DNA of 64,000 bases, taken from Opitutus sp. GAS368 (GTDB lineage: Bacteria; Verrucomicrobiota; Verrucomicrobiia; Opitutales; Opitutaceae). A program made the translations under genes and the position numbers. This document shows, piece after piece, positions 1-64,000 of this stretch. The notes under the pieces are model-generated. The model was not told the origin of the DNA. It searched no databases and saw only the letters and a list, made by a program, of their open reading frames with translations. The stretch lies in contig CAMDOF010000001.1 of the NCBI GenBank assembly GCA_945903465.1, forward strand, positions 1 to 64,000. The letters run 5' to 3'. Numbering within the stretch: the stretch's first letter is position 1; every line of letters begins with the position of its first letter.

Positions 1-1153
1 CGGTTCCGCCGGGCGCAACGCCCGGCTCCACCACCGGGGGCTCCGGCCTGGCGGGTTGGGCTGTGCGCTTCGTTTCATTAGGATCAATCATCGGATTCAT
101 TGGCTTTCGGGTTTACTGCCCCGTGTCCAAGGAAATTGGTGGCGATATATCCTGACTTAGGACGAGGTCTCCGCTTTGTGTCCGCCGACCTTTTATCCTA
201 CTTTTTTAAGGTATAAAGCACCACCTTCGACCGGTAGTTTCGTCACGTAATACGCGAAAACAAGCTCGGTCGCGGACTTCGTTTAATGCTAAGTGAACCG
301 CCAAATAGGACCGCCAGAATTTACCTTTTTAAAATCTTTCTTCTGGAATCAATTCTCGGAGGGTTTGAGTTCACAAAAAGTCGAGTGGTTAGACTTAAAC
401 GCTTTTCGACGGCTAAGTCCGACGGGCTCCTTGGCGCAGGTTCCCGCGCGTCTAAATAAAACCTGTCGCCGTCTACTTAAATTTTATCGCCCGCAGTATA
501 CGTTAGCCGAAGTTTTCCCGCGGCTTCGGGGAGCGCCGCGTGAGAATCCCCGCCCAGCGCTCGCGAGGCGGGGTTGGTCGGGATGAAACGGGTCTTCTTT
601 CGGCGGTTTTAAAGTGACGTTTGATTTTGAGCGTATTCTTCCGAAACTTCAGTCAAAAAAACCGCTTCTTCGTCGTCTGGATTTTCTTCCCTCGTGAACC
701 GGCTTGAGGGGGTAAAGGGAGAAAGCGTTGTCGCGTGGGACGTGGTGCGGGAGGGTGCGCGGCATGAACCCCGTCGGGCGGCGCAAACGCCCACAGAGCG
801 CCCACCACCGGCGATCAAGGGGCTTCACTGGGTTCCGATATGACCGCGCCAGGTGGTCGTTGTGGGTCACCCTTTCGATGGCGAATACCGCCTTCCGACG
901 GTTCGATTTTATTTTGCAAGATCGGTTGATTTTGAAACGGTATTACCAACCGCGAGACAACCCGGCGCTTGAACCGCTCCGCTAAAATCAACCCGCCTGC
1001 TCGCGGTTAATTTTAAAATCAATCACAAGAAGCGTTGCACGCCACAAAGAGGCCCTTGTAAAACTAGATATTAAAGTAATCTGCTCAGTTTGGTCACCTC
1101 GGTACGGTTGCGGCCAAGCACCCTGCCGGCTCAACTTTAAAAATCCAAAAAAC
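1..1153. other. Gene-poor stretch at window start
   Basis: No open frame here shows a recognisable domain, signal peptide or conserved motif. The short frames present are arginine- and proline-rich, as expected for random reading of GC-rich DNA. A GC-rich hairpin lies at 8-26. The rest may be the 3' flank of a gene to the left and the promoter region of the autotransporter gene that starts at 1154. I see no tRNA or rRNA. Confidence 0.5.
8..26. repeat. GC hairpin (8-bp stem, 3-nt loop)
   Basis: The arms at 8-15 (GCCGGGCG) and 19-26 (CGCCCGGC) are perfect inverted copies around a CAA loop. No T-run follows, so it is not a canonical intrinsic terminator. It could be a transcription-end hairpin of a gene to the left of the window. 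A hairpin of the same geometry occurs at 35438-35456. Confidence 0.5.
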
Positions 1154-3022
1154 ATGAACCTCCGCAAGCCAGTCGTATTCATTGCCTCCCTCATTATCGG
1201 GGCGGCTGCGTCCGCTCAAAATCGCACGTTCACCAATATCTATGCATTCGGCGATAGCTTGAGCGACAGCGGCAATCTTTACGCGGCCACCAGCGCCCTC
1301 GGATCCGCTAGCCCTGGTGCGCCTTACTATCAGGGCAGATTTTCCAATGGTCCGGTTTGGGTCGAGCGCTTGGGTAATACGCTCGCCCTTACGGTCACCG
1401 CCGCCCCCACCGTGAAGACCAGCATGAATTTCGCCTTCGGTGGCGCGACCGCCGCGGGCACCAGCCCCCTCCCTCCTTCGCTCAGTGTGCAATTGGGGCT
1501 ATTTCGTCAAAGGGCGATTACCCCAGGCGCGAACGATCTATTCACGGTGCTCGCTGGCGCCAACGATCTCATCCCGGTGCTCTCGGCCCCAACCAGCGCC
1601 GCCAACCCCACCCTTCTCGACGTGGCCGGCGTCGCCACTGCGCAGGTCGTCGCGATCAACGTCCAAGCGCTCATCGGCCTCGGGGCAAAAAATTTCGTTG
1701 TCGCGGGCCTGCCGAATCTCGGCGCCACCCCTCGCGCCCTCTCCAGCGGTGGTCCCGGTGGTGGCGGCGCGACCTTTGGATACCAAGCTTCGACCGCTTT
1801 CAACCAAGAGCTGCGCGCCCGCCTGCAAAGCATCACGCAGTCGGCCTCCGATCTGAACCTCCTCTATGTTGACACCCAGGCCATTATCAATCGCGTCGTG
1901 CTCGACTATAAAGCGTTGGGATTCGCCAACGCCACTAGCGCCTACCTCGCACCGGCCGCCCAAGGCGGTGGCGTCGGCGATCCCAACACTTACGTGTTCT
2001 GGGACGACATTCACCCGACGGCGCGCTCGCACGCACTGCTGGCCAACATCATCACCGAGCAGTTAAACCCCGAGGGACCTCTCGGCTTCGCGGGCACCTT
2101 GGGAAATGGCGCCCTCGTGCTCCAGCACTTAGTGACCGCCAGCGTCGACGGTCGCACCAGCCAGATCCTCTCCGCGCTGCGTCCCAAGGATCGCGCCGAT
2201 GTGTACACTCGTTTCAATTACGGCAATGGCGACCGTGCAGTCCAAGGGCGGCGCCCGAAATTTGATTACACCGCACAAATTGTCACGGCGGGCGTAGATC
2301 ATCGTCTGGGCGAGAGCCTATTCCTCGGAGGGGCCTTCAACGCGGGTCGGCTCAATGCCCAGATCGCCAGCAGCAGCGGTGATTATACCTTCGAGGACAC
2401 CGCGGGCCAACTCTACGCCATCTGGCACGGCGGCCCCGTCGCCCTGCAGCTGGATCTCGACTACGGACTGCTCAGCGCCAAGAGCATTCATCGGGCAACG
2501 GCGTTCGGTGGTTTTGCCACCACCGGGAAGACCACCGGTAACCATAGCGGCTTAGGTTTCAAAACCAGTTGGACTCTGCGGTCCGGAGCGCGGAGCTTTT
2601 CACCTTGGATCGGAGTGCGCGCGCAACACGTCGACCTCGATGGCTATAAGGAAAAAGACGTGCCGGGGCTCGCGATGAACTTCGAGGACCAAAAGGCGGC
2701 GAGTACGACCGGAGCGATCGGGCTAGATGCCGCTTTTAATGGCAAGTTCGCCGAACACGAGATGCGTCTCGATCTCCGCGGCGCTTGGCGCGGCGAACTA
2801 CGTTCCAGTACCCGCAGCGTCTCCGGTCGCCTCGCCGACAATTTCACGCGGACCACCACCGTCCAGCTGGAGGATGGCGACGGGAGCGGTCTCGAATTAG
2901 GTGGCGCACTCTCCTTTGCCGTCAGCAAACGTCTGACCGCCACCCTCGCCTACACCGCAGAAGTGCGCCCGAATGATAAGTTGGCGAATCGCTTCACCGT
3001 CTCGCTGCAAAGCGGATTCTAA
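1154..3022 (+). CDS. GDSL/SGNH esterase autotransporter
   Basis: A 622-residue, EstA-like surface esterase. Residues 1-21 form a signal peptide ending in Ala-Ala-Ser-Ala. The passenger is an SGNH hydrolase: block I FGDSLSDSGN places the nucleophile at Ser35, block III is AGANDL, and block V DDIHPT gives the Asp284/His287 pair. From about residue 340 the sequence turns into a beta-barrel region (alternating aromatic and Gly-rich strands) and ends in Phe, as expected for an autotransporter translocator in the outer membrane. The length fits the esterase-autotransporter family (about 600-650 residues). The ATG at 1154 is preceded by an A-rich leader without a Shine-Dalgarno sequence. The gene stands alone, with no same-strand neighbour within 6 kb. 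The expected reaction is hydrolysis of short- to medium-chain esters at the cell surface; the natural substrate is unknown. Confidence 0.9.
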   Translation: MNLRKPVVFIASLIIGAAASAQNRTFTNIYAFGDSLSDSGNLYAATSALGSASPGAPYYQGRFSNGPVWVERLGNTLALTVTAAPTVKTSMNFAFGGATAAGTSPLPPSLSVQLGLFRQRAITPGANDLFTVLAGANDLIPVLSAPTSAANPTLLDVAGVATAQVVAINVQALIGLGAKNFVVAGLPNLGATPRALSSGGPGGGGATFGYQASTAFNQELRARLQSITQSASDLNLLYVDTQAIINRVVLDYKALGFANATSAYLAPAAQGGGVGDPNTYVFWDDIHPTARSHALLANIITEQLNPEGPLGFAGTLGNGALVLQHLVTASVDGRTSQILSALRPKDRADVYTRFNYGNGDRAVQGRRPKFDYTAQIVTAGVDHRLGESLFLGGAFNAGRLNAQIASSSGDYTFEDTAGQLYAIWHGGPVALQLDLDYGLLSAKSIHRATAFGGFATTGKTTGNHSGLGFKTSWTLRSGARSFSPWIGVRAQHVDLDGYKEKDVPGLAMNFEDQKAASTTGAIGLDAAFNGKFAEHEMRLDLRGAWRGELRSSTRSVSGRLADNFTRTTTVQLEDGDGSGLELGGALSFAVSKRLTATLAYTAEVRPNDKLANRFTVSLQSGF

Positions 3023-3891
3023 GCCGGCAACGTTCCGCGCTCCTAATAAAATGAGCCCACCGGCTTGGGCCCGGCGTGCCTTCTCAGAAATAAACCAGCA
3101 GGACACTCCCGCGCGAAAACCGGTCGTTTTTTCCCGTTCCCGAGCAAAACGCGAACTTGGCAAAAATCGGGTGTGAGGGTTCTGGAAAAACGACGCTCGG
3201 CGGCGTGGAAATACGCGGCCGGCACCGAATGCGCTGGCCGCACGGATTGATTCAACGGCCGGCCTCTCCGACTGACCGCGATCGGGGTGATTCTTCTGCT
3301 GGCAAAGCGTCCTTGCCCTATCGATTTAAAAAAATCCCGGGAGGAGCGAGACGACCGCGCACCGAGCGTTTTGCGCTTTCTGCTCAGGTTAAGGCAACGT
3401 CCCCTGAAACGGGGAGTTATCCATTTCTGCGAGTGCGCAGGCCAGCGCCGAGTGATCCGCCGACTCGCTCGCGATCGCCGCCGCCCAGCCATTCAAAGTC
3501 GGCATCTTTGGCGTGCGGGGGTTAATCCGCGCGGGGCTTCCGTCGGTAGCCGCGGGCGCTTACTGGCTTTGGTCGTAACCCGCTACTCGGTAGCCGACGC
3601 GAACAAGGTCGCGATCACCCCACAGGGCTTACGTGCCGGCCGACCGCCCTTGCCCTGAGAGAGGCGGTGGCAACACCACCAAGGACCGGCAGTTTGAAAA
3701 TCACCAGTGACCGACCATCGCAAGCCACGTGTCACCACGAAGAAAAGCATCTTTTTTGAAGTTCTCAGAAGATTCATTCCTACGGACACAACCCTGTTCA
3801 AACCGCCCATTTTTGGCGGTTTTCGTCCCGCCACTTTCATTGCCTCAGGAGGGCCTCTCCTCCCGGCGCTCGCGGGCACCTCCCCGTCATT
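3023..3891. other. Intergenic region between convergent genes
   Basis: About 870 bases between the autotransporter gene and the leftward nitrilase gene. No frame in it looks like a real protein. An imperfect long-range inverted repeat joins 3021-3027 with 3060-3066, and a terminator-like hairpin lies at 3800-3822. Nothing else is recognised. Confidence 0.5.
3800..3822 (-). terminator. Terminator-like hairpin after the nitrilase gene
   Basis: The arms at 3800-3807 (AAACCGCC) and 3815-3822 (GGCGGTTT) are perfectly complementary around a 7-nt T-rich loop. The hairpin lies about 70 bases past the stop of the leftward nitrilase gene. The arm ends provide only a short U-run, so it is a moderate intrinsic-terminator candidate and could serve either strand. 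Confidence 0.45.
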
Positions 3892-5223
3892 TTATGGGCG
3901 GTGGCGCGGCAGTTCTGCCTTAAAATCGCCCAGACTAGACCAGTGCAACCGACGGTTCAAATCCACTTCCGCGACGACCACGGAGCCCCAGCTTTTCGCC
4001 TGCACGAGGGTTTTCCCATCCTGACCAAACACGGCAGAGACCATCCAATCTTGCTCGGCGCTCGTGTGGGTACTGCTCACGACGAATACGTGATTTTCAC
4101 AGGCACGGGCCGCCGCCAAAAGCGGGTTACACCCCATCACTGGAAACGCGATAATCTCCGCCCCGCGATTACTTAACTCGCGCGCGACTTCCGGGAAAAA
4201 ACCGTCGTAACACACCATTAAACCAACGGTGCCGAAGCGCGTGCTGAAGACGGGGTATTCATTTCCCGGGGTAATCCCTGCTTCAATTTCTCCACGCGGC
4301 AGGCAGATCTTGCGATACTTTCCGACCAACTGGCCGTTCGGACCAATCAGTACCGCGACATTATAAATGAGGTGCGCATCCCGTTCAACGAGACCGACCA
4401 CAAGGTAGAGGTTATGCTGCTGCGCAAGCGCGCCAAAAAATTCCGTGGAGGGTCCCGGTATCGGTTCGGCGACGCCCAGGTAGGTCGAGCCGCTCCCAAA
4501 CGTGACCACCTCGGGAAGGACTAAAAAATCCGCCTTTTGCCGAGCCGCCTCCGCGATCAACGGAACAAACGCATCGCGCCTCGCCTCAGCCGTACGCGCC
4601 TCGCGGGGCACGAAATGAACCGCGCCTAGCCGTACCGGTCGTGGCGGGGGCGCCGGCACCTCGCTCAGGGTCACTTGGGCCCAGGCCACCCGCGCGTCTG
4701 CCGCCCACCGAAACTCGAGTTCGACCAGCGCCTGCGTCGCCAATGACGGGGCCACGTACACATCGGAAACCTCCGTCCAACCGCGCGCGTCCGTCGAACG
4801 ATCCATGGGATAATCTGGCTCAGCCCTCACCTTTTCCCCCCTCTTATACGAAGCCTCCGACGCGTCGTCGCGCATGACCGCCCGCCCCTTGGCATCTCGC
4901 CAAAGCACTCGAACCACCGCCGCTCGGCGACCGTCCGCATGATCAACCCGGCGCAGGGCACGAAACGAATAAGGCCGGCCACCGAGGACCGGAAACGTCT
5001 TTACCCAACGTCCGAGCAAACCGACGCGGGTATCCGACTCAATCAGGAGGGCGCCATCACCCGCCGGCCCGCCTTGAGGCTCATAACGAAAGCGCGGTGC
5101 AATTTCCTCACGGACAATCACGGAGGCCCAGCCCGCGGGCGCGGCTGTATCAGAGCCCATCGCGCCGGTTGTTAGTGCAGGCAAGAACCGAATTAAAAGA
5201 AAAAAAAGGGGGCGTGAATTCAT
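3892..5223 (-). CDS. Exported nitrilase-superfamily (carbon-nitrogen) hydrolase
   Basis: A 443-residue protein. The ATG at 5223 is chosen because it opens a hydrophobic N-terminus (about residues 4-22) typical of a signal peptide; the frame extends 37 codons further without coding character. Residues 30-195 form a beta-rich domain resembling carbohydrate-binding or jelly-roll modules. Residues 197-425 form a CN_hydrolase domain with the full Glu-Lys-Cys triad: Glu238 (LPEVV), Lys305 (YRKICLPRGE) and Cys338 (VCYDGFFPE). The family cleaves nitriles, amides or ureido groups; the substrate cannot be read from the sequence. Most nitrilases are cytoplasmic, so the predicted export and the extra N-terminal domain are notable, although this arrangement is not unknown in planctomycetes and verrucomicrobia. 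The gene stands alone on the minus strand. Confidence 0.88.
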   Translation of the reverse strand: MNSRPLFFLLIRFLPALTTGAMGSDTAAPAGWASVIVREEIAPRFRYEPQGGPAGDGALLIESDTRVGLLGRWVKTFPVLGGRPYSFRALRRVDHADGRRAAVVRVLWRDAKGRAVMRDDASEASYKRGEKVRAEPDYPMDRSTDARGWTEVSDVYVAPSLATQALVELEFRWAADARVAWAQVTLSEVPAPPPRPVRLGAVHFVPREARTAEARRDAFVPLIAEAARQKADFLVLPEVVTFGSGSTYLGVAEPIPGPSTEFFGALAQQHNLYLVVGLVERDAHLIYNVAVLIGPNGQLVGKYRKICLPRGEIEAGITPGNEYPVFSTRFGTVGLMVCYDGFFPEVARELSNRGAEIIAFPVMGCNPLLAAARACENHVFVVSSTHTSAEQDWMVSAVFGQDGKTLVQAKSWGSVVVAEVDLNRRLHWSSLGDFKAELPRHRP

Positions 5224-6150
5224 AAACGTTCTAGGAAGAGGGATCGCGGTACTCCAGAACGCGCCGAACCTAAACCAGCGCCACCCCGTTGACCAGCATC
5301 TCCTTTCCCTCGTTGTCCCCCATGAAATGACCACTGGGCCGGGTCACGACCAAACGTCCTTGCTCGAAGAGTTACTCAGGGGCGATCTAAGGGTCGGTTG
5401 GACTTAGGAAACGGTGCGCGTCCGGACACGCGGCAATTTTATCGCTTTTGGGCGAAACCGATTTTAGCGCGATTTTTTTTTAGTATCCACTTAATGGATA
5501 ATCGAGCCCTCATCTGATTCTGGTGAGATTGCCGGCCGCCGCGATCGGCTGCGCCTCGATTTTTCTGAGCGCGCCGGGCCCCGCGGAATTAGGGCGAACG
5601 CACGGGAAGATTTCTCCGACATTGGAGAAGACTTTCGCGTGGCCCGGCAACCTGAAGCGCCGGGATGCCCGCACTTCTTAAATGAAGACGTATTCAGCGG
5701 GAGGGCGCCTTGGCTGAGGCGTCGCGCGCGGCGCCTTCGCTCCAGCCCCGCAAACTTCCGCGGCCGACGAAGACGGAACCCGTTCACTTCTGCGGCCGAC
5801 GAAGACGGAACCCGTTCAGAAGATACCAAGCCAGTTCGCTGCGCAGGGCCCCAACGAGGACGACGCGGGCGAAGTGGAGCTCTCGTGGCCCGCGATTTGC
5901 GCGAGCCACGGCCGCCCGCGCGGCCAGCTACCGCGCCGATAAAACCGACGCTGGGAAATCGCACCGGAGGAAGCCCCGCGTGCAGCCAGGAACGGGGGCA
6001 CGGGAGCCGCGTAAAAAGGCAACTCACGTGCTCGTTTTAAAAACACCTGACCGTCGATCGCGATGGTCGTACATTAAGGAATCCGAGAGCGCTCCGGCGA
6101 CCGCGGGGTGCGCGTACAGTTAGCGGCACGCGAAGCGGGCCGCCCCAAGG
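5224..6150. other. Gene-poor intergenic region
   Basis: About 930 bases upstream of the nitrilase gene and downstream of the TonB receptor gene. The open frames here are Arg/Pro/Ala-rich and show no family signal. The region holds a near-perfect short tandem duplication at 5761-5818. A T9 run near 5470-5480 could help form a promoter, but I see no convincing -35/-10 pair. Confidence 0.5.
5761..5818. repeat. 26-bp direct repeat, period 32
   Basis: The 26-base sequence at 5761-5786, beginning CGGCCGACGAAGACGG, recurs exactly at 5793-5818. The similarity extends about 6 bases leftward with one mismatch, so this is a two-copy tandem duplication with a 32-base period. It lies in noncoding DNA, and no function is apparent. 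Confidence 0.85.
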
Positions 6151-9100
6151 TTAAAAGCGCTTGGTCACATCCATCGAAAACAACCGGCCCCGCGGGTTTG
6201 CCGTACCGGCTTGATAGCCGTATTGTTCGTCGGCAAGTTGCGGGTCACGATCGAACACGTTGATCACGCTCGCCCGCACCGAGACCCCCTGTAGCCAGGA
6301 ACGCGCGGTCCGCTGAAAACGGTAAGCGAGCCAAGTGTTATGCGAGTAGGCAGCATCGACGCGGAGCAAGTAACGGGTGATGCCATTATCATTAAAAACC
6401 CGAATATATTCGGGCCCGCCCAGCGCGCGGTAAATGGGCTCGGTCGTGGCGGCGGAAGTATCGACAAACGATCCGAAATAGCTGGCAAACCAGCCCGACG
6501 ACCACGGGCCTTGCCGCCAGGAGACCGTGCCATTGGCCCGCCACTTGACGCGACCATTGCGCTCGAGTTCATCGAGGAGCGGGGAAACTTCATCCGACTT
6601 CGAGCGCCGGAGCACATAGTGAGTCGCCTCGCCACTGAACGTCATCTGACCGAGCCGCGTTTTCGGTCCGCGCCACTGGACGCCGAACTCGTACCCTTGG
6701 ATATCACGCCCGCTGAGGTTCAGATAATCGTCGATCACGCTGACAAATTCACCCACCGCCCCGCGTCGACTGTTATTCGTCGCCTGCTTGGCGTTGAAGG
6801 CGGCAAACGCCGTGCGATCTGCGTCGGTGACGGCCTTGCGGACCACCTTACTCGAACCCCGGTAATTGGGACCGCCTGAACCGAGATCGACCTGGTTGAT
6901 CGGAGTCCCCTTGGCGAGCTCCGCTTGGGTGGCGAGGCTCAGCAGGATTTCGTCGCGATCAATCGCGGAGGCCGCGCCGATATTCTCGATGACCCGATTT
7001 TGGTTGAGATGAAAATAATCAAACGAGAACGAGAGCCCGCGAACCGGTGGCACCTCGAGCACGAAGCCCGCGACCCACGTTTTGGCCTCCTCCGGTTTAA
7101 GTTGCTGGTTGCCTTGTCGAAACACGGTGCGCTGCGCGGTGCCGTCGGCGGCCAGGCTGGTCACGTCGAAACGGTAACTATCGTCGGCGCCAATTTGGCG
7201 ACGAAGCGGCGTGATATTGGTTTGCACAAGATTTGGCGCGCGAAAGGACTCGGCAATCGAGCTGCGCAGCTTGAGCCAGCGAGCGGGTTTCCAGACGAGG
7301 CTCGCCTTCGGTTTCGTGGTCTGGCCAAAAATTGAGAAATGCTCAAAGCGGCCCGCCAAGGTGAGCTCGAGTACCTCGGCGAAGGGTCGCCGATTTTCAC
7401 GGTTTACGAACGGAAACGCGGTTTCCAGGTACGCCGCATAAATTGTCTGATGGGCGCTGATCGGTACATTCGAACTGAGCGCGAGAAAATCATTGTCGCC
7501 CTCGCGCAGCAGCGGAAACTGGGCGCCCGATCCCGGAGGATTTGATCCGACGAAACCGGCACGTTTATCTTGGTAGCTATCATAACGCATCTCCGCGCCG
7601 GCCGCGATGCCGAGGTTGCCGCCGCTAAAAATCCGGCCGAGCTGCCCATGCAACTTCACATCCCCCAAAAACAGATTTGTCCGGCCGAACCGGTCTTCGT
7701 CGTCGTAGATGGGATCGATGACCGCGTCCGGATTCACGAAAGCCTTATCCACCACAATCTGGTTGTTGAGAATTTTAAAGGTGACGGGAAATGGATTGAA
7801 CGCCGTCGCATCCGTCCGGTTCAACGCCGCGCGCAAGCGGGATTCACGTACTTGAAAGTGTTCGAACTCGTGGGTCTGCGCACCGGATGCCAGCAAAGCC
7901 GACTCCCAGTCCCAGCTCTGCCCCAACTTGCCCCGCAAGCCGCCGAGCGAGCGCCAAGCGTAACTCGCCACCTCGGTGACGCGGGGCTTGAGGCCGCTGG
8001 CGACCTCAGCGTTTTGACCAGGAGCCACCCCAGTCCAAATGGAGACATCGGCGGGCGCGCCGGTTAGCCGCGGCGTGCCATCGCTATTGGGCGCGCCCGT
8101 CGGGCTGTAAAAACGGACCCCAAACGGATTCCACGGATTTGCGGCCGGCACATAAATACCCTGATCATCGGTGTTTTTCATATTAACCGGCTCACGCCCC
8201 GTTCGGCTGTAGGCGCGGTAAAAAAGAAAATCCCCAAAGCACGCGAGGCGGTCGTTGATCGGCCGATCGACGAAGGCCGCGAACTGCACGCGGTCGGTCG
8301 CGGGCACGAGCATCTTCCATTTGTTCCAGTTGGAAAACGTGGCATTCTCCGCGTTATCGAGGTTCTTGGAAAGTGCGGTCTGCTTGAAGCTGACCCCCGC
8401 CGGGCTCGGCCACAGGTAAAACATCCCATCCGCGGCCATCGTGGCTACGCCCGCCGGTGGCGTCGTGCTCGTACTGATACCAACATTACCGGTCGGCCGC
8501 GACCCCACGAACGTCAAAAAATCCGGCTGAATCGTGCCGCGCTGCCACTGCCCCCACTGGTTTACGCTATTGGTATTCGCGAAATCATTATCGCGCGCGA
8601 AAACACCACCCGAAGTCGGATCGGGGAGCGGAATCCCATTCCAAGGGGCGGGGAGTTTTCGACTGACGCGGAGATCGGAATTCTTCGCCCAGGCCCGATC
8701 GTGAGCCGCGAGGGCATCGCGATGAAAATAATCCAAGGAGACTGAAATATGCGCCCGCCCTTTCACGAAGCCCTCCGCAGCGGTGGCGTTGAATTCATTG
8801 GCGCCACCATGCTGCGTCATCGATCCCTTCAAGGTGAGCGTGCGTCCTACATAGGTGCGGGAAACTAGGTTATTGATCACGCCGGCCGCAGCGTCAGAAC
8901 CATAAATCGCGGAGGCGCCGTCGCGCAGGATTTCGATTTTATCCACCATCGCCCGCGGGATCGTATTGATGTTAACCGCGAGCGAAGGCACGCCGTTTTC
9001 CGCCATCGAAATCGGGTGCGGCGCCATCCGGCGGCCGTTGAGCAGCGTCAAGGTGCTGCCAGAGCCGATCCCACGGAGATCAATCGAAGCGACGTCGCCT

Positions 9101-9411
9101 CGGGCGAGTTGCGGGCCGTTGTTAAGCTCCGTGATCGCGGAAGGCTCCGCGGCGCCGAGCGTCTCAAATAGTTCCGCCATGGTCGCGGCCCCGCGCGCCT
9201 CGAGCTCGCTCCGGTCGTACACAGTGACCGGCAAAGCCGTTTCCGCGTCGACCCGCCGGATATTTGAGCCCGTGACGGTGAACGCTTCCAGTTGCACCGT
9301 CGGAACATTTTCACCGGACTGGGCGGCCGCGGGTGGCCGCGCGGTCTGTGCCAGCGCTAAACTGGCGGTCAACGAAACTAAGAGAATACGACGTAAGCGA
9401 CAGAATTTCAT
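6151..9411 (-). CDS. TonB-dependent outer-membrane receptor (1086 aa)
   Basis: The ATG at 9411 is chosen because it opens a clear signal peptide (basic MKFCRLRR, then a hydrophobic core ending ASLALA). The frame stays open 178 codons upstream but is not protein-like. After the leader, a TonB-box-like stretch (VQLEAFTVTGSNIRR) precedes a plug domain with the usual elements (a Val-Tyr-Asp-Arg-Ser-Glu-Leu segment, DLRGIGSGSTLTLLNGRR, IEILRDGASAIYGSDAAAGVIN). A barrel of about 850 residues follows and ends in the outer-membrane signature SMDVTKRF. This type usually imports oligosaccharides or metal chelates using energy from TonB-ExbBD. No partner gene is adjacent: the upstream neighbour is divergent (DUF1552, 9987) and the downstream region is gene-poor. 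The ligand is unknown. A T9-G6 homopolymer lies about 140 bases upstream of the start. Confidence 0.9.
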   Translation of the reverse strand: MKFCRLRRILLVSLTASLALAQTARPPAAAQSGENVPTVQLEAFTVTGSNIRRVDAETALPVTVYDRSELEARGAATMAELFETLGAAEPSAITELNNGPQLARGDVASIDLRGIGSGSTLTLLNGRRMAPHPISMAENGVPSLAVNINTIPRAMVDKIEILRDGASAIYGSDAAAGVINNLVSRTYVGRTLTLKGSMTQHGGANEFNATAAEGFVKGRAHISVSLDYFHRDALAAHDRAWAKNSDLRVSRKLPAPWNGIPLPDPTSGGVFARDNDFANTNSVNQWGQWQRGTIQPDFLTFVGSRPTGNVGISTSTTPPAGVATMAADGMFYLWPSPAGVSFKQTALSKNLDNAENATFSNWNKWKMLVPATDRVQFAAFVDRPINDRLACFGDFLFYRAYSRTGREPVNMKNTDDQGIYVPAANPWNPFGVRFYSPTGAPNSDGTPRLTGAPADVSIWTGVAPGQNAEVASGLKPRVTEVASYAWRSLGGLRGKLGQSWDWESALLASGAQTHEFEHFQVRESRLRAALNRTDATAFNPFPVTFKILNNQIVVDKAFVNPDAVIDPIYDDEDRFGRTNLFLGDVKLHGQLGRIFSGGNLGIAAGAEMRYDSYQDKRAGFVGSNPPGSGAQFPLLREGDNDFLALSSNVPISAHQTIYAAYLETAFPFVNRENRRPFAEVLELTLAGRFEHFSIFGQTTKPKASLVWKPARWLKLRSSIAESFRAPNLVQTNITPLRRQIGADDSYRFDVTSLAADGTAQRTVFRQGNQQLKPEEAKTWVAGFVLEVPPVRGLSFSFDYFHLNQNRVIENIGAASAIDRDEILLSLATQAELAKGTPINQVDLGSGGPNYRGSSKVVRKAVTDADRTAFAAFNAKQATNNSRRGAVGEFVSVIDDYLNLSGRDIQGYEFGVQWRGPKTRLGQMTFSGEATHYVLRRSKSDEVSPLLDELERNGRVKWRANGTVSWRQGPWSSGWFASYFGSFVDTSAATTEPIYRALGGPEYIRVFNDNGITRYLLRVDAAYSHNTWLAYRFQRTARSWLQGVSVRASVINVFDRDPQLADEQYGYQAGTANPRGRLFSMDVTKRF

Positions 9412-9986
9412 AATCAAAAAGATAGTCAGCGGAGAAGTGATCCACCATCGCTCGCGACTCATACGACCATTCCTAATCCTTCGGGGCAGGACGCGCATTT
9501 CAATCATAAACTCCGTGACGATCTCGTGGAGAGACCACGGTATTATTTTTTTTTGGGGGGCGTCAAAGCGGCTGTCAAATACGCGAACGCACGCCCTCAG
9601 GGCACGGCCCCGCAACACCGCGTCGCGAGGACTTGGGCGCCGCTGGGATGCGCTCACGAGCACACGCCTGACTCGTCCATCACCTGCCGATTTTGCGCCC
9701 GATAACTTCGCAGGTGCACCAATCGCGCGCCCGCTCGAAACCGGCGCGCCCCCGCGGAGCCTCCCTCCTGAAAATCCAACAAGGGGCCGCCGGCCACCGA
9801 TTGATGCATCCGCCCAGCGCTGCGGCGCACCCACTTTGCTGGTATTCGCCTTCGTCCTGAGCTTGACCATAATCCAGAAAAATCTCCCTTCTTCATCCTC
9901 TCCACCGTGTCGCGAATCACCCTGCTGACTAAGCTTCCACCGCATTTAATCTCGCTTGAGGCCAACCGCCGCGAGCCTGCTCACCC
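9412..9986. other. Divergent promoter region
   Basis: A 575-base gap between the leftward TonB receptor gene and the rightward DUF1552 gene must hold both promoters. Visible structure: a run of nine T then six G at 9546-9560, and a short hairpin (CGTGG-AGAGA-CCACG) at about 9525-9539. I cannot name a binding site or a confident -35/-10 pair. Confidence 0.45.
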
Positions 9987-11363
9987 ATGACAGCCAAACT
10001 GCCCCTTTCTGCCATCAAGCCGTTGCCCGCGACCTACCGCCCCGCCTCTCCCTACGTTTCGACCCATCGCCCGCTGTCGCGCCGGCGCTTCCTTCAAGGC
10101 GCGGGCATCGCGCTTTCCTTGCCGTTTCTTGATTCGATGCTGCCGACGTTTGCGCGTGCGCAAAGCGCCCGCAGCTCCCTCGACCCGAAGACCAAACCTC
10201 GCCGGATGCTCGGCATTTGCAACAATCTCGGCCTGCTCTCCGATCAGTTTTTCCCAACTGGTACCGGCCGCGACTACACGCTCTCGCCCTACCTCGAACA
10301 CCTCCGGGCGCAGCGCGAGGATTTCAGCGTCTTCAGTGGCGTCTCGCACCCCAACGTCGATGGCGGCCACCCCGCTGATATCTGCTTTCTCACCGCCGCT
10401 CCTCACCCCGGCAGCAGCTCGTTTCGCAACACAATCTCCCTCGATCAATACATCGCCGAACGCCTCGGGATACTCACGCGTTTCCCCTCCCTGACTCTCG
10501 GCGTCAACACCCGCACGCGGAGCCTCTCATGGAGTGGTACCGGCGTCGCCATCCCGCCCGAAGACAAGGCCGCCGACATCTTCAAACAGCTCTTTTTTCA
10601 AGGCTCCCCCGCGCAAATCGAAGCGCAGATCCGAAAACTGGATACAGGTCGCAGTATCCTTGACACGGTCTCCGGCCAGGCTCGAGACCTCGGGCGCAGC
10701 GTCACCGCCCGCGACCGCGATCGCCTCGACCAATACTTCACCAGCGTTCGCGACTTGGAGAGCCGGCTCCAAGCCTCCAAGGGGTGGGAGCGCAGCCCCA
10801 AGCCCGTCGTGACGGCGCCTCCGCCGGTCGACCCCGCGAGCCCGGCGGCCTACATGGAAAAGGTCAAAGTGATGTACGATCTCGCCCGAATCTCCTTCGA
10901 GACAGATTCAACCCGCGCGATTACGCTGATGCTCGACAGCGTCTCGACCCCCGTCCTCGAAATTCCCGATACAAAGATCACCGACGGCTACCACAATCTG
11001 TCGCACCACGGTAAATCGGAGGCCAAGCGCTCGCAGCTTAAGACAATCGACGAGTTGCACATGAAGCTGCTGGCAGGCCTCATCAACGATTTCAAAGCCA
11101 TCCGCGAGGGTGAAGACTCCCTGCTGGACCGGACGATGATTTTGTACGGCTCAAACTTTGGCGACGCCAACCAGCACGTCTGCACGAATATGCCGACGAT
11201 CCTAGCCGGCGGCGGATTCCGTCATGGTCAGCACCTGGCCTTTGATAAACAACGCAATTACCCGCTGCCGAATCTCTTCGTCTCCATGCTGCAACGCATG
11301 GGGATCGAGGAGGCGAATTTCGCCTCGTCGACCGGCACCATGCGCGGTCTGGAAATGGCATGA
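9987..11363 (+). CDS. DUF1552 domain secreted protein
   Basis: A 458-residue protein of the DUF1552 family. The N-terminus contains [17 protein letters not shown] (about residues 30-46), a twin-arginine-type export signal lying after a 30-residue basic/proline-rich extension; a shorter start is therefore possible. Conserved features include [15 protein letters not shown], the [15 protein letters not shown] segment, and the C-terminal [11 protein letters not shown] and GGGFRHGQH motifs with His/Asp clusters. The fold is thought to be related to DUF1501 and alkaline-phosphatase-like proteins; the function is not established. It overlaps the next gene by 4 bases (ATGA), so the two are very probably translated together. 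In planctomycetes and verrucomicrobia DUF1552 genes are regularly found beside DUF1592-type cytochrome genes, exactly as here. Confidence 0.88.
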
Positions 11364-14131
11364 ACGATTCCGCCGCCTTCACTCCGCCGCTGGCAATTTT
11401 CCGTCGCACGCTCGCCTTCGCGCTCACCACCCTTCTCGCCGGATCGGTCAGCCCGGCCGCCTCGGCCCCACGCTCGGCGCCCCTCGCCGCCCCAGCCCCT
11501 GCGCCACTGCCCGCGGCTTTCATCGAGCGTTACTGCGCCGCCTGTCACAACGATATCGACAAGGCGGGCGAGCTCGACCTCACCGCCCTCGCCTACACGC
11601 CGAGCGATCACGCCAACTTTCAGCGATGGGTGACGATTCATGACCGCGTCCGCGACGGTGAGATGCCGCCGAAGCAAAAAAAGCGCCCCGAGCCCGCCTC
11701 GCTGGCCACGTTTGTGACTTCGCTCGCGACCGAGCTGACCGCCATCGACGGTGCCCGCGTCGCCCGCGAGGGCCGGACCACTCAACGCCGTCTCAATAGC
11801 TACGAGTACGAAAACGCCCTGCGCGATCTCTTCAACGCTCCGTGGCTGCAGATCCGTGGACAATTTCCTGATGATGGCGAGGCCTACCGTTTCAACAAAA
11901 TCGGCGAAGCCCTCGACGTCTCGCACGTGCACATGCTTCGCTACATGGGTGCGGCCGACTACGCGATGCGCCAGGCGCTCAGCGCACAGCTCACCCGCCC
12001 CCCCACCATCACCACGCGCTCCTACGCGCGCGACCAACGCACGCTTACCAGCAAATTTGCCGGAAATATTTTCAACACCTCACCCGATCGCATGACGTAC
12101 CCCGTGCTCGGCGCCACCGCGCAACCCGACGTGCGTTACGGTCGTGCTCCCGCTACCGTGGGCTCCGCCGATCCCGCCACTCGTGAGCTGGAGGCGGTCG
12201 GCTGGGTCGCCAGCAACTACGTCACTGGCTTCACCTATCGTTGGGATGGATTCCGCGCCCCCGTCGCCGGTCGCTATCGGATCCGTTTTAGTGGCTATAC
12301 TCTTTGGGCCGCGCCCGGTGGTGTCGCCAAAAGGTTTGCCAATGAAAATGATAAAGTCGGGACCTCTCGCCCCCCGAATCTCAACGTGCCCGACTACGAT
12401 CACCTTTCCCCCGGTCGCCGCGATGAACCCATTACGGTCTACACCCGCAACGGCATTATGAACCGGCGCGTGGGCGAGTTTGATCTCACCCCTGAACCCG
12501 GCGTTTACGACCTCGGCGACGTCTGGCTGCTCGCGAATGAAACCCTCGCGCCCGACGCCTCGCGCCTCTATCGCTCACGACCCAATAATTTTAAAAACCC
12601 TCTCATGACCGCCGAAGGTGCGCCGAGCGTGGCCTTCCGCTGGATGGAGGTGACGGGGCCGATCTACGACGAAACTTCTGGTGCCGGTTACCGCCTCCTC
12701 TTCGGCGATCTCCCGCTGCAAGCCAACCCCCAGAGCGGCATAACCGTCCCTGCCATCGCCCGCCATTTTACCGACGAAGGGGGCCGCAACGCCGGGCGGC
12801 GCGTCGCCCCGCTGGAGGACGTCGCCGTCGAGGTGATCCCCCGCGAGCCCCGCACGGATGCCGAGCGGCTGATCCGTGCGTTTCTCGACCGGGCCTACCG
12901 CCGCCCGGTGACCGCACCGGACGTCGCCCGGTTTCTTGCGCTGTTTGATGATCGCCAGGCCGCCGGCCATAGTTTCACCGAGGCGATGTTCGCCGCCTAC
13001 ACGGCCGCACTCGCCTCGCCCGGTTTTCTTTTTATCGAGGAGAAGCCCGGCCCGCTCGATGCCTACGCGCTCGCCACTCGCCTCGCCCTTTTCCTGACCA
13101 ATTCCGAACCTGACCCCGCCCTGCGCGCCCGCGCGGCCTCCGGCGAGTTAGCCCAACCCGCCGTCTTGCGCGCCGAAACCGAGCGCCTCCTCTCCGATCA
13201 AAAATCGCGCCGCTTCGTCGATGCCTTTCTCGATTACTGGATCGACGCCCGCAAAATCGAAGACACCACCCCCTCCACCACGCTTTACAACGATTACTAC
13301 CTGGACGACGCACTCACCGAGGCGACTCTGCTCGAAACGCAGCTCTTCTTCGCCGACCTGCTCGCCCACGATTTACCTGCCCGCCGCTTGATTGATTCCG
13401 ACTATACGTTTCTCAACGAACGCCTCGCCGGACACTACGGCCTCGATGGCGTCAAGGGCGGCACCCTTCGGCGCGTAGCGCTCCCGGCCGACAGCGTGCG
13501 CGGCGGCCTCCTCACCCAAGCCAGCGTCCTTAAGATCACCGCCAACGGCACCACGACGTCGCCCGTTTTACGCGGTAAATGGATCGCCGAGCGCATCCTT
13601 GGCATCGAAATTCCGCCCCCGCCCGCCGCCGTCCCGGCCGTCGAACCCGACATCCGCGGCGCCGTCTCCATCCGACAGCAACTCGATCAACACCGCGCCG
13701 ACCCGAGCTGTGCCGCCTGTCACCGCAAATTCGACCACCTCGGATTTGCCCTCGAGGGCTTCGATATTATGGGCGCAACGCGCCAACGGTACCGCGCCAT
13801 CGACAGTGCCAAACCCGCCGTGATTGGCCTGGGCAAAAACGGCCAGCCCTTCGAATTTCATCATGGCCTCGAGGTTGACGCCACCGGCGAGCTCCCCGAT
13901 GGCCGCACCTTCGCCAACGTCCGTGAGTTCAAAAAGCTGCTCGGCTCGGCCGAGGTGGCGGTGGCCCGGAATCTCGCCAAGCAGCTGATTATCTACGCGA
14001 CGGGCGCGCCCTTGCGCTTCAGCGACCGGACCGCGCTCGCAAACATTCTTGAGTCAACGCAGGGGCAGGCCTACGGGGTGCGCAGCTTGGTTCACGCCAT
14101 CGTGCAGAGCGAACTCTTCAAAAACAAGTAG
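11360..14131 (+). CDS. DUF1587/1592/1588/1585 c-type cytochrome protein
   Basis: A 923-residue exported protein. An N-terminal hydrophobic stretch (about residues 15-35) acts as signal peptide. The first heme site is YCAACHND, with Cys59, Cys62 and His63. Then follow a DUF1587-like segment ([16 protein letters not shown]), a long central beta-rich region, a DUF1595/DUF1592 region (about 490-690), a DUF1588 region ([18 protein letters not shown], then [21 protein letters not shown] with a second heme motif at Cys784-Cys787-His788), and a DUF1585 region at the C-terminus. This domain order is the standard one for this Planctomycetes-Verrucomicrobia family. It suggests a periplasmic diheme protein in an oxidation pathway; the substrate is unknown. 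Translation is coupled to the DUF1552 gene through an ATGA overlap. Confidence 0.9.
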
Positions 14132-14211
14132 TCGGCCGCGTTCTGGCCAGCCCTTCATCCCGATATCCTCAGTCGCGCAATTTCCCTACGGCGCGCTCCT
14201 CCCAACTTATT

Positions 14212-15216
14212 ATGCGTTCTGGAATTCTCGCCGGCGGTAACTGGATTGTTGATCACGTAAAAATCATCAACACGTGGCCCACTCAGGATTCTCTCGCGAC
14301 CATTCTCGCGGAAACCCCCAGCAACGGCGGGGCCCCTTACAACGTCCTCAAGGATCTCGCGCGACTCGGCGCTCCCTTCCCGCTCTCCGCCGTCGGCCTC
14401 GTCGGTCAGGATGCCTTCGGTCAACGCATCATCGCAGATTGCCACGCTCACGGGATCACCACCGAACAGCTTCACACCACCGCCGCCGCCCCCACCAGTT
14501 ACTGCGACGTCATGACGGATCAGACCACCGGCCGCCGGACTTTTTTCCACCGTCGCGGGGCCAACGCGCTGCTCGGCCCCGAGCACTTTGACTTCACCAC
14601 GACGACCGCCCAACACTTTCACCTCGGCTATCTTTTACTGCTGGAACGTCTCGACGCGTTTTACCCCGACGGCCTCACTGGCGGCGCGCAGGTCCTCCGC
14701 GCCGCGCGGGCGGCGGGTCTCCGCACCTCTCTCGATTGCGTGAGCGATAACAGCGATCGCTTTGTGGCCGTCGCCAAACCCGCGCTACCCCACCTCGATT
14801 ATTTCTTCGCCAACGATTTCGAAGCCTCTCGGCTCACCGGCGTGGACCTCATCGAGGAGGCGGGTCGCGACCTCGCCGCACTGCGATCCGCCAGTCAAAA
14901 ACTCCTCGCCGCCGGCGTCCGCGAATGGGTGTTTATTCACTCGCCCCACGGAGTCTTCGCCGCGAGCGCCCACACCGACGTCTGGCAACCATCCGTCCGC
15001 GTCGCTCCCGCCGCCATCAAGGGCGCGGCGGGGGCGGGCGATGCCCTCGCCGCCGGTATCTTGCTCGGACTCCACGAGAATTGGCCGATCGCACGCTGCC
15101 TCCAACTCGGCGTCAGTGCCGCCGCCGCGTCCTTGTTTGATGCGACGTGCTCCGCCAGCGTGGGATCCATCGCCGCGTGTCGCCAACTCGGAGACGAGCT
15201 CGGCTTCAACCCTTGA
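14212..15216 (+). CDS. PfkB-family sugar kinase
   Basis: A 334-residue ribokinase-like enzyme. The N-terminal half has the substrate-binding Gly-rich region (GGAPYNVLKDLARLG, about residues 39-53). The C-terminal PfkB signature contains the anion hole and catalytic base, Gly274-Ala275-Gly276-Asp277, followed by ALAAGILLG. The family phosphorylates sugars, nucleosides or sugar phosphates in the cytoplasm with ATP. The gene begins 80 bases after the DUF1592-type gene on the same strand, so it may be co-transcribed and act on the sugar that the exported pair helps release. The 3' end overlaps the end of a degenerate AraC gene on the other strand by 11 bases. The leader is pyrimidine-rich and has no Shine-Dalgarno sequence. 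Confidence 0.88.
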   Translation: MRSGILAGGNWIVDHVKIINTWPTQDSLATILAETPSNGGAPYNVLKDLARLGAPFPLSAVGLVGQDAFGQRIIADCHAHGITTEQLHTTAAAPTSYCDVMTDQTTGRRTFFHRRGANALLGPEHFDFTTTTAQHFHLGYLLLLERLDAFYPDGLTGGAQVLRAARAAGLRTSLDCVSDNSDRFVAVAKPALPHLDYFFANDFEASRLTGVDLIEEAGRDLAALRSASQKLLAAGVREWVFIHSPHGVFAASAHTDVWQPSVRVAPAAIKGAAGAGDALAAGILLGLHENWPIARCLQLGVSAAAASLFDATCSASVGSIAACRQLGDELGFNP

Positions 15217-15993
15217 GCCCGCTCCGGTCGCGACGGGTCCGATACCGCGAAGGCGTCATGCCGACCCACCGCAGGAAGGCGCGTGAAAAAACGATTGCGC
15301 TCCGATATCCTACCCGCGGCGCGATCGCCTCCCCTTTTTCTCCCGTGCTTTCCAGCAGTTCCTGCGCACGTCGCATCCGCATATAAGTCACCGGCTCCAT
15401 CGGCGTGCGCCCAAGCTCACGTCGACACACGCGCCGCAGGTGCTCCGCACTTAGGGTGCACGCTGCCGCCTACGTCGTGAGCTTCCCATCAATCGTGAGA
15501 TCGCGCGCGACCGCTGCCCACAGCGCCCCCACCCGCGTGGCCCGCCTCCACGGACGCGCCAGCCGCGAGACGATACCATGCGCTAAGCTCAACCAGTGCC
15601 GCACCAACACCGCATCGCGTTCCCCGGCCCACTCCGCCCGCAATCCCTCAAGTACCCGCCCCAAATCCTCCGCCCCTTGCTTCAAAAGCAACGGCGAACC
15701 CGCCCCCACCAGGGGTCGCATCCATGGCCCTCCTCGTACCGCACCGATGCAAACACCCAGCGCTGCCCGGGTATCGCGTGGAATGTATTCAAGACTCGCG
15801 GCGGCGCCAAACACAACGCGCCCGCCCGCAGCCGCTCCCAACTCCCTTCCAACCGCACCCGCCCTTCACCTTCCAGACAAGCCAGAAAAAAACTCCCCGT
15901 CGGCGCCAAGCGCACCCGTCGATCCGGAGCGTCGACCCCATCAATCCCGAGCCACGCGATAGGACAGCCCGCCAACTCCGGACACGCCTTCAC
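15206..15993 (-). pseudogene. Broken AraC-family regulator (frameshift plus stop)
   Basis: Three pieces in order on the minus strand make up one AraC protein. A cupin-like N-terminal domain (about 15993-15725: GSFFLACLEGEG, LAPPRVLNTFHAI, WVFASVRYEEG) is interrupted by a one-base frameshift near 15720-15730. A linker in the new frame (15730-15473) ends at an in-frame TAG at 15470-15472. The same frame continues into a two-helix-turn-helix domain (AAACTLSAEHLRRVCRRELG, then VGYRS, FSRAF and GMTPSRYR) to 15206. The 5' end is unclear: the first in-frame GTG is at 15993, and a stop lies upstream at 16042-16044. With two lesions this is probably inactive, although assembly errors are possible. It is divergent from the TIM-barrel/Tm-1 gene block at 16.2-24.8 kb and may once have regulated it. 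Confidence 0.82.
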
Positions 15994-16221
15994 ATCCAGA
16001 GACCAACGCTTCGTCCGCGCCCCATCAATCGTGGTTTCTTGCTATTCCAAGTTCATCGGGGCACGTGTAAAATCATCTGATAAATATGTGCGCACGGGGC
16101 TTTTCTTCCTTTCCTTCGTGGCGCACCTTTAGATTTTCATTCACGCTGAACTCGCGTCAAGCTCCCCGCCATGCTGGGGATGATCGACCACTCCGCACCA
16201 CCACACCAACCATTTTTATTC

Positions 16222-17097
16222 ATGCCCAATCCTTGGACTGGAAAAGGAAACCCGTACACGCGCGACGAAGTGCGCGCCCGTCTGCAAGCCACCCTCGACC
16301 GAGGTCAGGCCATTATCGCGGCCGGCGCCGGCACCGGCATCAGCGCCAAATTCATCGAAAAGGGCGGCGCCGATCTCATCATTATCTACAATAGCGGTCG
16401 CTTTCGCATGATGGGCCACGGCTCTACCGCGGGCATGATGGCCTACGGTGATGCCAACGCCATCGCCATGGAAATCGGCGAGTACGAGGTCCTCCCGGTC
16501 GTCGAGGAGGTTCCCGTAATCTGCGGCGTCCACGCCACCGATCCGCGCCGCCGGATGTGGCACTGGCTGGGTCAGGTCAAAGAAATGGGATTTTCCGGCG
16601 TAAATAATTTTCCCACGCACACCATCGTCGACGGCCACTTCCGCGGCGTCCTCGAGGAGACTGGCATGAGCGTGAAAAAGGAATACGAGATGGTCGCACT
16701 CGCCCGCCGCATGGATCTCTTTTCCGTCGTCTACGTCGGTACGCCCGAAGAGGCCGCCGAGATGGCCAAAGCCGGCGCCGATGCGATCATCGCCCACGTC
16801 GGCACCACCGTCGGCGGCAGCATCGGCGTAAAGACCGCCGTCGTCAGCTGGGAGCATACCCTCCAGGTTACTCAGAATATCATCCACGCCGCCACGGCCA
16901 TTCGGAAGGATATCTTCTTCCTCTGCCACGGCGGCCCCATCAACACCCCAGAAGACGCCGCCCGTGTGATCGACGGCACCGACTGCCACGGTTTCGTCGG
17001 CGCCAGCAGCCTCGAGCGGATGGGCGTCGAGGAATCTCTCACCAATCTCACTCGCAAATTCAAGACCTTGAAAGTTAAACCCAAAGCAGAACGCTAA
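16222..17097 (+). CDS. PEP-hydrolase-type TIM-barrel protein (PF09370)
   Basis: A 291-residue protein of the phosphoenolpyruvate hydrolase family, formerly called TIM-barrel signal transduction protein. The ATG at 16222 gives the conserved start (MPNPWTGKGNPYTRDEV); an ATG 17 codons upstream adds sequence unlike the family. Family hallmarks are AGAGTGISAKFIEKGGADLI, YNSGRFRMMGHGS, GVHATDPRR, GFSGVNNFPTH, an internal GADAIIAHVGTTVGGSIG segment and the C-terminal GFVGASSLERM. In plants and fungi the same domain is the C-terminal half of the Tm-1 protein, fused to a UPF0261 domain. Here the UPF0261 partner is a separate gene at 22316. The physiological reaction of the bacterial stand-alone enzyme is not well defined. 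Confidence 0.87.
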   Translation: MPNPWTGKGNPYTRDEVRARLQATLDRGQAIIAAGAGTGISAKFIEKGGADLIIIYNSGRFRMMGHGSTAGMMAYGDANAIAMEIGEYEVLPVVEEVPVICGVHATDPRRRMWHWLGQVKEMGFSGVNNFPTHTIVDGHFRGVLEETGMSVKKEYEMVALARRMDLFSVVYVGTPEEAAEMAKAGADAIIAHVGTTVGGSIGVKTAVVSWEHTLQVTQNIIHAATAIRKDIFFLCHGGPINTPEDAARVIDGTDCHGFVGASSLERMGVEESLTNLTRKFKTLKVKPKAER

Positions 17098-17196
17098 GCC
17101 GCGCCGAACCGTCCGTTTTTTTCAGGAGCGGATCAAGCACCCGCTCTCAACGCCGCCCGCGCGCCGCCCCGCCCTCCCCTCCCCCCATCCCAGTCC

Positions 17197-17646
17197 ATGT
17201 CACCCTCCGACCGTCGCTTCGTCCAAATCGCCGACGCCCTCCGCGAACCCAACGCCTGGACCAATAACGAGTGGCTCGTCCGCCCCGACCTCGTCGCCGC
17301 CGAGAAACTTCTTCTCGTCCGCGCGAACATGGATCCGCTGCACTGCCACCCGTTCCATTATCACCCGAACCGCGAGGAGATCATCTACGTGCTTTACGGC
17401 CGCGCGGAACAATGGGTCGGTCGCGAGTACCGGATCTTGAGCGCCGGCGAGATGGCACATATTCCCGCCGGCACCGTTCATGCGACCTACAATCCCCACG
17501 CCGAACCGCTGGTCTTCCTCGCCATCCTCTCCCCCGCGAAACTCGCCGCCGACCTCGCCACGGCCCCCGATCCTTGCGATGTCTCCACCTCCGAACCGTG
17601 GGCCACTCTGCGAAAAAACCGGCCGCCTTGCGTCACGCGTTTCTAA
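17197..17646 (+). CDS. Small cupin protein
   Basis: A 149-residue single-domain cupin. Motif 1 is HCHPFHYHPNREEIIYVLYG (about residues 48-67), which carries metal-binding histidines and a glutamate. Motif 2, HIPAGTVHATYN, supplies the last histidine. The length and lack of extra domains fit small cytoplasmic cupins that bind or isomerise sugars, or act as metal-dependent dioxygenases. It lies 100 bases after the TIM-barrel gene and 150 bases before the giant dehydrogenase gene, all on one strand, so it is likely part of the same pathway. The substrate is unknown. Confidence 0.82.
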   Translation: MSPSDRRFVQIADALREPNAWTNNEWLVRPDLVAAEKLLLVRANMDPLHCHPFHYHPNREEIIYVLYGRAEQWVGREYRILSAGEMAHIPAGTVHATYNPHAEPLVFLAILSPAKLAADLATAPDPCDVSTSEPWATLRKNRPPCVTRF

Positions 17647-17797
17647 AAAATAGCCGACCCTCCCCGCTGCGCAGCCCTTTTTCGACACCTCGCCTCACCG
17701 TTTTCTTCCCGCTGCGCTTCGCCCCCCCCCGGTCTTTTCCGCCGCCTCTTCTCATTCCGACCACGGACCAACTCTCCCCGCCCCTTTTCTCCCTTTT

Positions 17798-20700
17798 ATG
17801 AAACGCCTCCTCGCCTTCGTAACCCTGCTCGCCGTCGCCCTCGCCTCCGCCCTTACCGCCACGGGCGCTGACACTCCCCTCCGCGTCTTTATCCGCTCAG
17901 GTCCCAAGTCGCACGGTCCGGGGCAGCACGATCATCCTCGCTTCCTCGCCGACTGGGTTCCTCTGCTCAACGCCCGCGGCGCGATCGCCTCCGGTGGCAA
18001 CACGTTCCCTTCCGCCGCGCAACTGACCGCCACCGACGTCCTCATCCTCCACGCCCAAGAGGCCGGCAATATCAGCGAGCCCGAACGCGCCCTGCTTAAC
18101 ACCTATATCGCCCGTGGCGGCGGTATCGTCGTCATCCACGCCGCCGCCGTCGCCAAGGATACCGACTGGTACAAAACCATCATCGGCGGATCTTGGCGCC
18201 ACGGCACCACCAAGTGGCTCGAGGCGCCCATGCAGCTCTACTTTACCGACCGCGCCCATCCCATTTCCCGCGAGGCGTCCAACTGGTCCATGACCGACGA
18301 GATTTACTACGATATGGATATTCTCCCCGAGGCCCATGTCATCGCCACCGCCTATACCCCCAAGGCCATCGACACCGGTGGCAAGGGCAACAAGGAGGCC
18401 CAGGCCCGCGCCGCCGAAGCCGTCGCCACCCGCAAGGCCGTCAATATTTACGACATCCAGCCCCAAATGTGGACCTACGAGCGCACCGTCGCCGGCGGCG
18501 CGAAACCTTACCGCGCCTTCGTCGCCATCCCCGGCCATCTCTACGTCAATTTCAACCGCCCAAACTATCGTTCCATTCTGCTGCGCGGCATCGCCTGGGC
18601 CGGCCAGCGCAAGAATGTCGACGAGCTCTGCATCCCCAGCGAACTCGGCGACGCCCTCCGCTATCCCGAGGGCGGCCCCACCGCCCCCGCACTCGCCGCG
18701 GCTAAGATCCAAGTTCACCCCGCCTTCAATCTCTCCCTCGTCGCCTCCGAGCCGCTCATCAACAAAGTGATGAATATCGACTGGGATGAACAGGGCCGCC
18801 TCTGGGTCTGCGAAACCCCCGAATATCCCAACGGCCGGCGCCGGCCCAACACTCCCGCCAACTCCGCCCTCCCGCGCTGGCAGGACTCCGGCTCCCATAA
18901 ACCCCTCCTCACCGAGCGCGATCCCGAGGACTGCATCTCCATTCTCACCGATACCAACGGTGATGGAATTATGGATACAAAAAAAGTCTTCGCCGACAAA
19001 CTCGAGCTCGTCACCAGTTTTGTGCTCTATAAAAATGGCGTCATCGCCGCCACCTCGCCCGATATCTGGTATCTCGAGGATACCGATAACGACGGTGTCT
19101 GCGACCGGCGCACCAAGCTCTACACCGGCCTCGGCATCAACGACACCCACGCCGTCATTAATAATCTCCGCTGGGGTCACGATGGGTGGATCTACGCCAC
19201 CCACGGTTACAGCCGCGGCGATGTCACCTCCGGTGACGGTTCAAAAAAATTCGGCCCCGATGGCGCCGGCGTCGTCCGCTTCCGCCCCGACGGTTCCGCC
19301 TTCGAACAATACTCCAGCCGCAACAGCAACACCTGGGGCCTCGACATCACGTGGGACGGCCAGGTCTTCTGGACCCAGCCCACCAGCGGCACGGTTTTTT
19401 TCCACACCGTCCTCCCCGAGAGTGTCCTCGCCAAAGGCAAAATCCCCGGCACCCCTTCATGGAAGGGCATGTTGACCAATCAGCGCACCTTCCCCGCGAT
19501 GGAGTGGCCGGAGCAGGCCTACGTTCAAATCGACCAAGTCGGCCGCTTTACGGCCGCGGCCGGTTGCGCAATTTACGAGGGAGGCGCTTGGCCCGCTAAG
19601 TGGAATTACAGTTACTTCACCACCGAGCCGACCCTTAACATCGTTCACCACCAATTCGTTCGCCCCGACGGCGTCAGCTATTCGATCGAGAAAGAAAAAG
19701 GCCGCGAAGAAACCGAATTCATGCGCGGCACCGATCTTTGGTTCCGGCCCATTGAAAATCGCGTCGGCCCCGACGGCGCCCTTTACGTCGTCGATTTCTA
19801 TAATCAGGCAGTCATCCACAACGACACGCGGGGTCCCGTCCACAGCCAGACCAACGCCGCCGTCCGCCCCGACCGCGATCACTACTTCTCCCGCATCTGG
19901 CGCGTGCAGCACAAAGAGGCCAAGGTCCTCCCCGTCCCCACCCTCGATCGCAGAAACCTCGCCAGCCTGATCAAGACGATTGAAACGAGCCCCAACGCCC
20001 ACGTGAAAAAAATCGCGCTCCGGCTCGCGCGGGAAAATCACGCCGGCGCCCCGCTCCTCACGTCACTCTCTCGCCCCATGGGCAGCCCCGCCCTCGCCCG
20101 CTACGAGTCCGCCCGCACCGCCACCACCCCCGCCCAACGGGCCGCCGTTATCGCTGAGTACGCCGCCGCCACCGATGATTGGACCCGCTCCGCCCTCATC
20201 GCCGCCGCGAGCGAACACTCCAGCGAGTTCCTCACCGAGGCCCTCGCCACCGCGCCTGCCACTAACAACGCGCTCGTGTCTTTCGTCACCGCTCTCGCCG
20301 GATCCGCCTCCCCCGCCAGCGCCGGGCGCCTCACCCAGACCGCCGCCGCTAGCCCCGGCCTCTTGGCCGCTCAGCTCCTCCGCGGTCTCACCCAGCTCGA
20401 GGGTCGCCTCCCCGCGCTCGACGCCCCCACCGTCGCCGCACTTCGTACCTTACTCACCACTCCCGCCACCGCCGCGACCGCGTTCTCCCTCGTCGCCACT
20501 TGGGATAAAGCCGGCGCCCTCGCCGACACCGTGATCCAGACCGGGCGCGGTCTTCTCAGCGATCTCGCCAGTGCCAGCACCCCCGCCGCTACCCGCGCCG
20601 ATATCGCCACCGCTCTCGTCGCCCTCCCGACCCACCGCTCCGCCGCCCTCGCGAAAATCGGTATCCTCCTCAGCGATCCCAACACCTCCGAAACGATCGC

Positions 20701-22231
20701 CGCCCCCTTGATCGCCACCGTCGGTGACCTCGCCGGCCGCGAAGCCGTTAACGTCCTCATCAACGCATTCGTCCAAACAAAATCAGCCCCGATCTTCGAG
20801 CAGATCCTGAAACGTCAGGAATCTGCCCTCGCCCTCATCAGCGCGATCAGCACCAACCGCATCAGTCCATCCGCCATCGGGACCGCCAACCTCGCCCGTC
20901 TCCGCAATCACCCAACGACCAAGGTCGCCCGCGAGGCCCTCGTCGTCCTCGGCGCCACCCACCCATCCACGAAAGAAAAAAACGACCTCATTGCCCAACT
21001 TCTCCCCACGGTCCAGAATCCGGGCGACGTCGCCAACGGTCGCGCCCTTTTCTCCGCCGCCTGCGCCATCTGCCACAAGCTCGGCGACGTCGGGCTCCGC
21101 GATGTCGGCCCGCCTCTCGCCGGCATCGGCGCACGCACCCCCACCGAATTACTCACCTCCATCGTCGACCCGAACCGCCAGGTCGAAGCCAACTTCTGGC
21201 AGTGGAATATCACCACGAAAAAGGGCGAGACTCTCTCCGGCCTCATCGCCTCCGAAAATAACGCGGCGCTCATCGTCCGAAACCAGGGCGGAGATACCGA
21301 AGTCAAAATCGCCGACATCGCGACGCGCGAAAATACCCGTCGCTCGCTCATGCCCGAGGGCTTCGAGGGGCTCGGGGCCAACGGCCTCCGCGATGTCATC
21401 ACTTACCTCGCCGCCAATGCTCAAGTCGCCTCCGCGAGCAGCCCAGCGAACGCCGGCAGTTCCCTGGCGACTGCCTCCAATCCCGCCGCCACCACCACCG
21501 ATCCCACGCCCAAAGCGGGCGGCCGCGGCGATGCGCCCCTCCCCGCCACTACTCCCATCATCTGGGCGAGCGGCAAAACCCGCGTCCTCCTCATCGGTGG
21601 CGGCAGCTCCCATAAGTTCGGTGAATTCTTCGGCCAAACCGATGGCGCCACACTCCGCGCCGCCGGCTTCTCCGTCAACTACACCGAGGACCGCGATCAG
21701 GCCGCCGCGGAACTCGCCGGTGCCGATGTTGCCGTCATCAGCGTTAATCGGAAATTCTTCGACACCCCCGCCTACCGCAAGGCGCTCTTCGCCTTCGCCG
21801 CCGCCGGCAAAGGGATCGTGATGCACCATCCCGGCACATGGTATGGCTTCGCCGATTGGCCCGAGCTGAACGCTCAGATCGTCGGCGGCGGCGCCCGCGG
21901 CCACGACAAACTCGCCAAATATGCCGTCAACACGCGCCAGCCCACCCACCCGATCATGCGGGGCGTGCCAGCCAGCTTCGAGGTCGAGGACGAGCTCTAC
22001 TACATCAACGCCGAGCCTGAAAAAATCCCGCCCGGCACCTCGCTCATCAACGTTCTCGCCGATACCTCGCCCTCGGTAAAATTCAAGGCCGCGCACCCCG
22101 TGGTCTGGACGACCCAACATCCCACCGCTCGGATCGTCGGCCTCACCATCGGCCACGACGGTCGCGTCCACGACCTCGACGCCTTCAAAATACTCCTCAC
22201 TAACTCGGTAAAGTGGGCCGCCCGCCAGTAG
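17798..22231 (+). CDS. ThuA-dehydrogenase-HEAT-cytochrome c-ThuA giant protein
   Basis: A 1477-residue exported protein (signal peptide about residues 1-24). Domains in order: ThuA-like (about 27-270, with HAQEAGNISEPERALL and GGGIVVIHAA); a beta-propeller of the Pirellula/Verrucomicrobium membrane-bound dehydrogenase type (about 303-700: DWDEQGRLWVCETPEYP, ILTDTNGDGIMD, GPDGALYVVDFYNQAVIHN); HEAT-like alpha repeats (about 715-1070); a c-type heme domain of the same lineage (Cys1089, Cys1092 and His1093, followed by GPPLAGIGARTPTELL); an Ala/Pro linker; and a second ThuA-like domain (about 1260-1477). The role would be periplasmic sugar oxidation with electron transfer to the bound heme; this is inferred from the family. 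ThuA domains are linked to sugar (trehalose/keto-sugar) use. ThuA domains at both ends are unusual. The leader is C/T-rich with no Shine-Dalgarno sequence. Confidence 0.88.
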   Translation: MKRLLAFVTLLAVALASALTATGADTPLRVFIRSGPKSHGPGQHDHPRFLADWVPLLNARGAIASGGNTFPSAAQLTATDVLILHAQEAGNISEPERALLNTYIARGGGIVVIHAAAVAKDTDWYKTIIGGSWRHGTTKWLEAPMQLYFTDRAHPISREASNWSMTDEIYYDMDILPEAHVIATAYTPKAIDTGGKGNKEAQARAAEAVATRKAVNIYDIQPQMWTYERTVAGGAKPYRAFVAIPGHLYVNFNRPNYRSILLRGIAWAGQRKNVDELCIPSELGDALRYPEGGPTAPALAAAKIQVHPAFNLSLVASEPLINKVMNIDWDEQGRLWVCETPEYPNGRRRPNTPANSALPRWQDSGSHKPLLTERDPEDCISILTDTNGDGIMDTKKVFADKLELVTSFVLYKNGVIAATSPDIWYLEDTDNDGVCDRRTKLYTGLGINDTHAVINNLRWGHDGWIYATHGYSRGDVTSGDGSKKFGPDGAGVVRFRPDGSAFEQYSSRNSNTWGLDITWDGQVFWTQPTSGTVFFHTVLPESVLAKGKIPGTPSWKGMLTNQRTFPAMEWPEQAYVQIDQVGRFTAAAGCAIYEGGAWPAKWNYSYFTTEPTLNIVHHQFVRPDGVSYSIEKEKGREETEFMRGTDLWFRPIENRVGPDGALYVVDFYNQAVIHNDTRGPVHSQTNAAVRPDRDHYFSRIWRVQHKEAKVLPVPTLDRRNLASLIKTIETSPNAHVKKIALRLARENHAGAPLLTSLSRPMGSPALARYESARTATTPAQRAAVIAEYAAATDDWTRSALIAAASEHSSEFLTEALATAPATNNALVSFVTALAGSASPASAGRLTQTAAASPGLLAAQLLRGLTQLEGRLPALDAPTVAALRTLLTTPATAATAFSLVATWDKAGALADTVIQTGRGLLSDLASASTPAATRADIATALVALPTHRSAALAKIGILLSDPNTSETIAAPLIATVGDLAGREAVNVLINAFVQTKSAPIFEQILKRQESALALISAISTNRISPSAIGTANLARLRNHPTTKVAREALVVLGATHPSTKEKNDLIAQLLPTVQNPGDVANGRALFSAACAICHKLGDVGLRDVGPPLAGIGARTPTELLTSIVDPNRQVEANFWQWNITTKKGETLSGLIASENNAALIVRNQGGDTEVKIADIATRENTRRSLMPEGFEGLGANGLRDVITYLAANAQVASASSPANAGSSLATASNPAATTTDPTPKAGGRGDAPLPATTPIIWASGKTRVLLIGGGSSHKFGEFFGQTDGATLRAAGFSVNYTEDRDQAAAELAGADVAVISVNRKFFDTPAYRKALFAFAAAGKGIVMHHPGTWYGFADWPELNAQIVGGGARGHDKLAKYAVNTRQPTHPIMRGVPASFEVEDELYYINAEPEKIPPGTSLINVLADTSPSVKFKAAHPVVWTTQHPTARIVGLTIGHDGRVHDLDAFKILLTNSVKWAARQ

Positions 22232-22315
22232 GGCCTAGCAGCCTGACCCGCCCGCCTGATTCCAAGCAGGAGCCCCCTCGCCACCGCGGGCCGGCCAGAG
22301 TCCGCTCTCCACTTT

Positions 22316-23752
22316 ATGGCCAACACCATCGCCATCCTCGGCACCTTGGACAGCAAGGGCCCCGAACACGCCTACATCGCCGACGCCCTCCACCGCGCCG
22401 GCTTCACCACCCTCCTGATCGACGTCGGCAGCCTCGACGCCCCCTCTATCACGCCCGACATCACCCGCACCGAAGTCCTCGCCGCGCTCACTGCCGCCAA
22501 CGCGTCAGCCGCATCCGAGACCGCGGCGATCCTCGCGCGACGCGACCGCGGAGAATGCGTGGCGCTCATGGCCCGCGCCGCCACCGCGCTCATCACCGCA
22601 TTGCACACCTTCGGGCGCATCCAAGGCATCATCTCCCTCGGCGGCGGTGGCGGCACGGCCATCGCGACCACCGCCATGCGCGCTCTCCCCATCGGTTTCC
22701 CTAAACTCATGGTCTCGACCCTCGCGAGCGGCCAGGTCGCGCCTTACGTCGGCCCAAGCGATATCACCATGATGCCCGCCATCGTCGATGTCTCCGGACT
22801 CAACCGCGTCTCCCGGGCCATCTTCACCAACGCGGCCGGCGCCATCGGCGGCATGGTCACCGCGCGCTTTCCGGCGCCTTCGCCGACTTCACCGTCTCCC
22901 CAGTCGCCCACCGCTGCGACGATTCCAGCCGTACCCACGGCGACCCAGTCCTCGCCCACGGTAGCCCAGTCCTCACCCACGGCGACCCAGTCCTCGGCCA
23001 CGGCGACCCAGTCCTCGGCCAGCACCCAGCCCGGTATCTCACTGACTCCCGCCTCGTTCGCGTCTCCCGACAAACCCCTCATCGTCGCCAGCATGTTTGG
23101 CAATACCACGGCGTGCGTGACCACCGCGAAGCGCCTCTTGGAGGAGGCCGGCTACGAGGTGCTCACCTTTGCCGCCACCGGTAACGGTGGCCGCGCCATG
23201 GAGTCGCTTATTGCCAGCGGTCTCGTCTCCGGAGTACTCGACATCACCACCACCGAGTGGGCCGATGAACTCGTCGGCGGTGTCCTCACCGCCGGTCCCG
23301 ATCGCCTCGATGCCACCGCGCGCGCCAATATCCCCGCCATCATCGCCCCCGGTTGCCTCGATATGGTCAACTTCGGCGAGCGCTCGTCCATCCCCAAAAA
23401 ATTCGCCGACCGCACTTTTTATCAGCACAACCCCCATGTAACGCTCATGCGCACCTCACCCACCGAGTGCGCCCAGCTCGGCCATATCCTCGCCGAAAAA
23501 ATCAACCGCTACACCGCCCCCGTCACCGTCCTCCTCCCGCTCCGCGCCATCAGCGTAATCAGCGCCCCAGGCCAACCCTTCCACTCCCCAGAGGCCGATA
23601 CCGCCCTCTTCACTGCCCTCCGCCACCACCTTCGACCCGACATCACCGTCGTCACCCACGACGTCGAAATTAACGACCCGCTCTTCGCCCACGCCTGCGC
23701 CAACGCACTCCTTGCGCATCTCCGCCCCATCCAAATCACCGCCGCTCAGTAA
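22316..23752 (+). CDS. Tm-1-like ATP-binding protein (UPF0261)
   Basis: A 478-residue member of the Tm-1-like/UPF0261 family. The N-terminal lobe runs from IAILGTLDSKGPEHAYIADAL through SLGGGGGTAIATTAMRALPIGFPKLMVSTLASG to NAAGAIGGMV. The C-terminal lobe holds MFGNTTACVTTAKRLLEEAG, ATGNGGRAMESLI, VLDITTTEWADEL, GCLDMVNFG and NPHVTLMRTSPTE, which are family-diagnostic. Bacterial members are usually about 400 residues. The excess comes from a 70-residue Pro/Thr/Ser/Gln/Ala insert (about residues 183-253) between the lobes, built around a heptapeptide repeat. The plant homologue (tomato Tm-1) fuses this domain to a PEP-hydrolase TIM barrel, whose stand-alone version lies 5.2 kb upstream on the same strand (16222). 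The metabolic role in bacteria is not established. Confidence 0.9.
   Translation: MANTIAILGTLDSKGPEHAYIADALHRAGFTTLLIDVGSLDAPSITPDITRTEVLAALTAANASAASETAAILARRDRGECVALMARAATALITALHTFGRIQGIISLGGGGGTAIATTAMRALPIGFPKLMVSTLASGQVAPYVGPSDITMMPAIVDVSGLNRVSRAIFTNAAGAIGGMVTARFPAPSPTSPSPQSPTAATIPAVPTATQSSPTVAQSSPTATQSSATATQSSASTQPGISLTPASFASPDKPLIVASMFGNTTACVTTAKRLLEEAGYEVLTFAATGNGGRAMESLIASGLVSGVLDITTTEWADELVGGVLTAGPDRLDATARANIPAIIAPGCLDMVNFGERSSIPKKFADRTFYQHNPHVTLMRTSPTECAQLGHILAEKINRYTAPVTVLLPLRAISVISAPGQPFHSPEADTALFTALRHHLRPDITVVTHDVEINDPLFAHACANALLAHLRPIQITAAQ
22934..23017 (+). repeat. In-frame 21-bp tandem repeat, four copies
   Basis: Four contiguous 21-base units, near-copies of CCCACGGCGACCCAGTCCTC plus one base, begin at 22934, 22955, 22976 and 22997. 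They encode PTATQSS, PTVAQSS, PTATQSS and ATATQSS inside the linker of the Tm-1-like protein. Units differ by only a few bases, so the expansion is recent and could vary in copy number without breaking the frame. Confidence 0.92.
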
Positions 23753-24020
23753 TCCGTGCAAAATTTTGCGCCAAGCTTTTTCCAAACCCACTCCTGCCAA
23801 CCTCGACCCGCAAATCCAGCCGCAATCGCCCCACTCACGCCGCGCCCCCGATTCACAGCGGCCGTCATTTCCACAGAGGCCTACCCGCCGGCCCGCGCTA
23901 AACCCTCAAGGCACGTCCTTTCTACTTTAAAACACAGCCGCCGCGCGCCACTCTTGTTCGCGTACGTTCTTTTTTTACTCAAAAAAATTAGCCTAGCTTA
24001 ACGTTCCCCCCAAACTCCCC

Positions 24021-24812
24021 ATGCCCTCTCGCCATCTGCTCCGCTTCGCCGCCCGCCTCCTCGCCTGCGCAGGAATCCTTCTACTCGCGCCTTGCCTCCA
24101 AGCCGCCGCCGCAACCTCGTTGTTCGATGGCCAATCCCTGGCCGGCTGGGAGGGCGATAAGCAGTGGTGGCGAGTCGAAAACAAAACGATCACCGGCGGC
24201 TCCACCACCGAAAAAATTCCTCGTAATTTCTTCATCGCGACCACGCGCTCATTTCAAAATTTCGACCTCCGGCTGCAACTCAAGCTCACCGGTGATCCCC
24301 AGACCGGCATGATTAACAGCGGCGTGCAAATCCGGAGTCTACGCGTCCCCGCCGACACCGAGATGAGCGGCTATCAGGTGGACGCCGGCGAAAAGTGGTG
24401 GGGGAAACTCTACGACGAATCACGTCGCAACAAGGTGATCGCCGAGCCCCTCAACGCCGCCGCCGCGGACGCTGCGGTAAAAAAAGGCGACTGGAACGAC
24501 TATCGCATTCGCGCCGAAGGGCCCCGCATCCGCGCTTGGATCAATGGCGTGCCCACCGTCGACTACACCGAAACGGATCCCAACATCGCGCTCGACGGCA
24601 AAATCGGTATCCAAGTTCACGGCGGCGGCATCGCGCTCGTTCAGGCCAAAGCCATCACCCTTGAGGAATTACCGCCCACCCCCGGCGCGCCCACGTGGGA
24701 CCGGGTCGGCCACCCCAAGCCGCGCGATCCCAACACTAAAAAGAAAAAGAGCCCGCCCGCCCAAGCCACGCCCCCTTCCCCCGCGTCAACGCCCGTCCCC
24801 GCCTCCAAGTAA
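24021..24812 (+). CDS. DUF1080 (3-keto-disaccharide hydrolase family) exported protein
   Basis: A 263-residue protein with a signal peptide (about residues 1-30) and one DUF1080 (PF06439) beta-sandwich. Diagnostic segments are SLFDGQSLAGWEGD near the start, DLRLQLKLTG, NSGVQIRSL, GYQVDAG, WNDYRIRAEG, and DGKIGIQVHGGG near the end. The C-terminus (about 230-263) is a Lys/Pro/Ala/Ser-rich tail. Members cleave 3-keto-disaccharides or 3-keto-glycosides, or bind sugars. The gene follows the Tm-1-like gene by 268 bases on the same strand and is probably the last gene of that block; decayed mobile DNA begins just downstream. A second copy, without the tail, lies at 50945. Confidence 0.88.
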   Translation: MPSRHLLRFAARLLACAGILLLAPCLQAAAATSLFDGQSLAGWEGDKQWWRVENKTITGGSTTEKIPRNFFIATTRSFQNFDLRLQLKLTGDPQTGMINSGVQIRSLRVPADTEMSGYQVDAGEKWWGKLYDESRRNKVIAEPLNAAAADAAVKKGDWNDYRIRAEGPRIRAWINGVPTVDYTETDPNIALDGKIGIQVHGGGIALVQAKAITLEELPPTPGAPTWDRVGHPKPRDPNTKKKKSPPAQATPPSPASTPVPASK

Positions 24813-24989
24813 CGCACCCGCCCCGCCACCGGAATCACCGCCAGTATCCCCGCGGGAACCCCTCACCAAAGACGGTCGGGGGCTTCTCCGAAAAATCTTT
24901 CCGGTAGCACCCGCGGGGTTAACGCCGCCCCCCCACCGACTGGGACGAGCGCAATTAACCCATCCGGTTTTCAGGGAGATTTTCCGCTA

Positions 24990-25625
24990 TGCGCCGAGCA
25001 TCCAGGCGAGTTGCGCTGGGGCGGCCGGACGCACGCTGCGAGCGAGAGGCAAACGGAGTACTCGGGCAGTAACCGCCCAAAGCGCCCGCCGCCGGACTTT
25101 TCGCGTGAACGCCGACCCAGCCCATCGTGCCACACTCGCATCGGGCCGCTTGGCGGAAGCACGCGAGCGCGCGGTAATTACCGCGCATTGGGAGCCCGAT
25201 GGGTTTTGCGATGCAGAAAGCACGCGGGGCGCGCGGTAATTACCGCGTAGGCCATAGAAGGCATCGTGCCCACGAACTTTCTCGCTCTCAGGCATCCCAC
25301 GCGCCTTCGCCATCGTCGCGGGCCGGTTCATCTGGCACCATTCCCCGATTGCTGAGAGCGCCGACCGACACTTCTTGCCCTCGGTCTGACCGCTCACCGC
25401 ATACCCGCCCCAAAGGATCTTCCCCCAATAATAGGTGAAGCTCAGGAAGTCGCAGGTCCGCGGCTTCCGGTCGCTATCCCAAGTCTGGCGAAGACCACCA
25501 TCCGGGGTTTCTCCGGGTGAATCGCCGCCCGTAACTTTGGCATCGCGCGGCCCCCCCTCGCCAAGCGCACTTCGGCGTCCTCGCGTTTCGCACTGACCAC
25601 CACGAAAGCCTGCCACCTCTTCCCG
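24990..25625 (-). pseudogene. Relic of a group II intron reverse transcriptase/maturase
   Basis: On the minus strand, pieces in shifting frames match the 3' half of a group II intron-encoded protein. AFVVVSAKREDAEV stands where YADDFVVVxxxREDAE is normal (about 25610), and AAIHPEKPRMVVFARLG matches region 6 (GLTIHPEKTR...). After a frameshift near 25455 come DFLSFTYYWGK (for FDFLGFTHYWGK), SALSAIGEWCQMNR, and EKVRGHDAFYGLRGNYRA, which matches the domain X signature (LRGHYAYYGIxGNxRAL). A final RVLRLPLARSV resembles the FPLPPARVVHS tail. The catalytic Tyr-Ala-Asp-Asp is absent, several frames are needed, and the tail coding region contains an internal duplication. This is clearly dead. I did not find the intron RNA domains V/VI. 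Confidence 0.72.
25156..25248. repeat. Duplicated palindrome CGCGGTAATTACCGCG
   Basis: A perfect 18-bp palindrome lies at 25169-25186 and a 16-bp core copy at 25232-25247, centre to centre 62 bases apart. About 13 bases left of each (AAGCACGCG...) are also similar, so the repeated unit is about 30 bases. On the minus strand the first 15 bases encode Arg-Gly-Asn-Tyr-Arg of the reverse transcriptase relic, so one copy is ancestral coding sequence and the other is a later duplication. Confidence 0.85.
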
Positions 25626-26022
25626 AGCGGGCGTGATTTACCGGCTGGGTATCAATTTCAAGTTTCATCTTATTTCCATAAGCTTCATCCAATCTGGTCG
25701 CTGGCGCGACCTACCTCATTTTTGATGATCATTTCGGGCCAGCCGAGGTCTCGGCGGCAGCTTCTTGGCGTGAGTGCTGCCACGGTTTATCCCGAGCGCC
25801 AAAACCGGCGTCCGTCAGGGAACAATGGGTCGACCGTTCAGCGAAGGGGCGCACGAATTTAGGCAACTCCCCACGAGCAAGACGAACACGGGCGGAGCCA
25901 CCCGATCATTTTACACACTTCTTTCGAGCGTCGATGAACGCCGTCCCCTCGCGCTCGGCCCTGCGCGGCCGGGTCGCTCGCACTCGCGCTTCCACCCAGC
26001 CCCAACCACTCACGACGCTCAA

Positions 26023-26310
26023 TTACTCGCGGGCGTGCCCCACGGGCCTGCCGCGTAGCCATGCTCCGCCCCTGCTTCCATAGGGTAATCCGCCCGTCCG
26101 CTCACTCCCTACACTAAAGCCATCGTTGCTCCAAAACGTGGTCGTACCTGTCGTGTTAACCAAGGCAAAGCGAAACTGCCCCGCCCCATCAAAGTTAACC
26201 GTACCGACCGCCCCCCGTCCCCGATAGTTGATGATCTGCGGCACCTGCGCCACGCCAGAATTCAGGACCACGACCAGCCCGAGAGCCCAGATCAGCCGCC
26301 TCCGAAAAAG
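26023..26310 (-). pseudogene. Truncated secreted-protein N-terminus
   Basis: On the minus strand the frame reads a signal-peptide-like stretch (RRRLIWALGLVVVLNSGVAQ) followed by VPQIINYRGR, AVGTVNFDGAGQFRFALVN and TTTFWSNDG. I recall this pattern as the start of large secreted proteins that recur in Opitutaceae genomes (Q-x-P-x-x-I-N-Y-x-G-R, then FDGxGxFxFAL and YWSNDG). After about 60 residues the similarity stops and the frame ends at 26023. No ATG opens it: the first usable codon is GTG at 26271, inside the leader. It is therefore a fragment with both ends lost. The full-length family has no assigned function. Confidence 0.55.
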
Positions 26311-26601
26311 AGGAAAGGAGAAATCAAAAAAACGCCTGTCGGCGGAAGGGGGGCAATAACTTCAGACGGAAACTCACCAAAGTGAATAGATCGTTTTAAT
26401 CTCAGCATGGTTAGGGATTAAAGCATGGTCTGAAGTCAGCGCCCGCTAGAAAAATTCGCCCGGTTTTTCCAGGAGCGGAAAAAATGGCCCGTAGTCTTCT
26501 GGGATTTTCAGGCATTCCCCACGTCGCCGCGGCAGCGAATCGCCGGAGCCCCTATCCCGGATATTTCACACCCAACTTGACCCAATGCATTTCACAGAGA
26601 G

Positions 26602-26654
26602 CACGGAGCCCAGCCCACCGAAGTCACCGAGCGGACAAGGTGTTTGGCTCCGTG
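26602..26654. repeat. Inverted repeat with CACGGAGCC arms
   Basis: CACGGAGCC at 26602-26610 pairs with GGCTCCGTG at 26646-26654. Between and beyond the arms, CACCGAAGTCACCGAG and CTCCGTGACCTCGGT show further partial complementarity. It resembles the CACAGAG-type intergenic repeats common in environmental bacterial genomes. It is not followed by a T-run. Confidence 0.5.
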
Positions 26655-27011
26655 ACCTCGGTTCGGACCTCGGTGCGCTCTTTGAAAAACGATTTTCTTC
26701 AGAAAAGTGTGATTGATGCGGGCTATGTCGGCTCAGCTTTTTACACTGCTCCGCTTCAACCCGGTCGTCATAGCTTGAAAACGACGCTTGAAAGAAACGT
26801 GAGTCAGCGCGTTGACGCTCGGTTCTTGCCCGGATCGGAATTCAGGAAAGAAACCACGACGTAATTGACAGGGCCAATACCAAGGAGTGAGTCGCTCGTG
26901 AGAGAATTAACACGGCGCGTGGCTCGCCTTAACGCCGTAGCGAAAACGGCGAAAAGGCGCGCCACCGGATTGTCTCATTGCCACCGGCCGGCGGCGGCGT
27001 TTTAAGAAACC

Positions 27012-28106
27012 GTGAACGTCGGCGGACTTCCTACACGTACTCTTTGGCTTTCCATCGATGGCGGCGCGGTCGAGATCATCGATCAGACCGGCCTACCTCA
27101 TGCGTTTGTGACCGCGCGTCTCGCCTCGCTCGAGGATGCCGCGCACGCGATTCGCGCGATGCAGGTACGAGGCGCTCCTTTAATCGGAGCCACCGCCGCT
27201 TGGGGCTTATGGCTCGCGCTGCGCAGTGATCCGTGCGACGCCGCGCTCGAACGCGCCCATGCGACGCTTCTGGCGACACGGCCCACCGCAGTGAACTTGC
27301 GTTGGGCGCTCGATCGCATGACGGCGCACGTGCGCCCTCTACCGGCCTCAGAGCGCGCCGCGGCAGCGCGCGCGCTCGCCGAGAAAATCTGCGATGAAGA
27401 CGTCGCGCTCAACCGGGGAATCGCCGCCGCCGGCCTACCGCTGATTCGTGCGCTGGCCCAGCGTAAGACGCCCGGCCAGCCCGTGAACATCCTCACGCAT
27501 TGTAACGCTGGTTGGCTTGCCACCGTGGACCTCGGCACGGCGACCGCGCCTATTTACGCGGCGCACGACGCCGGTCTCCCCATCCACGTCTGGGTCGATG
27601 AAACCCGGCCGCGCAACCAAGGGGCGAGCCTCACAGCTTGGGAATTAGCCAACCATGGGGTGCCGCACACGGTCATCACGGACAACGCGGGCGGCCATCT
27701 CATGCAACACGGGCAAGTTGATCTCGTGATCGTGGGGACCGATCGCACCACGGCGACGGGTGACGTCTGCAATAAAATCGGTACTTATTTAAAGGCCCTT
27801 GCGGCTCAAGATAACGGTGTACCGTTTTACGTCGCCGTGCCCTCCCCAAGCATCGACTGGTCGCTGAGCGACGGTCGGCGCGAAATCCCCATCGAAGAAC
27901 GCGCGGGCAGCGAAGTCGCGCAAATTACCGGACGCCTCGCTAACGGCACCATCGCGACGGTCAGCCTTTTGCCGGCGGGCAGTACGGTCGCCAACCCCGC
28001 CTTTGACGTCACGCCCGCGCGCTTAATTACCGGACTCATCACCGAACGCGGTTTGTGCGCCGCCTCCGCCCTCGGACTCCGTGGTCTCTTTCCCAACCGC
28101 GAGTAA
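27012..28106 (+). CDS. mtnA: Methylthioribose-1-phosphate isomerase
   Basis: A 364-residue enzyme of the eIF2B-related MtnA family, which converts S-methyl-5-thioribose-1-phosphate to the ribulose form in methionine salvage (cytoplasm). Family motifs are [14 protein letters not shown] (residues 52-65), the catalytic-cysteine segment [15 protein letters not shown] (Cys164), [18 protein letters not shown], and [20 protein letters not shown] with catalytic Asp244, then [13 protein letters not shown] and IPIEER near the C-terminus. The length is as expected. The start is the GTG at 27012; no Shine-Dalgarno sequence is visible. No other methionine-salvage gene is in the window, and the gene is flanked on both sides by dead mobile DNA, so its neighbourhood has been rearranged while the gene itself looks intact. 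Confidence 0.93.
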
Positions 28107-28255
28107 GTCATCACCTCGGCCGGACTCATCGCCCCAATCATATTTACCGCCCGCACCCTCCTTTATTCCACCGCACGAGGAGCTGGAAAAAAAGCCCTCG
28201 CAACCGTGCGGTTACGCGAGCTTTTAAATTGGGTGCCGGGGTCAGCCACGGTCTT

Positions 28256-28645
<390 letters not shown>

Positions 28646-28812
28646 TTAATGAAGAATCCCGCGCTGATCTGGCTGACCCACGAAATCGTTTGCACGTCTC
28701 AAGGATTTTTCGGTCTGACGCGGAAAGACGGTCGCACACCCGGATTGGCGGCGGCTTCCTCCGACGAGTTTGTCACCCATTCTCGGAAGCCGCCACCAAT
28801 CCTGACCGTTCA

Positions 28813-29616
28813 AGATACAAGAAACTGGTTAGCGCGATCGGCGGACAAAGCGGCCGCTGGCTCGGTACCGTCCGCGTGGCCGACAAAAGCAACGAGATCC
28901 CCGCGGCGCAAACGCTCATCGACCGACTCGACCTGGACGGAAAACGCGTCGTCCTCGGCGCGCTGCACCCGCAGGAGCTGACCGCGCAGAAACTGCTTTT
29001 CGAACGCGGCGCGGATGACGTGATGACGGTCGAGGCCAACCAAAAAAGCCTCGCCCAAACGCTCGAAACCAAACGGCCAGAGCCGTTTTTTCCCCCTCGG
29101 CCGACCCCGACGACGCAAGCCTACCGACGAGAGCATAACCGCAGCCGCCGTGAAGTGCGGGCCTTGAACACGATGAACGTGACGCCGGAGGAAGTGGGTT
29201 TTGCCGGGGCCGCGCCAATCGGCAAGTTGCGCACGCGCGGGCGCGGCTGCAGACGCAAGGTGCAGGAAACACGTTTCCTGATCACCAGCGCGAGCAACGA
29301 GCGGCTCGACGCCTTCGGGCGGCTCGACGCGAAACGCGGCTACTGGGCGATTGAATCCTCTCTGCACTACCGGCTCGACGAAGTGCTCGACGAAGATGAG
29401 AGCCGCGTCCGCGGCGGACGTGCCGCTCACCTCCTGGGCAGGTGTCGGCGACTCGTCGTGGGCTTCGCGTGCGAGTGGCTGCGCAAGGCGAAGGGTACCA
29501 AGAAAAATTGCCGCAAGGGCACGCGCGATTTTCAGGACCACCTTACCGCCAACAACCGCGCACACGCCTTCGCGCTGATCACCGCGAGCACTCCTTCCGC
29601 GTGGCTCCAAAATTAG
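28813..29616 (+). pseudogene. Truncated, degenerate ISAs1-family transposase
   Basis: Similarity to ISAs1 (H-repeat type) DDE transposases begins at RYKKLVSAIGG (28813) and runs to the stop at 29616. Hallmarks are VADKSNEIPAAQTLIDRLDLDGKRV, GADDVMTVEANQKSL, and the C-terminal RGYWAIESSLHYRLDEVLDEDESRVRGGRAAHLLG. The N-terminal DDE_Tnp_1-associated domain and first catalytic Asp are missing. The second catalytic Asp, expected in VTLDALHTQ, is Gly here (codon GGC at 28957-28959). The Ile-Glu-Asn of the third site is Ile-Glu-Ser. The frame extends upstream to 28594 but is not homologous there and overlaps the IS110 remnant on the other strand. It is an inactive relic. Confidence 0.8.
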
Positions 29617-29823
29617 AAAAAATCGGCCCTATGATTTTGGCCCCCAGCACGCCAATCGCCCCGCACAAGTATCAACACCTCTCCCGCCCCCCGCGAGCGA
29701 CCGTGCGCGCAGCCCTCCGCGCCTGATCACTTTTACTGCAATCACGACACTGATCGCATCCGACTTATCGGGATATCGCCCGGACGCTGGCGGGCCTTCA
29801 CGCACCGCTGGCCGCGAGCCCCG

Positions 29824-31221
29824 CTAAACGGCACCGAATCGACTCATCCGCACCATTACCCGATCACGTCCCAGCACCCTAAACATGCCGGTAATACTGG
29901 GGCCCGCCGCCATTCCCGAGACCGCCAAACGCGCCACCGGCTGATAATCCCCAAAGCCGCGACCTCGCGAAAGTGCCAGTGCCTTGATCCCATCCTCGAT
30001 CGCCAGATCGCTCGAGAAATCAAGCGTTGGCAGCGCCGCCAGCAACTCCTGCCAACAGGCGAGCGGATCACCTTTACCCAACACCTTCTCGCGGACTTTC
30101 GGATCGATCTCAAAATCGTCGTTAAAAAAATATCCCGAATAGGTTGGCAGCTCATCCATCCCTTTAATCTTGGGCTGACAGAGCAACATCACCTCGCGAA
30201 AATAGTCGGCACTCGCCGCCAACGCCAAAGCCGCCGCTACCCCGCTGACACCAACTCGACTAAAATAAGCGCGTGCCCGACCAACGAAATCGTCCGGGGT
30301 CAGCGCTAGCAGATAGCCCAAATTCATGTGCGCGAGTTTCTTGTCGTCGAACCGCGCATTGCTCTGATTCACACTGGGCAAGTCAAACAACCGGATGATC
30401 TCCTCGATCGGCATTTTCTCCCGATCATCACCGGGGTTCCAACCCAGTAGGCATAAAAAGTTAACCAACGCTTCCGGTAAATACCCGCGCCGTTGATACT
30501 CTTCAATCAGCGCACCTTGGTCGCGCTTGGACATTTTACCCGGGCCATTCTGCTTCAAAATTAACGGAATATGCGCAAACGCCGGTGGCTTCACCCCGAA
30601 CCCGTCGTAAAGATGAACGTGCTTGCTCGTATTCGAGAGGTGATCTTCCCCCCGAATGATGTGCGTTACTTGCATCGCGATGTCATCCACCACGTTGACG
30701 AGGTGAAACACGGGGTTGCCGTCCGAGCGGACAATCACAAAGTCCTCATCCTCCAACCGCTCCACGCGACCGCGGATCGCATCCGCCATCACCACGGGCG
30801 GCAACGTTACCTTGGTCACCGTCTTCTTGCGGTGCTCGTCAAAGACCTCATAGCGATCGCCGAGCAACTTAAACCAGATCGCCCCGTCCTTTTCGTAGGC
30901 CCGACCGTTCGCGAGCAATTGGTCGACATACTTTTTGTAAACCGCGCCACGCTCACTTTGCCGGTAGGGCCCGAAATCACCACCGCCGTTGCCGCCCACT
31001 TTCGGGCCCTCGTCCCAATTAAGACCAAGCCAATTGAGGCTTGCATAAATCAAATTAAGGAAGGCGTCACTGTTCCGCTCTTTATCCGTATCTTCAATCC
31101 TCAGGATAAAAACCCCGCCCATATGCCGCGCATAGAGCCAATTGAACAAAGCGGTGCGGGCGCTGCCAATGTGGAAGAAGCCGGTTGGGCTAGGTGCGAA
31201 ACGAACGCGAACGGGAGACAT
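29824..31221 (-). CDS. gltX: Glutamyl-tRNA synthetase
   Basis: A 465-residue class I aminoacyl-tRNA synthetase that charges tRNA-Glu with glutamate. The N-terminal Rossmann fold opens with [27 protein letters not shown], with the HIGH-type motif at residues 17-20, followed by [10 protein letters not shown]. The KMSKR loop is at residues 229-233 ([15 protein letters not shown]). An alpha-helical anticodon-binding region occupies about 320-465. The zinc-cysteine cluster seen in enterobacterial GltX is absent, as in many other phyla. Length is typical. The ATG at 31221 directly precedes the conserved N-terminus. The gene is divergent from the AsmA-like gene, with a 294-base shared upstream region, and has no operon partner. 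Confidence 0.95.
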
Positions 31222-31515
31222 GCCAATTGGTGTAAGGAAAATTTAAAGCGCCCCTGTGTGGAGCGACGAATCTCCAGCATTCCGCCCATTCCTTCCGTTC
31301 TGTCAAAGATTCTGTCAGCGTTCGGGGCCCTCATCTTGCCCCACTCAACGTCCTGGCGCCCCAGACTTCGCTCGCTCAACCATGCCCCCACCTCCTCGGT
31401 CCCGCGCCGGAGGGTCGTTTTCTGAAAATCGCCGCCCAAGGCTACACGCACTTACCCGTTGGCGAAAAATTTTCTTGTCGTACTGCCCAGATAACTGGTC
31501 CGGTGTGCCTTCGCT

Positions 31516-34500
31516 ATGAAAGGTCTAAAAATAATTGGATTAGTCGTGGGTGCCCTCGTGGTGTTCACCGCAGTGGTTATCGGTCTGGCCCTCTCGCCAG
31601 CAGTACAGACTTGGGCCGTGCGCAAAGCCGTGGCTAACCAACCGGGCTTGACCATCGGTGTCGCCGAAATCGATGCCGGTTTCTCAGGGATAAAGGTGAC
31701 CGACTTTAGTTTTACTCAGGACGGTATCGTCGTTACCGCGAAGGGAGTATCCGCGCAGTATTCAACTTGGGACTACATTTCTAACCGGCGCATTAATGCC
31801 GATCAGATTCACGTGCAGGAGCTCGTCATCGATTTGCGTCAGGCCACGGCCAAGCCGGGGAGCAACACCCCCTCCTCCCCGAAAAACGCCGTGGCGGGCG
31901 AATCTACGAACATCGCTAAAAAAAATCTGCCGACCACGAGCGCCATCCCCGCGCCCGACGCCAGCCCCGCCAAGGCGACGACCACCGCGCCAATCGCGCC
32001 AAAAACAACCCCATTCGATGGCCTCTTGCACCAGCTCCAACTCGCCTTGGATGTCAGGGTCGGCGCCATCACCGCCCAAGGCCGCGCTCTGTTACCCGAT
32101 AACCAGACCGTAATTTTCAACCTCAAAGGCGCCCGCTTAGAGGCCGGCCAAAAAGGGACCCTCGACTGGACGGTCGACTTTGCCGATTCTAAAGTCGGCG
32201 CTGCGCTTAGCGCCCTCCGCACCAGCGGCACCGTCGCCATTCGCATCTCGCCCGACCGGCGCATCGATCTCGTCGAGCTTGAGGGTGCCATCGCCGCACT
32301 CGGCCCCAAGATTCCTGCAGATAAATTCAAACTCGCCCTCAAGGCCGAGCAACCCTCCCGCGGTGGCAACGAGACCTATTCCGCGACGATCGGAATCGTC
32401 CGTGCCACCGGACTCGAACCGCTCCTCAAAACGAGTGCCCTCTGGAACGTCGCTGCTCGCGAGATCACTGGTAACTGGGAGGTCGGTATCCGCTCCGAGC
32501 AACTTGCCGAAATCCTCGCCGGCCTCGGTCTACCCGAAATTGCCGCTAATGGCAGCGGACAATTTACGTTCAAGCCCGGCACAAACGCGGCCACCGCCAG
32601 CGGCAACCTCACCGTCCTCGCCTCGCAGTTGCAAAAATTTGCCCCCGATCTCGCCGCCATCGGCTCAGTCAAGCTGACCACTACCTTCGATGGTGGCTTC
32701 GCCAACGAGCACGCCCGCCTCGAGAAAATCGCCCTCGATCTCACCGCCGCGGACGGCCGGAAATTTGCCCAGATCAGCCTGCTGCAACCCGTCACCTACA
32801 GTCTCAAGGATCAAGCGATCACCCTTACCAACTCTCGTGCGGAGGCTGCCCGCATCAGCTTTGCAGCGCTGCCGCTGGCTTGGGCTCAACCCATCGCCAA
32901 ACCTTTCCACATTGAGAGCGGCGATCTTTCGCTGACTGTCACCGTCGAGGCCGAATCGGATGGTAGTCGCATTCGGGTCCGGACCATCGAGCCTTTGTCA
33001 CTGCGAGCCGTCACCATCCGTGACGCCCAAAAAAAGGCGCTGATCGAAGCCCTCACGCTCTCCCTTCGTCCTACGATCGACTATTCGCCCACAAAACTCT
33101 CCGCCCAACTCAGCGACCTCATCGCGACGCTTCCCTCGGGCGATGCGGTCAGGGGCACGCTCTCCGCCGAAATTACCGAGCTCAAGACTTCCCCGGCAAT
33201 CGCCTTCAACGCTCAGCTTCAAAGCAAAATCATCGCCGCGCTTAAGCCTTATCTCCCTTTCGAAATCGGTCCACTCGATCTCGCCTTCGCCATCGCGGGC
33301 CGCCACGCGGGCACGACCCTCCACCTCACCCAAGCGAATGTCTCGGCCAAATCCAGCGCTGGCGGCCTCCTTTTTTCAGAGGAATTACTCCAGCCCATCC
33401 AAATCAATCTGCAAAAAACCGCGATCACACCCACTAACCCAGCCACCCCCACCGCACGCGTTCGCCTCGGCGAAATTCCCCTCGCTTGGGGCGAATCTTT
33501 CCTCCCCAAATCCAAGCTTTCCGGTACCTTCGGCGGCACCGCCCTGGACCTGACCCTGCGCACCCTCGACGACCTCACCGTCATCACCACCGAGCCAGTG
33601 ACGCTGCGCGCCGTCTCCGCCGTAATCGACGGCCAGACTCTCGCTCAAAATCTCGACTTATCCACCCAGCTTTCGGCAACCCATCGCGCCGCCAGCATCG
33701 CCTATGACATAAAATCATTTTCGATCAAACAGGGCGGTACCCCCCTCGCGACTCTCGTCGTCGCTGGCACCGCCTCCTTCGGTAAAAAACTTCAAGCGAC
33801 CGCTCAGGGTACGCTCAGTGCCGATCTTCCCGCCCTCACCCAACAGCCCGTCCTCACTCCCTACGCGACCCTCAAACGCGGACTACTAAAGGCAACCTTC
33901 GACGCCACCCTTGACGAAACGTCCCAAGTCAAGGCCGTCATCACACTCACGGACTTAGTCGCGAAACAGAATAATCTGCCCCTCGGCACCATCGAAACAT
34001 CCATCACCGCTCGTCTCGCCGCAGACGGCACCGCCACCTTCACCGCACCGCTGACGCTCACTCAAGGCACCCGCAAATCGGATCTAGCCCTCGCGGGCAC
34101 GCTCGGCCTAGCCACCGATAAAAAGTCCCCCGTCTTCAGTGCAAAAATTGGCAGCAACGTTCTCGTGATCGACGATTTTCAGGCGCTCGCCATCCTCGCG
34201 CCTGCCGCGACGCCACTACCCGCCACCACCACCGCCCCGTCCGCACCTGAACGGTCTGGCAACACCACCATCATCCGCGCCGCGCGCCCGACCGCGCCCG
34301 TCGCGAGTAGCCCGGGTCGCCCTTCCCCTGGCAGCCCAGCGGCCACGACCGCCGCGGTCGGGAACAGCGCCAAGCCCGCGCGCGACGCCCAACCATTCTG
34401 GCAGGGCGCCAGCGGTAAAGCCGAACTCGATCTTAAGCGCATCCTTTATGGCAAGGACTATGTCATTAGCGGCGTGCGCGGCAGCGCCGTCATCAGCCCA

Positions 34501-35280
34501 ACCCAGCTCTCGCTCGATGGTCTGGAGGGCCGGTTTAAGGAAAATCCGTTCAAGTTGGCCGGCGGGATTCGTTTCGCCTCTCAACAGCCCAAGCCCTACG
34601 CACTCACCGCCTCCGCCGATGTGCAAAACTTCGATGTCGGCGCATTTCTCCGTGCCTCGAATCCTGACGAAAAGCCAACCCTCGAAACCAAGGCCACCGT
34701 CACCGCCCGACTGAGCGGTCAGGGCTCGAACATGAGTGATCTGGCCCTTAACGCTTTCGGCAAATTCGAGATCACCGGCACCAAGGGCGTGGCCCGCGCG
34801 CTTTCCCGCAAAGGTGGCGCGGGCGCCGCGGTCAATTTAGCTTCCTTCGGTCTTTCCGTCCTCGGCGCCGCTCGCGGCTCCGACACGGCGTCCGCGGTGG
34901 GCGAGCTCGCCCGCGCATTAAATGAAGTCCCGTTCGACAGCTTGAAAATCCAGGTCGAACGCGCCCCTGACCTCAGCTTCAAACTCTCTTCCCTCGACAT
35001 TCTCTCACCCAATCTCCACCTGACCGGCACCGGCGGCATTGCCAGCAAGACCACCGACGATCTCCCCAACGCTCCCATCAACGTCGTCCTCCAACTCGGT
35101 GCCAAGGGCGAACTCGGCTATCTCCTTCAAAAAGTAGGTATGCTCGGTACCCAAAAAGATGATAAGGGCTACCAACTGATGTCGCGCTCATTCACTCTCG
35201 GCGGTACCCTTGCTAAACCCGACTCCGGCGCCCTCTGGAAAATTCTCGGCGAAGCCGCCCTTGGCGCCTTGGTCCGCTGA
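31516..35280 (+). CDS. Large AsmA-like inner-membrane-anchored protein
   Basis: A 1254-residue protein with a single N-terminal membrane anchor (about residues 5-27: IIGLVVGALVVFTAVVIGLAL) and a long periplasmic region rich in beta strands and alternating Ala/Leu/Thr, as in AsmA/TamB-like repeating beta-groove proteins. Two Pro/Ala/Thr/Ser-rich linkers break it up (about 110-168 and 897-960). The last 250 residues (RILYGKDYVISGVRGSAVIS, the NAFGKFEITGTKGVARAL segment, SLDILSPNLHLTGTGGI, FTLGGTLAKPDS) are the best match to the AsmA C-terminal domain. Members are thought to carry lipids between inner and outer membrane or to help outer-membrane biogenesis. It is monocistronic as far as can be seen, transcribed away from gltX. 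Assignment to a subfamily is uncertain. Confidence 0.75.
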   Translation: MKGLKIIGLVVGALVVFTAVVIGLALSPAVQTWAVRKAVANQPGLTIGVAEIDAGFSGIKVTDFSFTQDGIVVTAKGVSAQYSTWDYISNRRINADQIHVQELVIDLRQATAKPGSNTPSSPKNAVAGESTNIAKKNLPTTSAIPAPDASPAKATTTAPIAPKTTPFDGLLHQLQLALDVRVGAITAQGRALLPDNQTVIFNLKGARLEAGQKGTLDWTVDFADSKVGAALSALRTSGTVAIRISPDRRIDLVELEGAIAALGPKIPADKFKLALKAEQPSRGGNETYSATIGIVRATGLEPLLKTSALWNVAAREITGNWEVGIRSEQLAEILAGLGLPEIAANGSGQFTFKPGTNAATASGNLTVLASQLQKFAPDLAAIGSVKLTTTFDGGFANEHARLEKIALDLTAADGRKFAQISLLQPVTYSLKDQAITLTNSRAEAARISFAALPLAWAQPIAKPFHIESGDLSLTVTVEAESDGSRIRVRTIEPLSLRAVTIRDAQKKALIEALTLSLRPTIDYSPTKLSAQLSDLIATLPSGDAVRGTLSAEITELKTSPAIAFNAQLQSKIIAALKPYLPFEIGPLDLAFAIAGRHAGTTLHLTQANVSAKSSAGGLLFSEELLQPIQINLQKTAITPTNPATPTARVRLGEIPLAWGESFLPKSKLSGTFGGTALDLTLRTLDDLTVITTEPVTLRAVSAVIDGQTLAQNLDLSTQLSATHRAASIAYDIKSFSIKQGGTPLATLVVAGTASFGKKLQATAQGTLSADLPALTQQPVLTPYATLKRGLLKATFDATLDETSQVKAVITLTDLVAKQNNLPLGTIETSITARLAADGTATFTAPLTLTQGTRKSDLALAGTLGLATDKKSPVFSAKIGSNVLVIDDFQALAILAPAATPLPATTTAPSAPERSGNTTIIRAARPTAPVASSPGRPSPGSPAATTAAVGNSAKPARDAQPFWQGASGKAELDLKRILYGKDYVISGVRGSAVISPTQLSLDGLEGRFKENPFKLAGGIRFASQQPKPYALTASADVQNFDVGAFLRASNPDEKPTLETKATVTARLSGQGSNMSDLALNAFGKFEITGTKGVARALSRKGGAGAAVNLASFGLSVLGAARGSDTASAVGELARALNEVPFDSLKIQVERAPDLSFKLSSLDILSPNLHLTGTGGIASKTTDDLPNAPINVVLQLGAKGELGYLLQKVGMLGTQKDDKGYQLMSRSFTLGGTLAKPDSGALWKILGEAALGALVR

Positions 35281-35790
35281 TTGGCCGACTGGCTCTCTGC
35301 ATCTGATCGCGCGGGCCCGTAGCGTCGTTGGCCGAAGACATCCCTGCGGCCCGCCCAATCGTGACCGCGCAATCGAGCCCACTACTACCTTCCAAAAACC
35401 ACGCCGCGTTCCCGCCGCGCCCGCCGCCCCCGCTTTGCCGCGGGCGGAGCCCGCGGGCCCGTCACCCGTCAGTTAGGCTTTCGCTACTAAATACCAATCG
35501 CGCTTGAACGTGGACTTTCACTCACGAGCAAGCTGGCCGCGCCACCTTGCAAGCCGAAGTATCTAACTTAACGACCGTTGGTAGGAGAACGAGACCTTCG
35601 CGCTGGACCTCCAGGGCGAGCCGTCGTTAGTGCGTGGGCGGAGCTGCGCCCCGAACGACGGACTCCCGTCAGAGATTTTCAGGCCGGATAGAGCGGCGCC
35701 CCCCGTTGATCGAGGTCTGCAAAACCGCGGAAGGTTTGTAAAAAAATATTACCATCCGAGGATCTCACGAAGCGTCCCCCTCTCCCGAAG
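35281..35790. other. Intergenic region between convergent genes
   Basis: About 510 bases between the ends of the AsmA-like gene and the leftward thioredoxin-Mrr gene. It contains a strong GC hairpin at 35438-35456 and no recognisable gene. Confidence 0.5.
35438..35456. terminator. GC hairpin between convergent genes
   Basis: The arms at 35438-35445 (CCGCGGGC) and 35449-35456 (GCCCGCGG) pair perfectly around GGA. It lies between two convergent genes, 158 bases past the AsmA-like stop, a position suited to ending transcription. There is no U-run, so it is not a classical intrinsic terminator. Confidence 0.4.
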
Positions 35791-37188
35791 TTACCCGCCC
35801 AGTGGCGCCATTCGCGTTTGCGCCAAGACCCTTGGCACCGAAATTGGCGGTATATCTCGGAGACGAGCCATGATCCATTCTCCATCAATTAAGATGATCT
35901 GATTCTGGCTCGCAAACGCTCTCGCCTCGCTCATGAAACCGCTCAAAGAAACGAACCAACCGAGATCGACTCCCTCGGCGGTGAGCGTCCCGAAAAGCTC
36001 GCGGACCTTTTTCGCTGGAACTACCCCAGCGGAACTCGGCGAGCAAACAATGAGCACACAGGCGTGACGCTCCTCCGAGCGATACAACGCAATGTCTTTA
36101 TCGCTGATACCTGGCTGCACAACGGCTTTGTATCCCTCCGATTCAGCGAGCACTGCAATCAACTTGACGAGCCGCTCCTTGGGCCAAGTCGCAATCTCGG
36201 TGATCGAGGGCAAACCACCAGCGGCGTCTGACATGCGGGAAGAAATACCCGAACGGGACGCTCCCGCAGGCGAGGCCTGCCAAGAACGCCACACCAGTAC
36301 AAAAAGCCCAACGACCAGAATCACGCCACCGCTAACCGCGACTAAGAGGATCCAACGAGCCGCGAAGAGACTTGAGTCGAGAATCACATTATCCGCCGAA
36401 CCTTTCGCCGCCACGGTCGGTTCAATCGGGATGGACGCAACTGTTTCCGGGTTGCCCACAGGTGCGGTGAGCGCCGGCGGTAAGATCGCCGCGCCGCTCG
36501 CGGCCTGCACCGCTGATATCGCCCGCTCCCGATAATTAGCACCCGGCGGCACTTTCATTAAATCGGCCGCTCCAAGGAACACTCCCCCCGCGGAAAATAC
36601 CGCTAAGCTCGGATAAGTCGTCACTCCCGCGCGGTCGCGCCAGCGGCTCTTTTCATCGCTATCATCGAGCGGAATCGCCTCAGGTCCGGCGAATTCGATC
36701 CGTAGAAAAACAAACTCCTCCGAAAATGCATCAAAGAATTCCGGGTGCAATTCCACATCCTTTTTAAATTGCTGGCTGGCTGGGGACCCCTCCGAAACGG
36801 TGAACAAAGCAAGAATACGAACCTGCCGACGAGTCGATTCCCTTGAAGCATCATCGGGCGTGCTAAACCAAAAATCAACCGGAGCGGCCGGTCTTTTCAC
36901 CGAGCTCGAGGAAGGCGGAACGGGACGGGGGCGGGGTGGCGGCCAAACCCCACTCATCGAAAAATCCACTCGCTCGACCCGGCCATCCGCCAGCGTCACC
37001 TGCCCTTGCGAGTAGCTCAGGACTTCCCGATTTCCTGATTGGGACGATCCATTCGGCCAGCCGTAAGCATCAATCACCGCGTCCTTGCTGGCACCCGGCA
37101 GAACGAAGACGCGCGGGGCTGCGGCGAAGACCGACAGGCATCGAAGCATTAAAAAGAGAAAGCAGCAACGGGTGAACAATCGCAGCAC
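35791..37188 (-). CDS. Thioredoxin-like / TM / degenerate Mrr-nuclease fusion
   Basis: A 465-residue protein with an unusual layout. Residues 1-23 are a signal peptide or first anchor. Residues 25-80 are a small beta-rich segment, followed by a Pro/Ser linker (82-103). Residues 105-212 resemble a thioredoxin fold (ILALFTVSEGSPASQQFKKDV, then VTTYPSLAVFSAGGVFLG with the typical Tyr-Pro-Ser), but the CxxC site is replaced by Ser-Glu-Gly-Ser. A membrane helix spans 279-300. Residues 330-445 match the Mrr-type restriction-endonuclease fold (KLIAVLAESEGY, SDKDIALY with Asp365, VRELFGTLTAEGVDLGWFVSLSGFMSEARAFA, IILIDGEWI). The Gln-x-Lys catalytic pair is Val-Cys-Ser at 381-383. Predicted topology: thioredoxin side in the periplasm, nuclease-like side in the cytoplasm. 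Neither domain looks catalytic. The function is unknown; a sensor or scaffold is possible. Confidence 0.72.
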   Translation of the reverse strand: MLRLFTRCCFLFLMLRCLSVFAAAPRVFVLPGASKDAVIDAYGWPNGSSQSGNREVLSYSQGQVTLADGRVERVDFSMSGVWPPPRPRPVPPSSSSVKRPAAPVDFWFSTPDDASRESTRRQVRILALFTVSEGSPASQQFKKDVELHPEFFDAFSEEFVFLRIEFAGPEAIPLDDSDEKSRWRDRAGVTTYPSLAVFSAGGVFLGAADLMKVPPGANYRERAISAVQAASGAAILPPALTAPVGNPETVASIPIEPTVAAKGSADNVILDSSLFAARWILLVAVSGGVILVVGLFVLVWRSWQASPAGASRSGISSRMSDAAGGLPSITEIATWPKERLVKLIAVLAESEGYKAVVQPGISDKDIALYRSEERHACVLIVCSPSSAGVVPAKKVRELFGTLTAEGVDLGWFVSLSGFMSEARAFASQNQIILIDGEWIMARLRDIPPISVPRVLAQTRMAPLGG

Positions 37189-37822
37189 GTTGTTCGAAAG
37201 AGACGGAAGAATCGATCGGTTGGCAATGCAAAGATCTCAACAAAACCGAGGTGAAATTCTTATGAGCAAGGCACCCCGCGTACCGCCAGCGAACCGACGC
37301 CGCGCGCGCACTCTGGCGGCATGACATTGGAGCCGCCCATGCGATCCGCAAAGCCAAAGCCGTCGCTGCGTCACTGATAAACTTTGATTTGACCTCACTG
37401 CGATCGGCCCGGCGATCGTCGGGAAAATGAAGTCGGCGCAACGTGACCGCAAAGCTCCGACGATCAGCCGCCAGCGAGCGCGCGGCGTCGCCCACGGCTG
37501 GCGTCAGCCCAGTTCGAGAATCACCTTGGCGATTCCACTAAAGGCCCGAGGGCCTCTCCCAGCATCAAAAAGACGTCGAAGTGCAGCGAACCCCGTAGGG
37601 ATGACGAGCGTGGTGGTGGGTATTGGGAGAATTTTCAGATTCTCGTGCGTCCGGCCGAAGGCAGAGTCGGCGAAGCGATTTCTCCGCTGAGAACTTAGAC
37701 GGTTAAGCGCGGCGGGATCACTGGACGCAGCAACGGGGCGGTCAGCACAACGCAGAATTATCAAGCTTTCGCGCATTTTTTCGTGGGCAGCGCACCGGCA
37801 TGGCGTTCACGCTGACCGACCC
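37189..37822. other. Divergent intergenic region
   Basis: About 630 bases between the leftward thioredoxin-Mrr gene and recQ. Some frames are open, including a 141-codon one on the minus strand, but none has a recognisable domain or a good start. Promoters for both flanking genes must be here; I cannot assign them. Confidence 0.45.
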
Positions 37823-39652
37823 GTGGCCCAACTTTCAAACCTTCTCAAAATCACGTTTGGCTATTCGACGTTTCGTCCGCTGCAACGGGAAATCTGTGAA
37901 GCCAGTCTCGCCGGTCGCGATGTGTTTGCGCTGCTGCCGACGGGCGGAGGGAAGTCCCTTTGTTTCCAACTGCCGGCATTGGTCCGGCCCGGTCTGACCG
38001 TCGTGGTCTCACCGCTGATCGCCTTGATGAAAGATCAAGTCGATGCGTTGCAAGCGAGCGGCGTCGCCGCGACTTTCCTGAACTCCACGCTGGGGGCCGA
38101 CGAAGCCCGCGCGCGCTTGCGCGGACTCCACCGCGGCGAGTACAAACTGCTCTACGTCGCCCCGGAGCGGTTGATGTTGGAAGGATGGGTGGAGAATTTA
38201 AAAAAATGGCAGGTGACCGCCCTCGCCATCGACGAAGCGCACTGCGTTTCAGAGTGGGGCCATGACTTCCGACCCGAGTATCGGCAACTGGCGAAGTTGC
38301 GCGTGGCGTTACCTGAAGTGCCGATGATGGCACTGACGGCGACTGCCACCGGACGCGTGAAGCAGGATATCATCACTCATCTTAAACTGCGGGAGCCGAC
38401 CGTATTTGTCGCGAGTTTCAACCGGCCCAACCTCACCTATCGGGTCGTACCCAAAGACCAGCCGGCCAAGCAAATTATCGACTTCGTGAAGAAGCGGGAG
38501 AGCGAGAGCGGCATCATTTATTGCGCGAGCCGCGCGACTGCGGAGCGCGTGGCCGAGGCGCTGGCTGGACGCGGCTTCTCCGCGAAGGCCTACCATGCCG
38601 GTCTGGAGGCGGGCGCGCGCGCGCGAAATCAAGAATCATTCCTGCGCGACGACACCCGCATTATCTGCGCGACCATCGCCTTTGGCATGGGGATCAACAA
38701 GCCGAACGTGCGTTGGGTCATCCACCACGATCTTCCGAAGAACATTGAGGGCTATTATCAGGAGACGGGCCGCGCAGGCCGCGACGGATTACCGGGCGAC
38801 TGCCTGTTATTGTTCAGCCCGGGGGATATCGCGAAGCAAACGCATTTTCTGGACGAGATCACCAACCCGCAAGAACTCCAAATCGCGCGCGCGCAGCTGC
38901 GTCAAATCGTCCACTACGCGGAAAGCTCGGCCTGCCGCCGCGCGGAGTTGCTCGCCTATTTTGGCGAGAAATATCCACTGGATAATTGTGCGGGCTGCGA
39001 CAACTGCGCGGAGCCGCGCGAAACCTACGACGGCACCATCGTTGCTCAAAAATTTTTATCCTGTGTTTATCGCATATCGCAAAACGCCCGCTTTGGCGTG
39101 GGCATTAACCATGTGATCGAAGTGCTCACGGGTGCAGATACGGAAAAAATCCGGCGGTGGGGGCACGATCAGCTCACGACTTTCGGCATCGGTGGCGAGC
39201 TCAGCCGCCCCGAGTGGGCAGCCGTGGGGCGGGAGTTAATCCGGCTCGGTTTTCTCGGCGTGGCGGCCGGTGAGTTTGCCACGTTGGAACTAAACGCCGG
39301 GGGCCTCGCCGTATTAAAAGCGCGCACGCCGATCACGCTGACGAAGCCGATGGATTTACCGAAAGCGAAACGTGCGGCCGTGCGCCGCGAAGGCGATATC
39401 GCGTGCGACGAGATCCTTTTTGCGCGACTACGTGCACTTCGCAAAGAAATTGCTGATGAGCGCCGCGTGCCCGCCTACATCGTATTTGGCGACACGACCC
39501 TGCGCGCGATGGCCCGACACTATCCCAAAACGCTGGAAGAGATGGAAGGCATCCCCGGCATCGGTGAAAAGAAACGCGCCGAGTTCGGCGAAACCTTCGC
39601 CGCAGAAATTGCGGATTACCTAAAGACAAGTTCTCGCGTGGCCTTCGATTAA
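37823..39652 (+). CDS. recQ: ATP-dependent DNA helicase RecQ
   Basis: A 609-residue 3'-to-5' superfamily 2 helicase for recombination and replication-fork repair. Motif 0 is FRPLQREI. Walker A is LPTGGGKS (about residues 38-45), motif II is DEAH (137-140), and motif III is ALTATAT. The second RecA lobe has GIIYCASRATAERVA and the motif VI segment QETGRAGRDGLPGDC. The zinc-binding region has CRRAELLAYFGEKY...CAGCDNC. An RQC winged helix follows (about 405-515), and a C-terminal HRDC domain occupies about 525-600 (LFARLRALRKEIA, GIGEKKRAEFGETF). Length and order are those of bacterial RecQ. The GTG at 37823 is used because it directly precedes the family N-terminus; the ATG at 37800 is in another frame. 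Confidence 0.95.
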   Translation: MAQLSNLLKITFGYSTFRPLQREICEASLAGRDVFALLPTGGGKSLCFQLPALVRPGLTVVVSPLIALMKDQVDALQASGVAATFLNSTLGADEARARLRGLHRGEYKLLYVAPERLMLEGWVENLKKWQVTALAIDEAHCVSEWGHDFRPEYRQLAKLRVALPEVPMMALTATATGRVKQDIITHLKLREPTVFVASFNRPNLTYRVVPKDQPAKQIIDFVKKRESESGIIYCASRATAERVAEALAGRGFSAKAYHAGLEAGARARNQESFLRDDTRIICATIAFGMGINKPNVRWVIHHDLPKNIEGYYQETGRAGRDGLPGDCLLLFSPGDIAKQTHFLDEITNPQELQIARAQLRQIVHYAESSACRRAELLAYFGEKYPLDNCAGCDNCAEPRETYDGTIVAQKFLSCVYRISQNARFGVGINHVIEVLTGADTEKIRRWGHDQLTTFGIGGELSRPEWAAVGRELIRLGFLGVAAGEFATLELNAGGLAVLKARTPITLTKPMDLPKAKRAAVRREGDIACDEILFARLRALRKEIADERRVPAYIVFGDTTLRAMARHYPKTLEEMEGIPGIGEKKRAEFGETFAAEIADYLKTSSRVAFD

Positions 39653-39946
39653 TCCTGTGCGCGCCTGCCAAAACTAAAATCATCCCCCTCGCCGCCGGTC
39701 GGACGAGAACCTCAGTTTATCAAGAGCCGGCGTTTGCCCCGTCAGCTCATTTTAGCCGGGCCCGGAGTCGTCATCACGGCTGCAGTCGCTTTGGGGAAAG
39801 TCGGTCTGATTGACTGCCAAGCCCGCGTGCCCGCGCGGCCAGCGCCGTCCTGGGCCTGCGATTATCTCGCCCAATAGGCAGGAGAGAAGCCGCTCCGGCG
39901 AACGCCGCACGCTTGCGCGCGCCCCCGAAGTTGATGACGGTTGGGC

Positions 39947-40714
39947 ATGACCTCCACCGACGGCAACATGCTTGCGACTCTCAGCCGGATTGGCACGCTC
40001 GCGCCAGAGGTGATTGAGCTTTTCGACTACCTAGAGGATACCCCGCTCTGGATCAAAGATGAGGCCGGCCACTACGAGTGGGCCAACGTCGCTCTCGTCC
40101 TAAATTTCGGCGTCAAGACACGGGCTGAACTCATCGGGCGCACCGACTACGATTTTTGCGGAGAGGTCCTCGCCAACCAATATCGCATCGACGATGAGCG
40201 AGTCCTCCGCGGCGAGCGGATTCTTTCACGCGTGGAGCTCGTTGGCCGGTTCAATCACACCGCGCGCTGGTGCGTGACTTCAAAAGTGCCACTCCGCGAC
40301 CGCGAAGGTCGCATCGTCGGGACTGCTGGGGTCACGCGCCCCGTCATCGAACGCGACTCCCAGGATGCGGATACCGCCGCACCCGCCGGCTCGCCGCTCA
40401 GCGTCGCGATTCGCTTTGTTAGCCAGAATTACGCCGAACGGATCACCAACGAAGATTTAGCGAAGGTCTGCGGCTTATCCGTGCGCGCATTCGAGCGGCA
40501 ATTTCAGGCAGCCTATAACAGCTCGCCCCACGACTACATCCGCCAACTGCGCGTCCGCATGAGTTGCAGCGCCTTGGTCTTCTCGCGCAAAACACTGGCA
40601 GAAGTCGCCAACGAGTTCGGTTTCGCCGACCAGAGCCACTTCACCAAGGAGTTCAGGAAATTTATGGCAGAAACCCCGCGCGGCTATCGGACCCGCTACC
40701 AGCAGCGAACGTAA
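39947..40714 (+). CDS. PAS-AraC transcriptional regulator
   Basis: A 255-residue regulator. The ATG at 39947 is preferred over a TTG two codons upstream. Residues about 20-130 are a PAS-like sensor domain (LEDTPLWIKDEAGHYEWANVA, GRTDYDFCGEVLANQ, VTSKVPLRDREGRIVGTAGVTRPV). Residues about 155-250 are an AraC-type double helix-turn-helix (ITNEDLAKVCGLSVRAFERQF, then TLAEVANEFGFADQSHFTKEF and the GYR end). A PAS domain in place of the usual cupin suggests that it senses a small ligand or redox state. It lies 240 bases upstream of the long same-strand catabolic block starting at 40955 and is the obvious candidate regulator of it. The regulatory link is inferred from position only. Confidence 0.88.
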   Translation: MTSTDGNMLATLSRIGTLAPEVIELFDYLEDTPLWIKDEAGHYEWANVALVLNFGVKTRAELIGRTDYDFCGEVLANQYRIDDERVLRGERILSRVELVGRFNHTARWCVTSKVPLRDREGRIVGTAGVTRPVIERDSQDADTAAPAGSPLSVAIRFVSQNYAERITNEDLAKVCGLSVRAFERQFQAAYNSSPHDYIRQLRVRMSCSALVFSRKTLAEVANEFGFADQSHFTKEFRKFMAETPRGYRTRYQQRT

Positions 40715-40954
40715 ACCGCCTCAGCAGTACCCCGCAGCAATCGATCGCCGAAGCCATGCCCTGCCTCCATGCCGACTGATTGGGATGAGGCGTGGCGGGA
40801 GGGACGCTCGAATGCCGTAATTTCACCAAAACGCGCCGCCGCTTTACTAGGCATTTTCTTCGCGATAGCGTAGAGTCAAACTGACAGCGCTCACCCTCTG
40901 CTTTTATTTATTCGCCAAACCCAGTCTGCGGGTCACGGGCCAATTAAACTTTCT

Positions 40955-42226
40955 ATGTCGATCACCTCCGTCAACCAGCTCAAAACGGTCAAAAACAAAG
41001 TCAAAAGCCGCGTCGAAGCGACCCTCGCCGAAACCGGCGGGCTCCTTCGACTTGCGCCTGCGTGGGTCCCGCGCTCGTTTCTCCAGCCGGGTCTCCGCAT
41101 CAAACTACATCCAGATGATACCTACGCCTACGGCCTAAACCGCGGCGGCATTGACGAACGTTGGTTCGCCTCGACGACGGTTACCGCGAATGAAGGGCGG
41201 GCGGCGGACGAAGGTCTGAGCTACTGCGTCTTGGGCAAAGAAAGGTTCACGTTGCACCAAGCGGTCGAGGAATGCGGCGCCACGCTGGTGGGGAAAGCGA
41301 TCTGGAAGAAATATCGCAAATGGCCGGTCTATTCGAAGTTTTTCGATAACATGGGACCGATCCCGCATCATATGCACCAAAGCGCGTCACAGGCGAAGTT
41401 GGTCGGACAGGAGGGTAAGCCTGAATCCTACTATTTCCCGCCGCAGCACAATAATGTCGGCAACAATTTCCCGTACACGTTCATGGGGTTTGAGCCTGGC
41501 ACGACCAAAGCCCAAGTGCGGAAATGCATCGAGAATTGGAACAAGGGCGATAACGGCATCCTCGATCTTTCAAAGGCGTATCGTTTAAAACCGGGGACCG
41601 GGTGGCTCATTGATCCTTGCATTCTTCACGCTCCCGGCAGCCTCTGCACCTACGAGCCGCAATGGGGCAGCGACGTCTTCGGGATGTACCAGAATCTCGT
41701 CGAGGGTCGGGAGGTTCCGTGGAGCCTTCTCGTAAAAGACATGCCCAAGTCGAAGCACCAAGATATCGACTTCATCATCGATCAGCTCGATTGGGAAAAG
41801 AACGTGGACCCCCACTTCAAAGACAACCACTACCTCGAGCCCGTCCCCGTTGCCGACACGCGGAGCGAGGGCTACGTGGATCGCTGGATCGTTTATGGCA
41901 AAGTCGACGGCGAACAACTCTTCACCGCCAAGGAAATCACCGTCGACCCAGGTACCAAGTGTACCGTCAAGGATACCGGCGCCTACGGACTCACCTGCGT
42001 GCAAGGGAGCGGCAAAATTAACGACCAGCCGCTCGTCAGCCCGAAACTCATTCGTTTTCACGAGTTGACCGAGGACGAATATTTCTGCACCGAAGATGGC
42101 GCCAAAGCCGGCGTGACGTTCGAGAACACCAGTGGCACCGAACCGCTCGTCTGCCTGCGCTACTTCGGTCCCGAGGTTAATCCCAACGCCCCAGCTATGG
42201 GCGCCTACCGCACTAACACCTTCTAA
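40955..42226 (+). CDS. Cupin, mannose-6-phosphate-isomerase-like protein
   Basis: A 423-residue protein whose central part resembles class I mannose-6-phosphate isomerases: a metal-binding motif IPHHMHQSASQAK (about residues 135-147), later GWLIDPCILHAPGSLC supplying another histidine, and a second cupin-like barrel at about 290-400 (ITVDPGTKCTVKDTGAYGLTCVQGSGKIN, FHELTEDEYFC). It is probably a cytoplasmic sugar or sugar-phosphate isomerase/epimerase, but the sequence does not fix the substrate. It is the first gene of a run of enzymes on one strand (two TIM-barrel isomerases and a Gfo/Idh oxidoreductase follow), which supports a role in sugar catabolism. Confidence 0.7.
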   Translation: MSITSVNQLKTVKNKVKSRVEATLAETGGLLRLAPAWVPRSFLQPGLRIKLHPDDTYAYGLNRGGIDERWFASTTVTANEGRAADEGLSYCVLGKERFTLHQAVEECGATLVGKAIWKKYRKWPVYSKFFDNMGPIPHHMHQSASQAKLVGQEGKPESYYFPPQHNNVGNNFPYTFMGFEPGTTKAQVRKCIENWNKGDNGILDLSKAYRLKPGTGWLIDPCILHAPGSLCTYEPQWGSDVFGMYQNLVEGREVPWSLLVKDMPKSKHQDIDFIIDQLDWEKNVDPHFKDNHYLEPVPVADTRSEGYVDRWIVYGKVDGEQLFTAKEITVDPGTKCTVKDTGAYGLTCVQGSGKINDQPLVSPKLIRFHELTEDEYFCTEDGAKAGVTFENTSGTEPLVCLRYFGPEVNPNAPAMGAYRTNTF

Positions 42227-42391
42227 GCGGCACCCCCCAAGCCGGCTCGGTCGTTTCCCGGCGCACGTCCTGCCCGCCAACGCCCTGCGCACCCGCCGCA
42301 CACCGAAATCTTGCCCCTCCGCATGGGCCCGGTTCGTCGGGTGCCTCTCCGCTCTTTTGCCCTCCTGAAAATTAATCGTCTCACTCCTCCC

Positions 42392-43429
42392 ATGCCTCAA
42401 AATAATTATCCCAAACTTCACAACGCAATGTGGCCCGGCCTTGTCGGCAAGGGCAGTCCTGGCGCCGAACCGTTTATCGAGCTCGACCAGATGCTCACCA
42501 TGACGGCGCAAGCCGAGGTCGACGGCGTCAAATTCGATGGCGTCGATCTGTTTCTGTACAATCCCCACACGGATATCGATATCTCCGACGACGGCATCAA
42601 GGCCCTCGCCGCGAAGATCAAGGCCAAGGGCCTCGTGGTCGGCTCGGTCGTCGCGCCCGTCTGGTTCGACGCGGCCGCCGGAGGCGATGAGAAGGCCCGC
42701 TCCGCTTGGGTTACCCACGTGCGCAAGGCGATTAACATCGCGAAAAAACTGCGCGAGCTAGGCGTCCGCCCGTATGGCATCGTGCGCGTTGATAGCGCCA
42801 CCAGCGTCAAAACGTGGGACGCCAATCCCAAGGCCACGACCAAACTAATCGCCCAATCCTTCCGCGAGGCTGGCAAGATCGCCAAGGACAACGGCGAACG
42901 CATCGCGGCCGAGGGCGAAATTTGCTGGGGCGGGATGCATTCATGGAAAAACATGGTCAATCTTCTCGAAGAAACCGCCATGCCCAAGGTCGTCGGCTTT
43001 CAGGCCGATATGTCCCACACGCTGCTCTACACCTTGGGTGAAAACGCCGAGGCCCATCGGATCGTCCCCAAAAACTTCCACTGGGAACCCGCCGAATTCC
43101 ACAAGGCCATGGTCAAACTCACGGACGCCCTGCGGCCGTGGACGATCGATTTCCACGTCGCGCAGAATGATGGCAGTGTTTTCGGCTCGGGCTCACACGA
43201 AAAAACGGGACGCCATTGCCTCGCCACCGATCCCAAGGGTAAACTCAATATCCCGCGCGACTCCGGCTACTGGCTGCGAGATGGCAAGGGTAAGGTTACC
43301 AAAAAAATCAAACATATCTGCTGGGACGGCTGCATGTTTCCCAACGAGGTGCTCATGAAGCAGCAAACGTGGAATGATATCCTCGCCGCCATGATTGAAG
43401 TTCGCAAAAATCACGGCTGGGTCGCCTAA
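42392..43429 (+). CDS. TIM-barrel sugar isomerase/epimerase-like protein
   Basis: A 345-residue xylose-isomerase-like TIM barrel. The ATG at 42392 (MPQNNYPKLHNAMWPGLVG) is preferred; an earlier ATG at 42311 only adds Arg-rich sequence. Possible metal ligands are in IAAEGEICWGG, FQADMSHTLL and IDFHVAQND. The C-terminal third (GSHEKTGRHC, RDSGYWLRDGKG, HICWDGCMFPN) is not typical of well-known isomerases, so the subfamily looks uncharacterised. It lies 165 bases after the cupin gene and 141 bases before the Gfo/Idh gene on one strand. A keto-sugar or sugar-acid isomerase role is inferred from fold and neighbours. Confidence 0.72.
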   Translation: MPQNNYPKLHNAMWPGLVGKGSPGAEPFIELDQMLTMTAQAEVDGVKFDGVDLFLYNPHTDIDISDDGIKALAAKIKAKGLVVGSVVAPVWFDAAAGGDEKARSAWVTHVRKAINIAKKLRELGVRPYGIVRVDSATSVKTWDANPKATTKLIAQSFREAGKIAKDNGERIAAEGEICWGGMHSWKNMVNLLEETAMPKVVGFQADMSHTLLYTLGENAEAHRIVPKNFHWEPAEFHKAMVKLTDALRPWTIDFHVAQNDGSVFGSGSHEKTGRHCLATDPKGKLNIPRDSGYWLRDGKGKVTKKIKHICWDGCMFPNEVLMKQQTWNDILAAMIEVRKNHGWVA

Positions 43430-43570
43430 CTCGCCAACCGCCGCGCCCCGCCACTCGGCTTCAGCTCCGCTTCAGCACCCTCTGCCCGCACCGCCATGCA
43501 GCGGTCGCGATCGTTCACTGAGGCGGGGCACCCCCTCACCTTCAAAAATAATCCACCCTCTCCGTTTTTT

Positions 43571-44710
43571 ATGAAACCACTCAATATCGGCATGATCGGC
43601 TACGGCTTCATGGGCCGCGCGCACTCCAACGCATTCCGCAAGGTCAATAATTTCTTTCCACTTCAGCATCAGGTCGTCCTCAAGGCGGCTTGCGGTCGCG
43701 ACGGCGCCAAGACCGCCGCCTTTGCCAACACTTGGGGATACCAATCTGTTGAGACCGACTGGAAAGCCCTGATCGCCCGCGAGGATATCGATGTGATCGA
43801 CATCGCCGCGCCCAACAACGTCCATGCTGAGATCGCCATCGCCGCGGCTAAGGCCGGCAAGATGATTCTTTGCGAAAAACCCCTCGGCATGAATGGCGCC
43901 GAGGCTCTCACCATGGTCAAGGCCATCGAAAAGGCCAAAGTCGCGAATATGGTCTGGTACAACTACCGCCGAATTCCCGCCGTCACTCTGGCCAAACAAT
44001 TGATCGACGAGGGCAAGCTCGGGAAAATTTTTCACTATCGAGCCAAGTTCCTTCAAGACTGGACCATCAACGCCGACGTCCCGCAGGGCGGCCCCGGCAC
44101 TTGGCGACTTGACGTAAGCGTCGCTGGCAGCGGCGTCACCGGCGATCTCCTCGCCCACTGCATCGACACCGCCATGTGGCTGAACGGTTCGATCGACACC
44201 GTCACCGGCATGACCGAGACGTTCGTCAAAGAGCGCGCTCACGCCCTTACGGGCAAGAAACAAAAAGTCGGAATTGACGACGCGAGCGCCTTCCTCGCCC
44301 GCTTCAGCAATGGCTCCCTCGCGACATTCGAATCGACCCGCTACGCCCGCGGGCACAAGGCGCAATACACCCTCGAGATTAACGGTGAAAACGGCTCCAT
44401 CGCCTGGGATCTCCATGATCTCCACCGGCTACAATATTTCGATCACCGCGACGGCGGCCTCACCCGCGGCTGGCGCAGCATCCACGTAACCGACGGCGAT
44501 CAACCTTACATGAAAAACTGGTGGGTGCCCGGTCTCGCCATCGGCTACGAGCACAGCTTCGTCCACCAAGTCGCCGACTTCATCGCCGGCCTCGACTCCG
44601 GCAAACCGGCCGCCCCGAGCTTCCGCGAAGGTCTTGCCACCGACTACGTTACCGATGCCGTACTCAAATCCGCTAAGACCGGCCGATGGGAAAAAGTTAA
44701 AAAGATCTGA
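43571..44710 (+). CDS. Gfo/Idh/MocA-family oxidoreductase
   Basis: A 379-residue NAD(P)-dependent sugar dehydrogenase. The ATG at 43571 opens the Rossmann fold directly ([17 protein letters not shown], residues 6-22); an in-frame ATG at 43496 adds 25 residues without family character. The catalytic motif CEKPLG has Lys103. The C-terminal alpha/beta domain holds [29 protein letters not shown] with the Asp/His pair expected near the active site, and [13 protein letters not shown]. Family members oxidise or reduce sugars, inositols or 3-keto-glycosides in the cytoplasm. The neighbours (TIM-barrel isomerases on both sides, DUF1080 and dehydrogenases downstream) suggest a keto-sugar pathway. A strong hairpin follows the stop. 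Confidence 0.9.
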
Positions 44711-44735
44711 GCGCCGGCCCCCCTGCCGCCCGCTG

Positions 44736-44772
44736 GGCGCGCTCTTGCGCAAGACCTACCCAAGAGCGCGCC
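44736..44772 (+). terminator. Strong 12-bp hairpin after the Gfo/Idh gene
   Basis: GGCGCGCTCTTG at 44736-44747 pairs perfectly with CAAGAGCGCGCC at 44761-44772 around a 13-nt loop, starting 26 bases after the stop codon. No U-run follows, so it may be an attenuating or RNA-stabilising hairpin rather than a full terminator. It sits between two genes that otherwise look like one operon. Confidence 0.5.
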
Positions 44773-44821
44773 AGGCCCGGTCGTTGCCGGTTTTGCCCAC
44801 GACTTAATCGTTCTCTAGACC

Positions 44822-45688
44822 ATGCCCAAACTCGGTTTCAATCTCTTGGCTTGGACCGCGGCAATCTCTGGTGATTTTCTACCACACGTCGAGCGCCTCG
44901 GCAAAATCGGCTACGACGGGGTTGAAATTTGCATGGGCCAGACCGACTCGGCCATTTATCAGCGGTTTGGCACGCACCTGCGCGACCTTGGGCTTGGGGT
45001 CACTTGCGTGACCGTACTGGGGGCCGACGCCAATCCCATCAGCGCCGATCCCGCAGTACGCGCCAAGGCCATTGATATCTTAAAAAGGAATATCGATCGC
45101 ACCGTCGATGTGGGTGCCAACCTTCTCGGCGGCCCCTTCCACTCGGCCTTCGCGACCTTCACCCGGGCTGAACCCAAACCAGAGGAATACCAACGTAGCG
45201 CCGAAGTCTTGCGTGCCGCCGGTGATTACGCCCAGCAAGCCGGGGTCACGATCGCGCCCGAGGCCCTCAATCGCTTTGAATGTTACCTGTGCAATACGAT
45301 GGTCCAGCTCAGGAATCTCATCGACCTGACTGATCATCCGCACGTAAGAGCGATGTTCGATACTCACCACGCCAATATCGAGGAGAAGCGATCCGCTGAG
45401 GCGATCCGCACTATCGCCCCCGTGCTCGCGCACGTCCACCTTAGTGAGAACGATCGCGGCACGCCTGGCCGCGGCCACATCAATTTCCAGGAAACCCTGA
45501 ACACCTTAGCCAGCGTCAACTACGAGGGCTGGTTGATCGTCGAGGGCTTCAGTCGCGCCGATCCCGCGTTTGCCAATTCAATCAACGTTTGGCGCGAGTT
45601 CTCGCCTGCCTGGGAGATCGCTGAGCAGGGCCACGCGTTTCTGCGCGACACCATCGCCGAGGCAGGCTTCGCCAACGGCCCCGCCTAA
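44822..45688 (+). CDS. Sugar phosphate isomerase/epimerase (tagatose-epimerase-like)
   Basis: A 288-residue TIM barrel close in length to D-tagatose/D-psicose 3-epimerases and hydroxypyruvate isomerases. It opens with LGFNLLAWTAAI and KIGYDGVEICMG. Candidate metal ligands follow the family pattern: a Glu in IAPEALNRFE, Asp/His in MFDTHHANIEE, His in AHVHLSENDRGTPGRGHINFQE and Glu in LIVEGFSR. The GRGHI segment is characteristic of this superfamily. It probably interconverts keto-sugars in the cytoplasm. It follows the Gfo/Idh gene by 111 bases, with a hairpin in the gap, and precedes the giant cupredoxin-tailed protein. Confidence 0.85.
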   Translation: MPKLGFNLLAWTAAISGDFLPHVERLGKIGYDGVEICMGQTDSAIYQRFGTHLRDLGLGVTCVTVLGADANPISADPAVRAKAIDILKRNIDRTVDVGANLLGGPFHSAFATFTRAEPKPEEYQRSAEVLRAAGDYAQQAGVTIAPEALNRFECYLCNTMVQLRNLIDLTDHPHVRAMFDTHHANIEEKRSAEAIRTIAPVLAHVHLSENDRGTPGRGHINFQETLNTLASVNYEGWLIVEGFSRADPAFANSINVWREFSPAWEIAEQGHAFLRDTIAEAGFANGPA

Positions 45689-45791
45689 ACGCGGTCACCC
45701 ACCGCACGCTCCCCTTTCCCTCTTATCTTTTTTCCTTCTCCAAAGAGGCCGCTCGATCTCCCTCGGCTTCCCCCGTTATCCGCTTTTAATT

Positions 45792-48700
45792 ATGATCCGC
45801 TCACTCCTGCCCCTGCTCGCATTTCTGGCCTTGATCTCGGTCGCCGCCGCACAACCCACCTTGGTCCTCAATCCGCCCACCGAGACCAAAGCACAGGGTA
45901 AACACGTGGTTCTGCTTTCAGGCGACGAAGAATATCGTAGCGAGGAGGCGCTGCCCATGCTCGCCAAGATTCTCAGTCAACGGCACGGCTTCAAGGCGAC
46001 TGTGCTCTTCGCACTCGATCCCGATGGAACCATTAATCCAGAAAATCAAAAATCGCTCGCGGGGGCCGAGGCCATCGATTCTGCCGACCTGATCGTTCTC
46101 TCCCTGCGTTTCCGCAATTGGCCGGACGACCAAATGAAGCACTTCGTCGACGCCTATCTGCGTGGGATCCCGATCATCGCACTGCGCACCTCAACCCATG
46201 CCTTCAACATTCCCGCCACCAGCACATGGTCCGACTACTCTTGGAACAGCAAGGGGCCATGGTTGGGCGGCTGGGGCAAACACGTGCTCGGCGAAACGTG
46301 GGTCACCCACTGGGGTAAACATAAGTCCGAGGCCACCCGCACCATCACCGAACCTTCCTCTAAAAACGATCCCCTCCTCCGCGGCGTCACCACCATTTTT
46401 GGCAACAGCGACGTCTACGAGGCCTACCCACCCGCCGATGCCAAAATCCTTCTCCGCGGCCTCAGCCTCAAGGGGATGAATCCTAGCGACACCCCCGCCG
46501 ACCACCGCAAAAAACGTGCTGGCGACAAGCAAGAGCAGGGCATCAATGACCCCGCCATGCCCGTCGCTTGGACTCGGCTCCACCGCAACGGAGCCGGTAA
46601 AGAAAATAAAATCCTTACCACCACCCTCGGCGCGGCAACCGATTTGGAAGATGAAGGTCTCCGCCGTCTCGTAATCAATGGCGTCTATTGGGGTCTCGGC
46701 CTAGCCGTGCCCGCCAAGGCCGACGTCCGCCTCGTCGATCCTTATAAGCCGCGCATGTACGGCTTCAGAGGTCAACGTTATGGCCTCACCCCGACCGACT
46801 ACGCGCTCGGTAAAATCGTCCGCGAGGGCGACACGCCGCCTCCCCCCCCCACCCCCGCTCCGCAGAAGACCGCCGCCAAGGCGACCACTCCCGCGTCCAC
46901 CGCCACGACCACCGACTCTGCCGCGACCCCCAAAGCTAGCCCTACCATGCCGCCTTTTCAACTGAGCGCGGGTGCCCATGTCGCCATCATCGGCAACGGT
47001 ATGGCCGATCGTATGCAGCATCATGGCTGGCTCGAGACCATGCTGCACATCAAACACCCCGCCCATCAACTCATCGTCCGCAATCTCGCCACTCCAGGCG
47101 ACGAGGTCACCACGCGCGCCCGCTCAAAGGACTTTGGCACACCCGATGAGTGGCTCTCTAAGGTCCAAGCTGGCGTCGTCTTCTCGTTCTTCGGCTATAA
47201 CGAATCCTTCGCCGGTTCCGAGGGCCTGCCTAAATTCAAGGAAGACTTGGAAAAATTCCTCCGCGATACCCGCGCAAAAAATTATAACGGGCTCGGCGCG
47301 CCCCAGCTCGTCCTCTTCTCCCCGATCGCCACCGAAAAACATCCCGATCCCAACTTCACCTTCAACCCCACGATCAACGCGAACCTCGCCGCGTACACCG
47401 CCGCGATGGCCGAAGTCGCCCGCGATCAGGCCGGCGTCACTTTCGTCGATTTATTCACCCCCTCCCAAGCCGCCTTCGCCGAAGCCGCTCGCAGCGGCCA
47501 ACCCCTCACGATCAACGGCGTTCATCTCAGCGAGGCCGGCGAAGCCAAGATTGCCGAAAAAATCTACCCCGCGCTTTTCGGCGAAACCGCCCCCGCCACG
47601 AGCACGGCCGACGCGCAAAAAATTCGCGCCGCCATCAACGAGAAAAACGAAATGTGGCACTCCCGCTACCGCAGCGTCGACGGTTACAACATCTACGGCG
47701 ACCGATCCAAAATCGCCTATGTTTCTCACCCCGATACCCCCAAGCTTACCAACACTCAGATAATGATGGAAGAGATGGCGCAACGCGACGTCATGACCAG
47801 CAATCTAGAACGAAAAGCGTGGGCTCTCGCCGCCGGTAAGACGGGGCCCGTGGAGATGCTCCCACTCCCGGTCGTCACCGCTTTCGGCACCAACAAACCC
47901 GGCCCCAACATCGATAACACCTACGAATTCATCGACGGCGACGAGGCCATCCTCAAGATGACCCTCGCCCCGGGGCTCAAAGCCAATCTCTTCGCCAGCG
48001 AGAAACAATTTCCGGAACTCGCCAAGGCGGTCCAAATGGCTTGGGACACCAAGGGCCGCCTCTGGGTCGCCGTCTGGCCCAATTACCCCGAACGCACCCC
48101 AACCTCAAAACTAGGCGATAGCATCATCATCCTCGAGGATACCGACCGCGATGGCCGCGCCGATAAGGTCACCCACTTCATCGATAACCTTAACTGTCCC
48201 ACCGGATTTCAATTCTTCAAAGACGGCATCCTGCTCATGCAGGCACCCGATTTATGGTTCGTCCGCGATACTGACGGCGACGGCAAAGCCGATACCAAAG
48301 AACGGGTCCTCATGGGCCTCGACTCAGCCGATTCGCACCATACCGCCAACTCGCTTATCTATGAGCCAGGCGGGGCCATTCTCCTCAGCGACGGCGTCTT
48401 TCACCGCTCGCAAGTCGAAACCGTGGCCGGCGTCGTCCGCAATGTCGACGGCGCGATCTATCGCTACGAGCCGCTCACCGCTAAATTCGAAACCTACGTG
48501 GCCTACGGGTTCGCCAACCCCCACGGCCGCGCCTTCGACTACTGGGGCAACGACATCATCACCGACGCCACCGGCAACAATACCTATTTCGGCCCCGGCT
48601 TCAGCGGTCGCATCGACTATCCCGCCAAGCACCCGAAAATGAAGACCATCTGGGATCGCCCCTCGCGCCCTTCCGCCGGTAGTATTATTCTTACGAGTAA

Positions 48701-50867
48701 ACATTTTCCCGACGATTACTGGGGCAACTATCTCAATCCAAACTGCATTGGCTTCCAAGGTATCTTCCGGGTCAAACTCGGCGACGACGGCGCTGGTATT
48801 ATGGGCACCCGCCAGCCGGATATCATGCAATCCAGCGATAAAAATTTTCGCCCCATCGACACCAGCGTGGGACCCGATGGCGCCATTTACGTGGTGGATT
48901 GGCACAACCCGCTCATCGGCCATCTCCAGAGTCACCTCCGCGATGCCAACCGCGACCATGTTCACGGGCGGATTTACCGCATCACCGCCGAGGATCGACC
49001 ACTCGCTTGGCAACCAAAAATCGAGGGCGAGCCGCTGCCCGCCCTCCTCGCCCTCCTCCAACGCGGAGAAAATCAAATCCGCAACCTCGCCAAGATTGAA
49101 CTCGGCAAACACGACGCGACCACGGTCATCGCCGCCGTGAAGACGTGGGTCGCCCGCCTCGATCAAAAAGATCCCGAGTACGCTCATCATCTCACCGAGG
49201 CCCTCTGGGTTCATCAATGGCACAATGTCGTCAATCCCGAGCTCCTCAACCAACTGCTCCGCTCGCCCGATGCCGGCGCCCGTGCCGCCGCCACTCGCGT
49301 GCTCTGCTACTGGCGTGATCGCGTGCCCAACGCCTTGGCTTTAATCCAACGCCAAGCCACCGACGAAAATCAACGCGTGCGACTTCACGCCGTCCGCGCC
49401 GCCAGCTTCTTCAACGTGCCCGAAGCCACCGAGGTCCCACTCGCCGCCACCAAGCTCCCCGTCGACTACTACCTCGACTACGTCATCGGTGAGACCCTCC
49501 GCCAACTCCGCCCGCTCTGGCGCCAACGGATCGGCGAGGGCGGTAAATTCGCCGACGGCGATCCCGCGAGCACCCGCTACTTACTGCGCACCCTCACCGT
49601 CGCCGAAGTCCTGAAAATGCCGCGCAGCCCCGATGTCTGCGAAAATCTTCTCGGTCGCAGCGGCGTCACCGACGCGCTCCGCGCTGAGGTCTTGGCCATC
49701 TTGGCCGCTGCCCGCCGCGTCTCGCCCGTCTCACTTCTCGTCAACGCCATCGACGCTCCTTCCGAGATCGACGTGCGCGCCGTCGGCCGTCTGCTCGTCG
49801 CCCAACCACCCGCTCAGCTCGCCGCCGAACGCGCCTCTTTGCGCCGCCTCGCCCTCGCCGATAATTCCGAGGGCCGCTCTTGGGGATTTGCCGCCGCGGC
49901 CCTCGCCGACGGCTCCCTCAATGGCGTCTGGGATGAAGCCAAAGTTTCCCCGCTGGCCTTCGCCAGTCTCCTCGGCGGCATCCATCTTATTCCCAACCCC
50001 GAACTGCGCGCCACCGCCTTCGATCGCGTGATGCCCATCCTCGCAAGGACCATCACCGATATCCAGGGACCTGATAATATTGTCGCCGCGATCCAACGCG
50101 ATGCGATGCGCTCCGCTGTCAGCACCAAACGCGATCCCGAAAAGGTCTTCGCCGCCCTCGTCTCCATGATCGAGCGCGGCTACCAGGCCGCGACCGCCGC
50201 GCAAAGTGTTCGCGCCCTCCCTCGCACCAGCTGGACCCCCGCCCTTGCCGGCGCCGCCGCCCGCGCCCTCGTCGCTTGGGCCGCTAAGACCCACGCCAGC
50301 GAACGCACCAGCAAAGACTACGTCGAAGCCATCCAGGTAGCCGACGAACTCACCGGCACGCTCAATGCCGTCGAGGCCGACCCTCTCCGCACCTCTCTTT
50401 CCAGTCTCCGCGTTGCTGTATTTATCGTCCGCGCCGTCGTCGAGGGCATGCGCTACGATACCCCACGCATCGTCGTCCAAGCTGGACGCCCTTTCGAAAT
50501 TATCTTCGAAAACCCCGACGTAATGCCCCACAATCTCGTCGTCGTAAAACCAGGTACCCGCACCAAGATCGGCACTGCCGCCATGGAGTTGGCCCCCGAA
50601 TTCACCGACCGAAGTGGGCGCGCTTGGGTACCCGAGTCCACCGAGATCGTCGCCGCCACCAAGTTGATCGAGCCCGGTCGCAATGAGACGTTGCGCATCG
50701 CCGCCACCGCTACGCAGACCGAGGGCACCTACGAATATGTGTGCACATTTCCGGGCCACTGGCTCATGATGTACGGCGAACTCATCGTCACCAAAGACGT
50801 CGACGCTTACCTCCGAGCCAACCCCGTCGCCAACACCCTCACCGCCCCCGCGGTTCACAAACACTAA
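45792..50867 (+). CDS. ThuA-SGNH-dehydrogenase-HEAT-cupredoxin giant protein
   Basis: A 1691-residue exported protein. The ATG at 45792 opens a signal peptide (MIRSLLPLLAFLALISVAAA); the frame runs 74 codons further upstream without coding character. Order of domains: ThuA-like (about 35-310); a linker; an SGNH-like domain (about 395-620: HVAIIGNGMADRMQHHGWLE, FSFFGYNESF) whose block I lacks the nucleophilic Ser; a Pirellula/Verrucomicrobium-type dehydrogenase beta-propeller (about 719-1060: AWDTKGRLWVAVWPNYPE, VGPDGAIYVVDWHNPLIGH); HEAT-like repeats (about 1075-1540); and a C-terminal cupredoxin (about 1553-1660). The copper ligands are His1580 (MPHNLV), Cys1651, His1656 and Met1660, matching azurin spacing. 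Azurin-like copper takes the place of the CxxCH heme domain seen in its relatives at 17798 and 54844. Likely role: periplasmic sugar oxidation passing electrons to copper (inferred). Confidence 0.88.
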   Translation: MIRSLLPLLAFLALISVAAAQPTLVLNPPTETKAQGKHVVLLSGDEEYRSEEALPMLAKILSQRHGFKATVLFALDPDGTINPENQKSLAGAEAIDSADLIVLSLRFRNWPDDQMKHFVDAYLRGIPIIALRTSTHAFNIPATSTWSDYSWNSKGPWLGGWGKHVLGETWVTHWGKHKSEATRTITEPSSKNDPLLRGVTTIFGNSDVYEAYPPADAKILLRGLSLKGMNPSDTPADHRKKRAGDKQEQGINDPAMPVAWTRLHRNGAGKENKILTTTLGAATDLEDEGLRRLVINGVYWGLGLAVPAKADVRLVDPYKPRMYGFRGQRYGLTPTDYALGKIVREGDTPPPPPTPAPQKTAAKATTPASTATTTDSAATPKASPTMPPFQLSAGAHVAIIGNGMADRMQHHGWLETMLHIKHPAHQLIVRNLATPGDEVTTRARSKDFGTPDEWLSKVQAGVVFSFFGYNESFAGSEGLPKFKEDLEKFLRDTRAKNYNGLGAPQLVLFSPIATEKHPDPNFTFNPTINANLAAYTAAMAEVARDQAGVTFVDLFTPSQAAFAEAARSGQPLTINGVHLSEAGEAKIAEKIYPALFGETAPATSTADAQKIRAAINEKNEMWHSRYRSVDGYNIYGDRSKIAYVSHPDTPKLTNTQIMMEEMAQRDVMTSNLERKAWALAAGKTGPVEMLPLPVVTAFGTNKPGPNIDNTYEFIDGDEAILKMTLAPGLKANLFASEKQFPELAKAVQMAWDTKGRLWVAVWPNYPERTPTSKLGDSIIILEDTDRDGRADKVTHFIDNLNCPTGFQFFKDGILLMQAPDLWFVRDTDGDGKADTKERVLMGLDSADSHHTANSLIYEPGGAILLSDGVFHRSQVETVAGVVRNVDGAIYRYEPLTAKFETYVAYGFANPHGRAFDYWGNDIITDATGNNTYFGPGFSGRIDYPAKHPKMKTIWDRPSRPSAGSIILTSKHFPDDYWGNYLNPNCIGFQGIFRVKLGDDGAGIMGTRQPDIMQSSDKNFRPIDTSVGPDGAIYVVDWHNPLIGHLQSHLRDANRDHVHGRIYRITAEDRPLAWQPKIEGEPLPALLALLQRGENQIRNLAKIELGKHDATTVIAAVKTWVARLDQKDPEYAHHLTEALWVHQWHNVVNPELLNQLLRSPDAGARAAATRVLCYWRDRVPNALALIQRQATDENQRVRLHAVRAASFFNVPEATEVPLAATKLPVDYYLDYVIGETLRQLRPLWRQRIGEGGKFADGDPASTRYLLRTLTVAEVLKMPRSPDVCENLLGRSGVTDALRAEVLAILAAARRVSPVSLLVNAIDAPSEIDVRAVGRLLVAQPPAQLAAERASLRRLALADNSEGRSWGFAAAALADGSLNGVWDEAKVSPLAFASLLGGIHLIPNPELRATAFDRVMPILARTITDIQGPDNIVAAIQRDAMRSAVSTKRDPEKVFAALVSMIERGYQAATAAQSVRALPRTSWTPALAGAAARALVAWAAKTHASERTSKDYVEAIQVADELTGTLNAVEADPLRTSLSSLRVAVFIVRAVVEGMRYDTPRIVVQAGRPFEIIFENPDVMPHNLVVVKPGTRTKIGTAAMELAPEFTDRSGRAWVPESTEIVAATKLIEPGRNETLRIAATATQTEGTYEYVCTFPGHWLMMYGELIVTKDVDAYLRANPVANTLTAPAVHKH

Positions 50868-50944
50868 TTCGTCGGTCACCTTTTCCCAGTTCATCGCCTC
50901 AACCAGCCTCGCTCCAACCTCATTCTCGCAGTCCCACTCCTCCT

Positions 50945-51694
50945 ATGAAACTCCCCCGCTCCCGCTTCTGCACACTCGCATTCGGCTTGGCCGCTTTGGC
51001 GTCCGGCACCTTCGCCGCCGACACCGGCTTTAAAGCCATTTTCAACGGCAAAGATCTCACCGGATGGAAGGGCCTTAAGGATTTCTGGTCCGTCCGCGAC
51101 GGCGCCCTCACCGGCCAGACCACCAACGAAAAAGTCCTGAAGTCGAATACCTTTCTCGTGTACCAAGATGGCCAGCCGGCAAATTTCGAGCTCCGCGCCC
51201 AGTTTAAACTCACCGCGCAAAACGAAAAAAATGGGGGAAACTCCGGCATTCAATACCGCAGCAAACTTATCGACCCAGAGACTTTCGTCGTCGGCGGCTA
51301 TCAAGCCGATATCGACTCGCCCTTCAAATATACTGGCATGCTGTATGAAGAAAAAGGCCGCGGCATCCTCATGACGAGCGGCGAAAAAATCCGCATCGGT
51401 GCGACCACCACCGCTCCCGATGGCAAAAAAAAGAAAACTGAAGTCGAGAAATTGGGCGTAGCCACCCCGACGGCTGACATCGCCACCGCCTACAAGCTCG
51501 GCCAGTGGAACGAGATCGTCATCATCGCCAATGGCAATCACCTGCAGCACTTCATCAACGGCAAACTCACCGCTGATGTCATCGATACCGATGGCGAAAA
51601 AGGCGCCAAGTCCGGCATCCTCGCCCTCCAGCTGCACCAAGGCCCGCCGATGACGATTCAATTCAAGGACATCCGGCTCAAGTCCCTGCCGTAA
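50945..51694 (+). CDS. DUF1080 (3-keto-disaccharide hydrolase family) exported protein
   Basis: A 249-residue protein. The ATG at 50945 opens a signal peptide (MKLPRSRFCTLAFGLAALASGTFA). The longer in-frame start at 50741 overlaps the giant gene in another frame and gives Arg/Pro-rich sequence. The DUF1080 domain covers the rest: FKAIFNGKDLTGWKGLKDFWSV, FELRAQFKLTAQN, GGNSGIQYRS, VGGYQADIDS, GQWNEIVIIANGNHLQHFING, GILALQLHQGPPMTIQFKDIRLK. It starts 77 bases after the cupredoxin-tailed dehydrogenase gene and ends 94 bases before a clear terminator, so the two are very likely one transcript. Expected function: hydrolysis of a 3-keto-glycoside in the periplasm, the step after glycoside oxidation. 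Confidence 0.9.
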   Translation: MKLPRSRFCTLAFGLAALASGTFAADTGFKAIFNGKDLTGWKGLKDFWSVRDGALTGQTTNEKVLKSNTFLVYQDGQPANFELRAQFKLTAQNEKNGGNSGIQYRSKLIDPETFVVGGYQADIDSPFKYTGMLYEEKGRGILMTSGEKIRIGATTTAPDGKKKKTEVEKLGVATPTADIATAYKLGQWNEIVIIANGNHLQHFINGKLTADVIDTDGEKGAKSGILALQLHQGPPMTIQFKDIRLKSLP

Positions 51695-51787
51695 GCTGGT
51701 CCCGACCTATCGACTTCACCTGCCTGCCCGCTCACCCCGCGCCCGCTCCGCGCCCGTGGGGTGGGTTGATCACCGTGGTCTCTGTAT

Positions 51788-51817
51788 CCGGATTACGACT
51801 ACAAATCCGGTTTTTTT
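51788..51817 (+). terminator. Rho-independent terminator
   Basis: Stem CCGGATT (51788-51794) with AATCCGG (51804-51810), a 9-nt loop, then seven T (51811-51817). This is the clearest intrinsic terminator in the window. It ends the 40.9-51.7 kb block after DUF1080 and separates it from the TonB receptor gene. Confidence 0.88.
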
Positions 51818-51905
51818 AGAAACGCGGCCTGCCTTTGCTCGCATCGTCAACTTTGCGTAACCAGCGGTCTTATTCCCCGCCCACCCACTCGATATCCGAA
51901 ACCGA

Positions 51906-54680
51906 ATGACCGCATTCCGCCGCATTTTTTTTGCCACTGCCCTCGCACTAGGTTTCGCCACGACCCCCAACGCGCAAGTCGCTTCCGCCCCCGCCGGCAA
52001 CTCCTTGGCTCCCGCGACGCCCGCGAAAAGTGATGCCTACAAACTCGAGGATTTTGTCGTCACCGGCGTCTTCAACGCCACCGAAGCAAAAAAGGCCACC
52101 ACCGCCATCTCGACCATCGATGCCGCAATGATTGCTGAGCAGGTTCCGCTCAGCGCCGATGATTTGCTCCTTAATGTCGCCGGCGTTTTCGTTAATTCTT
52201 CCCTCGGTGAGATTCGTGGCATGGTCTACTCGCGCGGTATCTCCGCGGATAGCAGCGACGGCGCGGGCGGCCAGTACTACGTTTCCATGCAGGAGGATGG
52301 CCTGCCCATCACCAATGTCAGCTTCGGCAACTATGGCGCCGGTTATTTCAACCGTCCCGACGCCACGCTCCAACGCGTCGAGGCCGTGCGCGGCGGCAGC
52401 GCGTCCATTACTTCCTCCAACTCGCCTGGCGGTGCCTTCAACTATATCAGCCGAGTGGGTACCCCCACGTTCGGCGGCGAACTCCGCACCCGCCTCGGAC
52501 TCGAGGGTCGCTGGTCACCCCAGTACCGTACAGATCTCACCATCGGCGGCCCTCTCGGCACCAAGGGCTGGATGTACAACGTCGGCGGTTTCTACCGCTA
52601 CGCCGAAGGCCACCGCCCCCCCGTCGGTTATCCGATGAACGATGGGTTCGTCCTGCGCGGGAACCTCTTCAAGGACTACGGCCGCGGCTCTCTCAAGCTC
52701 TACGGAAAATACATGGACGACCGCAATCACTGGTACGAGTACCTCCTCGCCCGTGATCCCCAAAGCCCGCGCCAATACCCCGGTCTGAGCCGCTACAGTA
52801 CCAACTTGCTACCCAAAAGCTCCCACCAATATCCACGCGAAGGCGCCAATCAATTCGGCACGTTCGACACCACCGACGCCGTCCGCTCGCGCGAACGTTA
52901 TCTCGGCGCTGAGTGGAAACACGAATTCGGCGACGGTTGGTCGCTCAACCACAATGTGAAGTTCACCCGCAACTGGGCCGACTGGAACTCCAGCTCCGGC
53001 GTCACCCCGCGGAGCCTCGACTGGCCAAATTTTTTCAGCACGATGGCTTTTCAATTCAGTGGCGGTGGCCAAAACGGTCGCGTGCCCGCCGGCCGCTACC
53101 TGTTCAGCGATCGCCAAAGCGGTAGCGTCCTCGCCGAGGTGACTTCCAACGGAAACTACACGGTCAACGCCAACGCCCTGAACAACCCGGGCCAAGTCGT
53201 CGTTTTCGCTCGCCTCCCCAACAACGGGATTCTGCCCAACGCCCTTTGGACCAATAACGGCCGCGTCGCCAATGAGCACGTCGACGAGATCATGGACCGC
53301 CTCTCGCTGACCAAGCGCTTTCGCACCATGAGCTTCACCGCGGGCGGATTCTTCGGATACTCTGGCATCTCCGATCGCCAAACCAGCGGCGGTCGGACCG
53401 CTTCGCCTTTGGTCGAACAGCCGATTCCACTGGCGATCACTTGGATTCCCGCAACCGCCGCCACCGCTCCCGCCGGCACCCTCGCCGCCGCCCTCACCCC
53501 CATCGCCGGCTTCGCGGGCCGCCCCGTCATGCTCACGAATCCCGAGGGCTTTACCGCACTCGGCGTGGGCTATACCCGCGACGATGCGATCAGCCGACAA
53601 TTCGCCTACTTCTTCGGTCACAAATGGGATTTCACCCCGCGCTGGGGCATCGACTGGGGCTTCCGCAGCGAAAACTTCGTCGTCAAGGGCTACAACCAGG
53701 CCGGCGTCCAAAACCCCCTCGGAAATTGGGAGCCCACCTATGGAGGCGCCGATGGCAATCCGCTCACGATGGCCGACAACCGCTTCACCTTGCCCAACCC
53801 TGCCGCCAAATGGAACTTTGATAAAAGCGTGCGCAGCTTTTCTTGGTCAACCGCCACCAACTTTGTGATCAATAACGAAAATTCGTTCTACATCCGTTAT
53901 GCCAACGGCGAAAAGGCCCCCGATTACGGCTTCTTCCGCACTTACACGTCACAGTTCCGATTGAACCAGCTCAAACCCCGCCCCCAAAGTGTCGAACAAT
54001 GGGAACTCGGCTACCGCTGGAAAAAGGGCGCCCTCAGCCTCACCGCCACTCCTTTCTGGAGCCGCCTCGGCAACATTAATAGCAACCCTCAGGCCACCGA
54101 GGCCGATGGCGTCACCCCTTATTATCCTGACCCAATCTACAATATGGTCACCTCGTACGGTCTCGAGCTCGAGGGTTCACTTAAAATTTCCGAGCATTTT
54201 AATCTCCGTTCCGTCTTCACCGCGCAAAAGTCCGAGGGCACCCTTTGGAAGATTTTCGTGCCCGGCGCCAACGGCCGCGACGATGACAGCTATCTCGATT
54301 TCACCGGCAAGCCTTCGGATAATAACCCCGACTTCATTCTCAACACCACGCTGACCTACCGCACGCCCCGCTTTTTTTCTAACCTGTCCTGGAAACACAT
54401 GGGTGAACGCGCCGGTAACGTCGCCAACGTGATCATGCTACCTCGCTTCAACCAATTCGATCTCGCCATGGGCTGGACCTTCTCCCGACGCTTCTCCGTC
54501 AATTTCAATATTAACAACCTCAGCGACAGCGAGGGGGTCATGACGTGGCGCGGCTGGGGCGTCAACCCAGGCGACCGCCAGAGCTTCACCTCCCTCCCGG
54601 CCACCGGTAAAGATACCATGCTGCAATACGTGCCCATTCAACCACGCGCCTTTTTCCTTTCCTCGACCTATCGGTTCTAA
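51906..54680 (+). CDS. TonB-dependent outer-membrane receptor (924 aa)
   Basis: A 924-residue receptor with a signal peptide (about residues 1-24) and a TonB-box-like segment (YKLEDFVVTGVFNATEAKKATTAIS). The plug domain includes MIAEQVPLSADDLLLNVAGVFV, GMVYSRGISAD and LQRVEAVRGGSASITSSNSPGGAFNYI. The remainder is a 22-strand-type barrel ending in Phe (FFLSSTYRF). It lacks a SusD partner. It lies between a DUF1080 gene and a dehydrogenase-cytochrome gene, followed by three sulfatases and PhoD, so a glycan-derived or glycoside ligand is likely (inference). A terminator 88 bases upstream means it has its own promoter in that gap. Confidence 0.9.
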   Translation: MTAFRRIFFATALALGFATTPNAQVASAPAGNSLAPATPAKSDAYKLEDFVVTGVFNATEAKKATTAISTIDAAMIAEQVPLSADDLLLNVAGVFVNSSLGEIRGMVYSRGISADSSDGAGGQYYVSMQEDGLPITNVSFGNYGAGYFNRPDATLQRVEAVRGGSASITSSNSPGGAFNYISRVGTPTFGGELRTRLGLEGRWSPQYRTDLTIGGPLGTKGWMYNVGGFYRYAEGHRPPVGYPMNDGFVLRGNLFKDYGRGSLKLYGKYMDDRNHWYEYLLARDPQSPRQYPGLSRYSTNLLPKSSHQYPREGANQFGTFDTTDAVRSRERYLGAEWKHEFGDGWSLNHNVKFTRNWADWNSSSGVTPRSLDWPNFFSTMAFQFSGGGQNGRVPAGRYLFSDRQSGSVLAEVTSNGNYTVNANALNNPGQVVVFARLPNNGILPNALWTNNGRVANEHVDEIMDRLSLTKRFRTMSFTAGGFFGYSGISDRQTSGGRTASPLVEQPIPLAITWIPATAATAPAGTLAAALTPIAGFAGRPVMLTNPEGFTALGVGYTRDDAISRQFAYFFGHKWDFTPRWGIDWGFRSENFVVKGYNQAGVQNPLGNWEPTYGGADGNPLTMADNRFTLPNPAAKWNFDKSVRSFSWSTATNFVINNENSFYIRYANGEKAPDYGFFRTYTSQFRLNQLKPRPQSVEQWELGYRWKKGALSLTATPFWSRLGNINSNPQATEADGVTPYYPDPIYNMVTSYGLELEGSLKISEHFNLRSVFTAQKSEGTLWKIFVPGANGRDDDSYLDFTGKPSDNNPDFILNTTLTYRTPRFFSNLSWKHMGERAGNVANVIMLPRFNQFDLAMGWTFSRRFSVNFNINNLSDSEGVMTWRGWGVNPGDRQSFTSLPATGKDTMLQYVPIQPRAFFLSSTYRF

Positions 54681-54843
54681 AAACTCCCCACTTGGCGGTT
54701 GCCGCGCTCACCCGTAGTGACCGGCGGTACGTTGCCCGCCGCCCCCCACCTGACGCCGCCCCCCCTGTTTGTTCTCGCCCCAAACCGCCGGCCCACGCTC
54801 CCTTTAAATCCCGTCCACCCCCCCCCTCAAAAAGCTCAACCCC

Positions 54844-57564
54844 ATGATCCGTTCGCTCCCCCTTCTGCTCCTTCTTCTCCCCGCTGTAATCTGCGCGCAA
54901 ACGACCAAGAAAAAAGCTGACGGTGGCGCCACCGCCGGCCAGTCCTCCCGCGCCGCCATGGCCGCCCTTACCACCGCCACGGCTGCCAACGACATCCAAG
55001 TGGCCCCCGGCTTCAAAGTGGAGTTGATCTATACCGTTCCCAAGGGTGACCAAGGTTCGTGGGTCGCCCTGACGATCGACCCCAAGGGCCGCCTCCTCGC
55101 CAGCGATCAATACGGCGGCATCTACCGCGTCACGCCTCCCGCCATCGGGACCAGCGCTGCCGCCAAGGTCGAACACCTCGATCTCGATTTCAGCAGTATC
55201 AAGGTAGCGGATACCGAGGCTCCTCGCGAGGCGAAAAAAGACAAGGCGCGCACTGACTCAGGCCCTCGGCTGGAGGTCGGCGCCCACGGGCTGCTTTATG
55301 CTTTCGACAGTCTCTACGTCATGGTCAACGAAAACAAAGGACGCACCGGTCTCTGGCGCGTGCGCGACACCAACGGCGACGATCACTTCGACGAGATAAA
55401 ATTCCTGCGGGCCATGAACGGCTCCAGTGAACATGGCACCCACGCCCTCGTCCTCGCGCCGGACGGCAAATCCATTTATTTCGCCAACGGGAATCACACC
55501 GATCTGCCCAAAGCGATGGAAAAGACTCGCATGGTCGCCTGGGGCGAGGATCACCTGCTGCCGCGGATGTGGGATGCGCGCGGGCACGCCCGCAACAAGT
55601 ATGCCCCCGGTGGATACATCGGGCGCACCGACCCCGAGGGTAAATCAATCGAACTTTTTTCCATCGGTTTCCGCAATCAATATGACATGGCGTTCGATCA
55701 GAACGGCGAGCTCTTCACCTACGACTCCGATATGGAATGGGACCAAGGTTCACCGTGGTATATGCCCACCCGTATCAATCACGCCGTCGATGGCGGCGAT
55801 TACGGTTGGCGCAGCGGCGCGGGGCGCTGGCCCGCCTACTACGCCGACAGCTTAAACGAGGTGGTGAACATTGGCCCCGGCTGCCCCACGGGCGTCAGCT
55901 TCGGAACCGGCGCCAAGTTTCCCGCCAAGTTCCAGCACGCCCTCTACGCCTGCGATTGGACTTTCGGCACCCTCTACGCCATTCATCTCACGCCCGATGG
56001 CGCCAGCTTCCGCGGCGAGAAAACTGAGTTTCTCTCAGGCAAACCTCTCCCGCTCACCGATCTTCTCATTAATCCCGCCGACGGCGCCATGTACTTCACG
56101 GTCGGTGGTCGCCGCACCCAGGCCGCCCTCTACCGCGTAACCTACACTGGAACCGCCAGCACCGTTCCCGCCAAGCCCGCGGCTCCCACCGCTGCCGCCC
56201 AACTCCGCCGCGCCCTCGAGATCCTGCACACCGAAGGGACCGGCCCAGAGGCCGTCAACACCGCTTGGCCCCACCTTAACCATCCCGACCGCTTCGTCCG
56301 CTTCGCCGCCCGCATCGCCATCGAGCGGCAGCCCGCGGCCGCTTGGTCGGATCGCGCCGTCGCTGAGCTCCAGCCCCAAGCCTCCATCGAAGCGCTCATC
56401 GCCCTCGCCCGCGTCGGCGATAAATCTCTCCAGCCCAAACTCCTCGCGGCCCTCAGCCGGCTGGACTTTGCCACCCAGCCCGCCGAACTGCGCCAACCCC
56501 TCCTCCGCGCTTGGCAACTCGCCTTCACGCGCATGGGCAAGCCCACCCCAGAAGCCTGCGCGACCATCACGGCCCGGTTGGAACCTCATTTCCCACACGC
56601 CGATGCCTTCGTTAACCGCGAACTCGTCGCTTTACTCATCTACCTGGATTCCAAGCAGGTCGTCGCCAAAACCATTCCGCTCCTCAGTGTTTTCGAACTT
56701 GCGAGCACCAACGCCGCCGAGCTCGGCGATGCCCACGTCATCGCCCGCAACGATAACTACGGCAAGGTCGTCCAGAGCGTCGCCAACAGCCGGCCCGACC
56801 GCCAGCAGATCGCCTTGGCCTACTCTCTCCGCAATGCCACCGTCGGTTGGACACCGAAACTGCGCACCGAATTTTTCTCTTGGTTTCCCCGCACCCGCAA
56901 CTGGAAAGGGGGCAATAGCTTTAACGGATTCATCCAAAACATCCGCACCGAATCCCTCGCCACTGTTGCCAACAAAACCGAGCGCGCCGCCTTCGACGCC
57001 CTCTCCAGCCCTCCCCCGCCTTCCTTCACCGCTCCAGCCATCACCCCGCAGGGGCCCGGCCAAGCTTACACGCTGAAGGAGGTCGTCGCGTCCCTGCCCG
57101 CCCGTCTCACCGGCCGCGATTTTGCCCGCGGCAAGGCCATGTTCACCGCCACCGCTTGCATCTCTTGCCACCGCTTCGCCAACGAGGGCGGTAGTGGCGC
57201 CGGTCCCGATCTCAGCGGCGCCGCCGGCCGTTACAGCGTCCGCGATCTTCTCGAGAATATCATCGATCCTTCCGCCGTCATCAGCGATCAATTCGGCAGC
57301 GAACAAATCGAGCGCACCGGCGGCGACCCCATCGTCGGACGCGTCGTCGGGGAAGAGGGTGGCGATCTCCTCGTCATGGCCAACCCGTTCATGCCCGACG
57401 AAAAAATCCGCGTGAAAACCGCGGCCATCACTTCGCGCAAACCTTACCCCGTTTCCATGATGCCTCCTGGCCTGATCAACTCGCTCAATCCGAGTGAACT
57501 TCAAGATCTGCTAGCTTACGTCCTCAGCGGCGGTAACTCCACCGACGCCATGTTCAAACGCTAA
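54844..57564 (+). CDS. Dehydrogenase-HEAT-cytochrome c exported protein
   Basis: A 906-residue protein with a signal peptide (MIRSLPLLLLLLPAVICA). A beta-propeller of the Pirellula/Verrucomicrobium dehydrogenase type occupies about 45-440 (ALTIDPKGRLLASDQYGGIYRV, GYIGRTDPEGKSIELFSIGFRNQYDMAF, SDMEWDQGSPWYMPTRINHAVDGGDYGWR). HEAT-like repeats follow at about 455-730. The C-terminal putative heme domain has CISCH (Cys772, Cys775, His776) and GAGPDLSGAAGRYSVRDLLENIIDPSAVISDQF. This is a shorter relative of the protein at 17798 and lacks ThuA domains. It probably oxidises a sugar in the periplasm and passes electrons to its own heme. It starts 163 bases after the TonB receptor stop on the same strand, with a run of eight C in the leader. 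Confidence 0.88.
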   Translation: MIRSLPLLLLLLPAVICAQTTKKKADGGATAGQSSRAAMAALTTATAANDIQVAPGFKVELIYTVPKGDQGSWVALTIDPKGRLLASDQYGGIYRVTPPAIGTSAAAKVEHLDLDFSSIKVADTEAPREAKKDKARTDSGPRLEVGAHGLLYAFDSLYVMVNENKGRTGLWRVRDTNGDDHFDEIKFLRAMNGSSEHGTHALVLAPDGKSIYFANGNHTDLPKAMEKTRMVAWGEDHLLPRMWDARGHARNKYAPGGYIGRTDPEGKSIELFSIGFRNQYDMAFDQNGELFTYDSDMEWDQGSPWYMPTRINHAVDGGDYGWRSGAGRWPAYYADSLNEVVNIGPGCPTGVSFGTGAKFPAKFQHALYACDWTFGTLYAIHLTPDGASFRGEKTEFLSGKPLPLTDLLINPADGAMYFTVGGRRTQAALYRVTYTGTASTVPAKPAAPTAAAQLRRALEILHTEGTGPEAVNTAWPHLNHPDRFVRFAARIAIERQPAAAWSDRAVAELQPQASIEALIALARVGDKSLQPKLLAALSRLDFATQPAELRQPLLRAWQLAFTRMGKPTPEACATITARLEPHFPHADAFVNRELVALLIYLDSKQVVAKTIPLLSVFELASTNAAELGDAHVIARNDNYGKVVQSVANSRPDRQQIALAYSLRNATVGWTPKLRTEFFSWFPRTRNWKGGNSFNGFIQNIRTESLATVANKTERAAFDALSSPPPPSFTAPAITPQGPGQAYTLKEVVASLPARLTGRDFARGKAMFTATACISCHRFANEGGSGAGPDLSGAAGRYSVRDLLENIIDPSAVISDQFGSEQIERTGGDPIVGRVVGEEGGDLLVMANPFMPDEKIRVKTAAITSRKPYPVSMMPPGLINSLNPSELQDLLAYVLSGGNSTDAMFKR

Positions 57565-57787
57565 ATATCCCGCGGGGACGCTCAAGCGCACCGCTGAGCC
57601 GCTCGGCCCACCCACGCCAGCCACGCGGACGCCGGCAGTATCCGCCCCGTCGGCTCCTCCCAGTCACACCGCCAGCTTTGAACGTGGCCCGCTGCTCTCC
57701 GCTCATGCAATCACCAACCGCCCACCGCAGGGCTGGCGCCGCTCTTCACTTTTTCATTAGCCCGCTCAGCTCATAATCACCTTCCCT

Positions 57788-59230
57788 ATGCCACTCCAAC
57801 GACTTGCCTTCCGATCTCTTTTTTGCGCTGCGCTCACCGCTGGTGCCGCCATCACGGCCTTCGCCGCCACGCCCACCCGGCCCAATTTTCTTTGGTTGGT
57901 CGCCGAAGACACCGGGCCCTCCGCTTACAGTTGTTACGGGCTGCAGCCCGCCGCCGCGACGCCCGCGATCGACCGCCTCGCGGCGACCGGTATGCGCTTC
58001 GATCGTTTCTACACGACCGCTCCGGTCTGCTCGGCGGCACGATCCGCTTGGAATACCGGTCTCTATCAAACCACCCTCGGTGCCCACCAACACCGCACCC
58101 CCCACAAAAAGCCGCTGCCTGATGGCGTCCGCCCCCTCGGTGAATGGTTTCGCGCCGCCGGTTACTACACTGCCAATGTCCGCGAATTCCCCGAGGAAAT
58201 GAACCTTCGCGGTGCCGGCAAAACCGACTGGAACTTCATCCCGCGCGAGCCCCAGCTTTTCCAAAGCGACCGCTGGGCCGACCTCGCTTCCCACCAGCCT
58301 TTCTACGCGCAGATTAATTTTCAAGAAACCCACCGTGACTACCGAGCCGAGGGCATCACAGATCCAGCCAAAGTCGTCTTGCCACCGTATTATCCCGATC
58401 ATCCCGTCATCCGCAAAGACTACGCCGACTACCTTGATTCCGCACGCCGCCTTGATGGCAAGATCGCCCAGATCCTCGCTCGTCTCGAAAAGGAAGGTCT
58501 CGCCGAGCATACCGTCGTGATTTTCATGGGCGACAACGGCGAGTCACACATCCGCGGTAAACAATTCTGCTACGAGGAGGGCCTCCGCGTGCCACTCATC
58601 GTCCGTTGGCCCAAGGGGCTCGCCGCTCCCGCCCACTACCGCGCAGGGGCCGCGGACCGCCGACTCCTCGAAGGAATTGATATGCCCCCCACCCTCCTAA
58701 GCCTGGCCGGTGCGCCGGTTCCCGCTAAAATGCAGGGCGTGCCTTTTCTCGGACCTCAAGTCACTCAAGAAAAGACCTACGTCTTCGGCGCCCGTGACCG
58801 CTGCGACGAAACCGCCATGCGCATCCGTACCGTCCGCGACAATCGCTACCGCTACATCCGTACCTTCAACCCCGAAATGCCCTTCTTCGCCCCCAACGCG
58901 TATAAGGCACGACAATACCCCGCTTGGACGTTGATCCCGCAACTCCATCAGGCCGGGAAACTCAACGACATCCAGGCTTTCCTCTGCCAACCGCGTCAAC
59001 CCGAGGAACAACTCTTCGACATGAACGCGGATCCTCACGAAATCAATAACCTCACCGCCTCCACCAAGCCCGAGCACCTCGCGGCCCTGCAAAGGATGCG
59101 CGCCGAACTCGAGAACTGGATCATCCGCACCGACGACCAAGGACGCTTCCCAGAAAAGATGACGGCCGCGGAGGCAGACGGCGCGAGTCGCGCAGAAACC
59201 GCTCAAAAAGGGAAAAAGAAAAAAGCTTAA
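57788..59230 (+). CDS. Sulfatase (CSAAR active-site variant)
   Basis: A 480-residue exported alkaline-phosphatase-superfamily sulfatase. Signal peptide is about residues 1-26. The N-terminal metal site is in NFLWLVAEDTGPS. The formylglycine motif is Cys81-Ser-Ala-Ala-Arg, with Ala where the consensus CxPxR has Pro; Ala at this place is an accepted variant. A later FMGDNGESHIRGKQFCYEEG carries the second Asp-Asn metal pair and LRVPLIVRWP follows, typical of bacterial arylsulfatase-like enzymes. The C-terminus is rich in Lys. It probably removes sulfate esters from a glycan in the periplasm or outside the cell. No formylglycine-generating enzyme is in the window. It follows the dehydrogenase-cytochrome gene by 223 bases. 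Confidence 0.9.
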   Translation: MPLQRLAFRSLFCAALTAGAAITAFAATPTRPNFLWLVAEDTGPSAYSCYGLQPAAATPAIDRLAATGMRFDRFYTTAPVCSAARSAWNTGLYQTTLGAHQHRTPHKKPLPDGVRPLGEWFRAAGYYTANVREFPEEMNLRGAGKTDWNFIPREPQLFQSDRWADLASHQPFYAQINFQETHRDYRAEGITDPAKVVLPPYYPDHPVIRKDYADYLDSARRLDGKIAQILARLEKEGLAEHTVVIFMGDNGESHIRGKQFCYEEGLRVPLIVRWPKGLAAPAHYRAGAADRRLLEGIDMPPTLLSLAGAPVPAKMQGVPFLGPQVTQEKTYVFGARDRCDETAMRIRTVRDNRYRYIRTFNPEMPFFAPNAYKARQYPAWTLIPQLHQAGKLNDIQAFLCQPRQPEEQLFDMNADPHEINNLTASTKPEHLAALQRMRAELENWIIRTDDQGRFPEKMTAAEADGASRAETAQKGKKKKA

Positions 59231-59582
59231 CCGGTTTTCAAACCCATCAGTCCAAGCGCTGCCCCCATCGATCCTCCGCGCTAGAAACAATTTAAAAGAA
59301 TCCTGAGCGAACGCTCGTTCGACCGCGACATTGGTCCGACCGCGACATTGGTCGACCCATTCGAAGCACTGAGCTCGGCAGACAACCGCGGCCGCCTCGC
59401 CCCAACCGCGTGCCGGCTCCCTTCGCCGCAACCACGCGGCCCCGACTCGGCCTTCATCGACCACCCGCGGATCCGCCCCATTCACCCGAGCCTCCCCCGC
59501 GACCACAGAACCGCCACCACCGCTTCAACGAGGACGGTCCGCCATTAAGAAATCACCGCCCTAAACGTCCTTTAGTCCCTTC
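59231..59582. other. Promoter-type gap before phoD
   Basis: A 352-base gap between the first sulfatase gene and the PhoD-type gene. No coding signal. It holds an exact two-copy 17-bp tandem repeat at 59320-59353, directly preceded by a small inverted repeat (GAGCG-AA-CGCTC, 59305-59316). These are candidates for a regulator-binding site. Confidence 0.45.
59320..59353. promoter_or_regulatory. Two-copy 17-bp direct repeat
   Basis: CGACCGCGACATTGGTC occurs at 59320-59336 and again, without a gap, at 59337-59353, about 230 bases upstream of the PhoD-type start. Direct repeats of this size in a promoter gap can be operator sites, but no known box matches it, and a simple slippage duplication is equally possible. 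Confidence 0.35.
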
Positions 59583-61013
59583 ATGAAAACCACCAGACGT
59601 CAGCTCCTCATTTTTGGCGTTTCGTGCCTCGCGTGGCTGCTTTCAAGCGCAACGCACGCCGCCGTGGCGGACGACCCCAAAGCGCTTTATCTTGGCAGCG
59701 GAGCGAAGGCCGGCGAGATCACCGATCGCACCGCCATCATCCTCGTCCGCTTGACCGCGACTGCCGGGCAGAATACCGCCGGTCTGATTCCGGGACGCAC
59801 CGGTCAAGCGCGTCTCCATTTTGGAAACGATCCCACACTTCAGGGATCGACGGTCACCGCTTGGGCCACAGCTGAGTCGACCGCGGACCATGCGCTCCAC
59901 TTTAAACTCACGTCCCTTTCGCCTGGGCGCCGCACCCATTATCGCGTCGAGTATCGCCTTGGTGAGAACAAGTCGGCGCAGACCTCGGAAACATTTTCAT
60001 TTGTGACCGCGCCAAGCCCACGCGAGCGGGCGGCGGTGTGGTTTCATCTCACCACGTGCCAAGACCTCCGCGGCGAGAGCACGTACCAGCCGATGATCGC
60101 GCAGCGGCCCGATTTTTGCGTGTCAGCTGGCGACACCGTTTATTACGACGGCCAAGGCCTCGCGCGCAATGTACCCCAAGCCTGGCAGGCTTATCAAAAA
60201 ATGTTCGGCCTGCCCGCCATGCAAAACTACTACCGTCATACCGGCGGATACTTTATGAAGGACGATCATGACTTTCGCTTCAACGATGCCGACCCGCACA
60301 TGAAGGGGAAATGGGTCAACCCGCAGAAAGTCGACCCCGGCGCAATTTTCACCGAGACGCGTGGGAAGCAGAAGCTCGACGTCGCGTGGCTGACCGCAGC
60401 AGAGGGTGCGCAGGTCTTTCGGCAAGTGTTTCCTATGAGTGAACAACCGTACCGCACATTTCGCTGGGGGCAGGGCGTCCAAGTGTGGCTGACCGAAAGC
60501 CGCGAATTCCGAGACAGTAACACCTTGGCGGATGGCCCGGCCAAGTCCATCTGGGGCGCAACCCAAAAAGCTTGGCTCAAGGCGACTCTCCTCGCGAGCG
60601 ACGCTGATCACCGCATTATTATTTCTCCGAACGCCATCATCGGACCCGACCGACTTATGAAGGGCGACAGCCACGCCAACCTGAACGGCTTCTGGCACGA
60701 GGGACAAGCGTTTCTCGAGTGGCTCAAAGAGCAGAAAATGAACAATGTGATTTTAATGTGTGGAGACCGCCACTGGCAGTACCACTCGACCGATCGCCGC
60801 AACGGCCGCGAGACTCACGAGTTCAGTTGCGGACCCACCAGCGACGAGCACACGCAGCCGGTTCCGCCCATGTACCCCGGGGTAGAACGTCCCTACGCCG
60901 CCAGTCGCGGCGGCTTCATGGGCATTCGCTACGTCCCCGAGACCAAAGCGCTCACCTGCATCTTCCACTCCGTCATCGGCCAGCCGCTCTACCAAAAAAC
61001 ATTCACCCCGTGA
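59583..61013 (+). CDS. PhoD-type alkaline phosphatase/phosphodiesterase
   Basis: A 476-residue protein of the alkaline phosphatase D family. The N-terminus TTRRQLLIFGVSCLAWLL resembles a twin-arginine signal, as expected for PhoD, which folds with its metals before export. An N-terminal Fn3-like domain (about 35-140) precedes the metallo-catalytic part: FHLTTCQDLRGEST, SAGDTVYYDG, DDHDFRFND and, near the end, LMCGDRHWQYHS. These supply the Asp/His/Asn ligands for the Ca/Fe centre. The family hydrolyses phosphomonoesters or phosphodiesters outside the cytoplasm. The stop overlaps the start of the next sulfatase gene by 4 bases (GTGA), so the two are translationally coupled. Confidence 0.88.
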   Translation: MKTTRRQLLIFGVSCLAWLLSSATHAAVADDPKALYLGSGAKAGEITDRTAIILVRLTATAGQNTAGLIPGRTGQARLHFGNDPTLQGSTVTAWATAESTADHALHFKLTSLSPGRRTHYRVEYRLGENKSAQTSETFSFVTAPSPRERAAVWFHLTTCQDLRGESTYQPMIAQRPDFCVSAGDTVYYDGQGLARNVPQAWQAYQKMFGLPAMQNYYRHTGGYFMKDDHDFRFNDADPHMKGKWVNPQKVDPGAIFTETRGKQKLDVAWLTAAEGAQVFRQVFPMSEQPYRTFRWGQGVQVWLTESREFRDSNTLADGPAKSIWGATQKAWLKATLLASDADHRIIISPNAIIGPDRLMKGDSHANLNGFWHEGQAFLEWLKEQKMNNVILMCGDRHWQYHSTDRRNGRETHEFSCGPTSDEHTQPVPPMYPGVERPYAASRGGFMGIRYVPETKALTCIFHSVIGQPLYQKTFTP

Positions 61014-62515
61014 ATCTCCTGCGGGCCGGTTGCGGCCGTTTACTTCTGCTCCTCACTTTGGGCTCAACCGCCTCGGCCGCAGATTCGGCGGCCGCGCCCA
61101 CTCAGGTTCTCTTTATTATCGCCGACGATGCTTCCCGCCATTTTGGCGAGGCCTACGGGGTATCTTGGGTCAAAACCCCGCATATCGACCGCCTTGCGCG
61201 CCGTGGTCTGGTTTTCGACCACGCCTACACGCCCACCTCAAAATGCGCGCCGTCGCGCGCGGCTATACTAACGGGACGCAATCCCTGGCAACTCGAGGAC
61301 GCCGCCAATCATCAACCGTTTTTTCCGGCCAAGTTTATGGCCTTCAGCGAAGCGCTCGCCCAAGCCGGCGTCGCCTGTGGTGGAGCCGGTAAAACGTGGG
61401 GCCCCGGCGAGGCGAAGCGGGCTGACGGCCGACCTCGTAACTTCGCCCTCGACCATGCGGGCGACCTCGATGATCGCAACCCAGGCGCCGGTCTCTCCGC
61501 TTTCCTCAAACGCCGTACGCCCGGCCAGCCCTTCTTTTACTGGTTTGGCAGCCGCTACCCGCATCGCGGCTACGCCCGCGATTCCGGTATTCAAGCCGGT
61601 AAGAAAATCACTGATATCGACCGCGTCCCCGCCTACTGGCCCGACCATGAGCTCGTCCGCCGCGATATGCTTGACTATGCAATTGAGGTCGAGGCCTACG
61701 ACGCGCAGGTCGGTTCCTTAATCGCTGCGCTCGAAGCTAGCGGCGAACTTCCGCGGACCCTCATCATCGTCACCTCCGATCACGGCATGCCTTTCCCCCG
61801 CGTCAAAGGCCACACCTACGACGACGCTCACCACATTCCCTTGGTTGCGAGTTGGCCTAACCGCATCGCCCAGCCCGGTCGGCGCGTCGCTGATTTTCTA
61901 AGTTTCATCGATCTCGCTCCGACGTTCCTCGACTTATTCGGTGTGAATGGCCCCGCCCAAGGCATGGCCCCGCTCACCGGTCGGAGTTTTTGCGATCTGC
62001 TCAGCGGTCAACCCACGGTCGCCCGTCCCTTCGTCATCCTCGGTCGCGAGCGCAACGACGTCCTCGCCCGCCCCGGCTCACCGGCTGGTCTTGGCTATCC
62101 CACACGGGCGATTCGGTCCGGCAATTTTTTCTTTGTGCAAAACTTTACGCCGGATCGCTGGCCTTGCGGCAACCCCGAACTCGGAGCTAAAGACACCGAT
62201 GCCAGCCCTTCCAAAACCTTCGTGACAGCTCTCGGTGAATTCAGTCCCTTCTGGCAACACGCCTTCGGGCGAAGGCCGAGCGAACAATTATTTGATCTGA
62301 CGAGCGACCCCGACTGCGTGCAGAATCTCGCGGCTGATCCCGTCCACCAATCTGCTCTCAACACGCTGCGGGCCACTCTCCGTGCGGAACTTCAGCGCCA
62401 AAAGGACCCACGAATTCTCGGCCAAGGTGAAATCTTCGACCAGTACCTTTCCCCTCGAGTCGACGCCTCCACCAGCGCATCCGTGCGGAAGGCCAACCGA
62501 AAAGCCAAACTCTAA
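61010..62515 (+). CDS. Sulfatase (CAPSR active site)
   Basis: A 501-residue exported sulfatase. The GTG at 61010, overlapping the PhoD stop as GTGA, is chosen: it gives a signal peptide (MNLLRAGCGRLLLLLTLGSTASA), while the frame upstream runs inside the PhoD gene. Metal-binding start VLFIIADDASRHFGEAYG. Formylglycine motif Cys79-Ala-Pro-Ser-Arg followed by AAILTGRNPW, the canonical CxPSR. Later TLIIVTSDHGMPFPRVKGHTYDDAHHIPLVASWP holds the Asp-His metal pair. It resembles the heparan N-sulfatase-like branch (SWVKTPHIDRLARRG), but substrate class cannot be fixed. Role: removal of sulfate esters from extracellular or periplasmic glycan. Confidence 0.9.
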   Translation: MNLLRAGCGRLLLLLTLGSTASAADSAAAPTQVLFIIADDASRHFGEAYGVSWVKTPHIDRLARRGLVFDHAYTPTSKCAPSRAAILTGRNPWQLEDAANHQPFFPAKFMAFSEALAQAGVACGGAGKTWGPGEAKRADGRPRNFALDHAGDLDDRNPGAGLSAFLKRRTPGQPFFYWFGSRYPHRGYARDSGIQAGKKITDIDRVPAYWPDHELVRRDMLDYAIEVEAYDAQVGSLIAALEASGELPRTLIIVTSDHGMPFPRVKGHTYDDAHHIPLVASWPNRIAQPGRRVADFLSFIDLAPTFLDLFGVNGPAQGMAPLTGRSFCDLLSGQPTVARPFVILGRERNDVLARPGSPAGLGYPTRAIRSGNFFFVQNFTPDRWPCGNPELGAKDTDASPSKTFVTALGEFSPFWQHAFGRRPSEQLFDLTSDPDCVQNLAADPVHQSALNTLRATLRAELQRQKDPRILGQGEIFDQYLSPRVDASTSASVRKANRKAKL

Positions 62516-62629
62516 CCGTGCGGTGTACCCGCGCGGCCCTTCTTGATCGGCTACTATTTACCCAACATCGCCGTTCGCTCAGTCCCCTTCTTTTCTCGGA
62601 ATACCCAAGGCCCAAAAAAATAAAACCGC

Positions 62630-64000
62630 ATGCCTAGTTATTTGTTCACCGTCGCCACCTTTTGCCTCGGATTTCTTCCTACGCTCCATGCGGCCACGCC
62701 CGCTCAACCCAACATCGTCCTCATGATGGCCGATGATCAGGGCTGGGGCGAAACCGGCTACAACGGTCACCCCCACGTCCAGACCCCCGTGCTCGACGAA
62801 ATGGCGCGCACCGCACTCCGACTTGATCGTTTTTACGCCGCCTCCCCCGTTTGCTCCCCCACCCGCGCCAGCGTCATGACCGGCCGCCACGCGAATCGCT
62901 CCGGCGCCTTCGCCCCCAATTGGTCCACCCGCCCTGAGGAAATCACCCTCGCGCAAATCTTGAAAACCGCCGGTTACCGCACAGGCCATTTCGGTAAATG
63001 GCACCTCGGCGCCGTTAAGAGAGACTCCCCACTCAACCCTCAGCGCCTCGGTTTCGACGAGTATCTCTCGCATGACAACTTCTTCGAAATGAATCCTCCC
63101 CTCAGCCGCAACGGGGCCCCGCCCGAAATCTTCCGAGGCGAGAGCTCCGAGGTGGTTGTCGCGGAGGCCCTCAGCTTCGCCCGCAAAGTCCGCGCCGAAA
63201 ACAAACCGTTTTTCCTCGTGGTTTGGTTCGGATCGCCCCACGGGCCCTACTCGGGTACACCGGCGGATCTCGCCCTCTACCCGCGCGTCCCCAAAGAAGA
63301 AATGCGCGCTCGCTTTGCCGAAATTACCGCGATGGATCGGGCGATCGGTACCTTTCGCGCCGAGCTACGGCGCCTCGGCGTCGCCGACCAAACTCTGCTT
63401 TGGTTCAATTCCGACAATGGCATCCCCATCGCCGACGAAGCCGATTCGTTCAACGGCGGCTGGCGGGGGCGCAAGGGCGAAGTTTACGAGGGCGGTCTCC
63501 GCGTGCCTGCCATCATCGAATGGCCGGCCGTAATTACAGCTCCCCGTACTTCGAACGTCGCCTGCGTCACTTCGGATATCTTGCCGACCGTGCTCGACTT
63601 CCTCGGACTCACACATCCCTCGCCCACGCGCCCCCTTGACGGCATCAGCCTGCGCCCGCTGATCGGCGCCGGTACAATGCTGGCGCGCCCTACACCGATC
63701 GGCTTCTGGCGTTATAATTCGCAGGGTGAAAACAAAAATGCTCGCTGGGTCGCCGAGGATCTTTCCCGTGGCACCACTCCCACCACCAAACAGGCCAACA
63801 TTCTCTTCAACAATTTCAAACATCCCATCGCCAAAACGAAGGACTTCGGCGGTCACGCCGCTTGGACCGAAAATCGCTACAAACTCGTTACCGGCCAAGG
63901 CCGCAAAGGACCGCCGACCACCGAACTTTTCGACCTCAGCATCGATCCGAAGGAAACGCGGGACATTGCCGCGCAAAACCCCGAGATCGTGAAACGCCTG
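62630..64000 (+). CDS. Sulfatase (CSPTR active site), cut by window end
   Basis: The frame starts at ATG 62630 and is open to the last base, 457 codons, with no stop inside the window; a few residues are probably missing. Signal peptide MPSYLFTVATFCLGFLPTLHAA. Metal site NIVLMMADDQGWGETGYNGHP. Formylglycine motif Cys75-Ser-Pro-Thr-Arg followed by ASVMTGRH, the arylsulfatase A-like form. GHFGKWHLGA, a conserved sulfatase segment, is present, and so are LLWFNSDNGIP, RGRKGEVYEGGLRVPAIIEWP and YKLVTG near the C-terminus. It lies 114 bases after the previous sulfatase gene on the same strand and is probably in the same operon. Confidence 0.92.
   Translation, partial: MPSYLFTVATFCLGFLPTLHAATPAQPNIVLMMADDQGWGETGYNGHPHVQTPVLDEMARTALRLDRFYAASPVCSPTRASVMTGRHANRSGAFAPNWSTRPEEITLAQILKTAGYRTGHFGKWHLGAVKRDSPLNPQRLGFDEYLSHDNFFEMNPPLSRNGAPPEIFRGESSEVVVAEALSFARKVRAENKPFFLVVWFGSPHGPYSGTPADLALYPRVPKEEMRARFAEITAMDRAIGTFRAELRRLGVADQTLLWFNSDNGIPIADEADSFNGGWRGRKGEVYEGGLRVPAIIEWPAVITAPRTSNVACVTSDILPTVLDFLGLTHPSPTRPLDGISLRPLIGAGTMLARPTPIGFWRYNSQGENKNARWVAEDLSRGTTPTTKQANILFNNFKHPIAKTKDFGGHAAWTENRYKLVTGQGRKGPPTTELFDLSIDPKETRDIAAQNPEIVKRL

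Follow-up and report, generated by a model that had tools for sequence, protein, structure and literature searches.

A blue-copper domain in the place of cytochrome c on a propeller protein encoded beside a 3-keto-disaccharide hydrolase in Opitutus

The window (the whole stretch of 64,000 nucleotides analysed here, from a genome of 8.16 Mb in 343 contigs that is 93% complete) contains at 45792..50867, on the + strand, a CDS for a protein of 1691 amino acids. Its 1691 codons (45792-50864) run without internal stops, and the protein is composed of a signal peptide followed by ThuA-like, SGNH-like, six-bladed propeller (DUF7133/TIGR02604), HEAT, and azurin-type domains. The N-terminus, MIRSLLPLLAFLALISVAAAQP, is signal-peptide-like as judged by eye. 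The string of domains proposed by a previous sequence-only reading is confirmed for the SGNH, propeller, and HEAT regions, whereas the ThuA-like domain (residues ~25-345, 45864..46826, + strand) stays below the Pfam cut-off here (25.8 versus 33.4 bits) and passes it in the paralogue L088 (36.2 bits). The SGNH/GDSL-like domain spans residues ~385-600 (46944..47591, + strand), with a GDSL-like Pfam match above cut-off at residues 411-585. The stretch that we take to be the nucleophile motif reads GNGMAD, and because the nucleophilic Ser is missing, this domain is, from its sequence, probably not a hydrolase. The propeller occupies residues 700-1084 (47889..49043, + strand; DUF7133 above cut-off at 717-930) and the HEAT/alpha-solenoid linker, identified by Pfam and in the predicted model, residues ~1085-1540 (49044..50411, + strand; HEAT_2 above cut-off at 1149-1215). 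The blue-copper domain, of the auracyanin/azurin type, closes the protein at residues 1546-1670 (50427..50801, + strand).

The neighbouring genes lie on the same strand. Upstream are a xylose-isomerase-like TIM barrel (PF01261; 42311..43429, an ORF taken from its first start codon, the true start being probably internal), a Gfo/Idh/MocA oxidoreductase (43496..44710, also with a probably internal start), and a second xylose-isomerase-like TIM barrel (PF01261; 44822..45688). Downstream, 78 bases after the stop codon, a 3-keto-disaccharide hydrolase of 249 aa (PF06439, 137 bits; 50945..51694) has a signal-like N-terminus by eye and is followed by a TonB-dependent receptor (51906..54680) and by a distant propeller protein with a C-terminal cytochrome c (54844..57564), whose homologue, 65-70% identical, is found next to the operon's heme version in genomes G018 and G088. 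Elsewhere in the window, a 1254-aa ORF at 31516-35280 has no Pfam match at E 0.001, a protein encoded at 35791-37188 joins an Mrr-type restriction-endonuclease domain to a thioredoxin-like match that is weak (26.3 bits) and under its cut-off, and at 9987-14131 a DUF1552 gene adjoins a PSD/PSCyt planctomycete-type cytochrome protein.

The sequence-only reading had recognised an azurin-type domain by His1580, Cys1651, His1656, and Met1660 with Cys-x4-His-x3-Met spacing. The alignment places the predicted ligands exactly there (50529..50531, 50742..50744, and 50757..50759 for the first three, and 50769..50771 for the axial Met, all on the + strand), and the identification goes far beyond chance. 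Copper-bind (PF00127) scores 39.2 bits on residues 1551-1666 (cut-off 21.2), and auracyanin (6kol) is matched by sequence with E 3.8e-10. Of 118 distinct blue-copper domains in the alignment, 109 of them fused and 9 free or unclear, every one keeps the full set of ligands. For many of these the scan pattern had already required the Cys and the second His, but not the first His or the Met. The AlphaFold2 model of residues 700-1691, made from 46 alignment rows, has a mean pLDDT of 90.5 and a pTM of 0.78. The structural comparison with azurin suggested by the earlier reading gives a cupredoxin fold for the predicted domain, with auracyanin 6kol (TM by target 0.88, rmsd 1.4) and azurins (3azu, TM 0.84) as best Foldseek matches. 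The domain would be expected to bind copper. Azurins read MGHN at the first His, according to the available portion of PMC8779525, and the free azurins L051 and L215 have this Gly. The window protein has Pro1579 instead (MPHN), and Gly is found there in none of the 109 fused domains (73 P, 24 Q, 7 L, 2 F, and one each of D, A, and E). The strict azurin equivalog TIGR02695 gives 40 bits, under its cut-off of 105.1. By its sequence, this is therefore a blue-copper domain and not an azurin in the strict sense; we keep the latter name as shorthand.

The propeller belongs to a family described in NCBIfam as "PVC-type heme-binding CxxCH protein" (TIGR02604; 209 bits, cut-off 122.2), a point that, like the identity of the next gene, goes beyond the sequence-only reading. 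Yet CxxCH is absent from the ORF of the window and from every frame of 50700-52000. Judged by fold matches, the model of the propeller (pLDDT 86.8) looks six-bladed. Its top matches include soluble glucose dehydrogenase (1qbi, E 4.3e-9, TM 0.56/0.50, amid other propellers) and pyranose dehydrogenase, and equally the luciferin-regenerating enzyme, NHL, and HHIP propellers; SMP-30 is matched as well, and many of the propellers returned are not dehydrogenases. A profile comparison indicates remote kinship with the GSDH family (hhalign 97.6%), but PF07995, the model of GSDH and PQQ sugar dehydrogenases, does not match the window protein at E up to 0.001 and matches 2 of 10 relatives at E up to 1 (best 1.9e-4); a sequence search of the PDB gives no convincing match for the propeller. 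Asn909 and Gly912 are conserved in all 54 rows of the propeller alignment and His849 in 53 of them. His849 lies near the GSDH His, which we take to be catalytic, this residue match coming from one remote profile alignment. Position 908 is Arg in 2 of the 3 GSDH sequences aligned (by eye, in the same single remote alignment), where it is presumably the PQQ-contacting residue, and in none of the 54 rows. A search of the genome for pqqC gave no match, and neither did its control anywhere. The description "sugar-dehydrogenase-like" is thus plausible at the level of sequence: remote kinship and the aligned His speak for it, and the missing Arg and the breadth of fold matches against it. The propeller might instead be a non-catalytic scaffold that binds or docks carbohydrate, with azurin or cytochrome merely linking the respiratory chain to other enzymes. 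Such a role would suit the many non-redox fold matches and the fact that direct similarity to dehydrogenases is weak; the near-invariant His849 and Asn909, together with the remote GSDH homology, fit an active site, and enzyme activity has been reported for the relative Lac161_ORF7 (see following; PMC5342196, in its available portion), so that a mere scaffold seems unlikely.

The pairing of the giant gene with a 3-keto-disaccharide hydrolase gene recurs in the orthologues. A PF06439 gene follows the azurin protein in all 11 testable nonredundant orthologues (the window, L111, L113, which is identical to L275, L114, which is identical to L228, L226, L229, L230, L235, L236, L244, and L249; L112 ends too soon). 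A Gfo/Idh gene lies upstream in 8 of the 10 testable ones; it is not found in L235 and L249, and L112 and L229 run off their contigs. In the source genome, 12 of the 42 PF06439 matches are within 3 kb of a propeller ORF or inside one, against an expectation of ~3.1 (p 3e-5 in a plain binomial model that takes no account of contig ends), and 30 are not within that distance. Two heme-type propeller proteins, encoded on C42 and C104, contain PF06439 themselves. A purified protein with the TIGR02604-HEAT-cytochrome arrangement, Lac161_ORF7, from a clone assigned to Chthoniobacter, hydrolysed lactose, and the available portion of its description reports it as a hydrolase, not an oxidase (PMC5342196). 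The adjacency to PF06439, its presence within propeller proteins, and the lactose-active heme relative therefore point to oxidation of glycosides at C3, with electrons leaving by copper or heme.

A rival reading is a redox-neutral glycosidase, in which C3 would be oxidised, the glycoside eliminated and hydrated, and the electrons returned, copper or heme serving as a transient store without net transfer out. One-electron carriers such as blue copper and heme usually pass electrons on. Moreover, one copper holds one electron when C3 oxidation needs two, and a separate 3-keto-disaccharide hydrolase next door would be needless for a self-sufficient glycosidase. We regard such an enzyme as quite unlikely, even though Lac161_ORF7 did hydrolyse lactose, with a Km of 1.8 mM (PMC5342196, available portion).

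Within the source genome, the place occupied by azurin in the window protein is most often that of a cytochrome c. The 61 distinct propeller ORFs examined, each longer than 400 aa, closed at the 3' end, and with a propeller match of E 1e-20 or better, divide into 52 with CxxCH downstream of the propeller, 5 with azurin in that position, and 4 with neither; none has both, and of the last 4, 3 have CxxCH before the propeller and 1 has none. Because most paralogues hold cytochrome c after the propeller, azurin, as identified by sequence, fills the cytochrome c slot. Another giant protein of the window (17798-22231 and 24021-24812) has a propeller with cytochrome c and a C-terminal ThuA, i.e., the opposite order, and a PF06439 match 1.9 kb away. 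The genome also codes for a separate, shorter propeller-azurin fusion of 780 aa (L108, on G000 C31), with a PF06439 match at ~1 kb. In the tree of azurin domains, read without its support values and given no weight here, the short-propeller fusions L108 and L179 group together and apart from the group of the window protein, and the other short-propeller rows L178 and L187 are elsewhere.

The search for the same fusion in other genomes, suggested in the sequence-only reading, shows that it is not a one-off. A scan of named genome contigs gave at least 589 blue-copper relatives, and the best 80 of these loci, whose titles are mostly from Verrucomicrobiota, Planctomycetota, and Bacteroidota, were analysed. 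Their azurin ORFs include 57 propeller-azurin fusions without CxxCH (some cut at the contig end), 13 propeller-azurin fusions with CxxCH, 7 azurin-heme proteins without propeller, and 3 azurins alone. In the window's family, blue-copper matches occur in 80 of 100 genomes, many of them in short free-azurin frames, and at least 24 genomes have one in a frame of at least 600 aa among the matches listed. Query A3 finds matches in 4 of 57 genomes of the class at E <= 1e-100 (the source genome included), and in 19 of 30 chosen relatives. Approached from the propeller, 51 complete ORFs from further members of the family and class end in heme (30), azurin (18), or neither (3), a split that is not a frequency because most of these genomes were chosen for having azurin. 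More generally, the counts of end states are not frequencies, because the azurin-only and azurin-heme rows were mostly fetched by azurin (the best 80 of at least 589) and the heme rows come from the genome, family, and class of the window. One propeller set was drawn from 180 strong ORFs and keeps the 170 that are neither short nor open at the 3' end.

The fragmented state of the source genome, in 343 contigs, could raise the suspicion that the fusion arose in assembly or gene calling. The recurrence of propeller-azurin ORFs, in 57 of the best 80 loci and in 18 of the 51 propeller-fetched ORFs from genomes mostly chosen for azurin, speaks against it, as does the search downstream of 7 azurin-only genes, which found no heme remnants (its two controls being self-matches). 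We reject an artefact, whose probability is practically negligible. In L235 and L210 (G007) the azurin part is in another frame than the propeller part, indicating a broken gene or a sequencing error. The record titles of L129, L132, L139, and L171 look doubtful from the grouping of their propellers: those titled as the Akkermansia muciniphila group sit next to Chthoniobacteraceae-titled ones, and the Williamsia-titled one groups with mostly Bacteroidota-titled ones. Such groupings of sequences may come from transfer.

Azurin and heme also occur in a single chain. Of the 13 fusions with CxxCH, L187 has it before the propeller, and in the other 12 it lies 51-61 residues past the end of the azurin match. 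These tandem proteins (L133, L140, L143, L146, L147, L149, L152, L155, L167, L174, L180, and L188) are mostly from Planctomycetota-titled contigs, and from their sequences they appear to be built-in electron wires with two centres. The rule that a propeller carries heme or azurin and never both holds for the ORFs of the source genome and is broken elsewhere by these 12 proteins. Six of the 7 azurin-heme ORFs (L129, L130, L132, L139, L151, and L181) come after a propeller ORF that has neither domain; this was not seen for L131. The propeller and azurin-heme parts in the six are two adjacent or overlapping ORFs, a gene fission of the same system.

Blue-copper domains are usually separate electron carriers, and the sequence-only reading had proposed that the one in the window protein is a covalently attached electron acceptor. 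That it is a built-in acceptor is well supported because homologues carry a c-type heme domain in its place or directly after it; electrons would then flow from the propeller to the copper. A role in copper storage, sensing, or protein stability, without electron carriage, is very unlikely for a domain that replaces or precedes c-type heme in homologues and keeps its His, Cys, His, and Met ligands in every one of the domains aligned.

The phylogenetic tree of the propellers (118 rows thinned to 71, plus 3 outgroup rows, i.e., 74) requires 16 changes for the four end states, 4 of them for heme-only versus azurin-only alone. The azurin rows L158 and L170 join the heme row L251 with support 100/97, nested inside a heme clade. 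L158 (1032 aa) shares 56% of 893 aligned residues with L251 (1038 aa), and beyond the shared region the azurin of L158, at 919-1030, faces the CxxCH of L251, at 924. Similarly, L149 (azurin and heme) is 77% identical to L088 (azurin only) over 986 residues, through the azurin domain, after which L088 stops and L149 continues into a heme domain. These comparisons of sequences suggest that azurin and heme acceptors have been exchanged on the same scaffold more than once.

A different kind of exchange is found within the operon itself. In G018 and G088 the neighbours are close to those of the window (Gfo/Idh 72-74%, TIM barrel 75%, and hydrolase 71% identity), and the ThuA is 68-70% identical to that of the window and up to 80% to that of the azurin-type orthologue of G031. 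In contrast, from the SGNH domain through the propeller to the first HEAT part, identity to the window protein drops to 37-42%, whereas the ThuA-bearing heme paralogues of G091, G067, and G054 are matched at 83-91%. Hence, a heme-bearing SGNH-propeller-HEAT module fills the slot of the window protein in this operon, behind a ThuA of the azurin type. The ThuA tree places G018 and G088 with the azurin-type G031 (95/96), in conflict with the propeller tree, which separates azurin from heme at 100/100. Forcing the azurin-type ThuAs into one clade is rejected by the AU test on the 15 of 20 rows with ThuA (p-AU 0.0005, for a group picked after the identities were seen). Among the matches listed, there is no long-frame azurin in G018 (frames of 676 and 209 aa) or in G088 (215, 676, and 209 aa), and in G062, which shares their genus code, the operon holds the azurin version. 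The simplest reading of these sequences is that a complete oxidase-plus-acceptor module would have been exchanged in place, in at least one event, because G018 and G088 are of one genus.

We thus consider it reasonably likely that the window protein is secreted and oxidises glycosides, probably at C3, passing the electrons to an acceptor that is built in and interchangeable. We infer the direction of electron flow, the C3 chemistry, and the substrate as follows. The protein would be secreted, to the periplasm or the surface, where its propeller would oxidise a sugar by two electrons, C3 of a glycoside being the likeliest position. The type 1 copper at the C-terminus would receive these electrons one by one and hand them on to the respiratory chain. 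Cleavage of the 3-keto product would fall to the 3-keto-disaccharide hydrolase encoded next door, perhaps also to ThuA, and the 3-keto sugar would be handled by the Gfo/Idh and TIM-barrel enzymes. The acceptor would be a plug-in part, the same scaffold working with cytochrome c, with azurin then cytochrome c, or with azurin alone. More tentatively, and with a little less than even confidence, one may extend this to a large family of secreted glycoside-3-oxidases in which either blue copper or c-type heme can be plugged in as the acceptor. Change from one to the other would pass through an azurin-heme "wire" intermediate or exchange the oxidase together with its acceptor within a conserved 3-keto-sugar operon, e.g., in response to iron or copper supply.

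The interest of the locus lies in this natural replacement of heme and copper and in the link to 3-keto sugars. By that chemistry a large and poorly characterised propeller family, with 61 ORFs in one genome, gains a testable role. The natural matched pairs, L158 with L251 and G062 with G018 and G088, keep the scaffold or the operon while the acceptor is copper in one and heme in the other, and they constitute a ready experiment on the choice of built-in electron acceptors.

Several known systems resemble parts of this one. Auracyanin (6kol, 2aan) and azurin share with the window domain the fold, the four ligands, and the Cys-x4-His-x3-Met loop, and differ from it in that the window domain is fused, reads MPHN for the MGHN of azurin (PMC8779525, available portion), and scores 40 versus 105 bits with the azurin model. 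Lac161_ORF7 is, like the window protein, a TIGR02604-HEAT protein of Verrucomicrobia with an electron carrier at the C-terminus, and it acts on a disaccharide; its carrier is a cytochrome c, and the available portion of its description names neither ThuA nor azurin (PMC5342196). The lactose 3-dehydrogenase LacABC, which comes with DUF1080, is a three-component, membrane-bound system, and a propeller/azurin fusion is not mentioned in the available portion of its report (PMC9007349). None of the papers listed by a literature search describes azurin on the TIGR02604 scaffold, the tandem azurin-heme form, or the swap; automatic database annotations of propeller-azurin proteins probably exist. The TIGR02604/DUF7133 family has the propeller and HEAT scaffold in common with the window protein (209 versus 122 bits), which lacks the CxxCH of that family and has a blue-copper domain in the place of the heme. 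In copper nitrite reductases with a tethered redox partner, electrons flow into the enzyme. These have the carrier tethered to the enzyme, as in the window protein (PMC13324648 and PMC9358711, available portions), on a reductase that is unrelated to the window propeller.
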